Below are positions 1-64,000 of a DNA stretch of 64,000 bases, piece by piece. Location of the stretch: the IMG/VR virus record IMGVR_UViG_3300030102_008089, positions 63,434-127,433 of that record; one strand, given 5' to 3'. Each line of letters begins with the position of its first letter. Position 1 is the stretch's first letter. The DNA comes from a virus. The notes under the pieces were generated by a model. The model did not search any database. It saw only the letters and a list, made by a program, of their open reading frames with translations, and had not been told where the DNA came from. Made by a program: the position numbers and the translations under genes.

Positions 1-111
1 TTTGACAGTTTTTCCACCCAGTGGGTTAATTTAATGACAGATACTTACAATAAACATGGCTCTTGGGACACTAGAAAAAATCATAACAATTTTAGGGTGG
101 AAGAAGTATGA
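1..111 (+). CDS. 3' end of an upstream gene (partial)
   Basis: An open frame runs from the first base of the window to a TGA at 109-111 and encodes about 36 residues ending in RVEEV. The stop overlaps the ATG of the next gene in an ATGA arrangement, as at many other junctions in this window, which supports it as the real C-terminus of a gene that starts outside the window. Too little is present to assign a function; by position it probably belongs to the same sugar-biosynthesis operon. Confidence 0.6.
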   Translation, partial: FDSFSTQWVNLMTDTYNKHGSWDTRKNHNNFRVEEV

Positions 112-1406
112 GCACTAAACCAAAAATTCTAATAACAGGTCCATTTTTTAATGTTTCTGGCTATAGTAACCACTCTAGGGTTTTGTTAGAGTCTTTTGTT
201 GAGTTGGAAGATAAGTATGATATATACATTGACCCAACTCAATGGGCCGCATCCTCTGTTCGAAATGAGTTTTACCAAAAGTACAAGAGGTTGGTTGATA
301 AAAAGAATAATCTCTTAAGCACAAGAGCCCAGCCAGATGGGCAAGTCAACATTGCTGGACTTTTCAAAGCAACCTTTCAAGTTTGTCCTCCAAATGAGTT
401 TAGGCAATTATCTGAATTTGATGTAGGTGTTACAGCGGGACTTGAAACAGATAGCGCTCCTTCTGAATGGGTTTCAAAATGTAACCAAATGAAAGAAATA
501 TTTATTATTTCTAACCATTCGAAAAAAAGCCTTTTGAAAGCCGTTGGTCCGAATGGAGAGAAAATATCAACTAAGATCTCAGTGTTACCACCAGCATACA
601 TTAAGCAGATGCCCGATTGTCTTGAATCTAAGTTTTATGACAAAGATAATATCAAGACAAATTTTAATTTTTTATGTGTAGCTCAATTTGCTCCGAGAAA
701 AAATTTAGAAAATATGCTAGCTTGGTTTGTAGAAGAATTTCACGATGAATCTGATGTGGGATTATTTTTTAAGACACATTATCATAACAGTAGCGTAATG
801 GATTTTTATGCTTGTAAAAGAATGTGTCAAAAGATTTTAGCTCGATGGAAAGATAGAAAATGTAAAATTCATATTATTCATGGAAACCTAAATGATGAAG
901 AAATGTCCTGCTTGTATGATAAAGAAAATATAGATTGTTATGTAACAGCGGCACACGGAGAAGGTTTTGGTATACCTCTTTTAAGTGCAGCTAGTAATGG
1001 GATACCAATAGTAGCAACAAACTGGTCAGGGTATTTAGATTTTTTGAGAGCGCCCCATAAAAAGAAAACAAATAAGATTGAGTTAAAGAGCCATTTTATT
1101 AAGGTAAACTATGACATTAAAAAAGTAGAACAAAGACACTTGATGCCAGGATTAATTACACCTGACTGCGAGTGGGCATACCCTCAAGAAAAATCATTTA
1201 AAAAAGCCATTAGAAGTATAAGGAATAACAAAGATTTATTTTTAAAAGATTCGCAAGCTTTAAAAGAGTTTGTGAATGATAAATATAGCAAATCATCAGT
1301 TATCAAAAACTACAAAGATAATATACTGCGGTGCTTGTCAAATATTGTAGATGAGGAAGATGAGATCCAGAAAATGTTTGCTTCTATGATGGAAGACAAA
1401 AAATGA
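108..1406 (+). CDS. Glycosyltransferase, GT4/GT1-like (GT-B fold)
   Basis: This 432-residue protein looks like a GT-B retaining glycosyltransferase that transfers a sugar from a nucleotide-sugar donor. The N-terminus (ILITGPFFNVSGYSNHSR) resembles the acceptor-domain start of GT4 enzymes. Around residues 190-200 the segment FLCVAQFAPRKNLENML matches the usual 'RKN' start of the donor domain, and GEGFGIPLLSAASNGIPIVA near residue 284 corresponds to the donor-binding E-x7-E region, although the second acidic residue appears to be replaced. The start overlaps the upstream stop (ATGA) and has a GGGTGG-like ribosome site. It overlaps the next gene by four bases, so it is part of one translationally coupled operon. 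Donor and acceptor cannot be told from sequence. Confidence 0.8.
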   Translation: MSTKPKILITGPFFNVSGYSNHSRVLLESFVELEDKYDIYIDPTQWAASSVRNEFYQKYKRLVDKKNNLLSTRAQPDGQVNIAGLFKATFQVCPPNEFRQLSEFDVGVTAGLETDSAPSEWVSKCNQMKEIFIISNHSKKSLLKAVGPNGEKISTKISVLPPAYIKQMPDCLESKFYDKDNIKTNFNFLCVAQFAPRKNLENMLAWFVEEFHDESDVGLFFKTHYHNSSVMDFYACKRMCQKILARWKDRKCKIHIIHGNLNDEEMSCLYDKENIDCYVTAAHGEGFGIPLLSAASNGIPIVATNWSGYLDFLRAPHKKKTNKIELKSHFIKVNYDIKKVEQRHLMPGLITPDCEWAYPQEKSFKKAIRSIRNNKDLFLKDSQALKEFVNDKYSKSSVIKNYKDNILRCLSNIVDEEDEIQKMFASMMEDKK

Positions 1407-3043
1407 TTATTTTTGTGTCCGATCTTTTTGTAAGCGACTATGTTGGCGGCGGCGAGCTTACAACAGAGGCAATAATTGAAGGCACAAATATTCCTGTAAT
1501 CAAGGCCCATTCTGCATCTTTGACCAAAGAGGTTATAGATAATTTTTCCGATAGGTATTGGATTTTTGGAAACTGTGCTAATATTTCAACAGAGTTACTG
1601 TTACACATAACAAAGACTCTAAATTATTCTGTAATCGAATATGATTACAAATTCTGTTCTTACCGATTGAGAGAAAAGCATATTGCAGCCGAAGGGTCTT
1701 GCGAATGTCACACCACTTCAAGATCGAAGATGTTTTCAATATTTTTCTCCCATGCTAAATCTCTTTGGTTTATGTCTGCAAAACAAAGGGACATATACTA
1801 TGAAATGTTTCCGTTCTTGAAAAAACCAACAACCAAAGTGTTGAGTTCGGTGTTCAACAAAGAAACCCTATCTATCTTGAGAAATCTCAGCAAAAACAAA
1901 AAAGATGACAAGTGGCTCATTCAAAGATCGCCTTCTTGGGTAAAGGGTTCGGATGATGCAGTAAAATACGCTAAGGAAAATGGTCTTAAATATGAGGAAT
2001 TTTCTAATGTTTCGTATAAAGAAATGTTGAAAAAGTTTTCAATGTCAAAAGGGTTTTTGTTTTTGCCTCAAGGATCAGATACTTGCCCACGCACTGTAAT
2101 AGAAGCAAAACTTCTTGGCTGTGAATTAATCCTAAATGACAATGTGCAACACAAGGACGAAGAATGGTTTTCTGGATCTGTTGAGAAAACGTTTAATTAC
2201 CTAGAGGACAGAACAAAAATATTTTGGGAATCGATTATGTCAGATATGGGGGATCGGGTGCCCTTAAAGACTGATTCAAAAGAGAGTATACATTTCAAGG
2301 TTATCATTCCTGTTTATAATAGTGAGGAGTGGCTTATCAAGTGCGTTGAAAGTGTAAAAAACCAAACACACAATAATTTTCAATGCTTAGTAGGTGACGA
2401 TATCTCCACAGACAAAACATTTGAAGTCTGTTCAGAATATATTGATTCTATTAAGGACGATAGATTTACAATAATTCAAAATTCAGAGAAAAAATATGCT
2501 TTACAAAACATCTATGATTTAATTGAATCCTCTAAACCATCAGCCGAGGATGTTATTGTTGTTTTGGACGGTGATGATTGGTTTACCAATAATCATGTCT
2601 TAGATAAGCTTAATGAAATTTATCAAGAGGAAAACTGCTGGCTAACATATGGGAGTTTTGTAAATTACCCCCAAGGCTTCATAGGGACAGAAGCATCAGA
2701 ATATCCTGCAAGCACGATATCTTCTAATGAGTTTAGGACTGATAATTGGAGAGCATCTCACTTAAAAACCTTTCAATATTTTCTATGGAATAAGATTGAT
2801 ACAGACGATTTAAAAGATGAATCTGGAAAATTTTATGAGGTATCATATGATCAAGCTATGATGTTGCCAATGATGGAGATGAGTGGGAATAGAATAAAAT
2901 ATGTTCCTCAAGTGTTATATGTTTACAATACTTCGAACCCTAATGCTGTAAATAAGACAAGACAACAAAAACAATATAACACAATGCTTGAAATAAGAAA
3001 ACAAAAAAAGTATGAGAAAATAGATAATGAATATTCTATTTGA
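1403..3043 (+). CDS. Two-domain glycosyltransferase (GT-B-like N-terminus plus GT2)
   Basis: The 546-residue product appears to be a fusion. Residues 1-285 resemble a glycosyltransferase group 1 domain: SKGFLFLPQGSDTCPRTVIE corresponds to the donor-binding segment. From about residue 295 a GT2 (GT-A) domain starts with FKVIIPVYNSEEWLIKCVES, followed by VGDDISTDKT and the metal-binding VVLDGDDWFTNN (DxD-type). Such two-enzyme proteins are common in capsule and O-antigen loci and usually add two successive sugars. It starts inside the previous gene (ATGA) and overlaps the next by 17 bases. The GT2 assignment is firm; the N-terminal half is less certain. Confidence 0.8.
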   Translation: MIIFVSDLFVSDYVGGGELTTEAIIEGTNIPVIKAHSASLTKEVIDNFSDRYWIFGNCANISTELLLHITKTLNYSVIEYDYKFCSYRLREKHIAAEGSCECHTTSRSKMFSIFFSHAKSLWFMSAKQRDIYYEMFPFLKKPTTKVLSSVFNKETLSILRNLSKNKKDDKWLIQRSPSWVKGSDDAVKYAKENGLKYEEFSNVSYKEMLKKFSMSKGFLFLPQGSDTCPRTVIEAKLLGCELILNDNVQHKDEEWFSGSVEKTFNYLEDRTKIFWESIMSDMGDRVPLKTDSKESIHFKVIIPVYNSEEWLIKCVESVKNQTHNNFQCLVGDDISTDKTFEVCSEYIDSIKDDRFTIIQNSEKKYALQNIYDLIESSKPSAEDVIVVLDGDDWFTNNHVLDKLNEIYQEENCWLTYGSFVNYPQGFIGTEASEYPASTISSNEFRTDNWRASHLKTFQYFLWNKIDTDDLKDESGKFYEVSYDQAMMLPMMEMSGNRIKYVPQVLYVYNTSNPNAVNKTRQQKQYNTMLEIRKQKKYEKIDNEYSI

Positions 3044-3926
3044 CAATGTAAATTTTAACTCTAACTCTGGTCCAAATTCTTTTGGTAAAAGACTGGCAAA
3101 TGAGTTAGTAACTACAGGACACCAGATAAACGGACAAAACCCTGATATACAGCTATCTTTTATTCAAGCAACACATAAAAGTTTTCCGCTAGTTTTAAGA
3201 TTAGATGGCATTTATTTTAACTCCAAGCAAAACTGGGAACAATTAAACCTACCAATTAAGCAAACATTTCAGATAGCTGATGGTGTTATATATCAATCAA
3301 AATTTAATCAAGTGTTGACAGAAAAATATTTTGGTGGCAAAGAAAAATCTTCTGTCATAAATAACGGCACCAACCTAAACTTAATAAATAGTATAGAACC
3401 ATTAGAGCATAAATTTTTTGAAAGTTTTGATAAAATTTGGTGTTGTGCTTCAAACTGGCGTCCCCACAAAAGACTAAAAGAAAATGTAAGATATTTTCTA
3501 GAACATAGTTCAGAGAAAGATTGTTTAATTGTTGCGGGAGATAATCCTGATTACAATATTAAGCACGAACGCATTTTCTACGCTGGTAATTTGCCGTGGG
3601 AGGGCTTAATAGCACTCTATAAGAGATCTGAGTATTTTTTACATCTTGCTCTTCTAGATCATTGTCCAAATGTCGTGGTGGATGCTCGTGCGAGCGGCTG
3701 CAAGATTGTGTGTGCATCCAGCGGAGGAACAAAAGAAGTAATATCAAAGGGAGATATTATTATAGAAGACAAGGAATGGGATTATGAACCGTTTGAACTA
3801 TATAAGCCACCTAGTTTAGATTTTTCTAACTATACTTTATCAGAAAATCAAATTAGCATAGACATCAAAGATGTGGCTACGAAGTATTTAGATTTTTTTA
3901 ACAATGTTTTGGCAGGATTAAAGTGA
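3027..3926 (+). CDS. Glycosyltransferase, GT4-like
   Basis: A 299-residue GT-B-type glycosyltransferase. Visible features are an N-terminal strand-loop (MNILFDNVNFNSNSGPNSFG), the middle segment CCASNWRPHKRLKENVRYFL (start of the donor domain) and a C-terminal HCPNVVVDARASGCKIVCAS segment that matches the nucleotide-sugar binding region of GT4 enzymes. It is shorter than the usual 350-400 residues, mostly in the acceptor half. The gene begins 17 bases inside its upstream neighbour and ends in a GTGA overlap with the oxidoreductase gene. Substrate unknown. Confidence 0.75.
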   Translation: MNILFDNVNFNSNSGPNSFGKRLANELVTTGHQINGQNPDIQLSFIQATHKSFPLVLRLDGIYFNSKQNWEQLNLPIKQTFQIADGVIYQSKFNQVLTEKYFGGKEKSSVINNGTNLNLINSIEPLEHKFFESFDKIWCCASNWRPHKRLKENVRYFLEHSSEKDCLIVAGDNPDYNIKHERIFYAGNLPWEGLIALYKRSEYFLHLALLDHCPNVVVDARASGCKIVCASSGGTKEVISKGDIIIEDKEWDYEPFELYKPPSLDFSNYTLSENQISIDIKDVATKYLDFFNNVLAGLK

Positions 3927-4939
3927 ATAAAAGAAAATACAATGTCGGAATAATAGGTTGTGGGAAAATACTTGTTCGTCACGTTGAGGCGATAAATAGT
4001 AATGAAAACTTTACTCTTGTTTCGGTGTGTGATATTGATAAAGAATTACTTAAGATAGAGTCTAGCAAGTTGGGAGTTACTGGGTACGAAGATTATCAGG
4101 AGATGATTCTTAAGGAAAACATAAATTTTGTAATTGTGGCAACTCCAAATTCTCTTCATTTTGCCCAGGCACAATTTTGTTTAGAAAATGGCTGCGACGT
4201 TTTGATAGAAAAACCAGCGTGCCTAAACTATGAACTTATACAAGAAGTAAAAAAAGTTGCAAAAGAAAACAACCAAAAGGCGTATTGTGTTTTACAAGTC
4301 AGACTAAATCCAGTTGTTTCACTCGTTAAAGAAATGCTAGAAAGTAAAGTTTTAGGAGAAGTAAGAGGAATCAGTTTAACTCAAAGGTGGCAGAGACCAA
4401 AAGAATATTTTGATGGATGGCGGGGCATACCTAATGTTGGCGGTGGGACACTTCATGAATGTGGAATTCACTATTTGGATATTTTGTGTTATCTATTTGG
4501 AAAACCTCAAGTTCAGTCATCTTTAATATATAATGCAAAACACAAAGAGTTCCCCGTTGAGGATACCATATATTCGTTAGTCAATTATGGTGATTTTGGC
4601 GGAACCTTAGAAGTTACTATAGCTAGTGAGCCAACTAATATTGAATGCACAATATCAATTCTTACAGAAAATGGCTATATTGAACTCGGTGGTAAAGCAC
4701 TTGATAAAATTGTTAGGGCTGAATTTTTAAATAAAGATTTAGAAAAAGAGTACAAAAAAAGAGTAAAATCTTTAGAAAAACCAAAAGAACAAAATTCTTA
4801 CGGGAACTATACTGGTTCTTGTCCAAACCATCCTGAGTTGTATAAGAAGTTAGAAAAATTTGATATAATAGAATCCGAAAATTGTCTAAGACTTATTTCC
4901 GAGATTTACGATAAATCAGGAGTTAAATACCATGAGTGA
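3923..4939 (+). CDS. Gfo/Idh/MocA-family oxidoreductase
   Basis: This 338-residue protein fits the glucose-fructose oxidoreductase/inositol dehydrogenase family, NAD(P)-dependent enzymes that often oxidise or reduce sugar ring carbons in nucleotide-sugar pathways (for example 3-keto or 3-amino sugar formation). The N-terminal Rossmann motif VGIIGCGKILVRHVEAI, the conserved EKP in DVLIEKPACLNYE, and GGGTLHECGIHYLDIL carrying the catalytic-region histidine are all present. Length is normal for the family. The start is GTG, overlapping the preceding stop as GTGA. A 3-keto sugar product would be a plausible substrate for the downstream DegT-like aminotransferase; that link is inference. Confidence 0.85.
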   Translation: MNKRKYNVGIIGCGKILVRHVEAINSNENFTLVSVCDIDKELLKIESSKLGVTGYEDYQEMILKENINFVIVATPNSLHFAQAQFCLENGCDVLIEKPACLNYELIQEVKKVAKENNQKAYCVLQVRLNPVVSLVKEMLESKVLGEVRGISLTQRWQRPKEYFDGWRGIPNVGGGTLHECGIHYLDILCYLFGKPQVQSSLIYNAKHKEFPVEDTIYSLVNYGDFGGTLEVTIASEPTNIECTISILTENGYIELGGKALDKIVRAEFLNKDLEKEYKKRVKSLEKPKEQNSYGNYTGSCPNHPELYKKLEKFDIIESENCLRLISEIYDKSGVKYHE

Positions 4940-5834
4940 TAAATTGAATGCTTGCATAACTTACATCTCTTCTAGAAAAGCCTGTATTCCCCAGAGTTTA
5001 AAAGCTCTTTGGGAAAACTATAATCACAAATACAACTACCCAGTTTACGTTTTTTATTTTGATGATATCTATGATTCTGAAGAGTTTAAGCAATCTATAA
5101 AAAACGAAACCCCTCAAAATGTGAATTTTGTTTCGATCCCATATCAAACGCCGTCTCACATTAAAGAAGAAGAACTTTTCTATAATAGAAACGAATTGTG
5201 GTATGTAAGGACCCAGTTTCCTATTGGTAGAAAGGGGTATCTTCATATGTGTCATTTTATGTCAAACTATTATGGATACCCGAACACAGAGTTTGAAAAA
5301 TATGATTATACTATGAGTGTCGATGATGAATCTATGTTTGTTAAAGAGATGCCATACGATCCGTTTGAGGTTATGAGTAATCGCCCTGAACCTATGGGTG
5401 CCTTAAAGGTTTACGATCAAACAAAAAAGGTACCACATCAAGGAAATTTTGATACAAGAGTTAATTTGTGGAATTTTATCAAGGTTTATATCAAACATTA
5501 TAACGTAGAACCAAAATCTCAATTTATAAAAAACTTACTTACTGATCCTGAAGCTGATAAAAATTTTCACTTTTATCCTTGTGCAGATTCATATGTGGTT
5601 AAGATATCAATGTTTGAAACGCCTGAGTGGAAACAGTGGATCGAGGCAGTAAATCAATATGGTGGAATTTATAAATACAGGTGGGGCGACAATGATGTAA
5701 ACAGTTTGTTTTATTTGATTCACCATGGAGACGATATTTATGATTTGAAAACAGTAGATGATGGATATCACAGTCAAGGTGCCCTACGTCATTTGTGCGA
5801 CTACGCACCAGGGGTAAAGGACAATTCTAAATGA
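4932..5834 (+). CDS. GT15 (KRE2/MNT1/KTR)-like alpha-mannosyltransferase homologue
   Basis: The 300-residue product resembles GT15, the family of fungal Golgi alpha-1,2-mannosyltransferases. Matching segments occur in family order: an N-terminal YNHKYNYPVYVFYFDD (fungal FNxKYNYPWVFLND), GYLHMCHFMSNYYGYP (SYRHMCRFxSGFF), YDYTMSVDDE (YEWYWRVEPD), then YDPFEVM followed by GALKVYD (YDVFKYM...GFTINLY), and near the end GIYKYRWGDNDVNSLF (FFYERWGDAPVHSI). The fungal signal anchor is absent, consistent with a cytoplasmic enzyme. This is a recognition from memory of motifs, not an alignment. It sits between an oxidoreductase gene and another glycosyltransferase gene with short overlaps on both sides, supporting a glycan-building role. 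Confidence 0.75.
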   Translation: MSDKLNACITYISSRKACIPQSLKALWENYNHKYNYPVYVFYFDDIYDSEEFKQSIKNETPQNVNFVSIPYQTPSHIKEEELFYNRNELWYVRTQFPIGRKGYLHMCHFMSNYYGYPNTEFEKYDYTMSVDDESMFVKEMPYDPFEVMSNRPEPMGALKVYDQTKKVPHQGNFDTRVNLWNFIKVYIKHYNVEPKSQFIKNLLTDPEADKNFHFYPCADSYVVKISMFETPEWKQWIEAVNQYGGIYKYRWGDNDVNSLFYLIHHGDDIYDLKTVDDGYHSQGALRHLCDYAPGVKDNSK

Positions 5835-6814
5835 ACATAATATATGTTGACGCTGATAATAAAACATCTAGTAATCATATGTATCAATATTATGGCGACC
5901 TTGCGAGGGAGCTTGCAAGAACCGAGACGCTCTTTGTAGTTCAGGGCGTACCTGATCACATAAATGACCTTTTTGCTGCCGTTGGGGATATTTCTGTTGA
6001 TTTGATTATATTTGGACTTGGGTACTTTGCCCTTTCCAACCGAGGGGCATTTCAAAAAATAGAAGGATTAGCGGAGACTGATATTCCTGTATTTTGTTTG
6101 ATTCATAAACCGCAACACTTATTGGAAGAAAAATTAAACTTTTGTAAAATAAACAACGTAGATCTTTTGTTAGAATCACAAGAACACAATTACAAAAAAT
6201 ACGGAGAAATAGCAGGGGTTCCATCTCAAAGGTCTTTCTTTACGGCCACGCCGAATATATACCATCCTCGTGATGTTGAAAAAATATATGACATAGGGTT
6301 TTCAGGAGCACTTCACAGCATTAATGCTGATGGGACTAGGAAAATTGAAGGACCAACATCTAATCTACGTGAGAGGGTTGGCAACCTTATTAACAATAAT
6401 GATAAGTATAAAGTTTTTTGGAACTCTAGCAATTCTTTAGATTATCGAATTACTTCTCTTGAGGAATATGCGACAAAAATTAACGAGTGCAAAATCTGGC
6501 TTTCAACAACGGGACCCTTACTGGATATAGGTCCTAGATATTTTGAAGCAGCCCTTTCGAAAACCTTGATACTTTGCAATAATATGCCAGAACAATATGG
6601 AGATTTTTTTATAGACGGTAAAACTTGTGTTACGTTTGAAAATGATCTTAGTAATTTCGAAGAGAAGTTGGATTTCTATCTTTCTAACGATGATGAAAGA
6701 AATAGAATTATAGATAACGCTTACAATTTAGTTTCTCAAAATTATACTTGGAAACATATGGCTGAGAACATTATTAACAAAGCAAAGGAAATCAAATGTC
6801 TTTCCAATCCATAG
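5831..6814 (+). CDS. CgeB-like glycosyltransferase
   Basis: A 327-residue protein resembling the CgeB/glycosyl transferase group 1_2 family. The middle carries IGFSGALHSINADGTRKIEG, and the C-terminal half carries INECKIWLSTTGPLLDIGPRYFEAALSKTLIL, the donor-binding stretch in which the RxFEA segment is typical of the family. It ends with YTWKHMAENIINKA, the standard C-terminal helix ('ytw..ra..i'). ATGA overlap with the previous gene and a 19-base overlap with the next keep it in the operon. The acceptor is unknown. Confidence 0.75.
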   Translation: MNIIYVDADNKTSSNHMYQYYGDLARELARTETLFVVQGVPDHINDLFAAVGDISVDLIIFGLGYFALSNRGAFQKIEGLAETDIPVFCLIHKPQHLLEEKLNFCKINNVDLLLESQEHNYKKYGEIAGVPSQRSFFTATPNIYHPRDVEKIYDIGFSGALHSINADGTRKIEGPTSNLRERVGNLINNNDKYKVFWNSSNSLDYRITSLEEYATKINECKIWLSTTGPLLDIGPRYFEAALSKTLILCNNMPEQYGDFFIDGKTCVTFENDLSNFEEKLDFYLSNDDERNRIIDNAYNLVSQNYTWKHMAENIINKAKEIKCLSNP

Positions 6815-7389
6815 CAGATTTTGAAAAAGAGGTAGCCCATTTTTTTGGTGCCCCATATGCAGTAGCAGTGGACTGCTGCACTCATGGTCTTGAGCTATGC
6901 TTAAGGATGAAAGGGGCAGAGAAAATTAAAGTACCAAGACACACCTATTTGTCAGTTCCTATGCTAGCAGACAAGTTAAATATAGAGCTTGAGTGGACTG
7001 ACGAAAAATGGGAAGATTATTATTACTTGACTGATGAAATTATTGATGCTGCGGTCCACTGGAAAAAAGACAGCTATATCCCTGGGACCTATATGTGTAT
7101 CAGTTTTCAGTTTCGAAAGCATTTAAGTCTAGGGCGAGGTGGCATTATTTTATTTGATAAAGAAAGTGAATTTGATATCCTAAAAAGGATGTCTTACGAT
7201 GGTAGAAGCCCTGACCTATCTTGGTCTGTCCAGAATATTAAGTCGATTGGTTACCATTATTATATGACACCCGAAACCGCCGAATTAGGGTTGAAAAAGT
7301 TACCCAATGCAATTGCAACTAAACCAAAGCAATGGGTTTATACTGACTGGCCTGACTTATCACAAATGGATGTTTTTAAAGATGGCTGA
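6796..7389 (+). CDS. Short DegT/DnrJ/EryC1-type sugar aminotransferase
   Basis: The 197-residue protein looks like a reduced PLP-dependent sugar aminotransferase. It has the family's opening (FEKEVAHFFGAPYAVAVDCCTHGLELCLRM), the PLP-ring aspartate in EIIDAAVHW (D84) and the Schiff-base lysine region SFQFRKHLSLGRGG (K108). Normal DegT enzymes have about 370-400 residues; the C-terminal domain is missing here and the middle is shortened. The reading frame is intact and the formyltransferase gene follows with an 8-base overlap, so it appears to be maintained rather than decaying. The expected reaction is amination of a keto nucleotide sugar; activity of such a short form is uncertain. Confidence 0.7.
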   Translation: MSFQSIADFEKEVAHFFGAPYAVAVDCCTHGLELCLRMKGAEKIKVPRHTYLSVPMLADKLNIELEWTDEKWEDYYYLTDEIIDAAVHWKKDSYIPGTYMCISFQFRKHLSLGRGGIILFDKESEFDILKRMSYDGRSPDLSWSVQNIKSIGYHYYMTPETAELGLKKLPNAIATKPKQWVYTDWPDLSQMDVFKDG

Positions 7390-8065
7390 TAAAGCTTTAT
7401 TCATAGGCTTTGAAGATTGTCAATATAGCAATAATGCTGTAGATCTTTTGATATCGAAAGGGTTTGATACTACTTTTTGGAAAGCTTCTAAAAAAAGAGG
7501 CAGTAAAATTCCTGAAAATATTCAAGATTGGAACGGCGAATATATATTTCATTTTAAATCTTACTGTATTCTTCCAAAAGATTTTATTGAAAGAGCCAGT
7601 ATCGCAGCAATAAATTTTCACCCATCTCATCCAAGATACCCAGGATCTGGAGGAATTAACTGGGCCCTGTACAACGAAGATGATGAAACTGGTGTAACTG
7701 TTCATTATCTTAATGAAAAAGTTGACAATGGACCTATTATAAATGTCTACAGGGTGACAATAGAAGAGAGTGATGACGTGGCAAGTCTGATTGATAAAGT
7801 ACACAGATGTCAATTTGATTCTTTTGCTAACATAATACACACTATCACAATCCAAGGATCTAGTGAACTATCAAGAATAGCTTCAGAAAACACAAACAAG
7901 TGGGGCAAGAAAACAGGTCGTATAAGAGATATTGACAAGTTAGAAAATATTGATATAAATATCTCTAAGGAAAAACTAGACAAAATTATAAAATCAACTT
8001 ATTATAACGGCTATGGACCAAAGTTAAAAATCCATGGTTATACATTTAGATACTCAGGAGAGTAA
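7382..8065 (+). CDS. Sugar N-formyltransferase (Fmt-like)
   Basis: A 227-residue protein of the formyltransferase fold that uses N10-formyl-tetrahydrofolate. The catalytic triad is visible: N78 and H80 in INFHPSHPRYPGSGG and D115 in LNEKVDNGPII. A C-terminal formyltransferase domain of the Met-tRNA type is lacking, which favours the sugar N-formyltransferases that formylate dTDP-Qui3N/Qui4N or similar amino sugars. The ATG at 7382 is chosen because it begins the conserved KALFIGF strand; an upstream in-frame ATG at 7307 would add 25 residues translated from the aminotransferase region. The pairing with an aminotransferase gene is the usual layout for making a formamido sugar. Confidence 0.8.
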   Translation: MADKALFIGFEDCQYSNNAVDLLISKGFDTTFWKASKKRGSKIPENIQDWNGEYIFHFKSYCILPKDFIERASIAAINFHPSHPRYPGSGGINWALYNEDDETGVTVHYLNEKVDNGPIINVYRVTIEESDDVASLIDKVHRCQFDSFANIIHTITIQGSSELSRIASENTNKWGKKTGRIRDIDKLENIDINISKEKLDKIIKSTYYNGYGPKLKIHGYTFRYSGE

Positions 8066-8066
8066 A

Positions 8067-8984
8067 ATGAAAATTTTAGTTTTAGGAGGTACTGGATTTA
8101 TCGGAGGAAAGATTTTCGATCGTCTAGTAGCAGATGGCCACGAAGTGAGTCGAACATCAAGATCACTAGGGACTGATTTGTTGGAATACAAATCTTTTCG
8201 TAGCTTGTTGGAAAAAGAAAATCCTGATCTGATTTATAATCTTGCATCACATGGCGGCAGTATGATGTATGTAAGAAAGTATGCGGCAGATGTTTATGCT
8301 GACAATGTTCAGATGTGTCTTAACGTTTATAGAGCCGTTTTGGACTTTAATCCTAATATAAAAATAATACAACCTTTTTCCAACTGTTCATATCCAGGCG
8401 ACAGTGCCGTGCAAGAAGAAAAAAATTGGCTAAACGGAGGAGTTCATCAGTCTGTGTTTTCTTTTGGAAATTCTAAAAGAGCCATTTATTATCTTTCGCA
8501 ATGTTACTATAATCAGTATGGTGTTAGAACAGTTAATCTACTTCTTCCAAATACATATGGACCAGGTGATTCCCTAGACCCCACCAAAACCCACGCTTTA
8601 AATGGCATGGTTATAAGAATGCTGAAAGCTCAACAGAACAAAGAGGATAATTTTGTTGTGTGGGGCACAGGAAGTCCAGTCAGAGAGTGGGCATATGTGG
8701 ATGACTTTGTAGAGGTTATGGTACGTGCTATGAAGATTGACCATCTAGAATACCCTGTCAATGTCGGACAAGAGAAGGGATATTCAATTAAGGAGTCGGC
8801 ACTACTAATCAAAGAGGCTTGCGGCTTTACTGGCGATCTGGTGTTTGATACAAGCTATCAAGATGGAGACCCAGTTAAAATATTATCAACAGACTTGTTT
8901 AAGCAGAATTTTCCTGACTTTAAATTCTTTGATCACAAAGAAGGTATCAAAAATACTGTCAAATATTACACAGAGAATCTTTAA
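8067..8984 (+). CDS. Extended SDR (GDP-fucose synthase-like), catalytic Tyr replaced by Phe
   Basis: A 305-residue extended short-chain dehydrogenase/reductase. The N-terminus has the NAD(P) motif GGTGFIGG. ASHGGSMMYVRKYAADVYADN and the PNTYGPGD...HALNGMVIRM stretch resemble GDP-L-fucose synthase and related epimerase/reductases. The normal YxxxK active site is read here as FGNSK, so the catalytic tyrosine seems to be phenylalanine while the lysine is kept. ATG 8067 is chosen because it starts the first beta strand; an earlier in-frame ATG at 8034 lies inside the formyltransferase gene. The product may be a modified or regulatory SDR; the substrate is unknown. Confidence 0.75.
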   Translation: MKILVLGGTGFIGGKIFDRLVADGHEVSRTSRSLGTDLLEYKSFRSLLEKENPDLIYNLASHGGSMMYVRKYAADVYADNVQMCLNVYRAVLDFNPNIKIIQPFSNCSYPGDSAVQEEKNWLNGGVHQSVFSFGNSKRAIYYLSQCYYNQYGVRTVNLLLPNTYGPGDSLDPTKTHALNGMVIRMLKAQQNKEDNFVVWGTGSPVREWAYVDDFVEVMVRAMKIDHLEYPVNVGQEKGYSIKESALLIKEACGFTGDLVFDTSYQDGDPVKILSTDLFKQNFPDFKFFDHKEGIKNTVKYYTENL

Positions 8985-9009
8985 AAGTTTAAACCATTTA
9001 GTGTATACT
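8980..9009 (+). promoter_or_regulatory. Candidate sigma-70-like promoter before SDR gene
   Basis: One of the few gaps of more than 40 bases in the glycan cluster contains a TATACT hexamer (9004-9009) preceded directly by TG, with TTTAAA (8980-8985) 18 bases upstream as a weak -35. A clear GGGAGG ribosome site follows at 9015-9020 before the ATG at 9029. Judged by eye only. Confidence 0.35.
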
Positions 9010-9028
9010 AACCTGGGAGGCATTTTAA

Positions 9029-9955
9029 ATGAAAAAAATACTTGTTACTGGCGGCGCAGGGTATGTTGGGACAGCCCTGGTTCCGCTTCTATTAAAGAAC
9101 GGACATCAGGTTACTGTTTATGACAATTTAAGTGCTGATGGTACTGGTCTTATTCATAATTTTGGAAACCCTAATTTTACATTTATAAAAGGTGATATTC
9201 TAGATCTTGAAAATTTAAAAGAAGCGGTGAAGGGAAAAGATGTTATTGTTCATCTTGCTGCTATAGTTGGATATGCTGCTTGTAGAAGGGACGAGGATCT
9301 CGCATATCAAGTAAACCACCAAGGAACAAAAAATATTATATCCTGTTTGGATGGAAAGCAGTTTTTGATTTATGGTTCTACGGGTTCCAATTATGGCGCA
9401 GTGAAAGATGTTTGCACAGAAGAGACTCCACTAAACCCTCTCAGTATTTATGGAACCAGTAAAACTCTTGGAGAACAGGAGGTTTTAAAATATGCACATA
9501 GTACAGCATTTAGGTTTGCTACAGCTTTCGGAGCAAGTCCACGTTTAAGACTTGATCTTTTGGTGAATGACTTGTCTTACCTAGCATCGACTCAAAAATA
9601 TATTGTTATATACGAGTCTCATTTTATGAGAACCTTTATTCACGTTAAGGATATGGCAAGGGTGTTTGATTTTGCTATTAATAATTCTGATCAGATGAGT
9701 GGTGAGGTTTACAATGTAGGCTCTAACTCAATGAATTATTCAAAGAGGGATGTTTGTAACATTATAAAAGAAAAAACAGAATGTTATGTTCATTATGCCG
9801 ATTTTGATGGGGATGTTGATAAGAGGAACTACGTTGTCTCTTATGACAAACTTAATGCTTTAGGGTTTGAGACAACCATAACAGTCGAAGAGGGTATAGA
9901 CGAACTACTACAGGTTTTCCCTCTTGTTAAAATAGATAACAAATATCAAAATTAA
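9029..9955 (+). CDS. NAD-dependent nucleotide-sugar epimerase/dehydratase (SDR)
   Basis: A 308-residue extended SDR. It shows the Rossmann motif ILVTGGAGYVGTAL, the VHLAAIVGYAACRRDEDLAYQVNHQGT stretch, an active-site serine/threonine region (YGSTGSNYGA), the catalytic YGTSK, and FIHVKDMARVF, typical of UDP-glucose 4-epimerase-like enzymes. Length is normal. It has its own strong Shine-Dalgarno (GGGAGG) and a 44-base leader, so it may begin a sub-operon. It probably makes or epimerises a sugar precursor for the glycan; the exact substrate cannot be told. Confidence 0.85.
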   Translation: MKKILVTGGAGYVGTALVPLLLKNGHQVTVYDNLSADGTGLIHNFGNPNFTFIKGDILDLENLKEAVKGKDVIVHLAAIVGYAACRRDEDLAYQVNHQGTKNIISCLDGKQFLIYGSTGSNYGAVKDVCTEETPLNPLSIYGTSKTLGEQEVLKYAHSTAFRFATAFGASPRLRLDLLVNDLSYLASTQKYIVIYESHFMRTFIHVKDMARVFDFAINNSDQMSGEVYNVGSNSMNYSKRDVCNIIKEKTECYVHYADFDGDVDKRNYVVSYDKLNALGFETTITVEEGIDELLQVFPLVKIDNKYQN

Positions 9956-9964
9956 GAAAACAAA

Positions 9965-10273
9965 ATGAAAGAGTACTATAAATTTTACCTAACGTTACAC
10001 CAACATCCTAAGTGTAAATTACTACACTTCTTAGGTCAATGGTTTACAATATTCTTTGCCTCTTATGTAATATATAACTGGTATTGGTTTTTGTTCCCAG
10101 CGATACCTTTAGTAGTATATCCTTTTGCGTGGGTTGCCCACGGAGTATTTGAAAAAAACAAACCTCTAGCCTGGGAAGGTAAAAAAGATTACGGTTGGAC
10201 CACCCTTAAGGCAAAAGCTTGTGACTGGATTATGTTCTATGAAATCATTAGAGGTAGGCATCGGATATGGTAG
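9965..10273 (+). CDS. Mpo1/DUF962-like small membrane protein
   Basis: The 102-residue product resembles the DUF962/Mpo1 (yeast YGL010w) family: an N-terminal FYLTLHQHPKCKLLHFLGQW (family YxxxHxxPxNxxxHxxG) and, after two hydrophobic segments, WVAHGVFEKNKPLAWE (family H..fEkNxPAxf). In yeast Mpo1 is an iron-dependent dioxygenase acting on 2-hydroxy fatty acids, with conserved histidines like those seen here. The bacterial members are mostly uncharacterised. It sits between two SDR genes and overlaps the next by seven bases. A lipid- or lipid-linked-glycan role is possible but not demonstrated. Confidence 0.65.
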   Translation: MKEYYKFYLTLHQHPKCKLLHFLGQWFTIFFASYVIYNWYWFLFPAIPLVVYPFAWVAHGVFEKNKPLAWEGKKDYGWTTLKAKACDWIMFYEIIRGRHRIW

Positions 10274-11205
10274 ATAAAAAAGTTTTAATCATAGGTGGGT
10301 GTGGTTATATTGGTACAAGATTACGACCGCACTTAGAGGAGAAATTTACTGTTTCTACTTTAGACACTGAGTGGTATGGTAATTTTTCTTCCAAAGAAAA
10401 TATTAAAAGAGATATGATGTATCTCACGGCAGAACAATTATCAAAGCATGATGTTATCATTTTGTTGGCAGGACACTCTAGTGTTAAGATGTGCGAAGAC
10501 AATTTACAGGGTACTTTTAAAAATAATGTAGCTAATTTTGTCAGACTGTTGGATAATATCCACAAAGATCAAATATTCATATATGCTAGTAGTTCTTCGG
10601 TCTATGGGGACACAGGCTCAAGAGTTGTTGATGAGTCTTATTCAATGTTTAAGCCAAACAACTACTATGATCTGTCAAAGCATGAGATTGATTCTTATGC
10701 TGAATTGTCCGATAAGGTTTACTTTGGTCTTCGGTTCGGTACTGTAAATGGATACTCACCGAACTTACGCAATGATATTATGATCAATGCTATGACATAT
10801 AATGCCATAGAAAACAAAAAGATATTTTGCTTCAATCCAGAAGTTAATAGACCTATTTTAGGGATTTCTGATTTATGTCGAGCGATTGAAACCATAATAG
10901 AAAAAGGCACAAGAGAAAACAAAGGCGTTTATAACCTAGCTTCTTTTAATTCTAATGCGAAAGATATAGCGACTGGTGTTTCTAAAATTACAGGTGCCGA
11001 ATTGGTCATCTCGGATAAACCCCCAGAAAAAATAACAAATGTAAAACTTCAGGCAAAAGCTTATGATTTCTTGATAAAGTCAGAAAAATTTGAAAAAGAG
11101 TTTGACTTTCAATTTTCAGAAACTGTAGAATCAATAACACAGTCGATAGTTGATAACTATGAAAATATGAACAAAGGAAATAGATCAAATGTTAGACTTT
11201 ACTAA
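10267..11205 (+). CDS. NAD-dependent epimerase/dehydratase (SDR)
   Basis: A 312-residue extended SDR with the nucleotide motif GGCGYIGTRL, ILLAGHSSVKMCEDN, the active-site serine region YASSSSVYGD and catalytic YDLSK. The overall pattern fits UDP-glucose 4-epimerase-like nucleotide-sugar enzymes. It starts seven bases inside the Mpo1-like gene and overlaps the methyltransferase gene that follows by 17 bases. Substrate not identifiable by eye. Confidence 0.8.
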   Translation: MVDKKVLIIGGCGYIGTRLRPHLEEKFTVSTLDTEWYGNFSSKENIKRDMMYLTAEQLSKHDVIILLAGHSSVKMCEDNLQGTFKNNVANFVRLLDNIHKDQIFIYASSSSVYGDTGSRVVDESYSMFKPNNYYDLSKHEIDSYAELSDKVYFGLRFGTVNGYSPNLRNDIMINAMTYNAIENKKIFCFNPEVNRPILGISDLCRAIETIIEKGTRENKGVYNLASFNSNAKDIATGVSKITGAELVISDKPPEKITNVKLQAKAYDFLIKSEKFEKEFDFQFSETVESITQSIVDNYENMNKGNRSNVRLY

Positions 11206-12388
11206 GTTAGAAAAATGTCGTGTTTGTGGCTCAAAAGAACTGCTTAGTGTGTTGGATCTAAATGAACAACCTTTGGCAAACAGTTATCACAAAGGGGAAG
11301 AACAAAAAAATTTTCCACTTAAGATTAATACCTGTCAAAAATGCTTCCACACACAATTGAGTGTAGTTGTCAACCCAGACCTTATGTTTAAGGATTATTT
11401 GTATGTGAGCGGTACAAGCAAGACTTTGCATAAATATTTTGAGGACTTTGTTGGTTTTTGCGAGAAATATACAAAGCTCAAAGGAAACGTATTAGATATT
11501 GCCTGTAATGATGGAACACAGTTGGACAAGTTTAAAGACAAGGGTTGGCAAACTTTCGGCGTGGACCCAGCAGAAAATCTTTATCAACTAAGTAAAGACA
11601 ACCACAACGTTGAGTGTGACTATTGGAGTGGCTCTACTGCTTTGAAGTTTGGTGTTAAATTTGATCTTATTACAGCACAAAATGTCTTTGCCCACGTTAA
11701 TGATGTACATGGTTTTCTACAATCTTGCTCGCTATGTTTAAACCCTAATGGGGTTCTTGTAATTCAAACATCCCAGGCAGATATGATTTTAGATAATCAG
11801 TTTGATACGGTTTATCATGAACATCTATCCTTTTTTAGTTCTTCCTCAATGAAGAAGTGTGCAAATATAAACGGCTTTTCTCTGGTTGACATTCAAAAAA
11901 CAGATGTACACGGCGGAAGTTATGTTTTTGTGTTGCGTTATGGAGTCCATAATGAAAGTTTGGCTCAAGACCAAATCGATAATGAGCGAGATAGGGGACT
12001 ATATGACCTTGGAACCTACGAAGAGTATGCTAAGAATTGTTTGAATGTTGTAAACGATTTTCGAAATGCAGTTGAGTCTTTTCGAGAAAATGGGTACAAA
12101 ATTATTGGTTATGGAGCAGCAGCAAAAGGAAACACATTTTTAAACTTTGCAAGTATTAATCTCGACTATATTGTTGATGATAATGAATTGAAGTGGGACC
12201 TTTATACTCCTGGCAGAAATATAAAGATAAAAAACCCACAACAACTCAAAGAAGAGAATAGTGACAAAATTGTAGTTGTTCCACTTGCTTGGAACTTCTT
12301 TAAGGAAATAAGCAACAGGGCAAACGAGATTACAGGCACTAAATTAAAGTTTATCAAATACTTTCCTAAATTAGAGGTCATATCGTGA
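11189..12388 (+). CDS. SAM-dependent sugar C-methyltransferase (TylC3-like, three-domain)
   Basis: A 399-residue protein with the three-part layout of NDP-hexose C-methyltransferases. Residues 1-65 form a zinc-binding domain (CRVCGSKELLSVLDLNEQPL, later CQKCFH). The SAM-binding core has GNVLDIACNDGTQLDKFK followed by FGVDPAENL, and the family motif TVYHEHLSFFSSSSM is present. The C-terminal domain (IIGYGAAAKGNTFLNFA, then DDNELKWDLYTPGRNIKI) is the Methyltransf_14-type domain. This family adds a C-methyl branch to keto sugars. The gene is fused by short overlaps to its neighbours. A branched sugar in the final glycan is a reasonable inference. Confidence 0.85.
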   Translation: MLDFTKLEKCRVCGSKELLSVLDLNEQPLANSYHKGEEQKNFPLKINTCQKCFHTQLSVVVNPDLMFKDYLYVSGTSKTLHKYFEDFVGFCEKYTKLKGNVLDIACNDGTQLDKFKDKGWQTFGVDPAENLYQLSKDNHNVECDYWSGSTALKFGVKFDLITAQNVFAHVNDVHGFLQSCSLCLNPNGVLVIQTSQADMILDNQFDTVYHEHLSFFSSSSMKKCANINGFSLVDIQKTDVHGGSYVFVLRYGVHNESLAQDQIDNERDRGLYDLGTYEEYAKNCLNVVNDFRNAVESFRENGYKIIGYGAAAKGNTFLNFASINLDYIVDDNELKWDLYTPGRNIKIKNPQQLKEENSDKIVVVPLAWNFFKEISNRANEITGTKLKFIKYFPKLEVIS

Positions 12389-13191
12389 GAGTGGCAATAC
12401 TAATAACAGGGCAGATGCGAGACTATCAAGTAAATCTTGAGAATCATTTGAAACAAATAATACATCCTAATAATGCGGATGTTTTTGTGTATGCTTGTAA
12501 TAAAAATACAATTCACACGATAGGGTCTAGTACGAATCAAAAATACAATATAACCTCAACAGAAGATTCTGATGCTTTAGAACAACAGATTAGAGAGTCT
12601 TATGGCACTAACTTGAAAGAGGTTGTAATAGAAGAAAATGAAAATCTTGACGACAGTGATTTTGGAACGTTAGGGTACTTTAAGAAAAGAATGAATAACC
12701 AGATGTCCAATATAAGAAAAGGATATCTTATGGCTGTAGAACATTCACAGAAAAACGGTTTCCAATACGATGTAATTGTAAGGTGTAGACCAGATAATTC
12801 AATGTTTTTAAAGCCCGTGTTACTGAAAGATTACAAAATAGAGGATGGAGTTATCCACTCTACAGTATATCCGAGCGGACATAGGGATCCTTGGTTTTTT
12901 TCGTTTTCAAACCCTTCTACTTTTAATGAGTACTGTTCTTTTGTGTATATGGATGGAGAAGACGAAACTCGAACAGATGATAACTTTGACTGCCCAGAAG
13001 TAGCACTGGAGAAGTATCTTTCGAAGATTGGGAAAAAAACAATTTTGGTTCCAAGTATATGCAGGCCGTTTTATGCGTATGATAAAACACAGCCAATTAC
13101 AGAATTTCCTTTTGTCCGATGGAGCGAAAAGCTTTTAGACTCCGAGGGTAACTGGGTGGATATACCTAACTCTAGAACGGATAGCGAATGA
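12385..13191 (+). CDS. Putative glycosyltransferase-like protein, unassigned family
   Basis: The 268-residue product starts with MRVAILITGQMRDY and NADVFVYACNKN, continues with QMSNIRKGYLMAVEHSQKNGFQYDVIVRCRPDNSMF, and has a conserved-looking GHRDPWFFSFSNPSTFNEY. The pattern (initial 'GQ.R' strand, then 'YD..ir.RpD' in the middle) is like WavE/LPS-type putative glycosyltransferases found in capsule loci, but I could not place it in a named family. It uses a GTG start overlapping the preceding stop (GTGA) and ends in an ATGA overlap. Role inferred from context. Confidence 0.5.
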   Translation: MRVAILITGQMRDYQVNLENHLKQIIHPNNADVFVYACNKNTIHTIGSSTNQKYNITSTEDSDALEQQIRESYGTNLKEVVIEENENLDDSDFGTLGYFKKRMNNQMSNIRKGYLMAVEHSQKNGFQYDVIVRCRPDNSMFLKPVLLKDYKIEDGVIHSTVYPSGHRDPWFFSFSNPSTFNEYCSFVYMDGEDETRTDDNFDCPEVALEKYLSKIGKKTILVPSICRPFYAYDKTQPITEFPFVRWSEKLLDSEGNWVDIPNSRTDSE

Positions 13192-14102
13192 CTTCTAAGA
13201 AAGAAAACTTGCTGGACTTTGTTGGGTATCACGAAAAGTGGCATGGAGAGCCACAATCATATAGAAAGAAATATCAGTTTAACCAAAACGACTTTTTAAT
13301 TGAAGAAATTTTTAAAAGGATTGGAGTTGAGGGTGGTACATTTGTCGAGTTCGGTGCCTGGAACGGTATAAAGGGGTCCAATACTAGAAAGCTGTTTTTG
13401 AGCGGCTGGGGTGGTATCTTAATAGAGCCCGAAGAGAGCAGGTTCGATGAGTTACAAAAAAATTACTCAAATAATCCAAATGTTGTAACAATTAATTCTT
13501 TTGTAACCCCAGACGGTAGTACAACATTTGATAATCTTGTAAATGATTATGTGACAGACGGTATAGATTTTTGCTCTATAGACATAGACGGTCTTGATTT
13601 GGATGTTTTTGAAGCTATTGAGAAGCATCTTCCAACAGTTGTTTGCATAGAGGGTGGACAAATGCTCTCCCCTGTGCATCAAGAGAGGTTGCCGACTGAA
13701 ATTTCTAGCGAAAATATGCAACAAGGTTTGTTCATAATGAACAAGTCGTTTGAAGAAAAAGGGTATAAGATTCTCTGCTCTTATCAAGATACTTTCTTCA
13801 TCAAAAAGGAATACTATCATTTATTTAACACAACAGGTGATTTGGTAGAACTTTACCTTGATGGTATTTTAGCTTATCCAAGAATTCCATGGATTTTGCA
13901 AAAAATATCAGAGGTTAATTATAGGTTTGGTATCAATTTGTCTAATGACTTCTTATTATATGCTATAAGAGATGTTCCCTATTGCCACCCACAGGCACCC
14001 ACAGAACATAAGATTTCTTGGGTAAATGAAAATTATTCAAACATTGTTAAAAATATAGAAACTATTAGACAGAAATATGTAGAAAGCATAAAGGAGAAAT
14101 AA
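13188..14102 (+). CDS. FkbM-like methyltransferase
   Basis: A 304-residue protein whose centre resembles FkbM-family SAM-dependent methyltransferases. GTFVEFGAWNGIKGSNTRKLF is the modified SAM motif I, WGGILIEPEESRFDELQKNY is motif II, and IDFCSIDIDGLDLDVFEAIEKHLPTVVCIEGG is the characteristic 'sIDieG.e' region. These enzymes O-methylate sugars or lipids in surface polysaccharides. The C-terminal third is less conserved. ATGA overlap with the preceding gene and taATG overlap with the next. Confidence 0.7.
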   Translation: MTSKKENLLDFVGYHEKWHGEPQSYRKKYQFNQNDFLIEEIFKRIGVEGGTFVEFGAWNGIKGSNTRKLFLSGWGGILIEPEESRFDELQKNYSNNPNVVTINSFVTPDGSTTFDNLVNDYVTDGIDFCSIDIDGLDLDVFEAIEKHLPTVVCIEGGQMLSPVHQERLPTEISSENMQQGLFIMNKSFEEKGYKILCSYQDTFFIKKEYYHLFNTTGDLVELYLDGILAYPRIPWILQKISEVNYRFGINLSNDFLLYAIRDVPYCHPQAPTEHKISWVNENYSNIVKNIETIRQKYVESIKEK

Positions 14103-14797
14103 TGTCTTATCTAGGTTACACAAAAATGATTTCGGAATATTGCGCTTCAGTATATTTTGAGACTAGACGACCCGTTAGGATTTTAGAGATTGGAGTCAGC
14201 AAGGGACAAACAGCACTTCCATTATTGAGCAACCTAACGACGGAAAGAGTTGATTTTATGTTTGTGGGTGTAGATGTATTAAAAGATGAAACATTTGAAA
14301 CTCAGATACAATATATGGATGGTGTCAGACCCGCACTCTGGACAAATGAGGGAACAATATCAGAACACAAACGTCCTAATTATTTTTACACAATTAGAAA
14401 TAGCTTAGAGTTTCTTCCTGAACTAGTACAAAACAATGTAAAATTTGATTGCATCTTATTAGATGGAGACCATAACTATGCCACAGTCTCAGAAGAACTA
14501 AAATATTTTAATAGTTTAACAGAACATCATGCTGTTTGTTTTGCTGACGATTATAATGGCAAGCACGCTGGAAAAGATTCTTTTTATAGCGAAAACGATG
14601 AGCATCAACAAGTGAAAGATATGTTTATTGAATTAAAAAATGATATCAATAAACAAGGGGTAGATACTGCTATAGATGAATTTCTTGAAAAAAATAATGA
14701 GTGGGATATGTTTAATCCAATGCCCCAATTTGAACCAGTGGTTATGTTTAAGAATATGACACTTGATGAAAAAAATATGAGCCTAACAAAGGTATGA
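14102..14797 (+). CDS. Class I SAM methyltransferase (Methyltransf_24-like)
   Basis: The 231-residue product has RILEIGVSKGQTALPLLSNL (SAM motif I), MFVGVDVLKD, and FDCILLDGDHNYATVSEELKYF followed by AVCFADDYN. This is the layout of the small Methyltransf_24 class that includes sugar O-methyltransferases with metal-binding aspartates. Size is normal. It is directly coupled to the FkbM-like gene. A second sugar methylation step is the simplest reading. Confidence 0.7.
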   Translation: MSYLGYTKMISEYCASVYFETRRPVRILEIGVSKGQTALPLLSNLTTERVDFMFVGVDVLKDETFETQIQYMDGVRPALWTNEGTISEHKRPNYFYTIRNSLEFLPELVQNNVKFDCILLDGDHNYATVSEELKYFNSLTEHHAVCFADDYNGKHAGKDSFYSENDEHQQVKDMFIELKNDINKQGVDTAIDEFLEKNNEWDMFNPMPQFEPVVMFKNMTLDEKNMSLTKV

Positions 14798-14807
14798 GAA
14801 CACGAAC

Positions 14808-15638
14808 TTGATAGTTATACAGTTAACAAATGGATTTGGAAATAATTTATTCCAATATAATGCAGCAAAATTATTGGCAGAGTTCCTTGGACAAGAGGTA
14901 TACTGTGTGCCGCCATTTCAAGATTACTATGCAATAAGTTCACTCAAATCGTTAGGTTTCAAGTTCCTAGAAAACAATCACACGGTTTCTGGAGTTGTTG
15001 TCCCAGAGAATTCTTATAACCTGTGTTTCGATAAAAAATACGAAAACGAAACATTTATTTTGTCTGGGTACTTTGAAGATTATCGATACTTTGACAAAGA
15101 CATAAATAAGATAAAATCTTGGTACCCAAAGGCAGAAAAAAGAAAAGACAAAGATCTTGTTATACACTTTAGGGCTGGAGATAGGTTATTTTACAAAAAT
15201 GAGTTTTATACCAAACCACAAGTGCAGAATTATAAGAGAGCAATAGAAAAATTTAATTTTGATAAACTTCATATTGTAACTGATATGCCAAAGTGGGACT
15301 TTATCACCAAGAGTGATCTAAAGTCCATGAGTTTTCATTATAATGTGCCAGAGAAAGATAGGGTCTCAGCACAGGAGTCGGTTGATTACTTTAATTCGTT
15401 CATTGACGGGTTTTCAGAATATAATCCAATTATGGAAAAAAGATCGATCGTAGATGACTTTAACTTCATAAGAACCTTTGATAATATATTGTTCCAACAT
15501 GGGACATTAGGATGGTGGGCTTCGGCTTTGAGTGAAGCATCCAAAGTTGGTGTTTATGGACCTTGGCGGACTTGGAAGGCAGACTCTAATAAAAACTTAA
15601 GTCAAGTTGGCCTAGAAGGTTGGTTTAAATGGGAATAA
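14808..15638 (+). CDS. GT11-like alpha-1,2-fucosyltransferase
   Basis: A 276-residue protein matching GT11: N-terminal NGFGNNLFQYNAAKLLAEFL (family GGLGNQLFQYA), the donor-binding HFRAGDRLF motif starting at H120 (family HxRrGD), and the C-terminal QHGTLGWWASALSE (family StFSwWaA.L). These inverting enzymes transfer L-fucose from GDP-fucose. Translation appears to start at a TTG (14808), since no ATG or GTG lies near the conserved first strand. The GDP-L-fucose synthase gene lies 0.85 kb downstream, which supports the donor assignment. Confidence 0.8.
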   Translation: MIVIQLTNGFGNNLFQYNAAKLLAEFLGQEVYCVPPFQDYYAISSLKSLGFKFLENNHTVSGVVVPENSYNLCFDKKYENETFILSGYFEDYRYFDKDINKIKSWYPKAEKRKDKDLVIHFRAGDRLFYKNEFYTKPQVQNYKRAIEKFNFDKLHIVTDMPKWDFITKSDLKSMSFHYNVPEKDRVSAQESVDYFNSFIDGFSEYNPIMEKRSIVDDFNFIRTFDNILFQHGTLGWWASALSEASKVGVYGPWRTWKADSNKNLSQVGLEGWFKWE

Positions 15639-15641
15639 AAA

Positions 15642-16496
15642 ATGAGTAAAATAGGAATAATTGGTTGCGGTTTTGTTGGTTCATCTATAAAATCTGGACT
15701 GTGTGAAAAGAACAATGTCAATTCATATGACAAATACAACACTGACTTATCCACGGTTGATAATCTTCAAGCACTTGTGGAAAAATCTGATATACTTTTT
15801 GTATGTGTGCCAACACCTATGAACAAGGATGGTTCCTGTGATACAAGAATAGTGGAATCTACTGTTCTTGAAGTGGATAAAATCACAAATCCTTTAAGTA
15901 AAAAAATAGTAGTAATAAAATCAACAGTTCCGCCAGGAACAACCAGTAAGCTACAGAGCGAAACTGCTAATGTAGATGTGGTTTTTAATCCTGAGTTTTT
16001 AACGGAGGCAAATCACATTGAAGATTTTAAAAACCAAAAAAGAATTGTATTAGGAGGAGACGGGTGTACTCCCGCTCTGGAAAAGCTCAAAGCAATGTAT
16101 ATGAAACAGTTCCCAGAGGTTCCGTATGTTTTGTGTGGCTCTTTAGAGGCGGAAATTACGAAATATTTTTGCAACTGCTACTTGGCTACTAAAGTTTCAT
16201 TTGCTAATGAAATGAGACAACTATGTGACTCTCTAAATGCAGATTACAACAGAGTGGTTGAGGCTTCCGTGTACGATACGAGAATTGGAAAAAGCCACCT
16301 TGCAGTCCCAGGACCTGATGGTAAAAAAGGCTTTGGTGGATCTTGTTTTCCAAAAGACATTAATGCTATTATGGACGTAATGAAAAAAAACAACATAGAG
16401 TCAAAAGTTCTTAGGGCTGTGTGGGACAAAAATCTAGAAGTTAGACCAGAAAAAGATTGGGAACAATTAAAAGGAAGGGCAGTAAGTTATGAATAA
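15642..16496 (+). CDS. UDP-glucose/GDP-mannose 6-dehydrogenase family, short form
   Basis: A 284-residue nucleotide-sugar 6-dehydrogenase. It shows the Rossmann motif IGIIGCGFVGSSI, FVCVPTPMNKDGSCD, the IKSTVPPGTT motif, FNPEFLTEANHIEDF, EITKYFCNCYLATKVSFANEM in the central dimerisation helix, and the active-site cysteine C235 in GFGGSCFPKD. Family members normally have 390-450 residues with a C-terminal nucleotide-binding domain; that domain is missing here, and the frame ends about 50 residues after the active-site cysteine. The intact motifs argue for a working enzyme making a uronic acid. It overlaps the fcl-like gene by eight bases. Confidence 0.8.
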   Translation: MSKIGIIGCGFVGSSIKSGLCEKNNVNSYDKYNTDLSTVDNLQALVEKSDILFVCVPTPMNKDGSCDTRIVESTVLEVDKITNPLSKKIVVIKSTVPPGTTSKLQSETANVDVVFNPEFLTEANHIEDFKNQKRIVLGGDGCTPALEKLKAMYMKQFPEVPYVLCGSLEAEITKYFCNCYLATKVSFANEMRQLCDSLNADYNRVVEASVYDTRIGKSHLAVPGPDGKKGFGGSCFPKDINAIMDVMKKNNIESKVLRAVWDKNLEVRPEKDWEQLKGRAVSYE

Positions 16497-17424
16497 AATA
16501 CTTGTAACTGGCGGCTCGGGAATGGTTGGTCACGCTGTCAAGCAAGTATGCCCCAGTGCAGACTATCCTACACGAAAAGAGTTAGACCTACTTGATGAAG
16601 AAGCTGTTAAAGATTTTGTAAAAGATGGTCATTATAATTTTGTGATACATTTAGCAGCAAAAGTTGGCGGTGTCAAGGCCAATACTGATTATGTGGCAGG
16701 TTTTTATACAGACAATTGTAAGATAAATTCAAATGTCCTGCATGCTAGTATGCTGGCGGGCGTAGAGAAAGTAGTTTCGCTTCTGTCTACTTGCGTATAT
16801 CCAGATAAGGTTACATATCCTATTACAGAAGAGCAGCTTCATTTGGGGCCTCCGCATCCCTCTAACTTTGGATACGCATATTCCAAAAGAATGGTGGATG
16901 TTCAAAGTAGAGCATATCGCCAACAGCATGGTTGTAACTTTATTTGTGCTATTCCAAATAATCTTTATGGAGAAAATGACAACTATCATTTGACAGATGG
17001 TCACGTTATTCCTGCCCTTATGAGAAGAATATATGAGGCTAAGCTAAACGGTGATTCAGAAGTCGAGGTGTGGGGAGATGGATCTCCTCGCCGAGAATTT
17101 ACTTACTCTCCCGATATTGCGGAAATTTTACTGTATTTGTTGAAAAGCTATGATAGTGCAGATCCGATAAATATAGGACACACAGCAGAATTGTCTATCA
17201 AGGAGGTGGCTGAATCTCTTTGCGAAAATTTAGGTTTTAGCGGAAAGATTTCTTGGAACACTAGTATGCCAAACGGACAGTTTAGAAAGCCAAGTAGTAA
17301 TAGAAAATTTCTAGATTTTGGCTGGGATGAAAATAAATATACTAGCTTTGACGTTGGTATAAAGAAATCTTGTGAATGGTTTGTAAATAATTACCCAAAT
17401 ATTAGAGGCAAAGTATATGACTAG
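16489..17424 (+). CDS. fcl: GDP-L-fucose synthase
   Basis: A 311-residue SDR matching GDP-4-keto-6-deoxymannose epimerase/reductase closely: ILVTGGSGMVGHAVKQV at the start, HLAAKVGGVKANTDYVAGFY, LLSTCVYPDKVTYPITEEQL, the catalytic YAYSK (Y129, K133), and IPNNLYGENDNYHLTDGHVIPALMRR. It makes GDP-L-fucose from the product of GDP-mannose dehydratase. No GDP-mannose 4,6-dehydratase gene is evident in the window, so the precursor may come from the host or from an upstream gene. It supplies the donor for the GT11 enzyme encoded just upstream. Confidence 0.9.
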   Translation: MNKILVTGGSGMVGHAVKQVCPSADYPTRKELDLLDEEAVKDFVKDGHYNFVIHLAAKVGGVKANTDYVAGFYTDNCKINSNVLHASMLAGVEKVVSLLSTCVYPDKVTYPITEEQLHLGPPHPSNFGYAYSKRMVDVQSRAYRQQHGCNFICAIPNNLYGENDNYHLTDGHVIPALMRRIYEAKLNGDSEVEVWGDGSPRREFTYSPDIAEILLYLLKSYDSADPINIGHTAELSIKEVAESLCENLGFSGKISWNTSMPNGQFRKPSSNRKFLDFGWDENKYTSFDVGIKKSCEWFVNNYPNIRGKVYD

Positions 17425-18283
17425 ATGTTTGGTAACGGGACACAAAGGTTACATTGGGGCGCACTTATTTAATAAGCTAAAAGAGTTGGGTCACGATGTT
17501 AGAGGTATTGATTATAAAGATAATCCTTCGGAAGATCTGTTGGTAGTTTTGGACAATGACCCATCTTATGCCGAATTTAAACCAGAAGTAATCTTTCACA
17601 TGGCTTGTATTCCTCGTGTTGGTTATAGTATGGAATACCCTGTTGAGACTATGACAAACAATGTTCTAGCCACAACTAAGATTTTAAACTTTGCTAATAA
17701 AGTAAAAGCCAAAAGAGTAATTTACTCAGGATCCTCTTCGGTTGTTGGTGACGGTAATGGTCCCAATAGTCCTTATGGTCTACAGAAACTTATTTCGGAG
17801 ATGGAGTGTAAGCTATACGCAAAAGTTTTCGATATCGATACAGTCACTCTCAGGTATTTTAATGTTTACTCGCCTGATCAATCTGCTAGTGGTCCGTATG
17901 CCACAGCAATTTCAAACTATATGCAATATATTCGAGATGGTCGAACACCCTTTATTACTGGTGACGGTAATCAGCGTAGAGATATGGTTAATGTTAAGGA
18001 TGTTGTTGGTGCTAATATATTTGCTATGAATCACAATAAGAATTTTAATGGAAAACATTATGATGTTGGTACAGGAAGTAATATTTCTCTCAATGAAGTA
18101 AAAGATATTGTTCAAAAACACTTCCCAGGTTTAGATTTTGAATATGTAGAAGACAGGCCTGGCGACATTTTATTTACACAAGCTGATGTTAAACCATTAA
18201 AGAAACTTGGCTGGAGTGCTAAGATAGATATACGAAACGGAATTAATGAATGTTTCCAGAAAACAAAAGGAGAAATAAAATGA
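17417..18283 (+). CDS. UDP-glucose 4-epimerase-like SDR
   Basis: A 288-residue extended SDR with CLVTGHKGYIGAHLFNKLKE, FHMACIPRVGYSMEYPVETMTNN, the active-site YSGSSSVVGD, the catalytic YGLQK, and RYFNVYSPDQ, all typical of the GalE/WbpP-like group. It is slightly shorter than the usual 310-340 residues. It closes the sugar cluster; the next gene, in a different functional group, starts within its stop codon (ATGA). Probable role: epimerisation of a UDP sugar. Confidence 0.85.
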   Translation: MTRCLVTGHKGYIGAHLFNKLKELGHDVRGIDYKDNPSEDLLVVLDNDPSYAEFKPEVIFHMACIPRVGYSMEYPVETMTNNVLATTKILNFANKVKAKRVIYSGSSSVVGDGNGPNSPYGLQKLISEMECKLYAKVFDIDTVTLRYFNVYSPDQSASGPYATAISNYMQYIRDGRTPFITGDGNQRRDMVNVKDVVGANIFAMNHNKNFNGKHYDVGTGSNISLNEVKDIVQKHFPGLDFEYVEDRPGDILFTQADVKPLKKLGWSAKIDIRNGINECFQKTKGEIK

Positions 18284-18447
18284 AATTTTCTAACCAAGCA
18301 ATTGGCTCTCTATTGATGACTTTACAAAAATGTCTGTCAGAGCAGACGGATATTACTGAATTGTTGGCAGATTGGGACCTAGAAATTAAAAACGACGAAA
18401 TTGTAGTAACTAATCCTCCGTCTTTTAAGTCAGATGTTATTGAGTAA
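18280..18447 (+). CDS. Small conserved-looking phage protein, unknown function
   Basis: A 55-residue protein beginning MKFSNQAIGSLLMTLQKCL and ending with NPPSFKSDVIE. The ATG at 18280 is preceded by AAAGGAG and overlaps the epimerase stop; an earlier in-frame ATG at 18250 lies deep in the epimerase gene and lacks a ribosome site. Small proteins of this appearance occur near gp55 in marine T4-like phages as far as I recall, but no function is known. It starts the run of short genes leading to the sigma factor. Confidence 0.65.
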   Translation: MKFSNQAIGSLLMTLQKCLSEQTDITELLADWDLEIKNDEIVVTNPPSFKSDVIE

Positions 18448-18710
18448 TGCCACTTTATAACTACGATTGTTTGGAGTGTGATAGTAGTTTTGAACTTAGG
18501 CACTCTTACAAAGAAAAGAATGTCGAGTGTATTGTGTGTAAGTCAAAGAACATTAAAAAGAACTTATCACAACGATCGCAAGTAACAAAAAAAATATCTT
18601 TTGTGGATAAAAAACTTGGATCTGAAGTAGAGAATGCAATTCAAGAAGGAAGACAAGATTTAAACAAACAAAAGTCAAAAATAAAGAACCGAACCTACAT
18701 CAAAAAATGA
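18447..18710 (+). CDS. FmdB-type zinc-ribbon protein
   Basis: An 87-residue protein with an N-terminal FmdB/CxxC-CxxC zinc ribbon: MPLYNYDCLECDSSFELRH, C8/C11 and then C28/C31 in VECIVCKS. The C-terminal 45 residues are lysine-rich and charged, suggesting nucleic acid or RNA polymerase contact. FmdB proteins are small putative regulators. Its place two genes upstream of the late sigma factor suggests a transcription-related accessory role, which is inference. Confidence 0.75.
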   Translation: MPLYNYDCLECDSSFELRHSYKEKNVECIVCKSKNIKKNLSQRSQVTKKISFVDKKLGSEVENAIQEGRQDLNKQKSKIKNRTYIKK

Positions 18711-19003
18711 CAAATACTTTATTATCAATATTTTTGTTCTTATCTGTATCGATAAACATATTGTTTTTCTGGTACATTCGAAATCTTTTGCAGTATTTAA
18801 AAACAACAAATGAGGAAACAAAAGAAGTCTTGATAAAGATATCCGATTTTAGTGAGCATTTAACAACTGTTTATAACAGGGATATTTTTTATGGTGATGC
18901 TACTCTTGAGGCTTTACTTCTGCACACTCAAGAAATGTCAGAGGAAATGGAAGCTTTTGTTAAGACAAACAATAATATTATGTTAGAGACTGAAGATGCC
19001 TAG
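18707..19003 (+). CDS. Small membrane-anchored protein with helical tail
   Basis: A 98-residue protein with one N-terminal hydrophobic segment (residues about 5-27, rich in L, F, I, S) followed by a charged, probably helical soluble part (LKTTNEETKEVLIKISDFSEHL). It lies between the zinc-ribbon and sigma-factor genes with overlaps of four and eight bases. No family recognised. Confidence 0.6.
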   Translation: MTNTLLSIFLFLSVSINILFFWYIRNLLQYLKTTNEETKEVLIKISDFSEHLTTVYNRDIFYGDATLEALLLHTQEMSEEMEAFVKTNNNIMLETEDA

Positions 19004-19685
19004 AAAAAAGAACAGCAAAAAGTATTATTTTACAGAAATAACAGAAAAGGCAATAATTGATTACTGTAATACCGATAGCCTCTCGGAGAGGTCAGATTTA
19101 TATATACAGCATATTCAGCCTGCCTTTGATGAATTAGTTGATAAAATTGTTTACACCTATAAATTTACTTCTCTTGAGAACATAGATTATCATAAAGATG
19201 ATTGTAAAATTTGGCTGACAACTATTTTAGGAAAGTTTGATCCATCAAAAAATAAAAAAGCTTTTTCGTATTTTTCAGTAGTCACTAAAAATTGGTTTAC
19301 ACATAAGGCAAAAAAACAAACAAAAAGAAATAGACGTGAAGTCAATTACGACGAAATGATCAGAGAGATAGAGATTGTTTCTACAGACCCATCAAACAAT
19401 CTTCTAGAAGAGGTTGAGGAAAGACAATTTTGGATGACACTTTTAAATGAAGTGAATACCTGGCAAAAACTTCCTTTAAAACCTAACGAGCAGAAAGTTC
19501 TTGATGCTGTTTTGACATTGATGGAGAATATTGATAAAATAGAAATCTTTAACAAAAAAGCAATTTATCTCTATATGAGAGAGATAACAGGACTTAACAC
19601 AAAGCAGATAGTCAGTTGTTTAAACAAAATGAGAGAAAGATATAGGATCTTTAAAAAGAAGTGGGATGATGGAGAAATTTATTAG
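18996..19685 (+). CDS. gp55: T4 gp55-like late transcription sigma factor
   Basis: The 229-residue protein resembles T4 gp55, the small sigma-like factor that directs host RNA polymerase to late promoters. The segment from K80 (KFDPSKNKKAFSYFSVVTKNWFTHKAKK) is the sigma region 2-like core, in which KFDP...AFSYF is shared by gp55 and minimal sigma factors. The C-terminus (ITGLNTKQIVSCLNKMRERYRIFKKK) is helical and may contain the clamp-contacting segment. Length is slightly above T4 gp55 (185 residues). The adjoining downstream tail genes are the expected late targets. Confidence 0.8.
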   Translation: MPRKKNSKKYYFTEITEKAIIDYCNTDSLSERSDLYIQHIQPAFDELVDKIVYTYKFTSLENIDYHKDDCKIWLTTILGKFDPSKNKKAFSYFSVVTKNWFTHKAKKQTKRNRREVNYDEMIREIEIVSTDPSNNLLEEVEERQFWMTLLNEVNTWQKLPLKPNEQKVLDAVLTLMENIDKIEIFNKKAIYLYMREITGLNTKQIVSCLNKMRERYRIFKKKWDDGEIY

Positions 19686-19689
19686 CTTT

Positions 19690-19703
19690 CTATTTATTGT
19701 ATG
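19690..19703 (+). promoter_or_regulatory. CTATTTA element at a gene start
   Basis: CTATTTATTGTATG covers 19690-19703 in the 15-base gap between the sigma-factor stop and the next ATG. The TATTTA is four bases from the ATG, exactly as in the identical elements at 53440 and 59717. No Shine-Dalgarno sequence is present. It may be a late promoter core producing a nearly leaderless message, or a translation-start signal. Confidence 0.5.
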
Positions 19704-19991
19704 AAAAAAGATCTAAATTCACTAATAGAACAAGCCCTTGAAAATATCAACAAGGACAGACAGGAAACAGAAGTACTCTTAGATAATTTAAAAGAGTACA
19801 TGAATGTTTCAAATGAGCGGTACTCAGATTCAGGTGCGACTGCTGCCAAATTTGTGGAAACCCTGCAAAGAAGTAACGAACAACTAGTTAAACTTGCAAC
19901 CTTAGTTTATAAAAAGGAACAGTCGTCAGGTAGCACTGGGTTGACAGATGACGACAAGGATCAGTTATTTGATATCCTGAAGGAGGAATAG
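19701..19991 (+). CDS. Small coiled-coil phage protein
   Basis: A 96-residue, charged, largely helical protein (ALENINKDRQETEVLLDNLKEYM, later LQRSNEQLVKLATLVYKK). No family recognised. It directly precedes the M23-domain tail protein (one base apart), and is likely an assembly factor or minor structural protein; this is inferred from position only. Its start is set by the CTATTTA-N4-ATG element. Confidence 0.6.
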   Translation: MKKDLNSLIEQALENINKDRQETEVLLDNLKEYMNVSNERYSDSGATAAKFVETLQRSNEQLVKLATLVYKKEQSSGSTGLTDDDKDQLFDILKEE

Positions 19992-19992
19992 A

Positions 19993-21333
19993 ATGGCTGA
20001 TGTTAGCTACTTAGCAAAAAGTATTGGAACTGGTGGAGATTTTCAAAAAAAACTTGAAGCCATCCTAAAAGATCAAAATACAGCAGAGATACCAACTAAC
20101 AAAGCTTATGACCTAGAGCGCTCAAGTCCAACGGGTATCCTTAAGCAAATGATAAGAGAGCGGCACACGCCGCAAACTATAAATCAAAAGCCTGTGGCAA
20201 CAGCGCAAATTTTGAGAATAGAAAATGACTTACAATCATACTACGATGCAACAAATCCTGATCAGGATACGGAAACAAAATATGTTTTAGCAAGATTTAG
20301 GGTCTTATCTGACAGAAGACATCATTGGCTTCCTGAGCCCAAAAGCTTTAATGAAGATGATATTATATCTCTTTATCCTCTGGCAAAATATGCAGTCGTT
20401 GCAGGTATGGACCAAATGTTAAACCCAGGTGACATTGTTCAGGTTACATTTGAAAACCATGCTGATCAGTATTCTTCCTACTACGAAACAGCCACAATTA
20501 GTACTAATATAGGAAATATTGGACAAGTCGATTCTTTGACTGCTAATAAAAAGTGTGCCAATGTAAAATTGCCACCACTACCAGCAGATGCAAATCCAGA
20601 TAATTTAGCTACTGATCCTTGTTTGGCTATTGGAAATGTTGCAGGACAAAACGTATATAATGCCAAAAAAGAAGCCCAACAAAATAAGAAGCAAATTATT
20701 ATTCCAAGATTTCCTGTAACATCAGGGTATTCTAAAATGTCTAATTGGGGACAAATTAGAAGAAGAAGTGATGGATCAACTAGGCGTCACTGGGGAGTTG
20801 ACTACGATCTAAAAATGAACGATGTAGTTCAGGCTGCTTTAGATGGCGTAGTGATAAGAGCAACGACACAATATGGAAAGGATGATCAAGGGCAACGAAC
20901 AGATAGAATTGTAGGATATGGAAATTATGTTGTACTTAAACACTCAATATATTCCAAAACTTTAAATGGGCCACCTGTAATATTTTACACTCTTTACGCA
21001 CACTTTGGCGATAATAGTGGGAGCAACAATGGATTTATGGTTAGAAAAGGACAAAAAGTCAAAAGAGGACAACCTATAGGGAAAGGTGGAAACAGCGGAA
21101 CCAGTAGATCTGGACCTGGCGGCGATGGCTCACATTTGCATTTTGAATTTTTAGATAATCCCAACTTTGGTGCTGCTATCACACCCGCTCTAAAAAAGAA
21201 AAACTCAAAGGATCCCGAGACAGAATTTTTTAGAAGAGGGTTTTATATTGATACACCACAAGCAGCAAAAGAAAAGCGTGATAAAACTACTAAAGAACAG
21301 GCCCACGATGCATACGACGGAGCAGGACCATAA
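19993..21333 (+). CDS. Tail hub/spike protein with M23 peptidase domain
   Basis: A 446-residue protein. Residues about 85-170 form a beta-rich region (VLARFRVLSDRRHHWLPEP...NPGDIVQVTFEN) suggestive of an OB-like spike domain. Residues about 240-390 form a lysostaphin-type M23 metallopeptidase: H266 and D270 in RRHWGVDYD and H381/H383 in GSHLHFEF are the zinc and catalytic residues. M23 domains cut peptidoglycan cross-bridges, so this protein probably opens the cell wall during infection. A strong GGAGG ribosome site precedes the ATG. Neighbouring genes are baseplate genes. Confidence 0.8.
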   Translation: MADVSYLAKSIGTGGDFQKKLEAILKDQNTAEIPTNKAYDLERSSPTGILKQMIRERHTPQTINQKPVATAQILRIENDLQSYYDATNPDQDTETKYVLARFRVLSDRRHHWLPEPKSFNEDDIISLYPLAKYAVVAGMDQMLNPGDIVQVTFENHADQYSSYYETATISTNIGNIGQVDSLTANKKCANVKLPPLPADANPDNLATDPCLAIGNVAGQNVYNAKKEAQQNKKQIIIPRFPVTSGYSKMSNWGQIRRRSDGSTRRHWGVDYDLKMNDVVQAALDGVVIRATTQYGKDDQGQRTDRIVGYGNYVVLKHSIYSKTLNGPPVIFYTLYAHFGDNSGSNNGFMVRKGQKVKRGQPIGKGGNSGTSRSGPGGDGSHLHFEFLDNPNFGAAITPALKKKNSKDPETEFFRRGFYIDTPQAAKEKRDKTTKEQAHDAYDGAGP

Positions 21334-22245
21334 ATGACTAAAGCACCAAATGACGCTCCTGCAAGAGTTGGGGATAATAAAGATCAAACTAAATCTGGAG
21401 GCACAGCATCTGTCGTAGAAAAGGGCAGAACAGGGCTCTTTCACAATTTGAGTCTTGGTGCAAACCCAACCCTGAATATGCAGCCAGCAGAAAATCATAT
21501 TTCAGGTAAAGAAAATACTTTTATAATCATGGGCAGAGATCGTCCTGGCAGCGAAACTTCGGGAACAGGAGCAGAAGCCACAACAAATGTTGGCTGTATA
21601 CAATTGATAGCAGGACTATCAGGAGTATTAGCTAGAGAAGTTAATGAAAAGAATGAAAGAGTTGTAACTAATCCAAGTACAGAGTTAGATTCTGCTAAAA
21701 TTTATATTTCACAAAGAGCAAAAGACATTGACTCAAAAGAGTATTTTCATTTAGCTGAGGGTAATGTTGGATACTTAACAAACCGTTCTGCTATTGCTAT
21801 TAAGGCAGACTCTGTAAGAATTATCGGAAGAGAAGGAATAAAAATCGTAACAAGCGGTGACACCCGCAGTGGGTCTTCTGGGAAATTTATTGGGGGCACT
21901 GTGCAGGGAGTTGATATAATCGCTGGTAATGATGACACTGACCTACAGCCCATGGTGAAAGGTGATGACTTAGCAAAGGTTCTCGATAGTTTATTAGAAA
22001 TAATACAAGACATTCACTCTTCAGTAGCGTTCCAGCTAGAATTTACTTTAGCCTCTGCGGGTGCCCTAACAGATCCCACAGGTACATCCGCAGCAAAATT
22101 AACAACTATGTTAACAAGAATGCCCATGGAACTAAGTAATTTAGCTTGTCAAGAAAGAAACTTTGCCTTCCATAAAATGAACTATAGCGATAAAAACCCT
22201 TTTGCAAAATTTAACTTTCGAAGCAAACATAATAATGTAAACTAA
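21334..22245 (+). CDS. Baseplate spike-associated structural protein (putative)
   Basis: A 303-residue protein starting directly after the stop of the M23-domain gene. It is rich in short beta-type segments (YLTNRSAIAIKADSVRIIGREGIKIV, then GGTVQGVDIIAGND), a pattern like beta-helical spike tips, followed by a helical part (LAKVLDSLLEIIQDIHSSVAFQ). No catalytic motif seen. From position it is likely part of the central spike or hub with the preceding protein. Confidence 0.55.
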   Translation: MTKAPNDAPARVGDNKDQTKSGGTASVVEKGRTGLFHNLSLGANPTLNMQPAENHISGKENTFIIMGRDRPGSETSGTGAEATTNVGCIQLIAGLSGVLAREVNEKNERVVTNPSTELDSAKIYISQRAKDIDSKEYFHLAEGNVGYLTNRSAIAIKADSVRIIGREGIKIVTSGDTRSGSSGKFIGGTVQGVDIIAGNDDTDLQPMVKGDDLAKVLDSLLEIIQDIHSSVAFQLEFTLASAGALTDPTGTSAAKLTTMLTRMPMELSNLACQERNFAFHKMNYSDKNPFAKFNFRSKHNNVN

Positions 22246-22252
22246 GTATTTT

Positions 22253-25200
22253 ATGTCAATAACAGATAGACAAAGAAAAATTGTAAATCCTTACGCTGAT
22301 TCTCTTTTGACAGAAGAGAGGTCAGGTGCTGGGTACGACTATGAAAGCGTCAGGAATCGCTTTGTTCTGGATGCGATCCACGAGAGATATATTTACTTTT
22401 TTCAGTTTCCTAAAGTTGGTGATGCGCTCAATGTTGATGAGGAGCAAGGAATACAAAACCCTCAAGTAAGTCAACAAGATCTTTTGGCTTATTTTGCACT
22501 ATATCCGCAGAATGGAAAATTAGTCGATGGACAAGTGGTCGAACTAAGTGTTGAAGAGGCATACGAACAATTACAAACAATAATAGATCTTCTTTCTCAA
22601 AATAATGTTCTAGATAGATATTTATCAAAAACAAGTGAATTGTCATACGAAGAGGCTTTTCAAAATAGGCAAAATTTAGCCAACTTAATTGCCATACCGC
22701 CAGCACATTCTAATTCCTATAGAAGAAGTTTGAGATCTGCTTTTTCTTTGCCAAACGATCAGTATAGCAGTGAAGTAAACCTAAGCGGCATTGATCTATC
22801 TGCGAGAGCAAGCACATATGTTATTGCAAATACTAATGTAGATCTATATGACTGGAGAAAAAACTGCGAACCAGGGCAACGACAGAATGTTTATTACAAT
22901 TCTGTTGATAGGAACTATTATTTTACAAACAGAACAGACATTGTATCTGTTCAGGAAGCGCCAGGTTATGTATTGAATATCTTAAGAGGTGTTCCCGATG
23001 GACAGGCAGAGTGGGAAAGATCTTCACGCCTAGCAAAAGAACAATATTCTGATGCTGTAGCAAAAGGAATAAGTGAGATTTTATTGGCAACAGGGAAAAA
23101 TTCTGAAGAAAACTTAGCAAGCATAAGTGATATATTTTTACCACCAAATACATTTAGGTTGTATACATATCTCGATCCTCGACCTGGATCTCGATGGACA
23201 TATGCGGTTAAAATCCCATCAGAATCTATCAATATTTTGCCCGAACCATCAGGCACAGAAACCTCTAGAGAAGAAACAGAAATATCACCCTTACAAAAAG
23301 CAAAAAGAATTATTGGAGAACAAAACAAAAGTAGTCAAAGTGTCAGATTTCAAGTCGAGGATATGATAAGATACGTTTACTATGGCAAAAAGCTTCTAAA
23401 AAAATACGACAAAAACTTATTTGAATTATCGCTTCGTTCGAATATGTTGTCGGGGATTGATCTTGACAGGGAGGCGTTCCGTATAAACAATTTTTTCGAC
23501 CTGCTAGAATTGTTTTATAGCTTCAATAAGATAACACTCCAAGACACTGATTTTATTGAGATGTATTTTACCAGTGATTATTCTTTGGAATATATTGTTG
23601 TAAACGGATCATTTTATTATCAGGGGACAGGAACAACAACATTTTTAAACCAAGAGGAAAAGCCAAGAGTTTTAGACGCTTTTTCAATTTTTACGCCAAC
23701 TACTTTTTCTATAATAAAAAATAGCGAACAAATCTACAATGAAGCAAAGATAACCTCGCCAGACAACAGAAAAAATGTCTTAACTTTTATGACTGAGTAT
23801 TTGTATCCGCTGTTGGATCTTGATAATATCAAAAGAACAGAAGCAGCAAAACAAGAGATAGAAAAAAGAAAGCGACAAAAAAGAAAAAAACTATTTGAAA
23901 CCTATAAGCGTGTAACGGGCGGGAGACCCGAAGATTTTGAGTTTTTATATTCTAATCGACCACTATCTTATACTCTTACAAATACTTTGAAAAATATGGA
24001 TTGTGATACTGGACAATCTTTTGTTCTTGGTCAAGCTTTACTTCTATGGAAAAATTTAGAGAGCAAAACACCACTACAATCAGTAATAAGACAAGTGATA
24101 ATTCTTCTTCGTGACGAGGTTATCGAAGATGAGGTAGCAAAAAGACTCCTTACAGAATCAGACCAGTTTATTAGGGATCCTTCTCTTTTTAGGAGAGATA
24201 TCAAAAAATTTATTGACGATCAAATATTTTGTTCTTTGGATGTCATTGGTGATTTTATAGAAGATCAATTTTTAGATCCGCTTGGGCTACCGCCAGAAGC
24301 AAATCGTCTAACAAGACAAGTTATTAACGGAACGCCTAAAATAGAATTCAAAAAGTGCTCAATGGTGTCTCTAAAGGCAAACCAGTCGGCAATATACCAA
24401 AAGATGCTAGAATCTATTTTATTGAATTTTTTGAAATCAATTCTGGCTGGACTAGCCAAAGATTTACTAAAAGCAGTCTTAGGTTGTGGGCCAGATGACC
24501 AGAATACAGATTTAAAAAATTCTATTCGTAAACAAGATTTTGGCGTTATAAACTTAATGAACTTTCTAGACAATGTTGATATTGTTGCTGCCGCCAATAT
24601 GGTAGGTTTAAAGCAAAGAATAGACGGGCAAAGCGAAGATGTAACCTTGGAGCAAATGTCTAATTTTATAGAAGACGTCTCTTTGATGTCAACGCCAATA
24701 GAAATACAACAACTTCTAAATGGCGACGCAACTAATGATCTTCTTCGTCACTTAATAGAAACTGTTAAGGGCACAAAAGATATTAATCAAATGAGAGGAC
24801 AAGACCCAATTCAGATAATTGTTTCTGACTATTCCACGGTTAATTTTACCACTGAAAGAATCTCTGAATTTTTCTTTACAATTGGAGAGGCTCTTGACGG
24901 TCGATTTGGAGACCTCGGAGAAACAGGGTTAACATCTCCTTTAGAAGCATATTGTAATTCAAGAGATGGACTATTAGACCCTTTATCGTTACAGTTCACA
25001 GAACCTGAGTTTGAAGCCCAGTACAATGACATAATTAATAGCAAAATAGCAAAAATTAATACTTACTGTAATTTTTTAAGAGATTTTACGAATATTGAAT
25101 TAGAGATTCAAAGGTTAGTAGAATCATTACCAGGGTTGCAGTGGTATGATGATTTATTGAAAGAAATTGCTGGAATTTCTAATAGATTTGCTGAGTGGGT

Positions 25201-28057
25201 TGCAAGTTTGTTTTCAGATCTGTTTGAGAAAGAACAGATTACAAGACAACAACCTGTGTATAACCTCTATAATTCAAAAATGGGAACAGAGTTATTTTAT
25301 CAAATATTCTTCGCACTAAGAGAGGTGCTAATAAATCAGTTGTACTTTAGTAATTCGGGTACTTTTTTTCAAACCCCAGCAGGTTTTTCTTATAATAGGC
25401 TTGGGTATAGAGCGACATTGGAAGATGATTTTTTTGGACAAGATGACGTACAAATCAGGGGAAACTTTGGGGGCAGATATAACCAGTATACACAAAGAAA
25501 TGTATATAAATATATTTGGTCTGACCCACGCCATGGCGCCACTATAGCCCCGAAGAGACTTAACATCCCTCAGTATCGAAACCCTATAGTACCACCATAT
25601 GATCATATGGATGCAGCTTACTATAGTGTAAGAAATTCTCCAGCTAGATTAATAAAAACTTTGGGTCGTTTGCTGTCTCCAGCAAATATTGAAAAAATAA
25701 ATTATGGAGGACCTCGGCGTGCCGATAATATTGTTGAAGCCTTCAGAGATATCGGCGAAGATGGTAACCAAGAGTTTAGATATTTATCCTCAGTATCTAA
25801 TACAGTCTATGATTATTTGGCAAGAGTAGAACAAGCTCCTGTAGGCGGCGGCTGGACAGGTGCCACATATTTAAGATGTTCTCCATCCTCAAGGGGAGAT
25901 ATACAAATATTTTTTAACTCAAAACCAACAGGACAATTTGATGAACAGAGTCGGTACACTCCAACAGAAATATTTAACGAGTTGTCTAACAACTCTTCAG
26001 AGGCACCTGTAGGCATACAGGGGGATTATAATCTAATTGATTATCGAATTTTTGAAGGGACAGAATTTGATGGATCCCAAATATCTGTCAATAATTCATA
26101 TAGGTTACAGATAAATGGAGTAGAACTACCAACGTTAGATAGTGGAGCAACTATAGATTATATGGGAAGTTTGTCTATTGGCATTAATAACACTGAAACC
26201 GTAGACAGTCGATCAGGGGTGTATAGCCGATTTAAAAATATTCTTATTATGCAAAATTATACACAAAGAATTGACGACCTGATAAACAATTCTGTTATTA
26301 ATGATATTGGAAGAAGAAGAATGCCGAAATATGTGGTAGCTTTGAATAAACCAGCGCTACAAAAAACAGACGATATCTGTGTTACAACCGAAGATATTGT
26401 TCGTGGCGATGCTGGATTAAAAAAAGTTCAAGCAAATATGTTCTCTTTCTTTATGAATATTATGCCAATGGCTTCTCCCTATCCCAACTGGAGAAGCGAG
26501 GGAACTGTTCAAGTCATTAAACAGTATCTAACAAACAAATTAATCGAAGACTTAAAAGACAAAGATATTCTTGGGTCTTTTTATGAGTTAATACCATTTA
26601 TTCGCCTTGTATATCCGAGAGTTGAGGGGGATGATCAATTTCGTAAGAATCCAATTATTTTGGATAGCCTAACACCTCTTGAGAACACAAGAAACATTGT
26701 AGAAGCAGTTTATGTGGGGATGCTAGACAATATCTCAAAAACGTCAGAATATAGCTCTGTAAATAAATCGATGTTTGACCCATCAACCCAGTTAAATAGA
26801 TACAAAGAATTATTAGGTAGATTTTATCTTGAGATACACAGGTCTAATAATTTTGCTAATTTCTTACCAAGCAACGTTCGAAATGATCAAAATGCTGTAA
26901 ATCAATCCAGAGACCTTCTTGGTAGTTTTTATGAAATACTTGAAAATGAAGATTTTAAACCAGTAGCAACAGATCTAGGAGTAGTTGCTGGAACTTATTA
27001 TTTTCCAGCAGCATTTCAAATAGCGTCGTATATGATTTATCTTGACAAAGGAATTAAATATAGCGAAAGATATTCAGATATGAACTATAGAATGCTGTTA
27101 GAAGAAGCGGGTGCCGACGACGGACTTCTAACAGCAATCAAGGGTCAATTGGTTCAAAGGTTTACTCCCAGTTTTATTGGGTTTCCAGCGATTCAAGATA
27201 CTTATCTTCAATTTCAAAGAGACCAAGAAGGCATACGACTACCAGCAGACTACTCTAATAATTTAAATGCGTCTGCATATGAGTTTGATTCAGATATGTT
27301 CAGTATTACATATTTTAATTCCCGTCAAATTAAAGGGAGGATAAAGCATCTTGAAAGGATTTTAAAACTTATTGATGATGGTGCTGGTTTTGACATACGG
27401 AAAGCAGAGCAGCTTGGAATTAATGAGGAATTAATTAGTGAGTACAGTGAAGAAGATCAGCCAGGTTTTTTGTTTGCGATGAGAAGAGGGTATAATCAAG
27501 TAAGGTTAAGCAACGATCAACCACCTATTGTTCAACTACAAAATGATGGACCTTATGAAATAAGGACAGACAATAATGCCCCTCATGAAATATTAACTGT
27601 AAGCAACTTTCCATTTTCTGACATCCGAGAGAATGACATATTAAGATCTTTAAATTTTGCGATAAATATCTACGGAGATGAAAACTACTCCTATAGGACA
27701 CCTCAACGAGGAATCCCAGATCGAAATTTTAGACCCAACGATGATGACGAGGAGCCCCCAAGACCATCTGATTTATTTTTAGTAGAAAGATTTAATCTTG
27801 ATACGGTAGATTTAGATGAAAATGGATTATCTCAAAGAGATAGGGTGGTCGCTATTCTGGAATCGATAACACAAAGAATAAGAGCAGGAGAAACACCACT
27901 TCAGGACCTAGTATCAACTAGGGCTGCGGATACAAATAGGTCTCGTCCAGAATATTTCTTGTCCTCGTTATTCTTAGACGTAGCACCTGTTGGAGATCGA
28001 GTTTTCATATTGGAAGAAAAAAACGCACTGGAAAAACTAATTATTCGAGATGAGTAA
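22253..28057 (+). CDS. Very large baseplate/tail structural protein (1934 residues)
   Basis: The longest frame of the first half of the tail module; no family recognised. The N-terminus (MSITDRQRKIVNPYADSLL) and much of the chain are charged and mixed helical. A basic stretch (EIEKRKRQKRKKLFETYKRV) lies near residue 545, and a hydrophobic helical segment (MLESILLNFLKSILAGLAKDLLKAVLG) lies near residues 720-745. The rest has many short Y/R-rich beta segments. It is flanked by spike-like genes and gp25, so a baseplate hub or wedge role is likely. It is not obviously a tape-measure protein, because it lacks long coiled coils and phage-tail repeats. Confidence 0.6.
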   Translation: MSITDRQRKIVNPYADSLLTEERSGAGYDYESVRNRFVLDAIHERYIYFFQFPKVGDALNVDEEQGIQNPQVSQQDLLAYFALYPQNGKLVDGQVVELSVEEAYEQLQTIIDLLSQNNVLDRYLSKTSELSYEEAFQNRQNLANLIAIPPAHSNSYRRSLRSAFSLPNDQYSSEVNLSGIDLSARASTYVIANTNVDLYDWRKNCEPGQRQNVYYNSVDRNYYFTNRTDIVSVQEAPGYVLNILRGVPDGQAEWERSSRLAKEQYSDAVAKGISEILLATGKNSEENLASISDIFLPPNTFRLYTYLDPRPGSRWTYAVKIPSESINILPEPSGTETSREETEISPLQKAKRIIGEQNKSSQSVRFQVEDMIRYVYYGKKLLKKYDKNLFELSLRSNMLSGIDLDREAFRINNFFDLLELFYSFNKITLQDTDFIEMYFTSDYSLEYIVVNGSFYYQGTGTTTFLNQEEKPRVLDAFSIFTPTTFSIIKNSEQIYNEAKITSPDNRKNVLTFMTEYLYPLLDLDNIKRTEAAKQEIEKRKRQKRKKLFETYKRVTGGRPEDFEFLYSNRPLSYTLTNTLKNMDCDTGQSFVLGQALLLWKNLESKTPLQSVIRQVIILLRDEVIEDEVAKRLLTESDQFIRDPSLFRRDIKKFIDDQIFCSLDVIGDFIEDQFLDPLGLPPEANRLTRQVINGTPKIEFKKCSMVSLKANQSAIYQKMLESILLNFLKSILAGLAKDLLKAVLGCGPDDQNTDLKNSIRKQDFGVINLMNFLDNVDIVAAANMVGLKQRIDGQSEDVTLEQMSNFIEDVSLMSTPIEIQQLLNGDATNDLLRHLIETVKGTKDINQMRGQDPIQIIVSDYSTVNFTTERISEFFFTIGEALDGRFGDLGETGLTSPLEAYCNSRDGLLDPLSLQFTEPEFEAQYNDIINSKIAKINTYCNFLRDFTNIELEIQRLVESLPGLQWYDDLLKEIAGISNRFAEWVASLFSDLFEKEQITRQQPVYNLYNSKMGTELFYQIFFALREVLINQLYFSNSGTFFQTPAGFSYNRLGYRATLEDDFFGQDDVQIRGNFGGRYNQYTQRNVYKYIWSDPRHGATIAPKRLNIPQYRNPIVPPYDHMDAAYYSVRNSPARLIKTLGRLLSPANIEKINYGGPRRADNIVEAFRDIGEDGNQEFRYLSSVSNTVYDYLARVEQAPVGGGWTGATYLRCSPSSRGDIQIFFNSKPTGQFDEQSRYTPTEIFNELSNNSSEAPVGIQGDYNLIDYRIFEGTEFDGSQISVNNSYRLQINGVELPTLDSGATIDYMGSLSIGINNTETVDSRSGVYSRFKNILIMQNYTQRIDDLINNSVINDIGRRRMPKYVVALNKPALQKTDDICVTTEDIVRGDAGLKKVQANMFSFFMNIMPMASPYPNWRSEGTVQVIKQYLTNKLIEDLKDKDILGSFYELIPFIRLVYPRVEGDDQFRKNPIILDSLTPLENTRNIVEAVYVGMLDNISKTSEYSSVNKSMFDPSTQLNRYKELLGRFYLEIHRSNNFANFLPSNVRNDQNAVNQSRDLLGSFYEILENEDFKPVATDLGVVAGTYYFPAAFQIASYMIYLDKGIKYSERYSDMNYRMLLEEAGADDGLLTAIKGQLVQRFTPSFIGFPAIQDTYLQFQRDQEGIRLPADYSNNLNASAYEFDSDMFSITYFNSRQIKGRIKHLERILKLIDDGAGFDIRKAEQLGINEELISEYSEEDQPGFLFAMRRGYNQVRLSNDQPPIVQLQNDGPYEIRTDNNAPHEILTVSNFPFSDIRENDILRSLNFAINIYGDENYSYRTPQRGIPDRNFRPNDDDEEPPRPSDLFLVERFNLDTVDLDENGLSQRDRVVAILESITQRIRAGETPLQDLVSTRAADTNRSRPEYFLSSLFLDVAPVGDRVFILEEKNALEKLIIRDE

Positions 28058-28454
28058 CTTACAAGGCATATCACCAAGGATTCCATTAGTGTACGACAGT
28101 ACAGATGGGCCTTACCAACTTAATAAAACCTTAAAGCAAACCTTTAGGCAAAATTTAAAAATGCTTGTCTTGACTATGCCTGGTGAAAGAATAATGGAAC
28201 CAGACTTTGGTGTTGGTTTATATGGGTTTTTGTTTGATTCCATTACAGAGGACACTTTCACTAATATTTCTGAGAAAATAAAAGAGCAAATAGACATCTA
28301 CATACCAGCGATAAATCTTACAGAAATAGCTTTTGTTACCAGTGATGAGGATTCTACTTTGAGTTTTAATGAGGTAAGAATAAGTATAAAATATAATATT
28401 TTACCCTTTAACGGAAGTGATGAACTAATAATAACCTCGACGATGACTAATTAA
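28050..28454 (+). CDS. gp25: gp25-like baseplate wedge protein
   Basis: A 134-residue member of the GPW/gp25 family: IPLVYDSTDGPYQLNKTLKQTFRQNLKMLVLTMPGERIMEPDFGVGLYGFLFD contains the conserved 'N.k.Ll.t.pGER...p.fG..l' region including the PGER turn. In T4, gp25 is a core subunit of the baseplate wedge that initiates sheath assembly. Length equals T4 gp25 (132). It overlaps the preceding large gene by eight bases and is followed by gp6, the same neighbour order as in many myoviruses. Confidence 0.9.
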   Translation: MSNLQGISPRIPLVYDSTDGPYQLNKTLKQTFRQNLKMLVLTMPGERIMEPDFGVGLYGFLFDSITEDTFTNISEKIKEQIDIYIPAINLTEIAFVTSDEDSTLSFNEVRISIKYNILPFNGSDELIITSTMTN

Positions 28455-28470
28455 TATCGGGAAAAACAAA

Positions 28471-30267
28471 ATGGCAAAAAGACCGATAAATTATACAAGC
28501 AGAGATTTTGAGTCCATTAAGAATGACTTAGAAAATTATGCTAAACGTTACTATCCTACTACATTCAAAGATTTTAGTGAAGCTTCTTTTGGTGCTTTAA
28601 TGTTGGATTTAGTTGCATATGTGGGAGATCAGCTTTCCTTTTATGCAGATTTCCAAACAAATGAAAGTTTTCTTGACAGCGCAATTAGATATGATAGTGT
28701 TGTTAGGTTATCCGAGACCCTCGGATATAAAAATCAGGGCGCTGCTAAGTCAACTGGACAAGTAGCTATATTTATGCTTGTACCAGTATCGTCTAATTCT
28801 AGATCTCCAGATGTAAATTATTTTCCGATTTTACAAAGAGGGACAATCATCTCAGGGGAGAATGGTGCCGCCTATACTTTAACAAATGATGTTGATTTTA
28901 CAGATCCCAATAATCAAATAACGGTAGCCAGAACTGACACAACAACAGGTAACCCAACATTTTTTGCTGTAAAAGCATTCGGTCAGGTTGTTTCTGGTCG
29001 TCAATTTGAGGATCAAATAACAGTGGGTGATTATCAAAGATTTTTAACCCTGGATCTTGGTAGGAATAATGTAACAGAAGTTTTATCTGTAAAGGACTCT
29101 CAGGGTAACGAATATTTTGAGGTTGAAAACCTATCTCAGGATGTTGTCCTGAAGCAGGTTAAGAATGTAGATAGTTCAACAAGAGATGATGTTGCTTACT
29201 CTATGCGAGTTATGCCTGTGCCCAGAAGATTTACAACAAGGTTCAATGTAGATGGATCAACAACACTTCAGTTTGGTTATGGGTCTGAGGATAATCTAAC
29301 TGGTGATCTTGTCGCTGACCCCGCAGACGTTGTACTTAACGTAAACAGTAAGCCTTATGTTTCCGAGACGACTTTTGACCCTACAAACTTAATAAAGACC
29401 GACAAGTTCGGAGTTGTCCCAACAAATACAACTCTTACAGTAATTTATACAGCAAATACTTCAAATGTATCAAATGCCTCTGTTGGCAGTATTAACAATA
29501 TTTCGAGTCCAAAACTTCTTTTTAATGACAGGTCACAATTGTCTGAGGCCGTTATTGATATCATAGTAAGTTCGATTGAGGTAGATAATGAAGAGCCAAT
29601 AACTGGTGATAGTGAGCCCCTCACAGCAGATGAGATAAGGATTAGAGCACTTGGATCCTACGCTACACAAAGTCGTGCAGTGACCAGAGAAGATTATATG
29701 AACTTGGCCTATCGTATGCCTCCAAAATTTGGAAAAATCAAAAGAGCAAATGTGATAAGAGATGAAAATTCTTTTAAAAGAAATCTGAACATGTATGTTT
29801 TGTCTGAGGACTTCCTTGGTAACTTGTCAGTGCCAAACTCTGTATTGAAAGAAAATCTCAAAGTATGGTTAGACAATTATAGAATGATCAATGATACAAT
29901 TGATATTCTTGATGGGAAAGTAATAAACTTTGGTATTAAGTATGAGATAATATCTGACATAGATGCAAATCGTTTTGATTTGTTAGAGCAATGTAACGAA
30001 GCTTTGAAGAGTGATTTCCTGACAATAAAGTTCGGACTAGGAGAGTCTGTATACCTCTCAGAGGTGTATAAAATACTTAATGATGTGCCAGGAGTTACAG
30101 ATACAAGAAATGTTGAATTTTATAATCTTAATGGTGGAGTTTATAGTAACTATATTTACGACATTGATTCAAACATATCTAGAGATGGAAGGTATCTTAT
30201 TGTCCCCCCTGATTCAGCAGCAGAAATTCTTTTCCCAGATACTGATATTTTAGGAGTTATCGTGTAA
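28471..30267 (+). CDS. gp6: gp6-like baseplate wedge protein (baseplate J-like)
   Basis: A 598-residue protein resembling T4 gp6. The N-terminus MAKRPINYTSRDFESIKNDLENYAKRYYPTTFKDF is typical, followed by EASFGALMLDLVAYVGDQLSFYADFQTNESFL. The C-terminal half contains the baseplate-J-like core (DEIRIRALGSYATQSRAVTREDYMNLAYRMP). gp6 forms the iris-shaped ring that holds the wedges together and changes shape on infection. It is slightly shorter than T4 gp6 (660). Confidence 0.85.
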   Translation: MAKRPINYTSRDFESIKNDLENYAKRYYPTTFKDFSEASFGALMLDLVAYVGDQLSFYADFQTNESFLDSAIRYDSVVRLSETLGYKNQGAAKSTGQVAIFMLVPVSSNSRSPDVNYFPILQRGTIISGENGAAYTLTNDVDFTDPNNQITVARTDTTTGNPTFFAVKAFGQVVSGRQFEDQITVGDYQRFLTLDLGRNNVTEVLSVKDSQGNEYFEVENLSQDVVLKQVKNVDSSTRDDVAYSMRVMPVPRRFTTRFNVDGSTTLQFGYGSEDNLTGDLVADPADVVLNVNSKPYVSETTFDPTNLIKTDKFGVVPTNTTLTVIYTANTSNVSNASVGSINNISSPKLLFNDRSQLSEAVIDIIVSSIEVDNEEPITGDSEPLTADEIRIRALGSYATQSRAVTREDYMNLAYRMPPKFGKIKRANVIRDENSFKRNLNMYVLSEDFLGNLSVPNSVLKENLKVWLDNYRMINDTIDILDGKVINFGIKYEIISDIDANRFDLLEQCNEALKSDFLTIKFGLGESVYLSEVYKILNDVPGVTDTRNVEFYNLNGGVYSNYIYDIDSNISRDGRYLIVPPDSAAEILFPDTDILGVIV

Positions 30268-30268
30268 A

Positions 30269-31762
30269 ATGGCTATAAAAAAATATTACGCTACAAAAGA
30301 TAACACGATATCTAACGCTTTCAAGAGCAATCTTTTAACGAGGGCTACTGGGTCTAATATGGGCGCAGCAGATATCTTAGAGGTTTTTGTAATACACGGA
30401 CAAACTTCCGCATCAGTTAGTACCGAAAACGCTGAACAGAGTAGGGTAATTATTGAGTTTCCAATCGATTCAATTCAGGCGGATATGAATAACGGCGTTT
30501 TGCCAACAAGTACAGGAAGTATTCAGTTTTACCTAAATTTGTACAATGCTCCTCATGGCTCTTCAACGCCTACAGAGTTCAACCTAGACGTGAAGATGTT
30601 AGCCCAGGCTTGGAGTGAGGGTCGTGGACTTGATATGGACAACTATTCAGATTCAGGTGTATCTAATTGGATTTCCGCCTCATCTACCGCAGAGTGGGGA
30701 ACAACAGGAAGCTCATTTATAGGTGGTGTAAATACCTCTGCAAGTGTATCTTTTACTACAGGAATTGAAAACATATCGGTAGATGTGTCTGAGCAAGTTT
30801 ATAAATGGTTAGACGCAACAAACAATTATGGATTCCTTATAAAATTCCCAGACAGTATTGTTTCAGGGTCTGACTCTTATTATACAAAGAAATTTTTTGC
30901 AAGAACTAGTGAATTTTATCATTACCAACCAACAATTGAGGCTCGATGGGATTCTTCAAGAAAAGATAATAGAGGAAACTTTTTTATTAGCAGCAGTTTG
31001 GCAACTTCTGATGACAATAGGAACACCCTATTTCTGTACAATGTGATCAGGGGAGAGTTAAAAAACATACCAGGACTAGATGATAATAAGTTGATGGTTG
31101 AGTTGTATTCTGGAAGCACAGCACCAGAAGGATCTGCTTTGTATGTTGATGATTCTTCAGGAACATCAGTTACCGCAATAACTGGTGGATTACTCATAGA
31201 GAATGGTACCACAGTAACAGGCGTATACACAGCGTCATTCGCTTCAACCAGCAGCCTAACCACCGTGTATGATGTGTGGCACACAGGCTCAGGGGGCTCA
31301 AGAATAGAATTCTATACAGGATCATATGAACCAATTGGAGTTGAGACAAGCGACCTTCAATATGATAAAAAATATTTAACTTCTATAACAAATTTAGACA
31401 GTTCATATGAGAAGGGTCAAAAGCCAAATCTTAGAGTGTTTATTCGTGAAAAAAACTGGAGTCCTACAATATACACCGTGGCATCCTCAAAAGTAGATAC
31501 AACAATAATAGAAGATGCTTATTATAGAATTTTTAGGTCAATTGATAACTTAGAAATAGTGCCTTATGGAACTGGAAGCTCAAACAACAACTTCACTCGT
31601 TTGTCATATGATGTAAGCGGGAACTATTTTGAATTAGACACCTCGTGTTTAGAACAAGGCTACTCATATGGAATTCAGTTTGCCTACTATTTACAGGGTG
31701 AATACCAACAACAGCCAGAGGTATTCAAATTTAAGATAGAAGAAGATAGCCTGTATGAGTAG
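30269..31762 (+). CDS. Structural protein with DNRLRE/CBM96-like N-terminal domain
   Basis: A 497-residue protein. Residues 1-235 look like the DNRLRE/CBM96 carbohydrate-binding-like fold: an 'AQAWSEGRGLDMDNY' box, W-rich loops, ISVDVSEQVYKWLDATNNYGFLIKFP, and KKFFARTSEFYHYQPTIEARW (matching 'f.S.E...p.LvV.y'). The remainder is a series of beta-rich segments. Placement after gp6 suggests a baseplate or fibre-attachment protein, possibly binding a surface glycan. Fold assignment is by pattern only. Confidence 0.6.
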   Translation: MAIKKYYATKDNTISNAFKSNLLTRATGSNMGAADILEVFVIHGQTSASVSTENAEQSRVIIEFPIDSIQADMNNGVLPTSTGSIQFYLNLYNAPHGSSTPTEFNLDVKMLAQAWSEGRGLDMDNYSDSGVSNWISASSTAEWGTTGSSFIGGVNTSASVSFTTGIENISVDVSEQVYKWLDATNNYGFLIKFPDSIVSGSDSYYTKKFFARTSEFYHYQPTIEARWDSSRKDNRGNFFISSSLATSDDNRNTLFLYNVIRGELKNIPGLDDNKLMVELYSGSTAPEGSALYVDDSSGTSVTAITGGLLIENGTTVTGVYTASFASTSSLTTVYDVWHTGSGGSRIEFYTGSYEPIGVETSDLQYDKKYLTSITNLDSSYEKGQKPNLRVFIREKNWSPTIYTVASSKVDTTIIEDAYYRIFRSIDNLEIVPYGTGSSNNNFTRLSYDVSGNYFELDTSCLEQGYSYGIQFAYYLQGEYQQQPEVFKFKIEEDSLYE

Positions 31763-34700
31763 ATTAAAGGACTTATATCAAAACAACAAGCAAGGAACAA
31801 CTGTTGGGAAATATCTCAATAGCAGTTCTCCTGATAATTTAGGAGGAGGCATAGAGTCAGAGGCTCATTTAAAATCCCTTGTTAAAAAGAATAATTATTT
31901 TCTACCACCCATAGATTATTCAAAGCCAGAAAACTTTGTTAAGTTTGGTTCGGCATATGAGTATTACAAAAACACATTTGAATATATTTCTAGTTACTAC
32001 CCTTACGATGGTTCTGGTTTGGAAAAAACAAACTTTTTCAATGATATAAATCCCTTAGAAAAATATATGCTAGAGGAAGTATATCCACGATCAACAGGTT
32101 TTGTCACAATAGGCGCAACCTATGGAGCGATATCATCAGATGCTAGTGGATACTTCTCATCTTCTGCTCAATATATTCAAGCAAAAGGTGGTCCTCACCT
32201 TAATACAAAATTTAACGAATCAGAAAATAGAACTTCGAATCTAGAGTTTGGCGGGCCTAGTGGATCTACAGTTGAATTTTTCCTGAAGAAAAACGATTTG
32301 ATAGATGAAAATTCTAGCTCTAGGCGGCAAGTCATCCTCGATGTAACAAATGGTGTTACAGAATCCACACAAGTAGATTACGGCAGGTTCAGGATAGAAT
32401 TAATATCAGGTTCAGAAACACAGTTTAATGTACTGATGCTATCAGGCACTAATGGGTTTAATAATGTCTTAGTTCCTTCTACTCCTAATCAAATAACAAT
32501 CTCTGATGGCTCTTGGAGACATTTTTCGTTTGCCTTCAATACAAAACCAGCGTCAGGATCTCCGTATATAGATTTCTATGTTAATGGTACTTGTGTTGAG
32601 ACAGGTATAGTAGGGTCTTCAAACATCTCAACACCTGTTACGGGTACAATGATAGCAAACATTGGCGCTCTAAAACAGAATCCGACAGGTGCTCTACCAG
32701 CAACTTTTGAGGGCTACGGAAAGCTTTCGGCTTCAATCGATGAGTTTAGATTTTGGAAAACCAGAAGAAACGCAGAGCAGATAGGTAGGAACTGGTTTAT
32801 TAATGTTGCTGGCGGTAGCGACAAATATGATGCCAATGTTTCACTTGGGGTGTATTATAAATTTAATGAAGGGATTACAACAGCAGAAGCTACTGACTCT
32901 GTTGTTCTTGATTATTCTGGCAGACTGTCAAATGGATTATTTACAGGGTATGATACAACTTGCAGAAATACAGGATCTGCTATTGATCAATTGTTGATTG
33001 ATTCTGTTCTCGAAAGAGGTGACCCAATAATACGCACAAATCATCCTGAGTATATATCAACTAAGGATTCATACGAAGTAACCGGCTCGACATATGATCA
33101 AAATAATAGCGCCAGACTTTTAAACCACCTCCCAAATTGGATAATAGAAGAGGAGGAGAATAGTCAAAATGAAATTATTAATTTAACACAAATTATTTCT
33201 GGTTATTTTGACACTTTGTATAACCAACTATCATCCTTGAAAAAAATAAGATACAATGATTATGTTAGCGGAAGTTTAACAAATTCTATTGATGAATTTC
33301 CGCACAATGACAGACTTGTTGAAAACCTTGGTATTAATACTCCTGAGTTGTTCGAGAATGCAGATGTGTTGGCTCAATTTCTAAAAAGAGATGAGCAAAT
33401 TAATTTTGACCAGCAACTTGTGGATGTGAAAAATACAATATATAAAAACATATATAACAACCTAAATTTTATTCTTAAATCAAAAGGCAACGAAAAGTCA
33501 ATAAAAAACTTCATACGCTGTCTTGGGGTTGGGGAAGAAATTTTAGCTTTTAACACTTATTCCGACGACGTGGATTTTGAGCTATCAAGTAGCTATAAAA
33601 CACAAGTCAGTACAAAAAAATATGCTGATTTTACCTCGTTAAATAATCAGGGTGATTCAAGTGCATTAGTATATCAGTATTACGATTCAACAAACACAAA
33701 CTCTGTAGGTCTTATTGCAGGATCAGATCAGCTTGATGAGTATGCTTTCACTTTACAGGCAGAATTTTTATTTCCTAATAAAGATGAGCAAGATAGTTTA
33801 TCTTATGAGCTACCAACAGTTCTTACGTCCTCTCTATTTGGTTTTCACGTCCCAAACGATACAAGTCCAACTTCTACAGATCTAACCTGGGAAGCTCTTA
33901 ATAACGATTACGGATTACAAGTATATGCAATTAAAAGCCCAGGAGCCTTTGCAGAAATAACCTCTCCGCTTTCTAGAGTCAAAGATGCATATTTTGTCGT
34001 GCAAAACCGTGCAGGAGAGAATTTATTAACATCAGACATATATCGTAATGTATACGATAACGAAAAATGGAATATTTCTGTAACTTTAAAACCAAAGAGA
34101 TACCCATTCTCTGATGGTGTATTTGGGTCTGATGTAGGAGATTCCGCTTATGAGTTAGGGTTTGTGGGCATAAACTATGATACAGGAGTTAAACAAAATA
34201 GTTTTAATTTAACCGCTGATGTTGGTTTCACTTCAGGCTCATTAACTGTGGGCTCTACAAAGAGAGTTTATGTCGGAGCACACAGGACAAATTTTTCAGG
34301 CGACCTTTTGACTCGATCTGATGTTCATGCTACAAGTTGTAGGTATTGGACAGATTATTTCTCATCGGAAGCTTTGGACATACAAGCCAGAGACACAGAG
34401 ACCCATGGCTCCCTGCACCCATCTAGAAATGCCTATTTGTTTCAGACGGCAAGTGCTAACGTGTATATACCTGAAGCTCAAACATTAGCGTTAAATTGGG
34501 ACTTTTCAAAGGTTACAAAATCTGACTCTAGTGGCTTCTTTACCGTACAGGATCAATCGTTTGGGCAAAATGATGGAAGTTACACAGCAGACTATCAGGG
34601 CACTGTTTTTAGTCCAATAAACCTAAGACAACACACAGGACGTGGTGAATTTTTTACAGCAAATTCTAAACCTGTTAGGAAACAATATGTTTATTCTGAA

Positions 34701-35459
34701 AGGCTTTTGCCTCCCGAATACATAGCCTCTAGCGAGATGGTTAAGGTTTTGTCTACAGATGATGAAATTTTTGGCATATTCAAAAAACCTGCAAGTAGTT
34801 TTTTTGCGATAGAAAAAAGTATGTATCGTAGTATTTCTAATCGTATGCTACAACTGTTTGCTTCTATAAGAGATTTTAACAATCTTATTGGTGAGCCAGT
34901 CAACAAGTATCGATTGAACTATAAGCGCATGGAGAAGATGCGTGAAATTTTCTTCCGAAAAGTTCAAAATGATATCGTAGATCTGCAAAAATATCTTGAT
35001 TATTACAAGTGGCTTGATACAGCAATGACACAAATGATAGATCAGCTTATGCCAGCTTCTGCTCGTTACGCTTCTAATGTAAGAAATATTGTTGAAAGTC
35101 ACAGTCTAGAAAGAAACAAAATACAATATAAACCACCTTTATTAACAAGCCCAGGCGCACCAAACAGAGTGCGTGTAATAACAGGGGATATAAATGGCGA
35201 TGATACCCCATTAGGAGTGGGAGGCGACGCCGAAGACGACAACCACCCAGAGAATAGACCAGAAGAAGACAACCCCAGGGAACAGGGGGGAAATGCTGTA
35301 CGCACGAGAGATGAAGGTGTTGGGGTCCGCCCACCTAAAGGAATTGATTCTGGTCCAATTGGACAAGAGCCCGAGGCCGTGGAGCCTGACGAAATAAGAA
35401 TAGCTGAAGACCTACATATTAGAGAATTCCCCCCAGTCCCTCCTCCTAAGTTTGGTTGA
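31755..35459 (+). CDS. Large tail protein with LamG/concanavalin-like domain
   Basis: A 1234-residue protein. Residues about 165-350 fit a LamG (Laminin_G_3) domain: STVEFFLKKNDLID, ISDGSWRHFSFAFNTKPAS, YIDFYVNGTCVETG, and GKLSASIDEFRFWKTRRNAEQIGRNW, the typical closing motif. LamG domains bind sugars. The centre is mixed. The last 80 residues are proline- and acid-rich low complexity (GGDAEDDNHPENRPEEDNPR). It overlaps its upstream neighbour by eight bases. Likely a distal baseplate or fibre component for host recognition. Confidence 0.7.
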   Translation: MSRLKDLYQNNKQGTTVGKYLNSSSPDNLGGGIESEAHLKSLVKKNNYFLPPIDYSKPENFVKFGSAYEYYKNTFEYISSYYPYDGSGLEKTNFFNDINPLEKYMLEEVYPRSTGFVTIGATYGAISSDASGYFSSSAQYIQAKGGPHLNTKFNESENRTSNLEFGGPSGSTVEFFLKKNDLIDENSSSRRQVILDVTNGVTESTQVDYGRFRIELISGSETQFNVLMLSGTNGFNNVLVPSTPNQITISDGSWRHFSFAFNTKPASGSPYIDFYVNGTCVETGIVGSSNISTPVTGTMIANIGALKQNPTGALPATFEGYGKLSASIDEFRFWKTRRNAEQIGRNWFINVAGGSDKYDANVSLGVYYKFNEGITTAEATDSVVLDYSGRLSNGLFTGYDTTCRNTGSAIDQLLIDSVLERGDPIIRTNHPEYISTKDSYEVTGSTYDQNNSARLLNHLPNWIIEEEENSQNEIINLTQIISGYFDTLYNQLSSLKKIRYNDYVSGSLTNSIDEFPHNDRLVENLGINTPELFENADVLAQFLKRDEQINFDQQLVDVKNTIYKNIYNNLNFILKSKGNEKSIKNFIRCLGVGEEILAFNTYSDDVDFELSSSYKTQVSTKKYADFTSLNNQGDSSALVYQYYDSTNTNSVGLIAGSDQLDEYAFTLQAEFLFPNKDEQDSLSYELPTVLTSSLFGFHVPNDTSPTSTDLTWEALNNDYGLQVYAIKSPGAFAEITSPLSRVKDAYFVVQNRAGENLLTSDIYRNVYDNEKWNISVTLKPKRYPFSDGVFGSDVGDSAYELGFVGINYDTGVKQNSFNLTADVGFTSGSLTVGSTKRVYVGAHRTNFSGDLLTRSDVHATSCRYWTDYFSSEALDIQARDTETHGSLHPSRNAYLFQTASANVYIPEAQTLALNWDFSKVTKSDSSGFFTVQDQSFGQNDGSYTADYQGTVFSPINLRQHTGRGEFFTANSKPVRKQYVYSERLLPPEYIASSEMVKVLSTDDEIFGIFKKPASSFFAIEKSMYRSISNRMLQLFASIRDFNNLIGEPVNKYRLNYKRMEKMREIFFRKVQNDIVDLQKYLDYYKWLDTAMTQMIDQLMPASARYASNVRNIVESHSLERNKIQYKPPLLTSPGAPNRVRVITGDINGDDTPLGVGGDAEDDNHPENRPEEDNPREQGGNAVRTRDEGVGVRPPKGIDSGPIGQEPEAVEPDEIRIAEDLHIREFPPVPPPKFG

Positions 35460-35460
35460 A

Positions 35461-35472
35461 TATTTATAAATA
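35461..35472 (+). promoter_or_regulatory. TATTTATAAATA palindrome, possible T4-type late promoter
   Basis: This perfect 12-base palindrome lies right after a stop codon and 23 bases before the ATG of the 2151-residue gene. It contains TATAAATA, the core of T4 late promoters recognised through gp55, and also TATTTA as in the repeated CTATTTA elements of this genome. Confidence 0.5.
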
Positions 35473-35494
35473 CTTGCAAGAGACTAATTAATAA

Positions 35495-38400
35495 ATGGCG
35501 AAAAGAATAATCATAAATTCGGCTCCCCCAAAGCCATCAAAAAGAATAATTGGCGGCTCGAATCAGAGGAGTCAATCGAGACTAACTTTGCAAGGGTCAT
35601 ATTCTTGGAAGTATAATCATGCCCCAGAAGGTCTAGATGAGAGCAAAAATTTATCTTGGTGGCGTGAAGAGGCAAATCGATACGAGGCACCTCTATCCTC
35701 ATCAGGGGAGATATTATACGGAAGGCAGGCTGTCAAAAGAGAACTAAAAAGAGACACGGATAAAAGAAAATTATATAATTTTGATATACAGCTTGACAAT
35801 TCAATAAAGGGTGGCAGCAATCAACCTATTAACAAAAAATATCACCTTGGCAACAGAACACTCACGGCTTTTGATAGCGAAATAAATGTTTCTGAGGACA
35901 TATACCCTAATACAAAAAAGAGAGTGTCGTTTGGAGTAACTTTAGACGGGAAAACATATACTAGCGAACAAACAACCCCTTTTAGTCTGTTTAGTTCCAG
36001 TGTATCGTCAGGGTACCAGGCAAAGTTGACTGCTGATGGGTTTGGCGGCGTTGATTTTGCTAATTTACATGATGATAAAATACAAACCTACCAAGGAGAG
36101 GTGCCAGCCCAAGGACCTTTTACCGAAAGGTTTGTGGGTGGTATTCTTGCCAGGCATAATGCCCCACTTCGAGCAACTGAGCGCCAAGAATCATTTAATA
36201 TTGTACTGTCCCCATCCTCTGTAGCAGAAGTTAATATAGAGGTTAACAATGGAGCAGATCCTTTCATTGACCTAAATGGAAGAACTTTGACTTTAACTCT
36301 TGGGGGAGTGTCTTATTCGGCAACGTTTAACCCTGGTGTTAATATCGCAGATTCAACAAAAACAGTTTTGGGCATTGCCGACGCAATTGATGCCGACGGT
36401 GCCGCCGAAGCAATATCCAGAAGTTTAAACCTAGCGGCCTCTGGAGACGGGTTGCCAGTTGTGGCAAGTTATGGCTTTACTAATTTTGTTAATGTCAAAG
36501 GCACGTTTGTAGGAACGAGAGACAACGGTACAGCTTTTGGGGGAACCTCTATTGATGCTGGAAGGGTTACACCAACACCAACATTTAGTGGCGGTGCAAA
36601 CTCAGTAAGAGCTATAAATCAAACCGATGTTGGAAGTCCACAAGGAAAATACTTAAGAGGGCTTGGAGCAAAAGCACCAGTAAATATTGAAAATATAAAA
36701 ACATTATTTACTTCCGATAGTGTGCGTGTGGTTGGAAACTATATCAGGAACTATGAAGTGGTCCAAGGTTCTAATCGTGCCGCTACTAATATGGATTTAG
36801 CATATAATCGAAACAATTATAATAATACTGCCCCTTCAGCGTTTATAACAACCCCAGCTATGCGGACTTTATTAGCAACAGGATCAGCAGATTATGCCGC
36901 ACCTCGTCAGATCAGTACAAGAAAAACTAACCAGACAATTATTGTAAATCGTTTTTCTGCCCCAGGCGACAAGGTGGACTCTAAACAACAATTTCGTGAT
37001 GTAACATCAGATCAATCATCTCCAAATAATGCTCTACCATTCCGTAATATACCAGTTCGAAAGCCGTATATTAGCAAGCTGTCTACTCATACAGCTTTTG
37101 GCGGATATGAACTAGGAAGTACAACTGTCGCAGCGGTTTATAAAACACAGAGAAACAGAACCCAAAGAGTTCAGGCTTCTGGTAGTGTATTTATTACGGG
37201 TTCGGTTTTTGACGATTATTTTGTAACAAGGCCAATACCAGCAGGAGATAGCACTCAGTGGTTTTTTTCGCTATCAGGTTCAGACACGGATACATACAGT
37301 GATTATGTTAGGGCAAACTCAAGATATCCAGAACAAATTTCTTTTTCCAAATTAAACATTGGATCATTTAATGCTGGATTGGCGGGACTGACAGGTTCAG
37401 ATGGTAATGCAACTTATATTTGGGCCTCCTCGCCATTTGTTGCTCCCTGGAGCCAGACCAGAAACTCATACAAAAGCTCAGCAATATTTTTAAGAAAAAA
37501 CAATATTTACGAACTTGACCCAGAAATAAAAACAGGGAAAGACACAACTTCTCTTGCAGACTCTACAAAAACAAGACAATTTGTTGATCAAGTTGGTAAT
37601 ACAGTAACAAATTTCTACTCTCAGCAGTTTAGAGAACCACCAATCACATCAAGATATAAGCCACTGGTTCACCAAATAGAAACTTTTATTGGCTCGCCAT
37701 CTGAGACAACTAGTAACAAAATTACTTTAAGTTTAGAATATAGTTATGGAAACACTCTTATGGGGTTTGCCAATCGTGAACTTAACAGGAGAGTTGCAGG
37801 GGATATTAAATTTAATCATAACAAGATCAAACGACCCTATGAAGTATTGCGAGAACAATTAAATAGTGACTCATCACGCTCTCTAAATGGCGTGAACGTG
37901 ATAAAAATGTTTGCGTACAATGAGACTATATGGCCTAAAGAAGTGTACACTTATTTATCTGGAAGCCGTGCGAGATTATCTTTTACTAACTCTTACTGGA
38001 GAGATGACGCTATAATCCAACCAGTAACAACTTTTTATACAAACTATAACACACTGTTTTATGTTACATCTATAGAGACAAGAGATAATAGACAAACTCC
38101 ACGCTTAACCACTCCGTTTACAACATCTCAAGGATATGGGGTTACCTTAGCGGATCAATTACCTTACAACCCATTGGACTCATCAACCCCCGTCCCAGAA
38201 GGCCCAGGTAGGGCGTCAATTTGGCCACTGGACTCATATTTGTGGTCTGATTTATCAGACACTTACGCAGGTTCTACCTACGAGACAGGATCGCTTTCTG
38301 CCTCGGTAATATTGGCAGGACAAGCATCAACGCCTTGTGGCGAACTGATGATGACAAATTTTGGAACAATTGATGATCGAATCACTAGCACAGACGCATC

Positions 38401-41400
38401 AAAAAATACAGGAATAAGCCTACCACAGGTATCAGACTCTGTAACTTCGCAATATGTTTATAGTATAGCTTTCGCTACAGGAACTTTGGTAGGTGGCAAC
38501 TACAATGTTGAGCCAAGAATTCCTGGCGGTGCTTTCTCTAGACCACCTTGGACAGCAGGTACGCAAAGAGTTTATGTTGATGGAGAATTTAAAGGACAAT
38601 CTGCGGAACAAGTATTCCCTTTTTATAACAGTTACGAACAATGGGCACAAGAATTAAGGCTTGCAGGTAAATCAAATTCAATCATACCAGAGTATAGAAT
38701 AAGTGAACACGTAGAAAAGTTTAAAAACAAAGCGTCTGTATTTACAGCTATTTCTTCTTCCTTAGAAATAACAGGGGCAAATTCAAATAATTTTAATGGA
38801 ACCAATACAGATTTTTATACTCGTTATGCTACATCCGATAATATGGAGTTTTTATCAGATTTTATGACATATGACAAGGGGGATGTTAATTACATTTTTA
38901 ATGACTACCCTCGCCACTTTGAAATTAATTCAGATGCAATTATGAAACTTTTGCCGTATGAAGGATTTTACCCTGTTAACAGAACTTTACAAATCTCAAC
39001 ACTATATTCACAATCATATGGACCAAATTCTAGTTATGATGGAGCCACTTCAGGTAACAAGCGATGGAGAAGCCTTCTCAGACCATTCTATGCTCCAGGG
39101 ATTTTATACAACTCAATTAAATCAGGAGTTTCTGTTGACTTTCCAATCAGAAGAAAGACCAGAAACAAAGGAGGGTTCCATAGTTTTAATTCGGTCCTTC
39201 AAGATGGAGTCTACCCAGGATATAATATAGGCTACCCGCTGTTTGGTTCGCTTTTTGAGAATATAACAATATCTGGTGGAAAATTGCCAAGCGGAACCAG
39301 AAGAAGCAATTACTCTCACGACTGGTCGGACCCTGATGTCAACGCTTTGTATTGGGCTGATAGGCTTCCGTTCGAGTCTATTTTAGCTCCCGAAGAATAT
39401 TTAACTGCTGATGTAAATACATTAACTGGCTCACTTGCCACCGTAACATCGGATATTAACAGTTATATTTCTATCGACGTAACAGGGTCGTTTAGAGTTG
39501 GAAGGGTAGATTCTGATAACATTTATAAAAAAGCGATATCTAACTTTCTAGCGAACGTGCCCCAATTCTTTTTGAAGACAAAAGAAAACAAGTTTGGGTC
39601 GCATGGGAAAATGACAAAATTTGTTTCCCAATTTGGCAGTCCATCCAGAGGATCTCAAGAAGTAACCACTTCAGCAAGAACTGTTAATATTGATCCAAAG
39701 CGTGCGTATATGATGGAAATTGGACTAATGAAAACTGAACAATTCAACATGTACAGCAACCCAGCGGCGTTCGGACCAGCTACCAATACAAGTTATATTT
39801 TTCAACCGTGGGAAATTGCTAATGCTTCAGGGTCTTGGACTCCTTCTGGTTCCGATTGGCCAACACATCGTGGTGAATTTGCCCCATTTGCTCCACCCTA
39901 TTATTATGGACCATCCTTGGCTCGCATTACTTTTATGCCAATTGGGGATAAAACAGAATATACGCTAAACGAAATATTGGACAATGATCGTGGTGAGGTT
40001 TTTGTAGACTACATTAACGAAAGTGGTAGTCTTTATGATGCAAGTTCTGGGTCTTTTGTGGATGCAAACGGGAACACATTAACTACAAATACAACTCCTG
40101 CTTATAAGTGGAATAGAGCTTGGTTAAATAGAATGGATATTGATGCATCCATTAATATTGGGAATGAATTTCCTATATCTGCAAATACAACTTATAAATC
40201 ATCTGACCCAAACAAGTGGACCATTATGCCAAAATGGGAATCCCCCGTATTAGATTTCCCAAGTGAGATATCTGCTGTAGCTGCGGCAGCAGCATCAGCG
40301 ACATTAATTGCTATTGATTATGCTTCGGCGGCAAGTGGACAAACAATAGTTGTTCCGACAACTACAACAACAGTAACTTTTGAATTTGACAATAGTTCAT
40401 CATCCCCTGGACGTTCTAGTGCAACAAGCTATACTATTGGAATTAATGGCATAAGCAAAAACTCTGAATTAGCAGAACGAATTCATGCAGCACTTGCCCT
40501 TTGTTTGTCTAATGGCGAAATTGATGTAACATCAAACCAAGCGGATGATACAGTCTCAATTATTTCAAATATATCTGGCGCAGCTATGAACAGTAATACA
40601 ATCTCTGGTACTGCTACAGAAGGAGGTGGTGGTGCTATTGTTTCTGCCTCTGGGTTTTCGGGAGGAGAGTCAGAGGTTGCCGCTTCTAGGTATGGACTTT
40701 CATCATCGGTAACACCAGGAGAATTTACTAAAACAACCCAAGGTATGTGGCACCAATACGGACAATCACCCAGTGATGGCAGGGGAATTTATTTATATAT
40801 AAAAGATATTCCAACGGGAGATCATGAGGAATATGACCTAGTAGCAACACATATCAATTCAACTGGTTCATATAACTATGTTAAAAAGGTTCCAAAATTT
40901 GTATTAGATTCTGGGCGTACAGTTTCGTCTCTTGCAGATCTTTGTGGGTTTGATTCTAGCGAAATTATTCGCAAAGGTTTTGATCCAAGCAAAGCTAAGA
41001 GACTTGGAGAGCTTGCAGAGGATAACGAAAATTCAATTTCTGAGGCAATACTAGCATTGCCGTTTTACTTGGACGAAAGCGGGGAGTCAAAACTAATAAC
41101 TCTCCAGGCATCTCCTACAGAGTTGGGCCCAAAAATAAAAGAATTTAGAAAAAATTTCACAAAGTACTCCTTGCCTCCAGCCTTAGCTCAAAAACTTCTT
41201 GGATTGGTTCCAAAGGGCTTTCCAAATGTTCCCGACACAATTAACCCATTTGGTGACGATGAATATGACGAACTTCTTTCTGGTGAAGATATAAGACAAA
41301 TACCTGTTGTATACTTGATGGAGCACATCGCCACTCTAACAAAACAGGACCTTGCAGATATTTGGCAAGGAATTATGCCAGACTTGTCAAGGAGGTTAAG

Positions 41401-41950
41401 TTTTAGTTTTTCTTCGATTGATCATTACATGCCTGGTGAAAATGTCGAAGACTCGCTAACACAGTTCCCAGAAGTACTAAAAGAGCAGATAAACATCGGT
41501 GCTGTCAGAGATGGTCACCCAAGATATGATCTTTTAGATATTGCTGAAAAAGCTTGCAAACAAGGATTCTTCCCTGAGATTAAGTGGTTAGTTTTTAAGG
41601 TAAAACAAAGGGGTGTCTCAACTTATTCTGAAATGATTATTCAAGAAGTTGATGGACCAAATGCCCTTGGATATGACAACTCTAGAGAATTTCTAACCTT
41701 ACAAGGGCTTCCAAATGATCAGGTAGATAGGATTCTTGGGGATAGAGACGAATTTTCAAAAAATGTTTATGTTTCAAAACATTCGCTTTCAAATCCAACT
41801 TTTAATTGGCCTTACGATTATTGTTCCTTGTTGGAGACAGTTAAAATAGGTGCCAAAGTTGGATTTCGACCAGACTTGGAAAAAGAGTATGCTGAAACAA
41901 GTCAAGCGATGACACAGCAAATTATAGACGAAAAAGCAGGCGGAAAATAA
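35495..41950 (+). CDS. Giant tail/baseplate structural protein (2151 residues)
   Basis: The largest gene of the window, beta-rich and serine/threonine/asparagine-rich with no recognised enzyme motif. Two similar insert domains are visible, at about residues 242-366 (DPFIDLNGRTLTLTLGGVSY...FSGGANSV) and 1594-1729 (SATLIAIDYASAASGQTIVV...FSGGESEV), each a small beta domain ending in FSGG. The last 200 residues are helical and charged, with LTKQDLADIWQGIMPDLSRRL and YDLLDIAEKACKQGFFPEIKWLVF. Likely a major distal tail or fibre-network protein; function inferred from size and location. Confidence 0.6.
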   Translation: MAKRIIINSAPPKPSKRIIGGSNQRSQSRLTLQGSYSWKYNHAPEGLDESKNLSWWREEANRYEAPLSSSGEILYGRQAVKRELKRDTDKRKLYNFDIQLDNSIKGGSNQPINKKYHLGNRTLTAFDSEINVSEDIYPNTKKRVSFGVTLDGKTYTSEQTTPFSLFSSSVSSGYQAKLTADGFGGVDFANLHDDKIQTYQGEVPAQGPFTERFVGGILARHNAPLRATERQESFNIVLSPSSVAEVNIEVNNGADPFIDLNGRTLTLTLGGVSYSATFNPGVNIADSTKTVLGIADAIDADGAAEAISRSLNLAASGDGLPVVASYGFTNFVNVKGTFVGTRDNGTAFGGTSIDAGRVTPTPTFSGGANSVRAINQTDVGSPQGKYLRGLGAKAPVNIENIKTLFTSDSVRVVGNYIRNYEVVQGSNRAATNMDLAYNRNNYNNTAPSAFITTPAMRTLLATGSADYAAPRQISTRKTNQTIIVNRFSAPGDKVDSKQQFRDVTSDQSSPNNALPFRNIPVRKPYISKLSTHTAFGGYELGSTTVAAVYKTQRNRTQRVQASGSVFITGSVFDDYFVTRPIPAGDSTQWFFSLSGSDTDTYSDYVRANSRYPEQISFSKLNIGSFNAGLAGLTGSDGNATYIWASSPFVAPWSQTRNSYKSSAIFLRKNNIYELDPEIKTGKDTTSLADSTKTRQFVDQVGNTVTNFYSQQFREPPITSRYKPLVHQIETFIGSPSETTSNKITLSLEYSYGNTLMGFANRELNRRVAGDIKFNHNKIKRPYEVLREQLNSDSSRSLNGVNVIKMFAYNETIWPKEVYTYLSGSRARLSFTNSYWRDDAIIQPVTTFYTNYNTLFYVTSIETRDNRQTPRLTTPFTTSQGYGVTLADQLPYNPLDSSTPVPEGPGRASIWPLDSYLWSDLSDTYAGSTYETGSLSASVILAGQASTPCGELMMTNFGTIDDRITSTDASKNTGISLPQVSDSVTSQYVYSIAFATGTLVGGNYNVEPRIPGGAFSRPPWTAGTQRVYVDGEFKGQSAEQVFPFYNSYEQWAQELRLAGKSNSIIPEYRISEHVEKFKNKASVFTAISSSLEITGANSNNFNGTNTDFYTRYATSDNMEFLSDFMTYDKGDVNYIFNDYPRHFEINSDAIMKLLPYEGFYPVNRTLQISTLYSQSYGPNSSYDGATSGNKRWRSLLRPFYAPGILYNSIKSGVSVDFPIRRKTRNKGGFHSFNSVLQDGVYPGYNIGYPLFGSLFENITISGGKLPSGTRRSNYSHDWSDPDVNALYWADRLPFESILAPEEYLTADVNTLTGSLATVTSDINSYISIDVTGSFRVGRVDSDNIYKKAISNFLANVPQFFLKTKENKFGSHGKMTKFVSQFGSPSRGSQEVTTSARTVNIDPKRAYMMEIGLMKTEQFNMYSNPAAFGPATNTSYIFQPWEIANASGSWTPSGSDWPTHRGEFAPFAPPYYYGPSLARITFMPIGDKTEYTLNEILDNDRGEVFVDYINESGSLYDASSGSFVDANGNTLTTNTTPAYKWNRAWLNRMDIDASINIGNEFPISANTTYKSSDPNKWTIMPKWESPVLDFPSEISAVAAAAASATLIAIDYASAASGQTIVVPTTTTTVTFEFDNSSSSPGRSSATSYTIGINGISKNSELAERIHAALALCLSNGEIDVTSNQADDTVSIISNISGAAMNSNTISGTATEGGGGAIVSASGFSGGESEVAASRYGLSSSVTPGEFTKTTQGMWHQYGQSPSDGRGIYLYIKDIPTGDHEEYDLVATHINSTGSYNYVKKVPKFVLDSGRTVSSLADLCGFDSSEIIRKGFDPSKAKRLGELAEDNENSISEAILALPFYLDESGESKLITLQASPTELGPKIKEFRKNFTKYSLPPALAQKLLGLVPKGFPNVPDTINPFGDDEYDELLSGEDIRQIPVVYLMEHIATLTKQDLADIWQGIMPDLSRRLSFSFSSIDHYMPGENVEDSLTQFPEVLKEQINIGAVRDGHPRYDLLDIAEKACKQGFFPEIKWLVFKVKQRGVSTYSEMIIQEVDGPNALGYDNSREFLTLQGLPNDQVDRILGDRDEFSKNVYVSKHSLSNPTFNWPYDYCSLLETVKIGAKVGFRPDLEKEYAETSQAMTQQIIDEKAGGK

Positions 41951-41973
41951 TCTTGAGTAAGGATACTTAATAC

Positions 41974-42891
41974 ATGGTTAGTTTTTTTGACCAAAAAGAA
42001 GAAGTACTAACTGTAGAGTTGACACCCTACGGGAAGCAGCAGTTTGCCGAGGGGCTTTTTGCCCCAGCGTATTATGCTTTTTATGATAGTTCTATCATTT
42101 ATGATTCTGACTATATTAAATTAACAGAGACTCAAAACAGAACTACAACTAGAATAACCACTGAGACACCAAAACTAAAACCAAATGTGAGATTTAACTC
42201 GACACCTGGTTCTGTTTATTCACTGTTGACATCAAATGACTCCAGTGGGTTTGCTCAAGATAAGCCCTACAATGCTAACTACGCACGCACTTTAGGTAGT
42301 AGTGATCCTAATTCATCAAATCTTCCATCGTGGAAAATTCAAACTTTAAACCTTAGTGATGTTGGTTTTAATGAAGGCGTTCGTTATAATTTAGATAATA
42401 CTATTCCACAGATGTCAGCAACGTTGTTTATAGATTATGAAACTCTTGAAGGTACTGGAGTCGAAGGAGAGCCAGCGATTTATACACTTTTGGGGTCAGA
42501 TAGCCTTTTTCTAAATGTAGAAGAGCTTAATACTTTGTTTAAAAATAACGGAAATTTTGATATAGAGGTTTATAAATCTGGCTCGGAAGGAACGATGACA
42601 CCCTTGGGGTTTATAAACAGAGAAGCATCTCAGGGGCAATCTTTACAGTCTCAGACTGACCCATTTGTTCTAGCAAATAATATTAGAGGAAATAACAACA
42701 ATATTGTGAGAGGGTTTCCAATTTTAGATGACAAGTATGTTGAGTTTTATTTAAACTTGTCGGTTGACACAGAAATTTCCTTTATAACAAGTCCAACAAA
42801 CTCGACGCTATATAAGAGAAGTATTGATAGAACACCCGAAGATCCTTGTGATGTTTTAGATACTCTACCAGAAGGATATGATTTAGGGTAA
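41974..42891 (+). CDS. Tail protein with shared 'LTxxGxxxxAxG' N-terminal domain
   Basis: A 305-residue protein. Its N-terminus, VLTVELTPYGKQQFAEGLF followed by YYAFYDSSIIYDSDY, matches the pattern of the protein encoded at 49529 (AVLTDEGRRRLALGDGSF then KFALGDDEIDYSLY), so the two share an N-terminal domain, probably a docking module. The rest is beta-rich with no recognised motif. Likely a minor tail or fibre-adaptor protein. Confidence 0.6.
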   Translation: MVSFFDQKEEVLTVELTPYGKQQFAEGLFAPAYYAFYDSSIIYDSDYIKLTETQNRTTTRITTETPKLKPNVRFNSTPGSVYSLLTSNDSSGFAQDKPYNANYARTLGSSDPNSSNLPSWKIQTLNLSDVGFNEGVRYNLDNTIPQMSATLFIDYETLEGTGVEGEPAIYTLLGSDSLFLNVEELNTLFKNNGNFDIEVYKSGSEGTMTPLGFINREASQGQSLQSQTDPFVLANNIRGNNNNIVRGFPILDDKYVEFYLNLSVDTEISFITSPTNSTLYKRSIDRTPEDPCDVLDTLPEGYDLG

Positions 42892-42904
42892 AGGTATGTT
42901 TTAA

Positions 42905-45900
42905 ATGGCTAATGTAATATCTTTAAATATAGATTCAATTCTATTAACAACAGATTTAGAAAGAAACACTAGCACAGCTAATATCTCTTTGTCGCACGAC
43001 ACAGGGGACTCTTTTGATGATTTATCTGCTTACCATATTAGGGTTGCTGTAAGTACAACACAAGAGTCTTCTAGGGCTTTGGACTACATTAGTCAAAGAT
43101 ATAATGAATTCCTAATGAACCATGCAGGCAACAAAACAAGCTTTGATTATAATAAATACTTACAATATGCATTAGGGGACCACAGCAGTTACTTGAGTGT
43201 TTCATCTCCTTTTTCTCCGTTTTCTACTAACAACGAAGCAAGAAACTTACTTATAAAAAACAACGTTTCAAAATATGGCACAGGAAAAATTATTCCAGAT
43301 GGTGTTATAATTTATGATGTTGACTTAGTGTCAATTTTGAGCAAAAATTTGGCAGACAAATTACTACAGACCATAAAGATAGAGTTGCCGTTAAGTATTG
43401 AAGAGATGGAGCATTTTTCTTGTTACGCTTATGTGTATAATGATAGAATTTTGTCTTCTTTCCAATATGATTCATCTCTTAATTTTTCTCTAACAACAGG
43501 GATGTTTCCCGTTGAGTACAAAACTTTTTTAGGAAAATACACAGAATATCAAAAAATAAATCCCAATAAACCATTCATTGGTATGCATAGTGTAGACGAG
43601 ATTACAAGCCCAGACAACAGTCTGTTGAGAGTTATAAATATTAACCCCTCAGAGGAGATCGAAGGGAAGTATAAATCATTTATTAAAACGATCAATCAGG
43701 CTTTTAAAACTAACGAAACCAACAAAAATTACCAACTTCAAAAGTCTTTAAATACAAGAAATTACTTTACTGATTTTTGGATTACAAAAGACAATGAAGA
43801 AAATGCTAGGTTTATATTTTCTTTTGACGTTAGGTCGTACCTGCAAGACAATGCTTTATTTCCAATTGTTTACTCAAGCGGGCTTTTTCAAGATAAAAAC
43901 ATTTTAGATATCGATACGCTGCTTCAATATCGTCTAGATGATAGTGTCTCATCTGTAAACATTTTCCGATCGTCCTTGTTAGAAACAGGATTCCAACCTA
44001 AGAACAAACTGGGAACAATAGAAAAAGGTAGCCAAAACAATAGATTAAATGTGAATATAGACACCAGTAAAAAACCCGTTCAAGATGTTAAAGAGGTGAG
44101 CCTGAAACTTTTAAACGGATCCTTTGTCGATGCGGGACAGTCTGTTTCTTTTTTTGAGGGATGCGATAAATTTTCCTCCGAAGATATAAAAGATACACAA
44201 CATAGTGCGTTGTACAAATATTCCGCTGAGCTTGATGTTCTGGATAGTTCTTCTGAAATTATGAGAGTAGTGGCTCATAAGCTTTTAGATTTAAAAAGAA
44301 GAACAGGAGAACTTCATAGTTATATCGCTTCGGATTCAAGTCGTTTATTTGGTAATATACCAGCATATAATTTACAGACAGGAAGACTTAACAAACCAAT
44401 CGGTGGTTTGACCACTTTGGACGGAAAAAACGCAGAACAAGAAATAGTAAATATTTTAAGATCTTATCAGGGAATATTAAATAAGTTGTCTGGTTCAACG
44501 ATTGATTTAGTCAGTTACTATCAGAATAAAATTATGAGTGTAATGGGACTAATTGAAATAAGTTTGCTGAAAGAAATAGAAAGAAGCATAGATTTTGGTA
44601 TAAAATTTGTTTATGATAGGTTGTTAAAAGTATACCCATCAGACCCTTTTGGTAGGAAAATGGATTCAAGTAAAAACCGTTTTGCTCAAAACACCAGCCG
44701 ATCAAGTCAAAATAACATTAACAAGGTCCAACACACATTTTCGGAAGTGTTTGAAAGAGGCAAGTCCAACGGCTTGGGAGTTGATTATATATTTGACGAT
44801 TCAAAGATGGGCAGTTTTAAAAACATATCAAGCTCTGAGTATGATGCAAGGCGGGCTGAAGAATTTGGAAAGTACTTTTTTTCTCTGGGGGGCGAGTCGT
44901 CTTTAGAACCGCCCCCAAGTTACGAAGATTCTTCCTATGCTTATATGACGCCTAAGATAATTAAGACCCCCTCTAGGGATACAATAAATCAAGTTTCCTA
45001 CACTTCCAGAGGGGGAACTTCTATAGATTATGATTTTGATAGGTATGGGCAACTTTACTCTGATTTGGTTACTCTTTACGAAATGACTGAAAAAATGGGA
45101 ATGTCATACCCAAGTTTGCAAGCTGCTGCTTCGGAACAAGGAGTTAACAATAAGATATATTCAACAATCAAGAGGACTCTCCACGAAAGATTTGGGGTAG
45201 CGATAAATGAAGATGTTGTGCCACAATTTAGTTCCCCTAGAATTATGCAGGGTGATTCAAAGCAGTCAATTTACACTTTGAGAGAAAAAGAGAATTGCGG
45301 ACCAAACGGCGGACTTTTGTTAATACAGTCTATAACAGGCGGCGAAAATTCCCAGGATCAGACATTTGATAACTATTTTTCTTCTATTTCATCCAAAATA
45401 AAAAATGAAGACACTGAAACTTTAAAGGGAGAGATTACTAGGAGAGCAACTGAAAATGATCGCAAAGATCGATCTATAAAGCTTCCTTTTGTTTTGTTGG
45501 GCGAATTAACTCTTAATACAAAAATATCTCAAACTGAAAGATCGAATAAAAGCACCTTTAACTCTTTGAGTCAATTAAGAAAAATTTTGTCAATCTCGGA
45601 ACAAAACATACAAGATATGATTGATAGTGACGTTGTGTCTGAATTACCAAATCAACTAAAAAACATGCTTATTGTTAGCTCTACAAGACTTTCTCTGACA
45701 CTTGGTGAGGCTGATGGCAGCTATACTTTTGATGCACGAAGGTTTTCGCTAAACGAGTCAGATGTACAAGATGGCGACGATTTGGTTAGTTTTTATAGCC
45801 CTCAGTCAAAAGATACCACATATTTTCAAACACCAGATCCAATGAAATCATACGCTAAATTTATGGCTTTGTGGATGAACTACAGGCAAATTGCAGTTGT

Positions 45901-46312
45901 GGAATACCTAGATAGTTTTTTAGGGGTTAATCAAAACGATCTTAGTCAAAATGTTAACACAACTAGATATAAATTATCTAACTGGGTTCCGATCAACGCC
46001 ACCACCATACAAAAACTACGACAGTCAGGAGGTTCCATATTGTGCCGAACCAGGCTTATGAATGTCGCTGACTACATTTCTCTTTTTGGTGAAAATATTT
46101 CTGAAAAACAAAAAGAAGACTTAGCAGTTTTGTTTGAGGAAAAACAAGTTTTAAACGTTCCAAGTTATAATAGATACTTCTATATAAGTGAGGAAGTTGT
46201 TGAACCTCCTCCAGTTGAAGAAGTAGTGGAACAACAAGAAGCAGTGGAACAACAAGAAGTAGCGGAACAACAAGAGACTACAGAAGTTCAGGCAGGGTTT
46301 GTGGGATATTAA
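42905..46312 (+). CDS. Large structural protein with C-terminal EQQ repeats
   Basis: A 1135-residue protein of unknown family. The central part is charged and helical in places (IVNILRSYQGILNKLSGSTIDLVSYY). The last 45 residues are low-complexity VEQQEAVEQQEVAEQQE repeats after a PPP stretch, then AGFVGY. It lies in the tail module four bases before the next gene, so a virion role is likely, but no domain was recognised. Confidence 0.55.
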   Translation: MANVISLNIDSILLTTDLERNTSTANISLSHDTGDSFDDLSAYHIRVAVSTTQESSRALDYISQRYNEFLMNHAGNKTSFDYNKYLQYALGDHSSYLSVSSPFSPFSTNNEARNLLIKNNVSKYGTGKIIPDGVIIYDVDLVSILSKNLADKLLQTIKIELPLSIEEMEHFSCYAYVYNDRILSSFQYDSSLNFSLTTGMFPVEYKTFLGKYTEYQKINPNKPFIGMHSVDEITSPDNSLLRVININPSEEIEGKYKSFIKTINQAFKTNETNKNYQLQKSLNTRNYFTDFWITKDNEENARFIFSFDVRSYLQDNALFPIVYSSGLFQDKNILDIDTLLQYRLDDSVSSVNIFRSSLLETGFQPKNKLGTIEKGSQNNRLNVNIDTSKKPVQDVKEVSLKLLNGSFVDAGQSVSFFEGCDKFSSEDIKDTQHSALYKYSAELDVLDSSSEIMRVVAHKLLDLKRRTGELHSYIASDSSRLFGNIPAYNLQTGRLNKPIGGLTTLDGKNAEQEIVNILRSYQGILNKLSGSTIDLVSYYQNKIMSVMGLIEISLLKEIERSIDFGIKFVYDRLLKVYPSDPFGRKMDSSKNRFAQNTSRSSQNNINKVQHTFSEVFERGKSNGLGVDYIFDDSKMGSFKNISSSEYDARRAEEFGKYFFSLGGESSLEPPPSYEDSSYAYMTPKIIKTPSRDTINQVSYTSRGGTSIDYDFDRYGQLYSDLVTLYEMTEKMGMSYPSLQAAASEQGVNNKIYSTIKRTLHERFGVAINEDVVPQFSSPRIMQGDSKQSIYTLREKENCGPNGGLLLIQSITGGENSQDQTFDNYFSSISSKIKNEDTETLKGEITRRATENDRKDRSIKLPFVLLGELTLNTKISQTERSNKSTFNSLSQLRKILSISEQNIQDMIDSDVVSELPNQLKNMLIVSSTRLSLTLGEADGSYTFDARRFSLNESDVQDGDDLVSFYSPQSKDTTYFQTPDPMKSYAKFMALWMNYRQIAVVEYLDSFLGVNQNDLSQNVNTTRYKLSNWVPINATTIQKLRQSGGSILCRTRLMNVADYISLFGENISEKQKEDLAVLFEEKQVLNVPSYNRYFYISEEVVEPPPVEEVVEQQEAVEQQEVAEQQETTEVQAGFVGY
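46220..46273 (+). repeat. Three 18-base tandem repeats in coding sequence
   Basis: Three consecutive copies of GAAGYAGYGGAACAACAA (46220-46237, 46238-46255, 46256-46273) encode the repeated E-x-[VA]-E-Q-Q unit at the C-terminus of the 1135-residue protein. Copies differ by one or two bases. Such short repeats can change copy number by slippage. Confidence 0.8.
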
Positions 46313-46315
46313 ACA

Positions 46316-49300
46316 ATGGATAACGTAAGAACAATTGTAATTAGCAAAAACGACCTAGATCCACTTGCAGATTGGTCAAGATCAAAAACAGATTATGGCG
46401 ACAGGGTTGGAAACACGACGCCGCCCGAGATTCTTAATTTTCAGGCTCGTAACGAAGACTATCAGGATGGGCTTCGATACTACGTCCAACCCCAAGACGC
46501 AACAGACTTTATTGAGGGAATCTTTAACCCTGAAGGCGATCGGCTCCCAGGCGCCCTTCAGCAGTTTTATAAGGAACTATACAGGGGTAATTTTTGGGGC
46601 GGAAATAGAAATAAATTTATCTACGTTGCCACCCCAGTCGGACCCGATGAACTCATATACAAGAGCTTTTCGGAAAATATCTTACAAAATGTTATTGATA
46701 CTGCATCGACTATTATAAGTGTTACAGAAGATGATGATGATTTTAATTTAAGGCGTCACTTTTACGATGTAAGTCTTGATGGTGAACCATTAAACCCAGA
46801 AAGATATAGAGAATCGATGGCTCGTCGATTTTTAAATGTATTAGATGACTCTGGCGCAGGTAGAGTAGAAATTAGAGAGGACCAAGGTGCTAGAGATTTA
46901 TCGTTATGGTGGACCATGGCCGCCGAGGGAAGGTTTAATATTGGCACAGGCATTAGAAACAACAATGGAGACGTGGTTTACAAAAGAATAACTATGCACG
47001 ATCTGGTGTACGGAGCTATCCACAGGTTAGATCGTCGGTTTCCTCGACCCAACCCTGATTATGTTGTTTCTCTCGCAAAGTATTTAGCTATTTCGGCTCT
47101 AACAAAGACTCAGACGCCTCTTGTTCCAGAGCAGGCAGTCGTAGCCATTTTAGATAAACTAGAGCATCATCAATTTTTTAATTTGGATTTAAAAATTGAA
47201 ACTCCTTATGTAAAAAATTCTGATAATTTTAGATTTTTAAACAGCGTTCCGCCTGGAACTCAGGTTTGCTCTATCGCACCCACATACAGATTTTATAACG
47301 AAAGGTATGAACGAGCCGCAAGTAGTGATATAGTGCCCGAGATAGCGTTACCAAATTTATACACTAGGAGGTTTTATCAGAATGCCAATCCGCAGCAAGT
47401 CGCAGGATCACAGGAAGCAAACCAAAATACAAATGTGGAAAATTACCTGAAGAGTCTTAGTTTAAGCACAACCCCAAATAATATAGCTCAACAGAGAGGA
47501 CAACAGTATTCTGACGATTTACGTTCTTCATTTGAAGGGGGAGAGATTAAAAATTTTTATGAGACCTATTCCCAACTGATAGAAGATGAACCCGCCCTAG
47601 AAGATACAATTACGAGAAAAAATTCTACATCTTTAACGGGCATTAGAGAAATATTCGACAATGGTGATCCTTTTGGGCTTACTTCTGCGCCAATGAGTTT
47701 GAATGTTTCATTTGTAAAGGAGGAGGTCCCACCAAATCCCTCGTTTGAAAACCATTGCATAGTAGGAACCTTGAGAGATCCAAGTGTAGCCCTTTTAAAT
47801 AATTTGTTTTCTGGCGATGTTCAGCCAGATAATGTGGATTTTGCTTATTCAACCGAATATTTTCTAGATGGTATCGAAAGGCAATCTCCACATATGCCTG
47901 TAACTTTACCCGTTTATTTGGTGCTAGGTGACAATACAATATTTAGCACGGCACCTGCCATAGATGAATATGAGATGACACTTTTTCAAACAAGAGCAAG
48001 TATACCAACCGCTACCGACCTTGTAAGTACTAAAGGCTTTCTAATTGGTAATTCTATTCGAAAATCTAGAAAAACACATCGAGAAATAATTGACGGTGTG
48101 ACTTCTCAAAGTGAGGTTTTAGGATACAGACTAGAAAAGTTTAACCCAGCCAATAACCAGCTATTGTCAAATATAATCATAGGCAAATATGGATCAGGAA
48201 AACAAACATATGAAGACGCACAAATAAAATACGGACAAGAATATTCTTATGCTCTTAGGGAGTACAGGTTTGTATACGGAACACCATATAATGCTTTTAC
48301 CCTAACCTACGATATGAGTATTGCACCTTTGTTGGCGTTCTATGGTGTAATGTCAACGGAAGAGGCCAAAGGCATTGTTGGAAATACGGGCTTTAGTTTT
48401 GTGAACTTTATGAATGCCTCAAATGAGGTGGTGTTAATTGATATCCCAATCTATGATGATAGTTGGAATCGATTTAACATATTTAATAACTTACCTACTG
48501 ATGGATTGTTTGCTGGTGATGGTGATATTTTAGCTGTACAGGCAGAGCAAAATATGGGTGCTGGTGGAATAGCATATCCAAAATCAAAAGTTTTAGATTT
48601 TCCTCCTACTGCTCCAACTCTGCAATTTTTTCCCAAAGCAAAAGTGAACAACAAGGTTGATGTTAATATAAACACCCAATCTGGCAAAGTTGGAACCATC
48701 CTTGATGAAGAGGGTAACTGGGATAATGTCTTAAAAATTATTACAATTGGGGACAATGATGAAAAAATCAATAAGGTTAAAGAATTTCAGGACCGATATT
48801 CAGATGGAGATCTTGGTCCTGATGAGATGAGGTTTAAACAGAAGGGGCTAATTCAAACTCGAAATATCATATTGTACAAAACCACAAGTATTAATACGGA
48901 TGTTGAGTCTTATGAAGAAATGTATTCCTCATTTAACCCCGCAGCTAATTCTGATGTTAGTGTGCAAAAATTCACAACAAAGGATGATGTTGAGCTTGAT
49001 GGTATAACTCGAATTTTATCCTATGATATAACAGAGAACATTGATCCTAACAGGATGTATTATTTTACTTGTGTAGTTGAAGATATTCACGGCTCTATTT
49101 CTAACCCGAGTATGATATATCAGGTTCGTCTTATATCAGACAAGGGATTGATAGTGCCAGAAATAAAAACTGTTTACCCAACTGGGTCCAAAAACAAAAA
49201 CAGTCAAAAAAATCTTATTCGCTATATTCAGGTAGAGGCGTCAAATATACAAACATTCCCAGTATCAGAAGGCAGTGGGCAAGACCTTGTTAACTTTAGA

Positions 49301-49453
49301 AGCTTAGGTAAATCACTAAATGTGCCTGGCAAATCTATCGAGGACCAAGGTTATATTTTAAGATTTGTATCTAAAGACACGGGCAGAAAATTTGATTTAA
49401 AACTAAATTTTGTTGTTCGAATAGACGGAGGGGCAATGGGAGATGATACATAA
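46316..49453 (+). CDS. Large structural protein (1045 residues), unknown family
   Basis: A 1045-residue protein starting four bases after the previous stop. It has mixed N-terminal helical segments (YVQPQDATDFIEGIFNPEGD; LPGALQQFYKELYRGN). Its C-terminal region looks like Ig/fibronectin-type beta domains (ITRILSYDITENIDPNRMYYFTCVVEDIHGSISNPSMIYQVRL), followed by a short globular end (ILRFVSKDTGRKFDLKLNF). It is probably a baseplate or neck-associated structural protein; no enzyme motif was recognised. Confidence 0.55.
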   Translation: MDNVRTIVISKNDLDPLADWSRSKTDYGDRVGNTTPPEILNFQARNEDYQDGLRYYVQPQDATDFIEGIFNPEGDRLPGALQQFYKELYRGNFWGGNRNKFIYVATPVGPDELIYKSFSENILQNVIDTASTIISVTEDDDDFNLRRHFYDVSLDGEPLNPERYRESMARRFLNVLDDSGAGRVEIREDQGARDLSLWWTMAAEGRFNIGTGIRNNNGDVVYKRITMHDLVYGAIHRLDRRFPRPNPDYVVSLAKYLAISALTKTQTPLVPEQAVVAILDKLEHHQFFNLDLKIETPYVKNSDNFRFLNSVPPGTQVCSIAPTYRFYNERYERAASSDIVPEIALPNLYTRRFYQNANPQQVAGSQEANQNTNVENYLKSLSLSTTPNNIAQQRGQQYSDDLRSSFEGGEIKNFYETYSQLIEDEPALEDTITRKNSTSLTGIREIFDNGDPFGLTSAPMSLNVSFVKEEVPPNPSFENHCIVGTLRDPSVALLNNLFSGDVQPDNVDFAYSTEYFLDGIERQSPHMPVTLPVYLVLGDNTIFSTAPAIDEYEMTLFQTRASIPTATDLVSTKGFLIGNSIRKSRKTHREIIDGVTSQSEVLGYRLEKFNPANNQLLSNIIIGKYGSGKQTYEDAQIKYGQEYSYALREYRFVYGTPYNAFTLTYDMSIAPLLAFYGVMSTEEAKGIVGNTGFSFVNFMNASNEVVLIDIPIYDDSWNRFNIFNNLPTDGLFAGDGDILAVQAEQNMGAGGIAYPKSKVLDFPPTAPTLQFFPKAKVNNKVDVNINTQSGKVGTILDEEGNWDNVLKIITIGDNDEKINKVKEFQDRYSDGDLGPDEMRFKQKGLIQTRNIILYKTTSINTDVESYEEMYSSFNPAANSDVSVQKFTTKDDVELDGITRILSYDITENIDPNRMYYFTCVVEDIHGSISNPSMIYQVRLISDKGLIVPEIKTVYPTGSKNKNSQKNLIRYIQVEASNIQTFPVSEGSGQDLVNFRSLGKSLNVPGKSIEDQGYILRFVSKDTGRKFDLKLNFVVRIDGGAMGDDT

Positions 49454-49477
49454 AAAAACAAATTTAAATAATACGGA

Positions 49478-49484
49478 CTATTTA
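49478..49484 (+). promoter_or_regulatory. CTATTTA candidate promoter
   Basis: The CTATTTA at 49478-49484 sits in a 75-base gap, one of the longest in the tail module, followed by a leader with AGAGGAAA as ribosome site before the ATG at 49529. It matches the repeated element at 19690, 53444 and 59721. Here the spacing allows a normal leader. Confidence 0.45.
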
Positions 49485-49528
49485 TTAAGAACTTATAAAA
49501 TCAAGCGAGTTCAACAAGAGGAAACGTT

Positions 49529-50563
49529 ATGGCTTTTTTAGATAACAGTGGCGACATTATACTTGACGCTGTTCTGACGGATGAAGGACGCCGCCGACTG
49601 GCACTAGGAGACGGCAGTTTTAGAATTACAAAATTTGCTCTCGGAGATGACGAGATAGATTATTCTTTGTATGAAGTCTCACCTGCTAGCGGGTCTGGGT
49701 ATGAAGATACTAGAATTTTGCAATTACCTATTTTTGAGGCTTTCACTAATAACACGACATCACTCAAAAATCGTTTGCTAAGTTATGATGACAATAGTTT
49801 ACTATACTTGCCAGTTGTTAAGCTAAATAGTAAATTGTCTCCAACCGCAACAGATTCAACAGGCCCTGTAGGTGGATATTACGTTTCAGTAGATTCTACA
49901 ACGACAAAACAAATAGAAAGTCTAAACAGTACAGCAGCAACATCTAATGGGTATCGTTTCGCCCAAGCAGGGGCTTCAATTGACCAGTCAAGATTGATTT
50001 TTGACCAAGGCTTAGATACTGCTGATTTATCACTGGGCTATCTTGCTGGGGGCAGCAGTACTTCTCAAGAACAAGCCCTTTTTGAAACAGCTTATTTGAT
50101 TGAGGTTGACAACAGATTAATAGCACTGACAACGCCTGCGGATTTATCCGTAGCCCAGCCATCATTTATTGATGATGATAATGTAGCTACATACTATTTT
50201 GCGCTTGGAAAAGACAGTTCTTATTTTGCAAAACAAAGCGGCACAAAATTCGGTGGTGCGGCAGAGCCAGCTTTTGAAATTACTACAGATGTTAACGGAA
50301 GTAGAATACAAAATTCCCAAATAGTACCAGCCGATAATCAAGGTCGTATTGGGTCTAGATTGATTTTTGGTTTACGATCATCGCTAAACCTACAAACAAG
50401 CCAAAATTTGTTTACAAAACTAGGTGGTACTCAAACAATAACCGTTGGAAGCGAAGTTGGTGGAACTTCTTTTTCTGTAATTAACACAGTGGTTAGAATA
50501 ACTGGCTTTAACACAGGATATAGAGTAGAGGTACCCCTTAAACTACTCAAATATACCTCATAG
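49529..50563 (+). CDS. Tail fibre-type structural protein with shared N-terminal domain
   Basis: A 344-residue protein starting with MAFLDNSGDIILDAVLTDEGRRRLALGDGSFRITKFALGDDEIDY, a start I recall from structural proteins of marine T4-like phages. The N-terminal domain is shared with the protein encoded at 41974. The remainder is beta-rich, ending in a compact domain (TVGSEVGGTSFSVINTVVRITGFNTGYRVEVPLKLL). An AGAGGAAA ribosome site is present. Likely part of a tail-fibre or collar network. Confidence 0.65.
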   Translation: MAFLDNSGDIILDAVLTDEGRRRLALGDGSFRITKFALGDDEIDYSLYEVSPASGSGYEDTRILQLPIFEAFTNNTTSLKNRLLSYDDNSLLYLPVVKLNSKLSPTATDSTGPVGGYYVSVDSTTTKQIESLNSTAATSNGYRFAQAGASIDQSRLIFDQGLDTADLSLGYLAGGSSTSQEQALFETAYLIEVDNRLIALTTPADLSVAQPSFIDDDNVATYYFALGKDSSYFAKQSGTKFGGAAEPAFEITTDVNGSRIQNSQIVPADNQGRIGSRLIFGLRSSLNLQTSQNLFTKLGGTQTITVGSEVGGTSFSVINTVVRITGFNTGYRVEVPLKLLKYTS

Positions 50564-50573
50564 GGAATAAAAA

Positions 50574-51644
50574 ATGGCAACCAGCTTTAAAACTTTAAAT
50601 GCTAACGACGCACAGCGAACAACAATAAAACTACACGAGTCAGTTCCAATTACTGGAACTATATTGTCTGGAACATATGGCACTGTTGCTGGTGTAGAGC
50701 ACAACATTAAGAATTATTCACATGGAATGTTTCAAAGTGTTTACGACTATCCTTATTTGAGTTCATCTGCAAACCACATTATTGATTTAACAGCAGGCTG
50801 GGCGACTGATTCGCACTTGTCTTCTTCGCTCGTCATATCGATGAGAAACAAGAAAAATGATATTTATAACGAAATGTCTCAGGTCCTAGCAGGTTATGAT
50901 ACCACTGGTAGTATTAATAAGCTGGATGTAAGTGGTAACTTTGGCAGCACCGTTGATGCAGATAAGATGGAAGAGGCTTTCTTCGTTAACTTTGCTAGAC
51001 TTCTTACTAAAGATGAAATTCAAAAACAATCTAGTGGGTTCACTATGATACTTGGAGTAAGCGGATCTTACACTAATCCCTTCGGTAAAACTCTAACAGT
51101 TTTTGATAGAGATGGAACAAATTCAAAAACAAATTCGCCTGCTGGCGAGTTTAACATCCTTTATGCAACAGGATCAGGATTCCCAGGATCATCTCCAAAA
51201 CCTTGCGGACTATTATTTTACCAGGCAGGCGTTGCGGTCTTGACTGCTTCTGTTTTTGACGCTACATTTGTTGAAAGTTGCGCTATGAACCCTGGTGGCG
51301 ACACAGTTGAAAAGTTACTAGTAAGCGGTTCAATCAGCGGTTCTGCCGATGCGCTCCGACACAGGATACAAAATATTACGTTCAACAATACAACAGAACT
51401 TAATTCGACAATATATTTCTGCCGAGCTAACAATAGCGAGTTTAACTACAGCAGTAACCCAACTTACCTAAGCTCCAGTCAGATTAGAGTGAAAGATATT
51501 AGCACAGATAATCCTGTATCTTATGTCACGACTGTTGGTCTCTATAGTGAGGATAATGCTTTGTTGGCGACTGCCAAGCTAAGCGAGCCGATTAAAAAGA
51601 CACCATCAGAAGAATACACTCTTAGGGTAAGGCTAGACTACTAG
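50574..51644 (+). CDS. Tail structural protein A of a paralogous pair
   Basis: A 356-residue protein. Its C-terminal domain (SNPTYLSSSQIRVKDIS...YVTTVGLYSEDNALLATAKLSEPIKKTPSEEYTLRVRLDY) is clearly similar to that of the following gene product (QNPTWISSS...FITEIGIFDKDKNLIGVAKLANPVEKKEVDNYTFKIKLDM), so the two are diverged duplicates. The N-terminus (FKTLNANDAQRTTIKLHESVPITG) differs. Probably a virion protein present in several copies; function unknown. Confidence 0.6.
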   Translation: MATSFKTLNANDAQRTTIKLHESVPITGTILSGTYGTVAGVEHNIKNYSHGMFQSVYDYPYLSSSANHIIDLTAGWATDSHLSSSLVISMRNKKNDIYNEMSQVLAGYDTTGSINKLDVSGNFGSTVDADKMEEAFFVNFARLLTKDEIQKQSSGFTMILGVSGSYTNPFGKTLTVFDRDGTNSKTNSPAGEFNILYATGSGFPGSSPKPCGLLFYQAGVAVLTASVFDATFVESCAMNPGGDTVEKLLVSGSISGSADALRHRIQNITFNNTTELNSTIYFCRANNSEFNYSSNPTYLSSSQIRVKDISTDNPVSYVTTVGLYSEDNALLATAKLSEPIKKTPSEEYTLRVRLDY

Positions 51645-51657
51645 CAAGGGGGTAAAT

Positions 51658-52851
51658 ATGCCTTACCTCTACCCTTTTGGTCCTAACGATATATTACAAA
51701 ACAGGATGGTAACTCGTCCGAAGTTTGACTTCGTGATGTATAGTGGTTCTGCTTATTTGAACAATGATGCTGATGTCTTAGGACAAAACATAACAACGGG
51801 AACAGTTAACTTATTTGAATATAATGTTGATCGTGATGGTACATCACAGCAGCTAATATATCCCTTTGTTAGTAGAAATAGCGAGTATGTGTTTAGAGCA
51901 GAAAAATTATCTAACACAGAATATCGCAATCTAGATAGATCTATTCAAATAATTACTGGCTCTTATCCGCTGACTTCTTCCATAACACGAAAGTATTTTA
52001 GCGCTACTACCTACCCATTCCCTGATGGATCAGATGCAGATAAAGACGCATACGTTGTGGCTCGAAAAGAGTTGATAGCGTTGCAGAATACATTGAATTA
52101 CTACCGCTTTTCAAGTGATAAATTTGCCTATACTGGAAGTTATGTCTCGGGCACTGTAAATATGTTACAAATTCCTTCAATAATGTTTGGAGAACAAATC
52201 AAAAAAGGATCCGTTAGTTTAAAATTTTATTATACTGGATCTTTGATGGATGAAGCAGTTGACTCCCGTCAGAATGGAGAACTGATATCTACTATGGGCG
52301 ATACTAGCGGATCTACGGTAGGGGTTGTCTTGTACAATGAAGGGTTTGTCCTACTGACTTCTTCGTTAGACATCACAATCAATCAAGACAATTATCTAGG
52401 TGCAGGAAGTCTTCAGAATGCTAAGTGGCTGTACTTTGGAGCATATAGTCCAGAGTCTACAGGTACAGCAACATATTCTTCTGCTAGTTTGTTTTCGGTT
52501 AGTTTTCAAGGCACGCAAAAAATACCAACCATGACAATGTTTGCTACTGCACAACCAGGGGAACTAAACAATTCACAAAACCCAACTTGGATATCTTCAT
52601 CTGCGTCTGACTGGAGAGATCGAACATCGGTGGCGGAAACTGGCTATATTGAACCAAAAGACACAGCAATTAAAAATACAATACACAGCCAGTATTGTAA
52701 TTACGAAGATGAATTCCAGAAGCAAACATTTATTACCGAAATTGGAATTTTTGATAAAGACAAAAACCTTATCGGTGTGGCCAAGCTAGCGAACCCTGTA
52801 GAGAAAAAAGAAGTAGACAACTATACATTTAAAATAAAACTAGATATGTGA
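51658..52851 (+). CDS. Tail structural protein B of a paralogous pair
   Basis: A 397-residue protein with the C-terminal domain described for its upstream neighbour (TVGLYSEDN versus EIGIFDKDK, AKLSEPIKK versus AKLANPVEK). A GGGGG ribosome site precedes the ATG. It is the last gene of the tail module; a RuvC-like gene follows only 12 bases later. No enzyme motif was recognised. Confidence 0.6.
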   Translation: MPYLYPFGPNDILQNRMVTRPKFDFVMYSGSAYLNNDADVLGQNITTGTVNLFEYNVDRDGTSQQLIYPFVSRNSEYVFRAEKLSNTEYRNLDRSIQIITGSYPLTSSITRKYFSATTYPFPDGSDADKDAYVVARKELIALQNTLNYYRFSSDKFAYTGSYVSGTVNMLQIPSIMFGEQIKKGSVSLKFYYTGSLMDEAVDSRQNGELISTMGDTSGSTVGVVLYNEGFVLLTSSLDITINQDNYLGAGSLQNAKWLYFGAYSPESTGTATYSSASLFSVSFQGTQKIPTMTMFATAQPGELNNSQNPTWISSSASDWRDRTSVAETGYIEPKDTAIKNTIHSQYCNYEDEFQKQTFITEIGIFDKDKNLIGVAKLANPVEKKEVDNYTFKIKLDM

Positions 52852-52863
52852 TATGCTTAGGGC

Positions 52864-53439
52864 ATGATACTAGGCTTAGATATTTCAACAACAATCGTTG
52901 GCGCTGCTCTCTTAGACAATGATGGAAACCTGATACTTAGCGAACACTGGGACATCTCTAAGGCAGAGTCCTTGTTTGAGAAGGGGGAGATTGTTGGAGC
53001 AGAATTATACTCCATCAGATCAAAATACGATATAGAAGAGGTGTTCGTTGAGACAGCTTTGAAGAAATTTTTACCAGGCAAGTCTCGGGCGGACACCATA
53101 ATAAAATTAGCAAAGTTTAACGGCATTGTGTCGTGGTTATGTTTTGAGTGTTATGAGAAACAGCCAACTTATATTAATGTTAATACAGCCAGAAGCCTTT
53201 ACGGCTTGTCTTTCCCTCGTGGCACAAAAGGACCCCAGCGAAAGAAGATGGTAATAGAGGCCGTGAAAGAGAAAGAAAAAACATCCTTTAGAATAGAAAT
53301 GGCACGGGGCGGAAAGAATTATAAAAAAGGAACCGATGACCGAGCCGACGCTGTTGTTATTGTTAGAGCGGGCGAGTTTTTGCTTAGAAACAAAAACAAT
53401 GAAGGATATTTGACAGAGAAAATAGCATTATTAAATTGA
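52864..53439 (+). CDS. RuvC-like Holliday junction resolvase
   Basis: A 191-residue RNase H-fold nuclease. The first strand MILGLDISTTIVGAALLD carries D6 of the active site, FVETALKK supplies E63, and GTDDRADAVVIVRAG near the end holds D159 and D162, the RuvC-type acidic cluster. Length is close to RuvC (about 170-190). Its role would be resolving branched DNA before packaging, a job done by endonuclease VII (gp49) in T4. It follows the tail genes closely and begins the DNA-metabolism region. Confidence 0.75.
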   Translation: MILGLDISTTIVGAALLDNDGNLILSEHWDISKAESLFEKGEIVGAELYSIRSKYDIEEVFVETALKKFLPGKSRADTIIKLAKFNGIVSWLCFECYEKQPTYINVNTARSLYGLSFPRGTKGPQRKKMVIEAVKEKEKTSFRIEMARGGKNYKKGTDDRADAVVIVRAGEFLLRNKNNEGYLTEKIALLN

Positions 53440-53457
53440 CAAACTATTTACTTTATG
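53440..53457 (+). repeat. 18-base exact repeat (copy 1) at a gene start, candidate promoter
   Basis: The sequence CAAACTATTTACTTTATG at 53440-53457 recurs exactly at 59717-59734. In both places its last three bases are the ATG of the next gene, and TATTTA lies four bases before that ATG. A third, slightly different copy is at 19690. No Shine-Dalgarno site is present, so the element may be a late promoter core for a leaderless message. Confidence 0.65.
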
Positions 53458-54069
53458 CTTTTAACTCAAGACATAATCCGCAGACTAATCAAGGAACAGA
53501 TACAAGACTCTTTGAATCTTAAAGAAGAGGTTTCCCTTAGTGGGAAGGATTTAGAAGAAAAGATAAATAGCATCGTCAGTTCTTTGGGTAATATCAGACA
53601 ATCTCAGCAGGTTCAAATTCTTCAGAAGGTAGAAGCCAAGATTAAAGAAGCCCCCGCTAATCGTAAAGACATAGACGAAGCGTGCGGTGACATGCAATCA
53701 ATTGATATGGGTGTTGATCATCACGATGATGACCACGAGGGCAGTATGGCAAAGCGGCAAATGTTTAAGACGGCAGAGTATGCTGCCGAAATTTTTGACA
53801 ACATCCACGATGATGATGAGTTCCCAGCGTGGATCCAAAGCAAAATGACGAAGATAGCAGATTACATTGGTGTGGTCAAGCACTACCTTGAGTATGACCA
53901 CGTTATGGGCGAAGCGAAACTTACTAAGAAACAAATTAAAGGTCGTGATGATGATGCTAAAGAAATAATGAAAAGCACCATTAAGCAATATGGAAAAGAG
54001 GAAGGCACAGACGCTGCCTACGCTATTGCTACTAATATACAGAAAGAAAAAGCAAAAAAGAAAAAGTGA
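53455..54069 (+). CDS. Leader-tagged protein 1 (candidate capsid-targeted)
   Basis: A 204-residue protein with an N-terminal leader MLLTQDIIRRLIKEQIQDS in which I12-K13-E14 matches the register of the other tagged proteins. After it come charged helices, a His/Asp-rich stretch (MGVDHHDDDHEGSM), and the C-terminal motif KQYGKEEGTDAAYAIATNIQKEKAKKKK. The ATG at 53455 is fixed by the 18-base element. It is the first of the leader-tagged series and couples to the next by a GTGA overlap. Function unknown. Confidence 0.6.
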   Translation: MLLTQDIIRRLIKEQIQDSLNLKEEVSLSGKDLEEKINSIVSSLGNIRQSQQVQILQKVEAKIKEAPANRKDIDEACGDMQSIDMGVDHHDDDHEGSMAKRQMFKTAEYAAEIFDNIHDDDEFPAWIQSKMTKIADYIGVVKHYLEYDHVMGEAKLTKKQIKGRDDDAKEIMKSTIKQYGKEEGTDAAYAIATNIQKEKAKKKK

Positions 54070-54656
54070 AAATCACAGTTGAAAAAATCAGGGAACTGAT
54101 TAAAGAAGAAACACAGAGAGTTCTTAACGAACAAGGTGTTTATACAACAACTGGAAAGAGTTTTACTCGCCCGAACTACAGTGCTTCCAAAGAATTTAAG
54201 ATAAAGTATCCAAACGTTGCTTATGATATACCAAACGTTGGGATAGAAAAGCTTAAAAAAGCATATTTAAGCCATTATGTCAATATGGGTGTTCTGGAAA
54301 AAATGTTAGCGATGGCCAAAAAAACAGAGAAACCAGAGGTAATTAAAAGATATCAAGATCTTTATGATGAGGCAGAGATGCACCTTAAAGAATTGCAGGC
54401 TCACCCTCGTTGGGATGACTTAAAAAAGTATTTTGAAGAAAATCCTAAGGAAATGCAAGCCGAAGAAAGCCTAAGAAAGACTTATTACAACCAGACGGGA
54501 TCGTACAGCCTGTGGAAAAAAATGAGCAAGCCTGGAGGATACTACAAGGGGATGTATACAGATATTATTGATATGTCCAAAGTAAGGTCAGCAGGGAATG
54601 CCATTGATGCCGCTGTGCGGAAGTCCAGGCGTGAAGATGGCAAATATTTTAGTTGA
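54066..54656 (+). CDS. Leader-tagged protein 2
   Basis: A 196-residue protein starting at GTG (54066), with leader MKITVEKIRELIKEETQRV (I12-K13-E14). The body is mostly helical and charged, with no recognised fold: VGIEKLKKAYLSHYVNMGVLEKMLAMAKKTEK and later MHLKELQAHPRWDDLKKYFEE. It ends with DAAVRKSRREDGKYFS. Stop-start overlap (GTGA) with the preceding tagged gene. A putative internal virion protein by the leader hypothesis. Confidence 0.6.
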   Translation: MKITVEKIRELIKEETQRVLNEQGVYTTTGKSFTRPNYSASKEFKIKYPNVAYDIPNVGIEKLKKAYLSHYVNMGVLEKMLAMAKKTEKPEVIKRYQDLYDEAEMHLKELQAHPRWDDLKKYFEENPKEMQAEESLRKTYYNQTGSYSLWKKMSKPGGYYKGMYTDIIDMSKVRSAGNAIDAAVRKSRREDGKYFS

Positions 54657-54669
54657 TATAAAAAATTAC

Positions 54670-54700
54670 TTGACCCACTAAAAACCTATGGTATTATAAT
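54670..54700 (+). promoter_or_regulatory. Sigma-70-like promoter before the HAD gene
   Basis: TTGACC (54670-54675) is followed by TATTATAAT (54692-54700); a -10 of TATTAT gives 16-base spacing and TATAAT gives 19. An AAGGGAGGTG ribosome site follows at 54705-54714. This is the best host-type promoter in the window and marks the start of the more GC-rich genes. Confidence 0.6.
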
Positions 54701-54719
54701 GTTGAAGGGAGGTGCTCCT

Positions 54720-55361
54720 GTGAAGTACCAAGTCTTTAGCGATATGGATGGTGTCCTTGTCAACTTTGAGGGCGGCGTTCTAGAATATATGAACGAGAAG
54801 TTCCAAGAGATTGCAAACAATCAGGAAAAGTACAAAGCCCTGCGTGGCTCTGGTAGCCCTGATTACAAGCTCTACAAGCTTGCCCGAGCCGCAGCCAGAG
54901 AACTTGGCGGCTGGGACGTAGAAATTAACAAGTGGCACATTGCTCGCTCCGACATGGAGGGCAGCCTTGGACGCAACAAGCGGATCCGAGACTTGATGTA
55001 TCGGATGGTTGAGAACAATGCTTCTCTCTGGGCAAACCTCGGCTGGGAGCGTGGCGGAAAAGAACTTTGGGATTACATTAAAGACATCCCAGGGTTGGAG
55101 ATTTTGTCGGCTCCAATGGCTGAAGGGTCTAAACTTGGCAAGAAAATCTGGGTCCAAAGAGAATTAGGTCTGCCGATAGAAAAAGTTAACTTGTCTGACA
55201 GTAAAGAACCCTACGGAGTTTGGAACGGAAAACAAGGACTTCTGATTGACGACCGTGACAAATATGTCAACGAGTTCCGTGAGGGTGGCGGCATCGCTAT
55301 TAAACATAATCCAGATGACGTGGATAATACGATTAGGCAACTCAAAGAACTGGGACTCTGA
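54720..55361 (+). CDS. HAD-family 5'(3')-nucleotidase-like phosphatase
   Basis: A 213-residue HAD-superfamily protein. Motif I is FSDMDGVLVNFEGG (nucleophile aspartate plus the following D), and the late acidic motif is GLLIDDRDKYVNEF followed by GGGIAIKHN, as in 5'(3')-deoxyribonucleotidases (NT5C type). The GTG at 54720 is preferred to the ATG at 54699 because a perfect ribosome site (AAGGGAGGTG, 54705-54714) lies between them and the conserved strand starts right after. Likely role: nucleotide pool control or dephosphorylation during phage DNA synthesis. Confidence 0.75.
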   Translation: MKYQVFSDMDGVLVNFEGGVLEYMNEKFQEIANNQEKYKALRGSGSPDYKLYKLARAAARELGGWDVEINKWHIARSDMEGSLGRNKRIRDLMYRMVENNASLWANLGWERGGKELWDYIKDIPGLEILSAPMAEGSKLGKKIWVQRELGLPIEKVNLSDSKEPYGVWNGKQGLLIDDRDKYVNEFREGGGIAIKHNPDDVDNTIRQLKELGL

Positions 55362-56309
55362 TTGTTCAACGATCCTAACTCTGTAAAGAAAAAGAAAATC
55401 CTTGATGAAATCCTTGGCAGACCATACCGCCAAGGCAAGGAATACCTTTACGACTCACGATGTTGCGGGCACCACAAAAAGAAACTGTCAGTCAACTTTG
55501 ACAAGAATGTTGCCAAGTGTTGGACATGCGACTGGCGTACCAAAAATTTACGACGCCTTGTCAGGCGATGGGGCGATATAAGTCATATCCATAGATGGAA
55601 GGATTTTGACGCCGATATTGAGCTAGGCGACCTAGGCAACCTGTTTGCCAAGGAAGAGGATATAAAACAGCGAATTGACCTTCCAAATGAGTTTCAAACA
55701 CTAACTGGTCGTTCCCACCCTGCCTCGGCAAGAGTTCCCCTAAACTATTTACGCAAACGTGCCGTTGAACAGAAAGACGTCCTTTATTGGAAGATTGGCT
55801 ACTGCGCTTCTGGGGAATACAAAAATAGAATTATTCTCCCATCATTTGACGAAGACGGCTACTGTAACTTTTTCACGTCTCGTACATATGACCCCAACGT
55901 TTGGCCTCCGTATTTGAACGGACCAGGGAACAAAGACATTATCTTCAATGAACTACTGATTGACTGGGAACGAGAGGTCACTCTGGTTGAGGGTGTCTTT
56001 GATGCGATCGTTGCTGGCGAGAATAGTATTCCGCTATTGGGATCGACCCTGCGAGAGGACAGCCGACTTTTCAGGAAGATTGTAAAAAACGATACACCAG
56101 TATTGCTGGGTCTGGATGCTGACGCCCACAAAAAAGCCATGAAACTTGTGAAGGCTTTGCTGGCGTATGACGTAGAAGTTAGACTTATGGATACGTCGGG
56201 CTACAAAGACATTGGAGAGATGCCGCAAGAAGTTTTTGACCAGCGAAAAGAAGATGCGCCTTTTATTGATTCTGATGCCTATTTAATGAGGATTGCTTTA
56301 TTGGCATGA
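55362..56309 (+). CDS. gp61: DnaG-type primase (T4 gp61-like)
   Basis: A 315-residue primase starting at TTG directly after the HAD stop. It has an N-terminal zinc-binding domain (SRCCGHHKKKLSVN...AKCWTCDW, Cys/His ligands) and a TOPRIM domain: VTLVEGVFDAIVAG holds the catalytic glutamate and LLGLDADAHKKAM the DxD. Length is close to T4 gp61 (342). It makes RNA primers for lagging-strand synthesis with a replicative helicase; none is encoded in the window. An alternative start within the first 15 residues cannot be excluded. Confidence 0.85.
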   Translation: MFNDPNSVKKKKILDEILGRPYRQGKEYLYDSRCCGHHKKKLSVNFDKNVAKCWTCDWRTKNLRRLVRRWGDISHIHRWKDFDADIELGDLGNLFAKEEDIKQRIDLPNEFQTLTGRSHPASARVPLNYLRKRAVEQKDVLYWKIGYCASGEYKNRIILPSFDEDGYCNFFTSRTYDPNVWPPYLNGPGNKDIIFNELLIDWEREVTLVEGVFDAIVAGENSIPLLGSTLREDSRLFRKIVKNDTPVLLGLDADAHKKAMKLVKALLAYDVEVRLMDTSGYKDIGEMPQEVFDQRKEDAPFIDSDAYLMRIALLA

Positions 56310-56318
56310 GGGCTCAGA

Positions 56319-57185
56319 ATGAAAATAACAATTTCTCAACTTCGGGGTATGGTAGAAGAAGCCTTACTTGATGAGAAGAAAAAAAAGCGAAAGAAAAAAA
56401 AGAAGAAGAAAGGCGGCAAAAAAGACGCCTGCTATCATAAGGTAAAAGCTCGTTATGATGTTTGGCCTTCTGCTTACGCTTCTGGTGCCCTCGTAAAATG
56501 CCGAAAGGTCGGCGCTGCCAATTGGGGCAACAAAAGTAAAAAAGAAGGAATCGAGCAAGATCCTCTTCGTGATATGATTCGTGAGACCATATCAGAATTG
56601 ACTGAAAAAAAAAGTAATCCTCGCATCCCAAGAAAAAAGGGACAAAAGAAAAAGTCAAAAAAGCACAGCGACCTCTACACCGATGAGGATCCAAAAGGCA
56701 CAATCCACGGACTGAAGTTTGCCACCGAAGCAGACGCAAAGAAAAGTGTGTCCAAAATCCGCAACTCCAGCCGCTCGCACGCTCATAAGGTTCAAGCCGC
56801 TGTTGCCATGGAGCAACGAGCAAAAGCAGCGGGTAAAGCCTCCGCTGCCGCAGTTTACAGAAAATATATTAACTCCGTAAAAAAAGATGAGAACCTTGAA
56901 GAAGAACCTATTGAGGAAAAGAAAAGAAAACTGACCAAGAAGCCCTCGTCAGAAACGAGCTTACGAGACTGGTTCAAACGCAAAGGAGCTAAAGGTAGCA
57001 AGAGTGGTTGGGTAGATTGTAATACCTGTCGCAAAGATAAAAAGACAGGCAGAAAAAAATGCAGTGCTTGTGGTCGCTCTAGCGGCGAAAAACGAGCAAA
57101 GTATCCGAAGTGCCGACCCACACCAGCGGCGTGTAGTAAGCGAGGCAACTATGGCAAAAAATCAAAGGCAGGTAAAAAAGGATGA
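56319..57185 (+). CDS. Leader-tagged protein 3, lysine-rich, multidomain
   Basis: A 288-residue, very basic protein with leader MKITISQLRGMVEEALLDE (V12-E13-E14), then a long lysine run (about residues 22-36). Three short modules follow: CYHKVKARYDVWPSAYASGALVKCRKV; a helical TEADAKKSVSKIRNSSRSHAHK region with AAGKASAAAVYRKYINSVKK; and a C-terminal Cys-rich region with DWFKRKGAKGSKSGWVDC and CRPTPAACSKRGNYGKKSKAG. The first and last modules look like conserved small domains of large DNA viruses (DUF5872-like for the last, from memory). It could bind DNA or be packaged with it. Confidence 0.6.
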   Translation: MKITISQLRGMVEEALLDEKKKKRKKKKKKKGGKKDACYHKVKARYDVWPSAYASGALVKCRKVGAANWGNKSKKEGIEQDPLRDMIRETISELTEKKSNPRIPRKKGQKKKSKKHSDLYTDEDPKGTIHGLKFATEADAKKSVSKIRNSSRSHAHKVQAAVAMEQRAKAAGKASAAAVYRKYINSVKKDENLEEEPIEEKKRKLTKKPSSETSLRDWFKRKGAKGSKSGWVDCNTCRKDKKTGRKKCSACGRSSGEKRAKYPKCRPTPAACSKRGNYGKKSKAGKKG

Positions 57186-57967
57186 AAAAATTACTAACAG
57201 AATGGCGAAAGTTTCTAAAGGAAGTTGATTATGAGGCAAGCGAACTCGCAATACAGATTCGACAAGAGAACCAAAAGTTGCGAGATAGAATTGAAGCCGC
57301 AATGAAAAGAGAAGGTGTTGACTGGATTTTAGAAGATATACCAGAGTGGTCTTTGATTGCTACCCCTACTTCAGAAGATGGGAGACAGCAGATGATTGAC
57401 GATATGGATGAAATTCTAGCAACCTACGGAAGTCCATCTGTCAAAGAACTTCTTATGACAAATGAGAGTGTAGAAAAAGAGATCTCAAAAACGCTGTCCG
57501 ACGAGGGCGGCGCTTCTGGCTTAGATCCATTACACAAGGCTGCTAAAAAGGTAGAAAAAAACATTTCCAAAAAAGAAGTAGAAGACATTATCAAGAAAAT
57601 GGATAATGTTACTAAACATCGTGATGGTGATTATATCAAAGAAGAGTATTACCACATCAGTGATGCTACCTATGATGATGGCACACTTGTTGAAGATGTA
57701 GAATTCTGGGACGACGTAGTTGTTGAAGCAGAATACCGTGGACGCAAAGTCAAGCTTAACAAGCCAACTCGTGGAGATGTAAAAAAATTTAAGGTCTATG
57801 TCAAAGACCCAAAAACTGGAAACGTCAAGAAGGTAAACTTTGGCGACAAGAATATGAGAATTAAAAAGTCCAACCCAAAGCGTCGCAAGTCTTTCAGGGC
57901 TCGACATAACTGTGATAACCCAGGACCAAAAACAAAGGCTCGCTATTGGTCTTGTAGGAAGTGGTAA
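57182..57967 (+). CDS. Leader-tagged protein 4 with C-terminal RHxC...YWSC domain
   Basis: A 261-residue protein with leader MKKLLTEWRKFLKEVDYEA (L12-K13-E14). Residues about 30-110 look helical (IQIRQENQKLRDRIEAAMKREGVDW). The C-terminal 60 residues are basic: GRKVKLNKPTRGDVKKFKVY, then KSNPKRRKSFRARHNCDNP ending in KARYWSCRKW, a Cys/His/Trp motif I recall as a recurrent C-terminal module in marine phage proteins. ATGA overlap with the preceding tagged gene and taATG overlap with the next. Function unknown. Confidence 0.6.
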   Translation: MKKLLTEWRKFLKEVDYEASELAIQIRQENQKLRDRIEAAMKREGVDWILEDIPEWSLIATPTSEDGRQQMIDDMDEILATYGSPSVKELLMTNESVEKEISKTLSDEGGASGLDPLHKAAKKVEKNISKKEVEDIIKKMDNVTKHRDGDYIKEEYYHISDATYDDGTLVEDVEFWDDVVVEAEYRGRKVKLNKPTRGDVKKFKVYVKDPKTGNVKKVNFGDKNMRIKKSNPKRRKSFRARHNCDNPGPKTKARYWSCRKW

Positions 57968-58431
57968 TGAAAAAGCTGATGACCGAATGGAGAAAATTTC
58001 TCCAAGAAGAGATGAAGGTTGTCATCAGTGCGGCAAAAGAATTTGTTTGCCCGCCAGCAACCCAAGACCTAAAACTCAACACAAAGAACCGTGATGCCTC
58101 CATCAAGGCAGAACACATTCAGTACGGACCTCTCAACGTTGACGAGCCAGGTGATTACTGGAAAGACATAGCCGAGTACTGGAACACGACCGAGGCAGCC
58201 GCCAAAAAGTCCAACTGCGGAAATTGTACTGCTTTTGATATTTCTCCACGAATGGACGCTTGTATGCCAGGCGTGACCTCTGATAACGATGGCAGACTTG
58301 GTTACTGCTGGATGCATCATTTCAAGTGTCACTCGGCTCGCTCTTGCCGCACTTGGGCAAAAGGCGGACCAATCAAAGAAGACAGCGTATCTTACGAGTG
58401 GCAGGAAAGAAACGACTTTGGGACAACCTAA
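57967..58431 (+). CDS. Leader-tagged protein 5, cysteine-rich (possible metal-binding)
   Basis: A 154-residue protein with leader MKKLMTEWRKFLQEEMKVV (L12-Q13-E14). The C-terminal half carries a cysteine pattern (KSNCGNCTAFD, MDACMPG, GYCWMHHFKCHSARSCRTW) resembling a small Fe-S or zinc domain such as the HiPIP-like proteins. The ATG at 57967 is chosen because it overlaps the previous stop and starts the leader; an in-frame GTG two codons earlier is also possible. No function known. Confidence 0.6.
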   Translation: MKKLMTEWRKFLQEEMKVVISAAKEFVCPPATQDLKLNTKNRDASIKAEHIQYGPLNVDEPGDYWKDIAEYWNTTEAAAKKSNCGNCTAFDISPRMDACMPGVTSDNDGRLGYCWMHHFKCHSARSCRTWAKGGPIKEDSVSYEWQERNDFGTT

Positions 58432-58880
58432 TGAAAAAGTTGATGACCGAGTGGCGGAAGTACATAAAAGAAGAGAAGATGGCAGACCTTGATGCCGAGC
58501 AAGCATATAGCACAAAAGTAAAAGGTGTCAACGTAATTATTAATCTAAAAGACACAGACCTTCAAGCAACCAAGCACAGCAAGGAACGACAGTTTCGCCA
58601 CGACGAAAAGATTTCCAACCGAGCAATCATCCAAGCGGTTGAGTTAGCCATCGGAAAAATCATTCAGGACTATGCCAACGGCGAACTTGGCAACGACGAG
58701 CCTTTCCATATTCGCATGGTCGGCAGAGGAAAGGTCCCAGCCCTCAACGTCATCGCAGTTTTAGATATGCGAAAAGGACCAGACACAATAAAAGTAATTA
58801 CAGTAATGCGTAAAGACGATTTTAAGACTGACAGTTTTGCTGGCGGACAACAAAAAACTTACACGGTACAATCACGATGA
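58431..58880 (+). CDS. Leader-tagged protein 6, possible RelE/PBECR-like nuclease
   Basis: A 149-residue protein with leader MKKLMTEWRKYIKEEKMAD (I12-K13-E14). The body resembles phage-associated RelE/barnase-like polymorphic-toxin domains in outline: TKHSKERQFRHDEKISN near the start, a central helix (AVELAIGKIIQDYANG), then two beta strands (ALNVIAVLDMRKGPDTIKVITVMRKDDF). This is a weak pattern match. The ATG at 58431 is chosen since it starts the leader and overlaps the previous stop; earlier in-frame codons lie inside the neighbour. Confidence 0.55.
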   Translation: MKKLMTEWRKYIKEEKMADLDAEQAYSTKVKGVNVIINLKDTDLQATKHSKERQFRHDEKISNRAIIQAVELAIGKIIQDYANGELGNDEPFHIRMVGRGKVPALNVIAVLDMRKGPDTIKVITVMRKDDFKTDSFAGGQQKTYTVQSR

Positions 58881-59701
58881 AGTTGATTATGGAAAACTGG
58901 CGAGGCTTTCTCCAAGAGGGAAGATACGAAGCGGCCACAACAGAACTGACCCGCAAGGTAATACCTTATGTCAAATATATTATTGACGAGATACTGCCTG
59001 GGCTCATTGAAAATCCGCCACGCAAGGACTTGACAGTCGTAACACCCAAAAGATATGAAAGGGGTAAAGGACTCCCAAAAGAACTTGAAGAAAAGATGTA
59101 TTCTGTTTCGTTCAAATTTTATATTGATAAAAAACTAGCAGAAGAAACAGGGGACAAATTCCAAATCGGCGGGGCTTTTATGGGAGACCCAGAAATCCCA
59201 AGCGATAGTTATATGGTAGTCAATAGTTATTTGGATACTGGCTTCAGCGAACAAGATCTTAACGCTTATCTTGGCGAACTCAAAGCAGTCACTATCCACG
59301 AGATTCAACACGGCGGCCAAACCGATGATGTGTTGAAAACCTCTGACCCCCGAACTTACAACCCTATGGGCGGAATCAACTGGAACTATAACAACCTTGA
59401 TGGTATTCGTGGATATTATGCTTCGGAATCTGAAACAGATTCTTACACCAAAGAAGTTTATAAAAGAGCAAAGTATTATAAAATACCTTACACAGAAGCG
59501 TTAGATATGCGTATCAAACAATTCTTTGATATGTTTAAGCGCCGCCGAGACAAGATGAACGCCGAAGACAAGAGGGAAACTCCTGGCGAGTTTAGGGTCC
59601 AGTACACAGAAGAAGAACTCAAAGACTTCTTTTACAACGAACTGCGTGATAAATATATTGCGTTTGCTAAAACAAAATATCCAGAGGCTGTGGGAATATA
59701 A
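58877..59701 (+). CDS. Leader-tagged protein 7, HExxH metalloprotease-like
   Basis: A 274-residue protein with leader MKLIMENWRGFLQEGRYEA (L12-Q13-E14). A zinc-protease motif HEIQH is at residues 141-145 in AVTIHEIQHGGQTDD. The flanking sequence NSYLDTGFSEQDLNAYLGEL precedes it, and Glu-rich GYYASESETDSYTKE follows at a distance fitting a third ligand. If the leader targets it to the capsid, it could be an internal virion protease delivered with DNA. The start overlaps the preceding stop (ATGA). No family name assigned. Confidence 0.65.
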   Translation: MKLIMENWRGFLQEGRYEAATTELTRKVIPYVKYIIDEILPGLIENPPRKDLTVVTPKRYERGKGLPKELEEKMYSVSFKFYIDKKLAEETGDKFQIGGAFMGDPEIPSDSYMVVNSYLDTGFSEQDLNAYLGELKAVTIHEIQHGGQTDDVLKTSDPRTYNPMGGINWNYNNLDGIRGYYASESETDSYTKEVYKRAKYYKIPYTEALDMRIKQFFDMFKRRRDKMNAEDKRETPGEFRVQYTEEELKDFFYNELRDKYIAFAKTKYPEAVGI

Positions 59702-59716
59702 CAAATACTCCTTTCG

Positions 59717-59734
59717 CAAACTATTTACTTTATG
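59717..59734 (+). repeat. 18-base exact repeat (copy 2) at a gene start, candidate promoter
   Basis: CAAACTATTTACTTTATG here is identical to 53440-53457, including position relative to the ATG (59732). The surrounding bases differ, so the identity is limited to the element itself. It separates the leader-tagged group from the following membrane-protein genes. Confidence 0.65.
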
Positions 59735-60202
59735 AGTAGGGAAAGGGATTTCTACAGAAAAATGCAAGAAGACGCTCGTAATTCTATGTACGAGCCAGAG
59801 ATTATTGATGTCTCCCCACCCGCCAAGAAAGTAAAAACCAACTACCTTTCAGCAGTCGTTTGGACTTCGGTTGTCGCAACTGTGGTCTGTACGATTTTTA
59901 TGGGTCTCCTTTTATATGTTGTGAATGAGAGCCAGATTGAAGAGCGACTTGAAACGGCTGCGAGCCACGCTCTTTACAATTTGGAAAGCGTCATCAAGCA
60001 GCAGAACATAGAGATACAGCAATTGAAGGCAGAAAATAAAAAGATATATAATCACATAAAGTTTTGGACTCCGATAGAACACAGGTTTCCACCAGGCGTA
60101 AAAGAAACCTGGGAGATACCGTTCTACGGAACACCAAAATATGAACGCCGCTCTTTCCAATTATCACAGGAACCAGAACTATGCTTACCTTTCTTGGAAT
60201 AA
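59732..60202 (+). CDS. Single-pass membrane protein with coiled-coil domain
   Basis: A 156-residue protein with an N-terminal charged tail, one transmembrane segment (about residues 38-63, VVWTSVVATVVCTIFMGLLLYVV), and a helical region (ERLETAASHALYNLESVIKQQNIEIQQLKAENKKIY) that looks like a coiled coil. The C-terminus is a short soluble part. It starts from the repeated CTATTTA element and overlaps the M50 protease gene by 22 bases, suggesting it works with or regulates that protease. Unknown family; a spanin-like role is possible but not shown. Confidence 0.65.
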   Translation: MSRERDFYRKMQEDARNSMYEPEIIDVSPPAKKVKTNYLSAVVWTSVVATVVCTIFMGLLLYVVNESQIEERLETAASHALYNLESVIKQQNIEIQQLKAENKKIYNHIKFWTPIEHRFPPGVKETWEIPFYGTPKYERRSFQLSQEPELCLPFLE

Positions 60203-60984
60203 TCGTTTTAGTAATCTTTATCCACGAACTGGGACATTATGTTGCAGCCCGTGCTATGGGTGTCGCTGTTGATAGTTTTTCAATAGGGTTCGGCAAAGTC
60301 CTTCTTAAAAAGAAGCTGTGGGGAACTGAATGGCGACTATCGCTTCTACCACTCGGGGGATATATCAAACCTCGGGGAGAAGACGATTATTATAATGTAA
60401 AACAAGATCCGCAATCGTTTTGGTCAGCAGGACCGTGGAAGCGTGCCTTTATTGCGGTAATGGGACCAGTATTTAATTTATTGTTACCCTGGCCATTATA
60501 TTTTTTACTCCTGGTAGGACAGCCGTACCCTGATGTTGTGGTTCCCGAAGGGGCACAGGCTCACCGTATTGGTGTAGTAGAGGCGGCAGGCTATGCTCAC
60601 AAGGTGTCGCTAAAAATGTATAGCAGTATTTGGGAAGCCGTGACAATGCCCCGCCAAGAGCCAATGAGTGTCAAAGAAATAGGAGGACCTGTCGCTGTTT
60701 ATGAGTTTACCGAGTCCGCAAGAAAGCGGAGCGTAGAAACAGGAGACTGGGGATTTCTCATCGACTGGATTGCCTTTTTCTCCATCAATCTCGGTGTAAT
60801 CAATCTATTGCCAATCCCAGTGCTTGATGGTGGGCATATTGTAATGTCTACGGTGGAGGGGGTAAGACGTAAAAATTTGGAAGCAAAGACAAGGAACGTA
60901 CTAAATATAGTTGGTGCGGTTCTAGTGCTTGGGCTGATGGTTGTTGCAATAACTTCTGACGTGCTACGCCTTACTGGCATCTAG
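60181..60984 (+). CDS. Site-2 (M50/RseP-like) intramembrane protease
   Basis: A 267-residue membrane protease. The zinc motif HELGH is at residues 15-19 in the first transmembrane helix (VIFIHELGHYVAARAMGV), followed by FSIGFGKVLLKKKLWGTEWRLSLLPLGGYI, the standard RseP/SpoIVFB start. The second active-site motif NLLPIPVLDGGH is at about 208-219 (D216). It is much shorter than bacterial RseP (about 450): the PDZ region is nearly absent. Site-2 proteases cut membrane-anchored regulators such as anti-sigma factors. Here a neighbouring membrane protein with a cytoplasmic part is a possible partner. Both metal-binding motifs are intact. Confidence 0.85.
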   Translation: MLTFLGIIVLVIFIHELGHYVAARAMGVAVDSFSIGFGKVLLKKKLWGTEWRLSLLPLGGYIKPRGEDDYYNVKQDPQSFWSAGPWKRAFIAVMGPVFNLLLPWPLYFLLLVGQPYPDVVVPEGAQAHRIGVVEAAGYAHKVSLKMYSSIWEAVTMPRQEPMSVKEIGGPVAVYEFTESARKRSVETGDWGFLIDWIAFFSINLGVINLLPIPVLDGGHIVMSTVEGVRRKNLEAKTRNVLNIVGAVLVLGLMVVAITSDVLRLTGI

Positions 60985-60987
60985 GAA

Positions 60988-60994
60988 CTATTTA
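60988..60994 (+). promoter_or_regulatory. CTATTTA candidate promoter before the Cys-rich mini-gene
   Basis: CTATTTA at 60988-60994 lies four bases after the protease stop in a short gap. A GTGGGGG ribosome-like site follows at 61003-61009 before the ATG at 61019. It matches the repeated element, here with a normal leader. Confidence 0.45.
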
Positions 60995-61018
60995 GATAAA
61001 CCCGTGGGGGAATAAATA

Positions 61019-61105
61019 ATGAAAAACGAAAATAAATGCGAGTGTTGTTGTTGCTGTTCTTGTTGTTGTAGTTGCGAGTGTGGTAAAGACGGCTGCTGCG
61101 GCTAA
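61019..61105 (+). CDS. 28-residue cysteine-rich mini-protein (13 Cys)
   Basis: The frame starts at ATG 61019 and stops at TAA 61103-61105. The peptide begins MKNENKCECCCCCSCCCSCE and ends GKDGCCG; 13 of 28 residues are cysteine, in runs of five, three and two. A GTGGGGG ribosome-like site and a CTATTTA element stand before it. It has metallothionein-like composition, and the cysteine codons mix TGT and TGC (not a simple trinucleotide repeat), which argues for selection. It might buffer metals or redox state, or be an artefact of low-complexity DNA; the promoter and ribosome site favour a real gene. Confidence 0.6.
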   Translation: MKNENKCECCCCCSCCCSCECGKDGCCG

Positions 61106-61117
61106 AAAGGAAACATT

Positions 61118-62035
61118 ATGAAAATTACTAAATCTGAACTTCAACAAATTATCAAAGAAGCCACCCAAGGTGAAGTGGAGTTTGCCAAGCTAGAAAAAGC
61201 CCGTGAAAACTTCGTGCAAAACCGAGGCGACGACCGAGCCATCGACGACCTTCTGGTAATGGTGGAGAAACTTGTAGAACCTCTTATGGCTGAGATGGGA
61301 CTTTACTTCGATGTCCAGCCGCTTATTATTAGTGGAGAAATTGTCTTCACCAACGACCACAATATGGAAGTCAGGATTGACCCCCGTGGAGCGATGGGAA
61401 AATATGACGTCAAGGTTAACCCGCTCCACGCCGCCCACGATAGTTTTGATCGAGTTGAAATAAGCCTTGACAGTATGAAAGGCGTAGTGCAATATATCAA
61501 GGATGAGTTCAGAGAAGAACTACAACGAGGCGGAACATATAAACAGCCACCAATGGGTATGGTCGGCGAACCAGAAGGTCAAATGGAATTGCCCTTACCC
61601 AGGGAGAATAAAATGAGAGTCACAAAATCAGAACTACAACAAATCATCAAAGAAGAGATGGAAGCAGAACTTAGCGAAGATAAGTATGCCACCGAAGACG
61701 ACCGCCCTTTGGGAACAGGTCGCTCCTTGATGAGTGCTGAAGACGCAAAAAAGGCGTCAAGAATGGCTGACACGCTATATAGGACGCTTGGACCAGACAG
61801 TAGCGTTGACTCAATGGTCAGAATTTTGGTTCGGCAACTCTCTGACCTTTTGAAAAAGGGTGTGACTGGTGGTCGTTCCGACGGACCCGTCGGCAAAGGT
61901 CCTGCTTCTGCGGCAGATATGGAAAGATACGAAAGTGATTACCGTGACCCACCCAGAGAGCCACTCAAAATGGGTACTGGTCGCCGAGGACCAACCAAGG
62001 CAGAACTTGATATGATGAAGGACTATGACATCTAA
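61118..62035 (+). CDS. Leader-tagged protein 8, in-frame fusion with a second tagged protein
   Basis: A 305-residue frame with leader MKITKSELQQIIKEATQGE (I12-K13-E14). Residues about 20-160 form one mixed alpha/beta domain (FAKLEKARENFVQNRGDDRAIDD...KYDVKVNPLHAAHDSFDR). At residue 166 a second full leader (MRVTKSELQQIIKEE) appears without any intervening stop, followed by another 125 residues. No family recognised for either half. It lies 12 bases after the Cys-rich mini-gene; an AAGGAAA site precedes the ATG. Confidence 0.6.
   Translation: MKITKSELQQIIKEATQGEVEFAKLEKARENFVQNRGDDRAIDDLLVMVEKLVEPLMAEMGLYFDVQPLIISGEIVFTNDHNMEVRIDPRGAMGKYDVKVNPLHAAHDSFDRVEISLDSMKGVVQYIKDEFREELQRGGTYKQPPMGMVGEPEGQMELPLPRENKMRVTKSELQQIIKEEMEAELSEDKYATEDDRPLGTGRSLMSAEDAKKASRMADTLYRTLGPDSSVDSMVRILVRQLSDLLKKGVTGGRSDGPVGKGPASAADMERYESDYRDPPREPLKMGTGRRGPTKAELDMMKDYDI
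61613..62035 (+). CDS. Leader-tagged protein 9, internal in-frame start (140 residues)
   Basis: ATG 61613 is in frame within the larger 61118-62035 frame and is preceded by its own AGGGAG site (61601-61606), six bases upstream. It starts a second leader MRVTKSELQQIIKEEMEAE (I12-K13-E14). The body (SLMSAEDAKKASRMADTLYRTL...MVRILVRQLSDLLKKG) is helical and charged. The sequence supports either a separate nested product or a fusion caused by loss of a stop codon. Confidence 0.5.
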   Translation: MRVTKSELQQIIKEEMEAELSEDKYATEDDRPLGTGRSLMSAEDAKKASRMADTLYRTLGPDSSVDSMVRILVRQLSDLLKKGVTGGRSDGPVGKGPASAADMERYESDYRDPPREPLKMGTGRRGPTKAELDMMKDYDI

Positions 62036-62036
62036 A

Positions 62037-62291
62037 ATGAAAATCACCAAGTCTGAACTACAAAAGATAATCAAGGAAGAGATGGAAGAGGTGGCGGAAG
62101 GTCTATTGACCGAAACATCTGTTTCTCGGCTACAAACTATGCTTTATAGAATTGAAGATGATTTCGTGCCCTACCTTCAAAATACTCGGAGCGGAAAAGA
62201 ATTTGAGATAGCCAGAGCCACTATGCAGCTTCGCAAACTCTTAAAAGAAGGAATACAAGAACTTTCCGGAGACAATTATGAAGATTACTAA
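62037..62291 (+). CDS. Leader-tagged protein 10
   Basis: An 84-residue protein with leader MKITKSELQKIIKEEMEEV (I12-K13-E14) followed by a short, helical, charged body (SRLQTMLYRIEDDFVPYLQN). The ATG at 62037 starts the leader one base after the previous stop; an earlier in-frame ATG at 62025 is inside the neighbour. It overlaps the next tagged gene by 14 bases. Function unknown. Confidence 0.6.
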   Translation: MKITKSELQKIIKEEMEEVAEGLLTETSVSRLQTMLYRIEDDFVPYLQNTRSGKEFEIARATMQLRKLLKEGIQELSGDNYEDY

Positions 62292-62667
62292 AACGGAACT
62301 AAAAAAAATAATCAAAGAAGAACTCCTCAAAGAGTTTGGCTCGGAAGAGTACGGACTTCAAACCAAAGAGTTTGAACCTATCCCAGAATTAGAATTTGAA
62401 ATTGGCGATGAGGTTGATGTGCTTGGGGGTGTGTTAGCTGGTGCCGTTGGTGAAATAGAGGGAATGGGTAAAGTAGATGGTCGCCCCACTGTTGTTTTAC
62501 GCTTGTTGTCTGACGCTGGTGATACAGACTATAAGAGCGGCGCTCAAGTTCTTGTACGTCCTGACTTCCTTGAAAAGCGAACTGACCTTTTTGCCCAGCG
62601 TATGGGACGCAAAGCAGAAAACCCACGCCGAGGACCAATGAAGTACTATGGAGTCAAAGACGTATGA
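62278..62667 (+). CDS. Leader-tagged protein 11, small beta-barrel-like body
   Basis: A 129-residue protein with leader MKITKTELKKIIKEELLKE (I12-K13-E14). Residues about 40-95 look like a small SH3/KOW-type barrel (FEIGDEVDVLGGVLAGAVGE, VVLRLLSDAG, AQVLVRPDFLEKR), a fold that often binds nucleic acid or protein tails. It ends with a basic stretch (AQRMGRKAENPRRGP). ATGA overlap with the next tagged gene. No family assigned. Confidence 0.6.
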   Translation: MKITKTELKKIIKEELLKEFGSEEYGLQTKEFEPIPELEFEIGDEVDVLGGVLAGAVGEIEGMGKVDGRPTVVLRLLSDAGDTDYKSGAQVLVRPDFLEKRTDLFAQRMGRKAENPRRGPMKYYGVKDV

Positions 62668-62921
62668 AAATCACCAAATCACAATTGATAGAAATTATCA
62701 AAGAAGAAATAAATGAGTTAGAAGATCCTCGCAGCCCAAACAAACCGTCATACGAGTACGAAGGGCACGCTGATGATTTCAGAAGACAAGTTATGAACTT
62801 GGTTCTTCGACTTGGACCTCTTACATTAGAACCAACACTGGCCGCCGCCGTAGAAGTAGAGATTAGAGACGTTCTCAATACTCTCGGCATTGGCACTGAC
62901 CCACGGTCAAAGTACGAATAA
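62664..62921 (+). CDS. Leader-tagged protein 12
   Basis: An 85-residue protein with leader MKITKSQLIEIIKEEINEL (I12-K13-E14). The body is a short charged stretch followed by a helical segment (DDFRRQVMNLVLRLGPLTLEPTLAAAVEVEIRDVLNTLG). No family recognised. It is coupled by ATGA to the previous and by taATG to the next gene, like other members of the series. Confidence 0.6.
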   Translation: MKITKSQLIEIIKEEINELEDPRSPNKPSYEYEGHADDFRRQVMNLVLRLGPLTLEPTLAAAVEVEIRDVLNTLGIGTDPRSKYE

Positions 62922-63064
62922 TGAAAATCACCATGAATCAACTTCGTGAAATGATACGGCAACAACTTGAAGAGCGTTGCCAAAAGGGCTATAAAACCCA
63001 CGAAACTCGCAAAACAAAAAAAATGTTTGGTAGAACATACAGAAACTGCGTCAAGGCAGACTAA
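62921..63064 (+). CDS. Leader-tagged mini-protein 13 (47 residues)
   Basis: A 47-residue frame from ATG 62921 to TAA 63062-63064. It has leader MKITMNQLREMIRQQLEER, in which residues 12-14 read I-R-Q rather than I-x-E; a later L-E-E at 16-18 could substitute. The rest, CQKGYKTHETRKTKKMFGRTYRNCV, is a compact Cys-framed basic tail that I recall seeing at the C-termini of small marine phage proteins. Its start overlaps the preceding stop. It ends the leader-tagged series. Confidence 0.6.
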   Translation: MKITMNQLREMIRQQLEERCQKGYKTHETRKTKKMFGRTYRNCVKAD

Positions 63065-63086
63065 ACTAAACACCCTAAAAAACATC

Positions 63087-63095
63087 TGATACAAT
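63087..63095 (+). promoter_or_regulatory. Candidate extended -10 promoter before gp47
   Basis: TGATACAAT at 63087-63095 fits an extended -10 (TGn followed by TACAAT). No convincing -35 is visible. An AAGGAG ribosome site follows at 63111-63116. The 59-base gap (63065-63123) is among the longest in this half of the window, which supports a regulatory function. Confidence 0.4.
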
Positions 63096-63123
63096 AAGAC
63101 ACACTGACAGAAGGAGTGCGCCT

Positions 63124-64000
63124 ATGGTGCGGATAGCACATTTCGGGGATACCCACATCAAAAATCTGAAATATCACTATGAATACCGTAAAGCATTTGA
63201 GGAAATCTACAAGACCCTGCGAGAGCAGAACGTAGACTATATCGTCCACACGGGCGACTTGGCTCACACAAAAACACAACTCTCCCCAGAGTATTTTGAA
63301 CTAGCCACAGACTTCTTGAAGAACTTGGCTGACATTGCCGAGACCCACATCATCCTCGGCAATCACGATGGCAACCTACGGAACGCTAGTCGTCAAGATG
63401 CCATCACTCCGATCGTGGAAGCACTCAACCACCCAAGTCTAATCCTACACAAGTATTCAGGCGAGGTTCAACTGGAAGATGACTTGACCCTAAACGTTTT
63501 GTCAATCTTTGACGAGACTAACTGGCAAGACCCAACTGACCCTAAAGCAATTAACATCGCTCTTTATCACGGAGCAATTAACAATAGTCAGACAGACCTC
63601 GGTTGGGTGATGGATCACGGTGATCACGACATCTCTGTGTTTGACAAGTTTGACTACGCCATGCTGGGTGACATCCACAAAACCAATCAGGTTCTCAACG
63701 AGAGCGGGACTATCCGCTATTGTGGTTCTACTATCCAGCAAAACCACGGCGAGACAAACGACAAAGGCTTTTTGATTTGGGACATCCGTAGTAAGACTGA
63801 CTACGATGTGAGACACCACCTCATCACAAATGTCAAGCCGTTTATGACAATTGAAATGACAGAGAAGGGAAACCTCCCACGCAAGTTAGATATACCAGAA
63901 GGTGCCCGACTGCGTGTGGTGACTCACCATAAAGTATCACTAGACAAAATCCGCCGTGTGATGGATATTGTGAAGAGCAAGTATAAACCTGAAAGTCTAT
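63124..64000 (+). CDS. gp47: gp47/SbcD/Mre11-like nuclease (partial, runs off the window)
   Basis: The frame starts at ATG 63124 after an AAGGAG site and remains open to the last base (292 codons visible). The metallophosphoesterase motifs appear in order: D9 and H11 in FGDTHIKN, VHTGDLAH, ILGNHDGN, ALYHGAI and MLGDIHKTN. In T4, gp47 with gp46 resects DNA ends for recombination-dependent replication. T4 gp47 has about 340 residues, so most of the gene is here; a gp46 partner would be expected just beyond the window. Confidence 0.9.
   Translation, partial: MVRIAHFGDTHIKNLKYHYEYRKAFEEIYKTLREQNVDYIVHTGDLAHTKTQLSPEYFELATDFLKNLADIAETHIILGNHDGNLRNASRQDAITPIVEALNHPSLILHKYSGEVQLEDDLTLNVLSIFDETNWQDPTDPKAINIALYHGAINNSQTDLGWVMDHGDHDISVFDKFDYAMLGDIHKTNQVLNESGTIRYCGSTIQQNHGETNDKGFLIWDIRSKTDYDVRHHLITNVKPFMTIEMTEKGNLPRKLDIPEGARLRVVTHHKVSLDKIRRVMDIVKSKYKPESL

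Follow-up and report, generated by a model that had tools for sequence, protein, structure and literature searches.

A CTANTTA box upstream of virion genes very probably forms the core of late promoters in a phage group encoding a gp55-like sigma factor

The 18-base repeat and the box sites of the window

The window analysed here is a stretch of 64,000 nucleotides that corresponds to positions 63434–127433 of the virus record G000 (127,433 bp); unless stated otherwise, coordinates are those of the window. The box sites, the ORFs behind them and the gp55-like gene lie on the plus strand. It contains two exact copies of the 18-mer CAAACTATTTACTTTATG, at 53440–53457 and 59717–59734, and in both the last three bases are the start codon of an ORF, an ATG. 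This is what the original prediction had reported, and a search of the whole 127,433-bp record found the sequence nowhere else; with up to three mismatches, 0.21 occurrences are expected by chance in the window. In the first copy the heptamer CTATTTA (the box, 53444–53450) is followed by a 4-nt spacer and the ATG at 53455–53457, in the second the box at 59721–59727 is followed by a 4-nt spacer and the ATG at 59732–59734. Box and spacing are kept in seven orthologues of the first site and in ten of the second. The 53455 orthologues differ in their spacer letters (ttgc, agac, tgac, taac) at a constant box and a constant 4-nt distance; the 59732 orthologues mostly retain a cttt spacer. Since only box, spacing and ATG are conserved and the other letters are not, the full 18-base identity of the two sites is probably a coincidence on top of a common box. 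A TTGACA hexamer overlaps the 53444 site by happenstance; host-type TTGACA promoters at the box sites were considered and rejected, as neither spacing nor letters fit.

The ORF that begins at the first of these ATGs (53455–54069, 204 aa, MLLTQDIIRRLIKEQ...) lacks a Shine-Dalgarno site, its orthologues share the same ATG start, and its product is possibly an internal head protein. Between 53455 and 63050 many small ORFs carry one of two N-terminal tags, either of the MKITKSELQQIIKEE type (ORFs 54066, 56319, 61118, 62037, 62278 and 62664) or of the MKKLxTEWRKFLxEE type (ORFs 57182, 57967 and 58877); both types look like the capsid-targeting sequences of internal head proteins. The ORF at the second copy (59732–60202, 156 aa), which starts at the close ATG, has a membrane-like segment and a coiled coil and lies upstream of a gene for a phage M50 site-2 protease (60181–60984; PF02163, E 2.6e-59) whose conservation extends to some two dozen IMG/VR contigs.

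A third version of the arrangement, CTATTTATTGTATG at 19690–19703, has its CTATTTA at 19690–19696 and the same 4-nt spacer before the ATG at 19701 of a 96-aa ORF (19701–19991). Motif search placed this site, as well as the boxes at 49478 and 60988, where they had been predicted. The lack of a ribosome site at three close starts was likewise confirmed: no Shine-Dalgarno sequence precedes 19701, 53455 or 59732, since the box occupies its place. At all three sites (boxes at 19690, 53444 and 59721), box and exact 4-base gap to the ATG are kept across diverged relatives.

Two further close sites carry the variant CTAATTA. The box at 28037–28043 stands 6 nt before the ATG at 28050 (28037–28052) of a 134-aa ORF orthologous to the gp25-type baseplate wedge protein, with spacers of 4, 6 or 7 nt among the orthologues, and the box at 35484–35490, from the upstream-box scan of the record, stands 4 nt before the ATG at 35495 (35484–35497) of a 2151-aa ORF. 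The remaining boxes are more distant. A CTAATTA at 28447–28453 precedes the leadered ATG at 28471 (28447–28473) of a gp6-type baseplate wedge protein gene. The CTATTTA at 49478–49484, retrieved by motif search and gene-start scan, is followed by a leader with a ribosome site and the ATG at 49529 (49478–49531). The box at 60988–60994 precedes, with a leader, the ATG at 61019 (60988–61021) and is kept after the M50 gene, again with a leader, in all 12 relatives of at least 72% identity. Directly behind it lies a 28-aa cysteine-rich ORF (61019–61105, MKNENKCECCCCCSCCCSCECGKDGCCG) with a G-rich ribosome site. The weakest case is the CTATTTA at 56279–56285, which lies within the end of the upstream ORF, before the ATG at 56319 (56279–56321), and may be a chance occurrence.

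In the whole record, boxes 4, 6 or 7 bases from the start codon are found at seven genes, namely 19701, 28050, 35495, 53455 and 59732 of the window and 38241 and 54055 in record coordinates. The leaderless-type arrangement thus recurs as originally proposed, at seven genes rather than three. The gene caller used here missed or shifted the starts at 53455, 59732 and 28050. In the relatives, the boxed genes include those for tail sheath, tail tube, head-tail adaptor and baseplate wedge, and baseplate genes are boxed in the window; a few boxed genes (record 4717 and 7291) do not belong to the virion block, which counts against the late-promoter reading. Rfam and tRNA searches returned nothing in the window.

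Enrichment and consensus of the box

Over both strands of the whole window, CTATTTA is not over-represented (15 observed, 17.2 expected), so that any claim for it rests on strand and position. The genome scan against shuffled sequence, which had been set beforehand as a test of the prediction, gave a positive result: within 45 nt upstream and on the coding strand, CTATTTA precedes 8 of the 154 starts of the record, compared with 0.72 after dinucleotide shuffling (never more than 4 in 300 rounds). With the fourth base left free, CTANTTA precedes 14 starts, compared with 2.2 in shuffles (maximum 8). The notion of a recurring CTATTTA element therefore holds for the regions upstream of genes and not for the window at large, and the consensus is better given as CTANTTA.

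Relatives were collected as 151 IMG/VR loci, 80 via the PrkA-like kinase and 71 via the gp55-like protein, and more were added via the 53455 ORF and the M50 protease. In an unbiased count over 1955 de-duplicated upstream regions of the 151 loci, CTATTTA was the top over-represented 7-mer (79 versus 16.5 expected) and CTACTTA the second. A substitution scan showed that all bases of CTANTTA except the fourth are required, and among 60 rearrangements of its own letters CTANTTA ranked first by a wide margin. No informative -35-like hexamer was present upstream of 73 aligned boxes. Free motif fitting was discarded because it drifted to the Shine-Dalgarno signal. A chance repeat in an AT-rich genome would account for the window-wide count; given that the positional, strand and comparative tests all contradict it, and that the footprint across relatives already does so, we regard this explanation as practically negligible.

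The box was predicted to differ from the T4 consensus, and it does: TATAAATA was not enriched in the relatives, with 10 upstream occurrences on the gene strand and 35 on the other. The same kind of scan applied to T4 recovered the T4 box 14–28 nt before the ATG. In Flavobacterium phage immuto, whose gp55 is 30% identical, seven upstream boxes were found versus one on the other strand, too small a number and intermingled with a longer repeat. In Microcystis phage Mel-JY01 there is a single box. No published description of a CTANTTA box was found in the open-access literature.

The gp55-like factor and the box behind its gene

The gene adjoining the 19690 box (18996–19685, 229 aa) encodes the gp55-like factor on which the prediction relied. 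It matches the late sigma family phrog_234, as do 9 of 10 members of the gp55-like family, and profile comparison with the T4 gp55 family gave E 6e-7 over the N-terminal half, including the part corresponding to sigma region 2. Seven of 14 control genomes likewise contain matches to the phrog_234 profile, as is to be expected of sigma-like proteins. An AlphaFold2 model of moderate confidence had weak best structural matches, which were sigma factors. The C-terminal domain is conserved and confidently helical; a fold search with it gave no clear structural relative, and by inspection it lacks the LDFLY-type end of T4 gp55. A search of the PDB sequences with the gp55 profile yielded nothing useful, and phrog_12791 retrieved no second late sigma factor. 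The gp45 sliding clamp (PF02916) was not found in G000, which is probably a fragment. Two gp55 relatives lie in bacterial MAG contigs that indicate no clear host. Upstream of the gp55-like gene, five nucleotide-sugar epimerase genes (phrog_540) are gathered in one segment (8034–18283).

Among the 40 relatives listed, CTANTTA is kept downstream of the gp55-like gene in 34; the ATG follows at exactly 4 nt in about 21 and lies farther away, mostly with a ribosome site, in about 12. The six relatives without a box at this place also have the most divergent gp55 proteins. This loss bears on the question of whether a host sigma factor reads the box in place of the gp55-like protein. The -10 elements of sigma-70 promoters have a conserved final T, whereas TANTTA ends in A and is accompanied by no -35 word, and ordinary TTGACA-N17-TAATAT promoters exist elsewhere in the same record. 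Host recognition would fit the size and place of the box, which are those of a -10 element, and some hosts make many leaderless mRNAs (PMC4633059); in view of the letters of the box and of its loss where gp55 is most divergent, we consider it quite unlikely. Recognition by RNA polymerase carrying the gp55-like factor is, judged from the sequence data, the likely alternative.

Box-to-start distance, ribosome sites and terminators

The distances from box to start codon are bimodal, with one class at 4, 6 and 7 nt, another at 14 nt or more, and the range of 8–13 nt almost empty. Ribosome sites never occur in the 4/6/7-nt class and are nearly always present at 14 nt or more, so that a close box and a ribosome site are mutually exclusive, as the -10 element and the ribosome site are in leaderless genes. 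With the genes of G000 included, the close class has 36 members from 11 gene families, and several families alternate between the close and the distant form from one orthologue to another. All 30 close starts in the comparison are ATG (1707 of 1955 starts overall), in keeping with the restriction of leaderless genes to ATG or GTG. Counted independently of gene calls and with orthologues included, an ATG follows at exactly 4 nt in 65 of 696 distinct plus-strand boxes, compared with 5 of 324 on the minus strand. In the distant class, ribosome sites start mostly from base 6 after the box and in a few cases from bases 3–5, which indirectly limits the transcript start of those putative promoters to about base 5–7 after the box.

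Among gaps of 60–250 nt, 19 of the 37 with a box have an intrinsic terminator that follows the upstream gene and precedes the box, compared with 20 of the 255 without a box. At L008:18566 and L038:1492, close boxes directly follow such a terminator, and there is no room for a leader with a ribosome site. The terminators argue against CTANTTA acting at the RNA level, whether for processing or as a signal in translation, even though a box that is strand-specific and near start codons could suit such a role. Moreover, at short distance the box replaces the ribosome site and does not accompany it, and elsewhere it lies 14–45 nt away, like the T4 box; a function in the mRNA is thus very unlikely.

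The box could also be a promoter that serves only later genes. In that case, ribosomes that have finished the upstream gene would re-initiate at the close ATGs on read-through transcripts. At 53455 and 19701, no more than about 15 nt separate the ATG from the preceding stop codon, and with T4-like spacing a transcript would begin at or past the G of the close ATG. Read-through is, however, difficult to reconcile with the close boxes directly behind terminators, nor would re-initiation explain a 4-nt spacing that is conserved while its letters vary, the confinement of the close class to ATG, or the ribosome sites of same-gene orthologues with a more distant ATG. We therefore hold re-initiation to be unlikely.

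CTANTTA as a probable late-promoter core

Enrichment, footprint across relatives, strand bias, upstream terminators and the exclusion of ribosome sites at short distance support the original proposal of a promoter core with nearly leaderless messages. Very probably, CTANTTA forms the core of the late promoters in this phage group. In the mechanism that we propose, it would act as a -10-type element for which a -35 element is not needed, read by RNA polymerase carrying the gp55-like sigma factor (18996–19685), with transcription beginning about 5–7 bases past the box; late timing and the exact transcript start are inferred. A box at least 14 bases upstream would then give an mRNA with a short leader and a ribosome site, whereas a box 4, 6 or 7 bases upstream would place the 5' end on the AUG or no more than a few bases from it, and leaderless translation of the close-box genes appears likely. 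Taken as a whole, we consider this mechanism, including the leaderless mRNAs, probable.

T4 late promoters (TATAAATA) work with gp55, gp33 and gp45, and the first base of the box lies at -13 (PMC2988020). The promoters proposed here share with them a single AT-rich box at the -10 place without a -35 element, the position before virion genes, a distance to the ATG of mostly 14–28 nt and the presence of a gp55 homologue, here a distant one that matches over sigma region 2 only. They differ in that the box is CTANTTA and not the 8-bp TATAAATA, so that the definition of the T4 box does not apply, in the class of boxes 4–7 nt from the ATG, of which there was none in the T4 region tested, and in a factor without the T4-like C-terminal end, in a probably incomplete record in which no clamp was found. 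The missing clamp and C-terminal end count against the proposed mechanism. The chief difficulty is the start spacing, which speaks against a leaderless 4-nt class: T4-like spacing would put the start 7–8 bases after CTANTTA, and the 4-nt class needs a start 2–3 bases closer. CTANTTA could be read by a gp55 lineage that has diverged and that may do without a clamp contact of the T4 type, which would create a regular leaderless late class; orthologues would then change form as the ATG shifts while the promoter stays in place. This extension is tentative, and we would put it at somewhat below even chances.

Other gp55-type phages (Aeh1, KVP40, 44RR and S-PM2) likewise have boxes near or departing from that of T4, and in Aeromonas phage Aeh1 a/gC replaces TA at -13/-12; those boxes retain the downstream AAATA part, whereas the core here is TANTTA (PMC2988020). 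Leaderless genes are known from mycobacteria, and phages such as lambda and P2 are cited in the same paper; there, as here, the -10 element adjoins the start codon, a ribosome site is missing, the two signals exclude each other and an ATG is needed at the 5' end (PMC4633059). In contrast to those genes, the leaderless state is deduced here from sequence alone, and it concerns a set of gp55-type late promoters found repeatedly, which in some orthologues give way to leadered forms. For a large group of uncultured phages, the box supplies a late-promoter code that can be put to the test, in which a gp55-type factor goes with a box other than that of T4. If true, the leaderless class would be an unusual and evolutionarily switchable way of expressing late phage genes, and the close-box class would correct start-codon calls that presume a ribosome site.

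Further features outside the window

Promoters of the form TTGACA-N17-TAATATAC are repeated in the first half of the record, at positions 21157, 28010, 29174, 45034 and 45803 of G000, and are probably early promoters read by host sigma-70. In the same half, genes for a PrkA-type serine kinase and for a SpoVR-type protein are clustered (G000 36.8–42.7 kb; L004, L005). Copies of the kinase, 74–88% identical, occur in many phage contigs, and ahead of the SpoVR-type gene lies a box, 7 nt from the ATG.

Follow-up and report, generated by a model that had tools for sequence, protein, structure and literature searches.

The DNA analysed here (the window, 64,000 nucleotides) carries at 61019–61105 on the + strand a gene for a microprotein of 28 residues, 13 of them Cys (MKNENKCECCCCCSCCCSCECGKDGCCG), which we place in a helix-less branch of a family of Cys-rich phage proteins. 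The frame is coding and conserved, orthologues occupy the same position in other phages, and the Cys cluster is invariant across the family. We take the ORF to be a selected phage gene, and our leading reading, held on sequence grounds with about even confidence, is that its thiol-rich product coordinates soft metals or buffers thiols.

Reading frame and upstream signals

A mini-gene had been proposed here by a sequence-only reading, and its frame, length and amino-acid sequence were all reproduced. The Cys codons are a mix of eight TGT and five TGC, and the runs of five, three and two Cys that it described are present in the peptide. When the window was resampled 15 times with a first-order Markov model, the maximum number of Cys per 28 stop-free codons was 5–6, against 13 observed, which excludes a chance origin of the ORF.

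A CTATTTA element claimed for the mini-gene was located as ACTATTTA at 60987–60994 (+), 24 nt 5′ of the ATG. It is probably promoter-like: a like element precedes the Cys gene of close relatives, and the window has 10 copies where 4.7 are expected, several of those on the + strand falling between genes of the late region. The claimed GTGGGGG site, GTGGGGGA at 61004–61011 (+), is the presumed ribosome-binding site. It is poor as a Shine-Dalgarno sequence, but is plausible because G-rich sites of relatives occupy the same place (CTCGGGGGGAA in L006, L007 and L008, CTGGAGGGA in L003); the relatives have either GGGGGGAA or GGAGGGA there.

Relatives at the same genomic position

The window peptide being 28 residues long, relatives were sought through neighbour genes and DNA patterns. 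As the sequence-only reading had it, the mini-gene lies between a site-2 protease and a leader-tagged cassette. The M50 protease upstream (60181–60984, +; 267 aa) matches Pfam Peptidase_M50 PF02163 at 2.6e-59, and the cassette with MKITK leaders begins downstream with the gene at 61118–62035 (+; leader MKITKSELQQIIKEA). The window protease is smaller than PDZ-bearing proteins of the RseP type, and used as a query it found relatives in 23 phage loci. Six of the contigs (L003, L005, L006, L007, L008 and L009) have a Cys-rich mini-gene about 33 nt past the M50 stop, with a product such as MKLVLHKLVNLFNDKHCCCCCGCCSCSGCKGECK and a preceding CTATTTAT-like element (CTACTTAA in L003). The gene that follows in L003 is an orthologue of the window gene at 61118–62035 (TQGE...EFAKLE), so that the gene order is identical in L003 and the window, and the window gene shares with a canonical family member its place between M50 protease and orthologous tagged gene. 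Two of these positional relatives, L003 and L006, differ by 10.5 synonymous and 4.5 nonsynonymous changes.

The fate of the frame in close relatives had been named as the point on which the claim should stand or fall. The six contigs keep a Cys-rich mini-gene, with no broken frame among them, but in five others (L004, L010, L011, L012 and L015) a leader-tagged gene replaces the Cys gene at this position; L013 and L014 have one tagged gene ahead of the Cys gene. The window's downstream gene, used as a query, gave one relative, which has no Cys gene next to it.

An importance of the protease as a neighbour was not borne out. Eight other member loci were examined and no M50 gene was found in them, and we therefore rejected the idea that the site-2 protease processes family members in general. 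It is conserved upstream in the window's sub-lineage only, that is, a lineage-specific neighbour.

The canonical family

Scans with the helix HKLVNLFN and with the pattern N-x-F-N-x2-H-C5-x-C2 (64 stretches) yielded 57 distinct proteins, all in phage or phage-like contigs, from collections composed of contigs of uncultured origin, whose scans may miss records close to the window. The contig of one member, binned as Halobacteriovorax, looks like phage from its abundance of tagged genes. The family consensus reads MKxxLH[K/R]LxNLFNxxHCCCCCGCCxCxxCxGxC, and in a second type the C-terminus ends ...CxxGCC; the common form has 9–10 Cys in about 33 residues, and most canonical members have two conserved His. 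Conservation of residues in the pattern is partly by construction of the scan, while outside it L5, H6, L8, L11 and G22 are nearly fixed and use many synonymous codons; pN/pS at the codons L5, H6, K/R7, L8, L11 and G22 is 0.21. AlphaFold2 predicts a short N-terminal helix and no confident fold (pLDDT 62.5). Members in five loci (L260, L273, L275, L278 and L286) have tails such as RRRGRPRKKK, for example NTLKVVRRRGRPRKKK, which we call AT-hook-like as a resemblance only, because Pfam AT_hook matches a single member, at E 0.18.

Pfam, NCBIfam and PHROGs gave no family match and the PDB no sequence at E ≤ 10. Phage and plasmid collections searched by tblastn with canonical peptides gave no match, though low-complexity filtering may hide some. 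Among other searches, blastn of a canonical gene gave short or weak matches only, taken as chance, Rfam gave nothing relevant, and generic poly-Cys patterns found mostly simple TGY repeats; weak matches in G008 and G010 proved, on reading the contigs, not to be Cys-rich ORFs. An open-access literature search on phage metallothioneins and Cys-rich phage microproteins returned nothing relevant, weak evidence on which the family is apparently undescribed so far.

The helix-less branch

The window peptide has the core of the family, C5-x-CC with further Cys (CCCCC-S-CC-CSCEC...GCC, compared with CCCCC-G-CC-xC...), and begins with MKNENKCE in place of the N-terminal LH[K/R]LxNLFN helix and the His before the Cys run. 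No canonical copy was found in the window's record. We treat the window form as a separate helix-less branch because its start is paralleled by MKNQKKCE in L401, whose member MKNQKKCECCCCCACCCNCACHKE was found in a scan for CECCCCCxCC; the branch is rarer than the helix-bearing form. The L401 gene is preceded by a CTATTTATTATA element and followed by a tagged gene. Over 20 codons the window and L401 have 12 synonymous and five nonsynonymous differences (pS 1.26, saturated; pN 0.10), part of the sequence being fixed by the search, and the synonymous excess proposed as a check on the gene is thus present. Cys 17, 19 and 21, which lie outside the search pattern, are kept in both. A related phage region, L358, has at 16115–16183 a third Cys-rich peptide of different arrangement, MCGCENCKCEKLCGCSCCCGDK.

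Source phage and gene neighbourhoods

The window forms the right half of an IMG/VR record of 127,433 bases from a phage with a contractile tail; among the genes of the record are those for a primase, a RuvC-like resolvase and baseplate wedge proteins. Of 12 phage records sampled, eleven carrying the family plus that of the window, 10 have T4-type gp23 and a gp21-type protease, the window's record, probably incomplete, being among the two without them. The mini-gene sits in the structural (late) region, and its expression would presumably be timed with that region. Many unrelated genes sharing the leaders MKITKxxLxxIIKEE or MKLLxxWRKxLKEE are found at 56319–63064 of the window and in most member loci. 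In T4-like phages that have a gp21-type protease, these leaders could direct proteins to the capsid and be cut at an I/L-x-E site.

Family members are flanked by leader-tagged, primase, resolvase, Mre11/Rad50-like, terminase-like and other structural genes (names given partly by eye), and no gene for metal transport, metal sensing or iron-sulphur proteins was seen to recur around the family. A phage tmRNA gene lies immediately 3′ of the Cys-rich gene in four phages (L047 302–611, L264 242–593, L268 5885–6194 and L279 1178–1489).

Cysteine synthase is a direct neighbour in two loci only and is absent from most member contigs. Its gene in L401 (311–1174) ends 29 nt before the mini-gene, and that in L281 (539–1183) starts 6 nt after the mini-gene, which is preceded there by a thioredoxin-like gene (Pfam Thioredoxin, 1.2e-5). 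In the part compared, the L401 and L281 enzymes share 73% identity. A further cysteine synthase lies at 42737–43585 of the window's record (G000), with cysKM as its best NCBIfam model (6.5e-77, below the curated cut-off), and all five cysteine synthases tested score best with cysKM, below that cut-off. The enzyme is encoded in 8 of 23 member contigs and, among 25 related contigs in which no member was detected, in 2 (Fisher one-sided p 0.03, uncorrected for phylogeny); the co-occurrence is suggestive only, because the contigs differ in completeness and relatedness.

Proposed function and alternatives

An invariant cluster of Cys and His is kept across contexts while the tether-like ends vary, and for this reason we favour a metal-thiolate or thiol-buffer role. 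The cluster would bind Zn, Cu(I), Fe or Cd as a metal-thiolate cluster, or might instead act as a thiol buffer of high capacity; its place of action would be the infected cell or the virion. The amphipathic N-terminal helix of the common form may tether the cluster to a partner protein or a membrane, and the AT-hook-like tail of a few members may tether it to DNA; the window form, which has neither, would be free. Where a phage carries cysteine synthase, the enzyme could supply the cysteine. Against this reading we count the lack of a recurrent metal gene nearby, the sparse adjacency of cysteine synthase and the low confidence of the predicted fold; five adjacent Cys are also, to our knowledge, unusual among known metallothioneins. 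It nevertheless has a higher probability than either of the two readings weighed next.

The family might encode an internal or structural protein targeted to the capsid, its helix a version of the neighbours' MKITK or MKLLxxW leaders and its Cys cluster, with or without metal, packed in the virion with the DNA. The frequency of T4-type gp23 and gp21-type protease among the phages sampled favours this, as do the amphipathic spacing of the helix, which resembles the tags, the AT-hook-like tails of some members, and the copies that lie among tagged genes or adjoin tail or other structural genes; T4 internal proteins are targeted by short N-terminal sequences (PMC9026906). However, the likeness to the tags is a generic amphipathic pattern, the I/L-x-E cleavage site is absent, the window form has no helix, and the role of the MKITK tags is itself conjectural, so that we judge capsid targeting unlikely. 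We hold it improbable that the peptide is a RiPP precursor, in which the helix would be a leader, the Cys part a cross-linked core, and the adjacent site-2 protease the enzyme that cuts or exports it. The common form does look like leader plus core, and in the window's sub-lineage the protease is directly 5′, but it was not found in the eight other loci examined, neighbourhood clusters showed no recurrent maturation enzyme (names judged from sequence and only partly by search), the Cys core is conserved at least as much as the leader, and the window and L401 forms have no leader. Nor does the window peptide look like a site-2 protease substrate, for it has no hydrophobic, membrane-spanning segment and the protease is not a constant companion.

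Slightly less probable again is a poly-cysteine attenuator, whose translation would sense the supply of Cys-tRNA and control the downstream tagged gene, the peptide itself being inert. Canestrari et al. (cited in PMC7790235) are said to have reported in 2020 that polycysteine leaderless ORFs in mycobacteria act as cysteine-responsive attenuators, and the phage gene has both a poly-Cys tract and, in many copies, a 4-nt overlap with the next start codon (AAGTGA/GTGAAA, ..ATGA). The phage members, however, have their own Shine-Dalgarno sequence and are not leaderless, and some have AT-hook-like C-terminal extensions. No terminator-like hairpin follows the window ORF on the + strand, and folding is unremarkable (z −0.76). 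Conservation of helix, His and Gly at the amino-acid level with synonymous change, the variety of downstream genes between phages (tmRNA genes among them) and the missing hairpin lead us to disfavour attenuation. That the frame is a functionless product of chance or decay we find barely credible: it is a single short ORF, missing at the same position in five relatives, but its Cys content is far beyond that of shuffled sequence, its L401 homologue has a synonymous excess, and the family is large. The positional orthologues, the synonymous excess and the family size uphold the original claim of a real coding mini-gene.

Returning to the metal-thiolate or thiol-buffer role, the best explanation that we can draw from sequence is a protein metallothionein-like in function and outside every metallothionein family tested. 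A wider picture is possible, although we hold it tentatively and well below even confidence: a widespread group of uncultured T4-like marine phages would make a dedicated thiolate-cluster microprotein, free or else with a helix or AT-hook as tether, and some would carry a cysteine synthase for its production, one of them with a thioredoxin-like protein as well, the whole forming a viral module for metal or thiol capture, possibly in the virion. Gene callers easily overlook proteins of such length; this one is conserved across dozens of large marine phages and appears to be unnamed because it is very short and matches no curated model searched. Its invariant HCCCCCGCC core is an arrangement of Cys without match among sequences of solved structure at the limit searched (E ≤ 10). 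Should it bind metal, phages would have a counterpart of metallothionein and a possible link from viral sulphur metabolism, through cysteine synthase, to a viral product. The family bears on the ways in which marine phages cope with zinc, copper, iron or oxidative stress.

Comparison with known systems

Like the polycysteine leaderless ORFs of mycobacteria, the phage ORF is short, has consecutive Cys codons and lies upstream of other genes; unlike them it has a conserved protein sequence, a Shine-Dalgarno sequence and varying downstream genes.

Metallothionein-like composition, in an arrangement unlike known metallothioneins, had been claimed for the window peptide, and this holds as a description. 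The proportion of Cys in a short protein is high, in the window form as in the common form, yet the Metallothio_Pro profile is not matched: 38 members, the window's included, have no Pfam metallothionein at E ≤ 1, and NCBIfam has none. Small size and richness in Cys are shared with the bacterial metallothioneins SmtA, BmtA and PmtA, and most canonical members, with 9–10 Cys and two conserved His, resemble them also in having His; the differences are about half the length, runs of five Cys and, in most members, the amphipathic N-terminal helix. Bacterial metallothioneins bind 3–4 Zn and have Zn-capable His besides Cys (PMC10612145), and the composition of the phage peptide could therefore suffice in principle.

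With T4 internal proteins that have a capsid-targeting sequence, the family has in common small size, T4-like phages as hosts of the gene, a place beside tagged genes and, in the common form, a short amphipathic N-terminus. It differs in having a Cys cluster and no cleavage motif, and in the window form no N-terminal helix.

An earlier report describes cysK as an auxiliary gene of viruses (PMC8725595), and the window's phage and several member phages likewise encode a cysKM-like enzyme. In the passages of that report consulted no Cys-rich peptide is linked to the enzyme, whereas here two of the peptide genes adjoin it.
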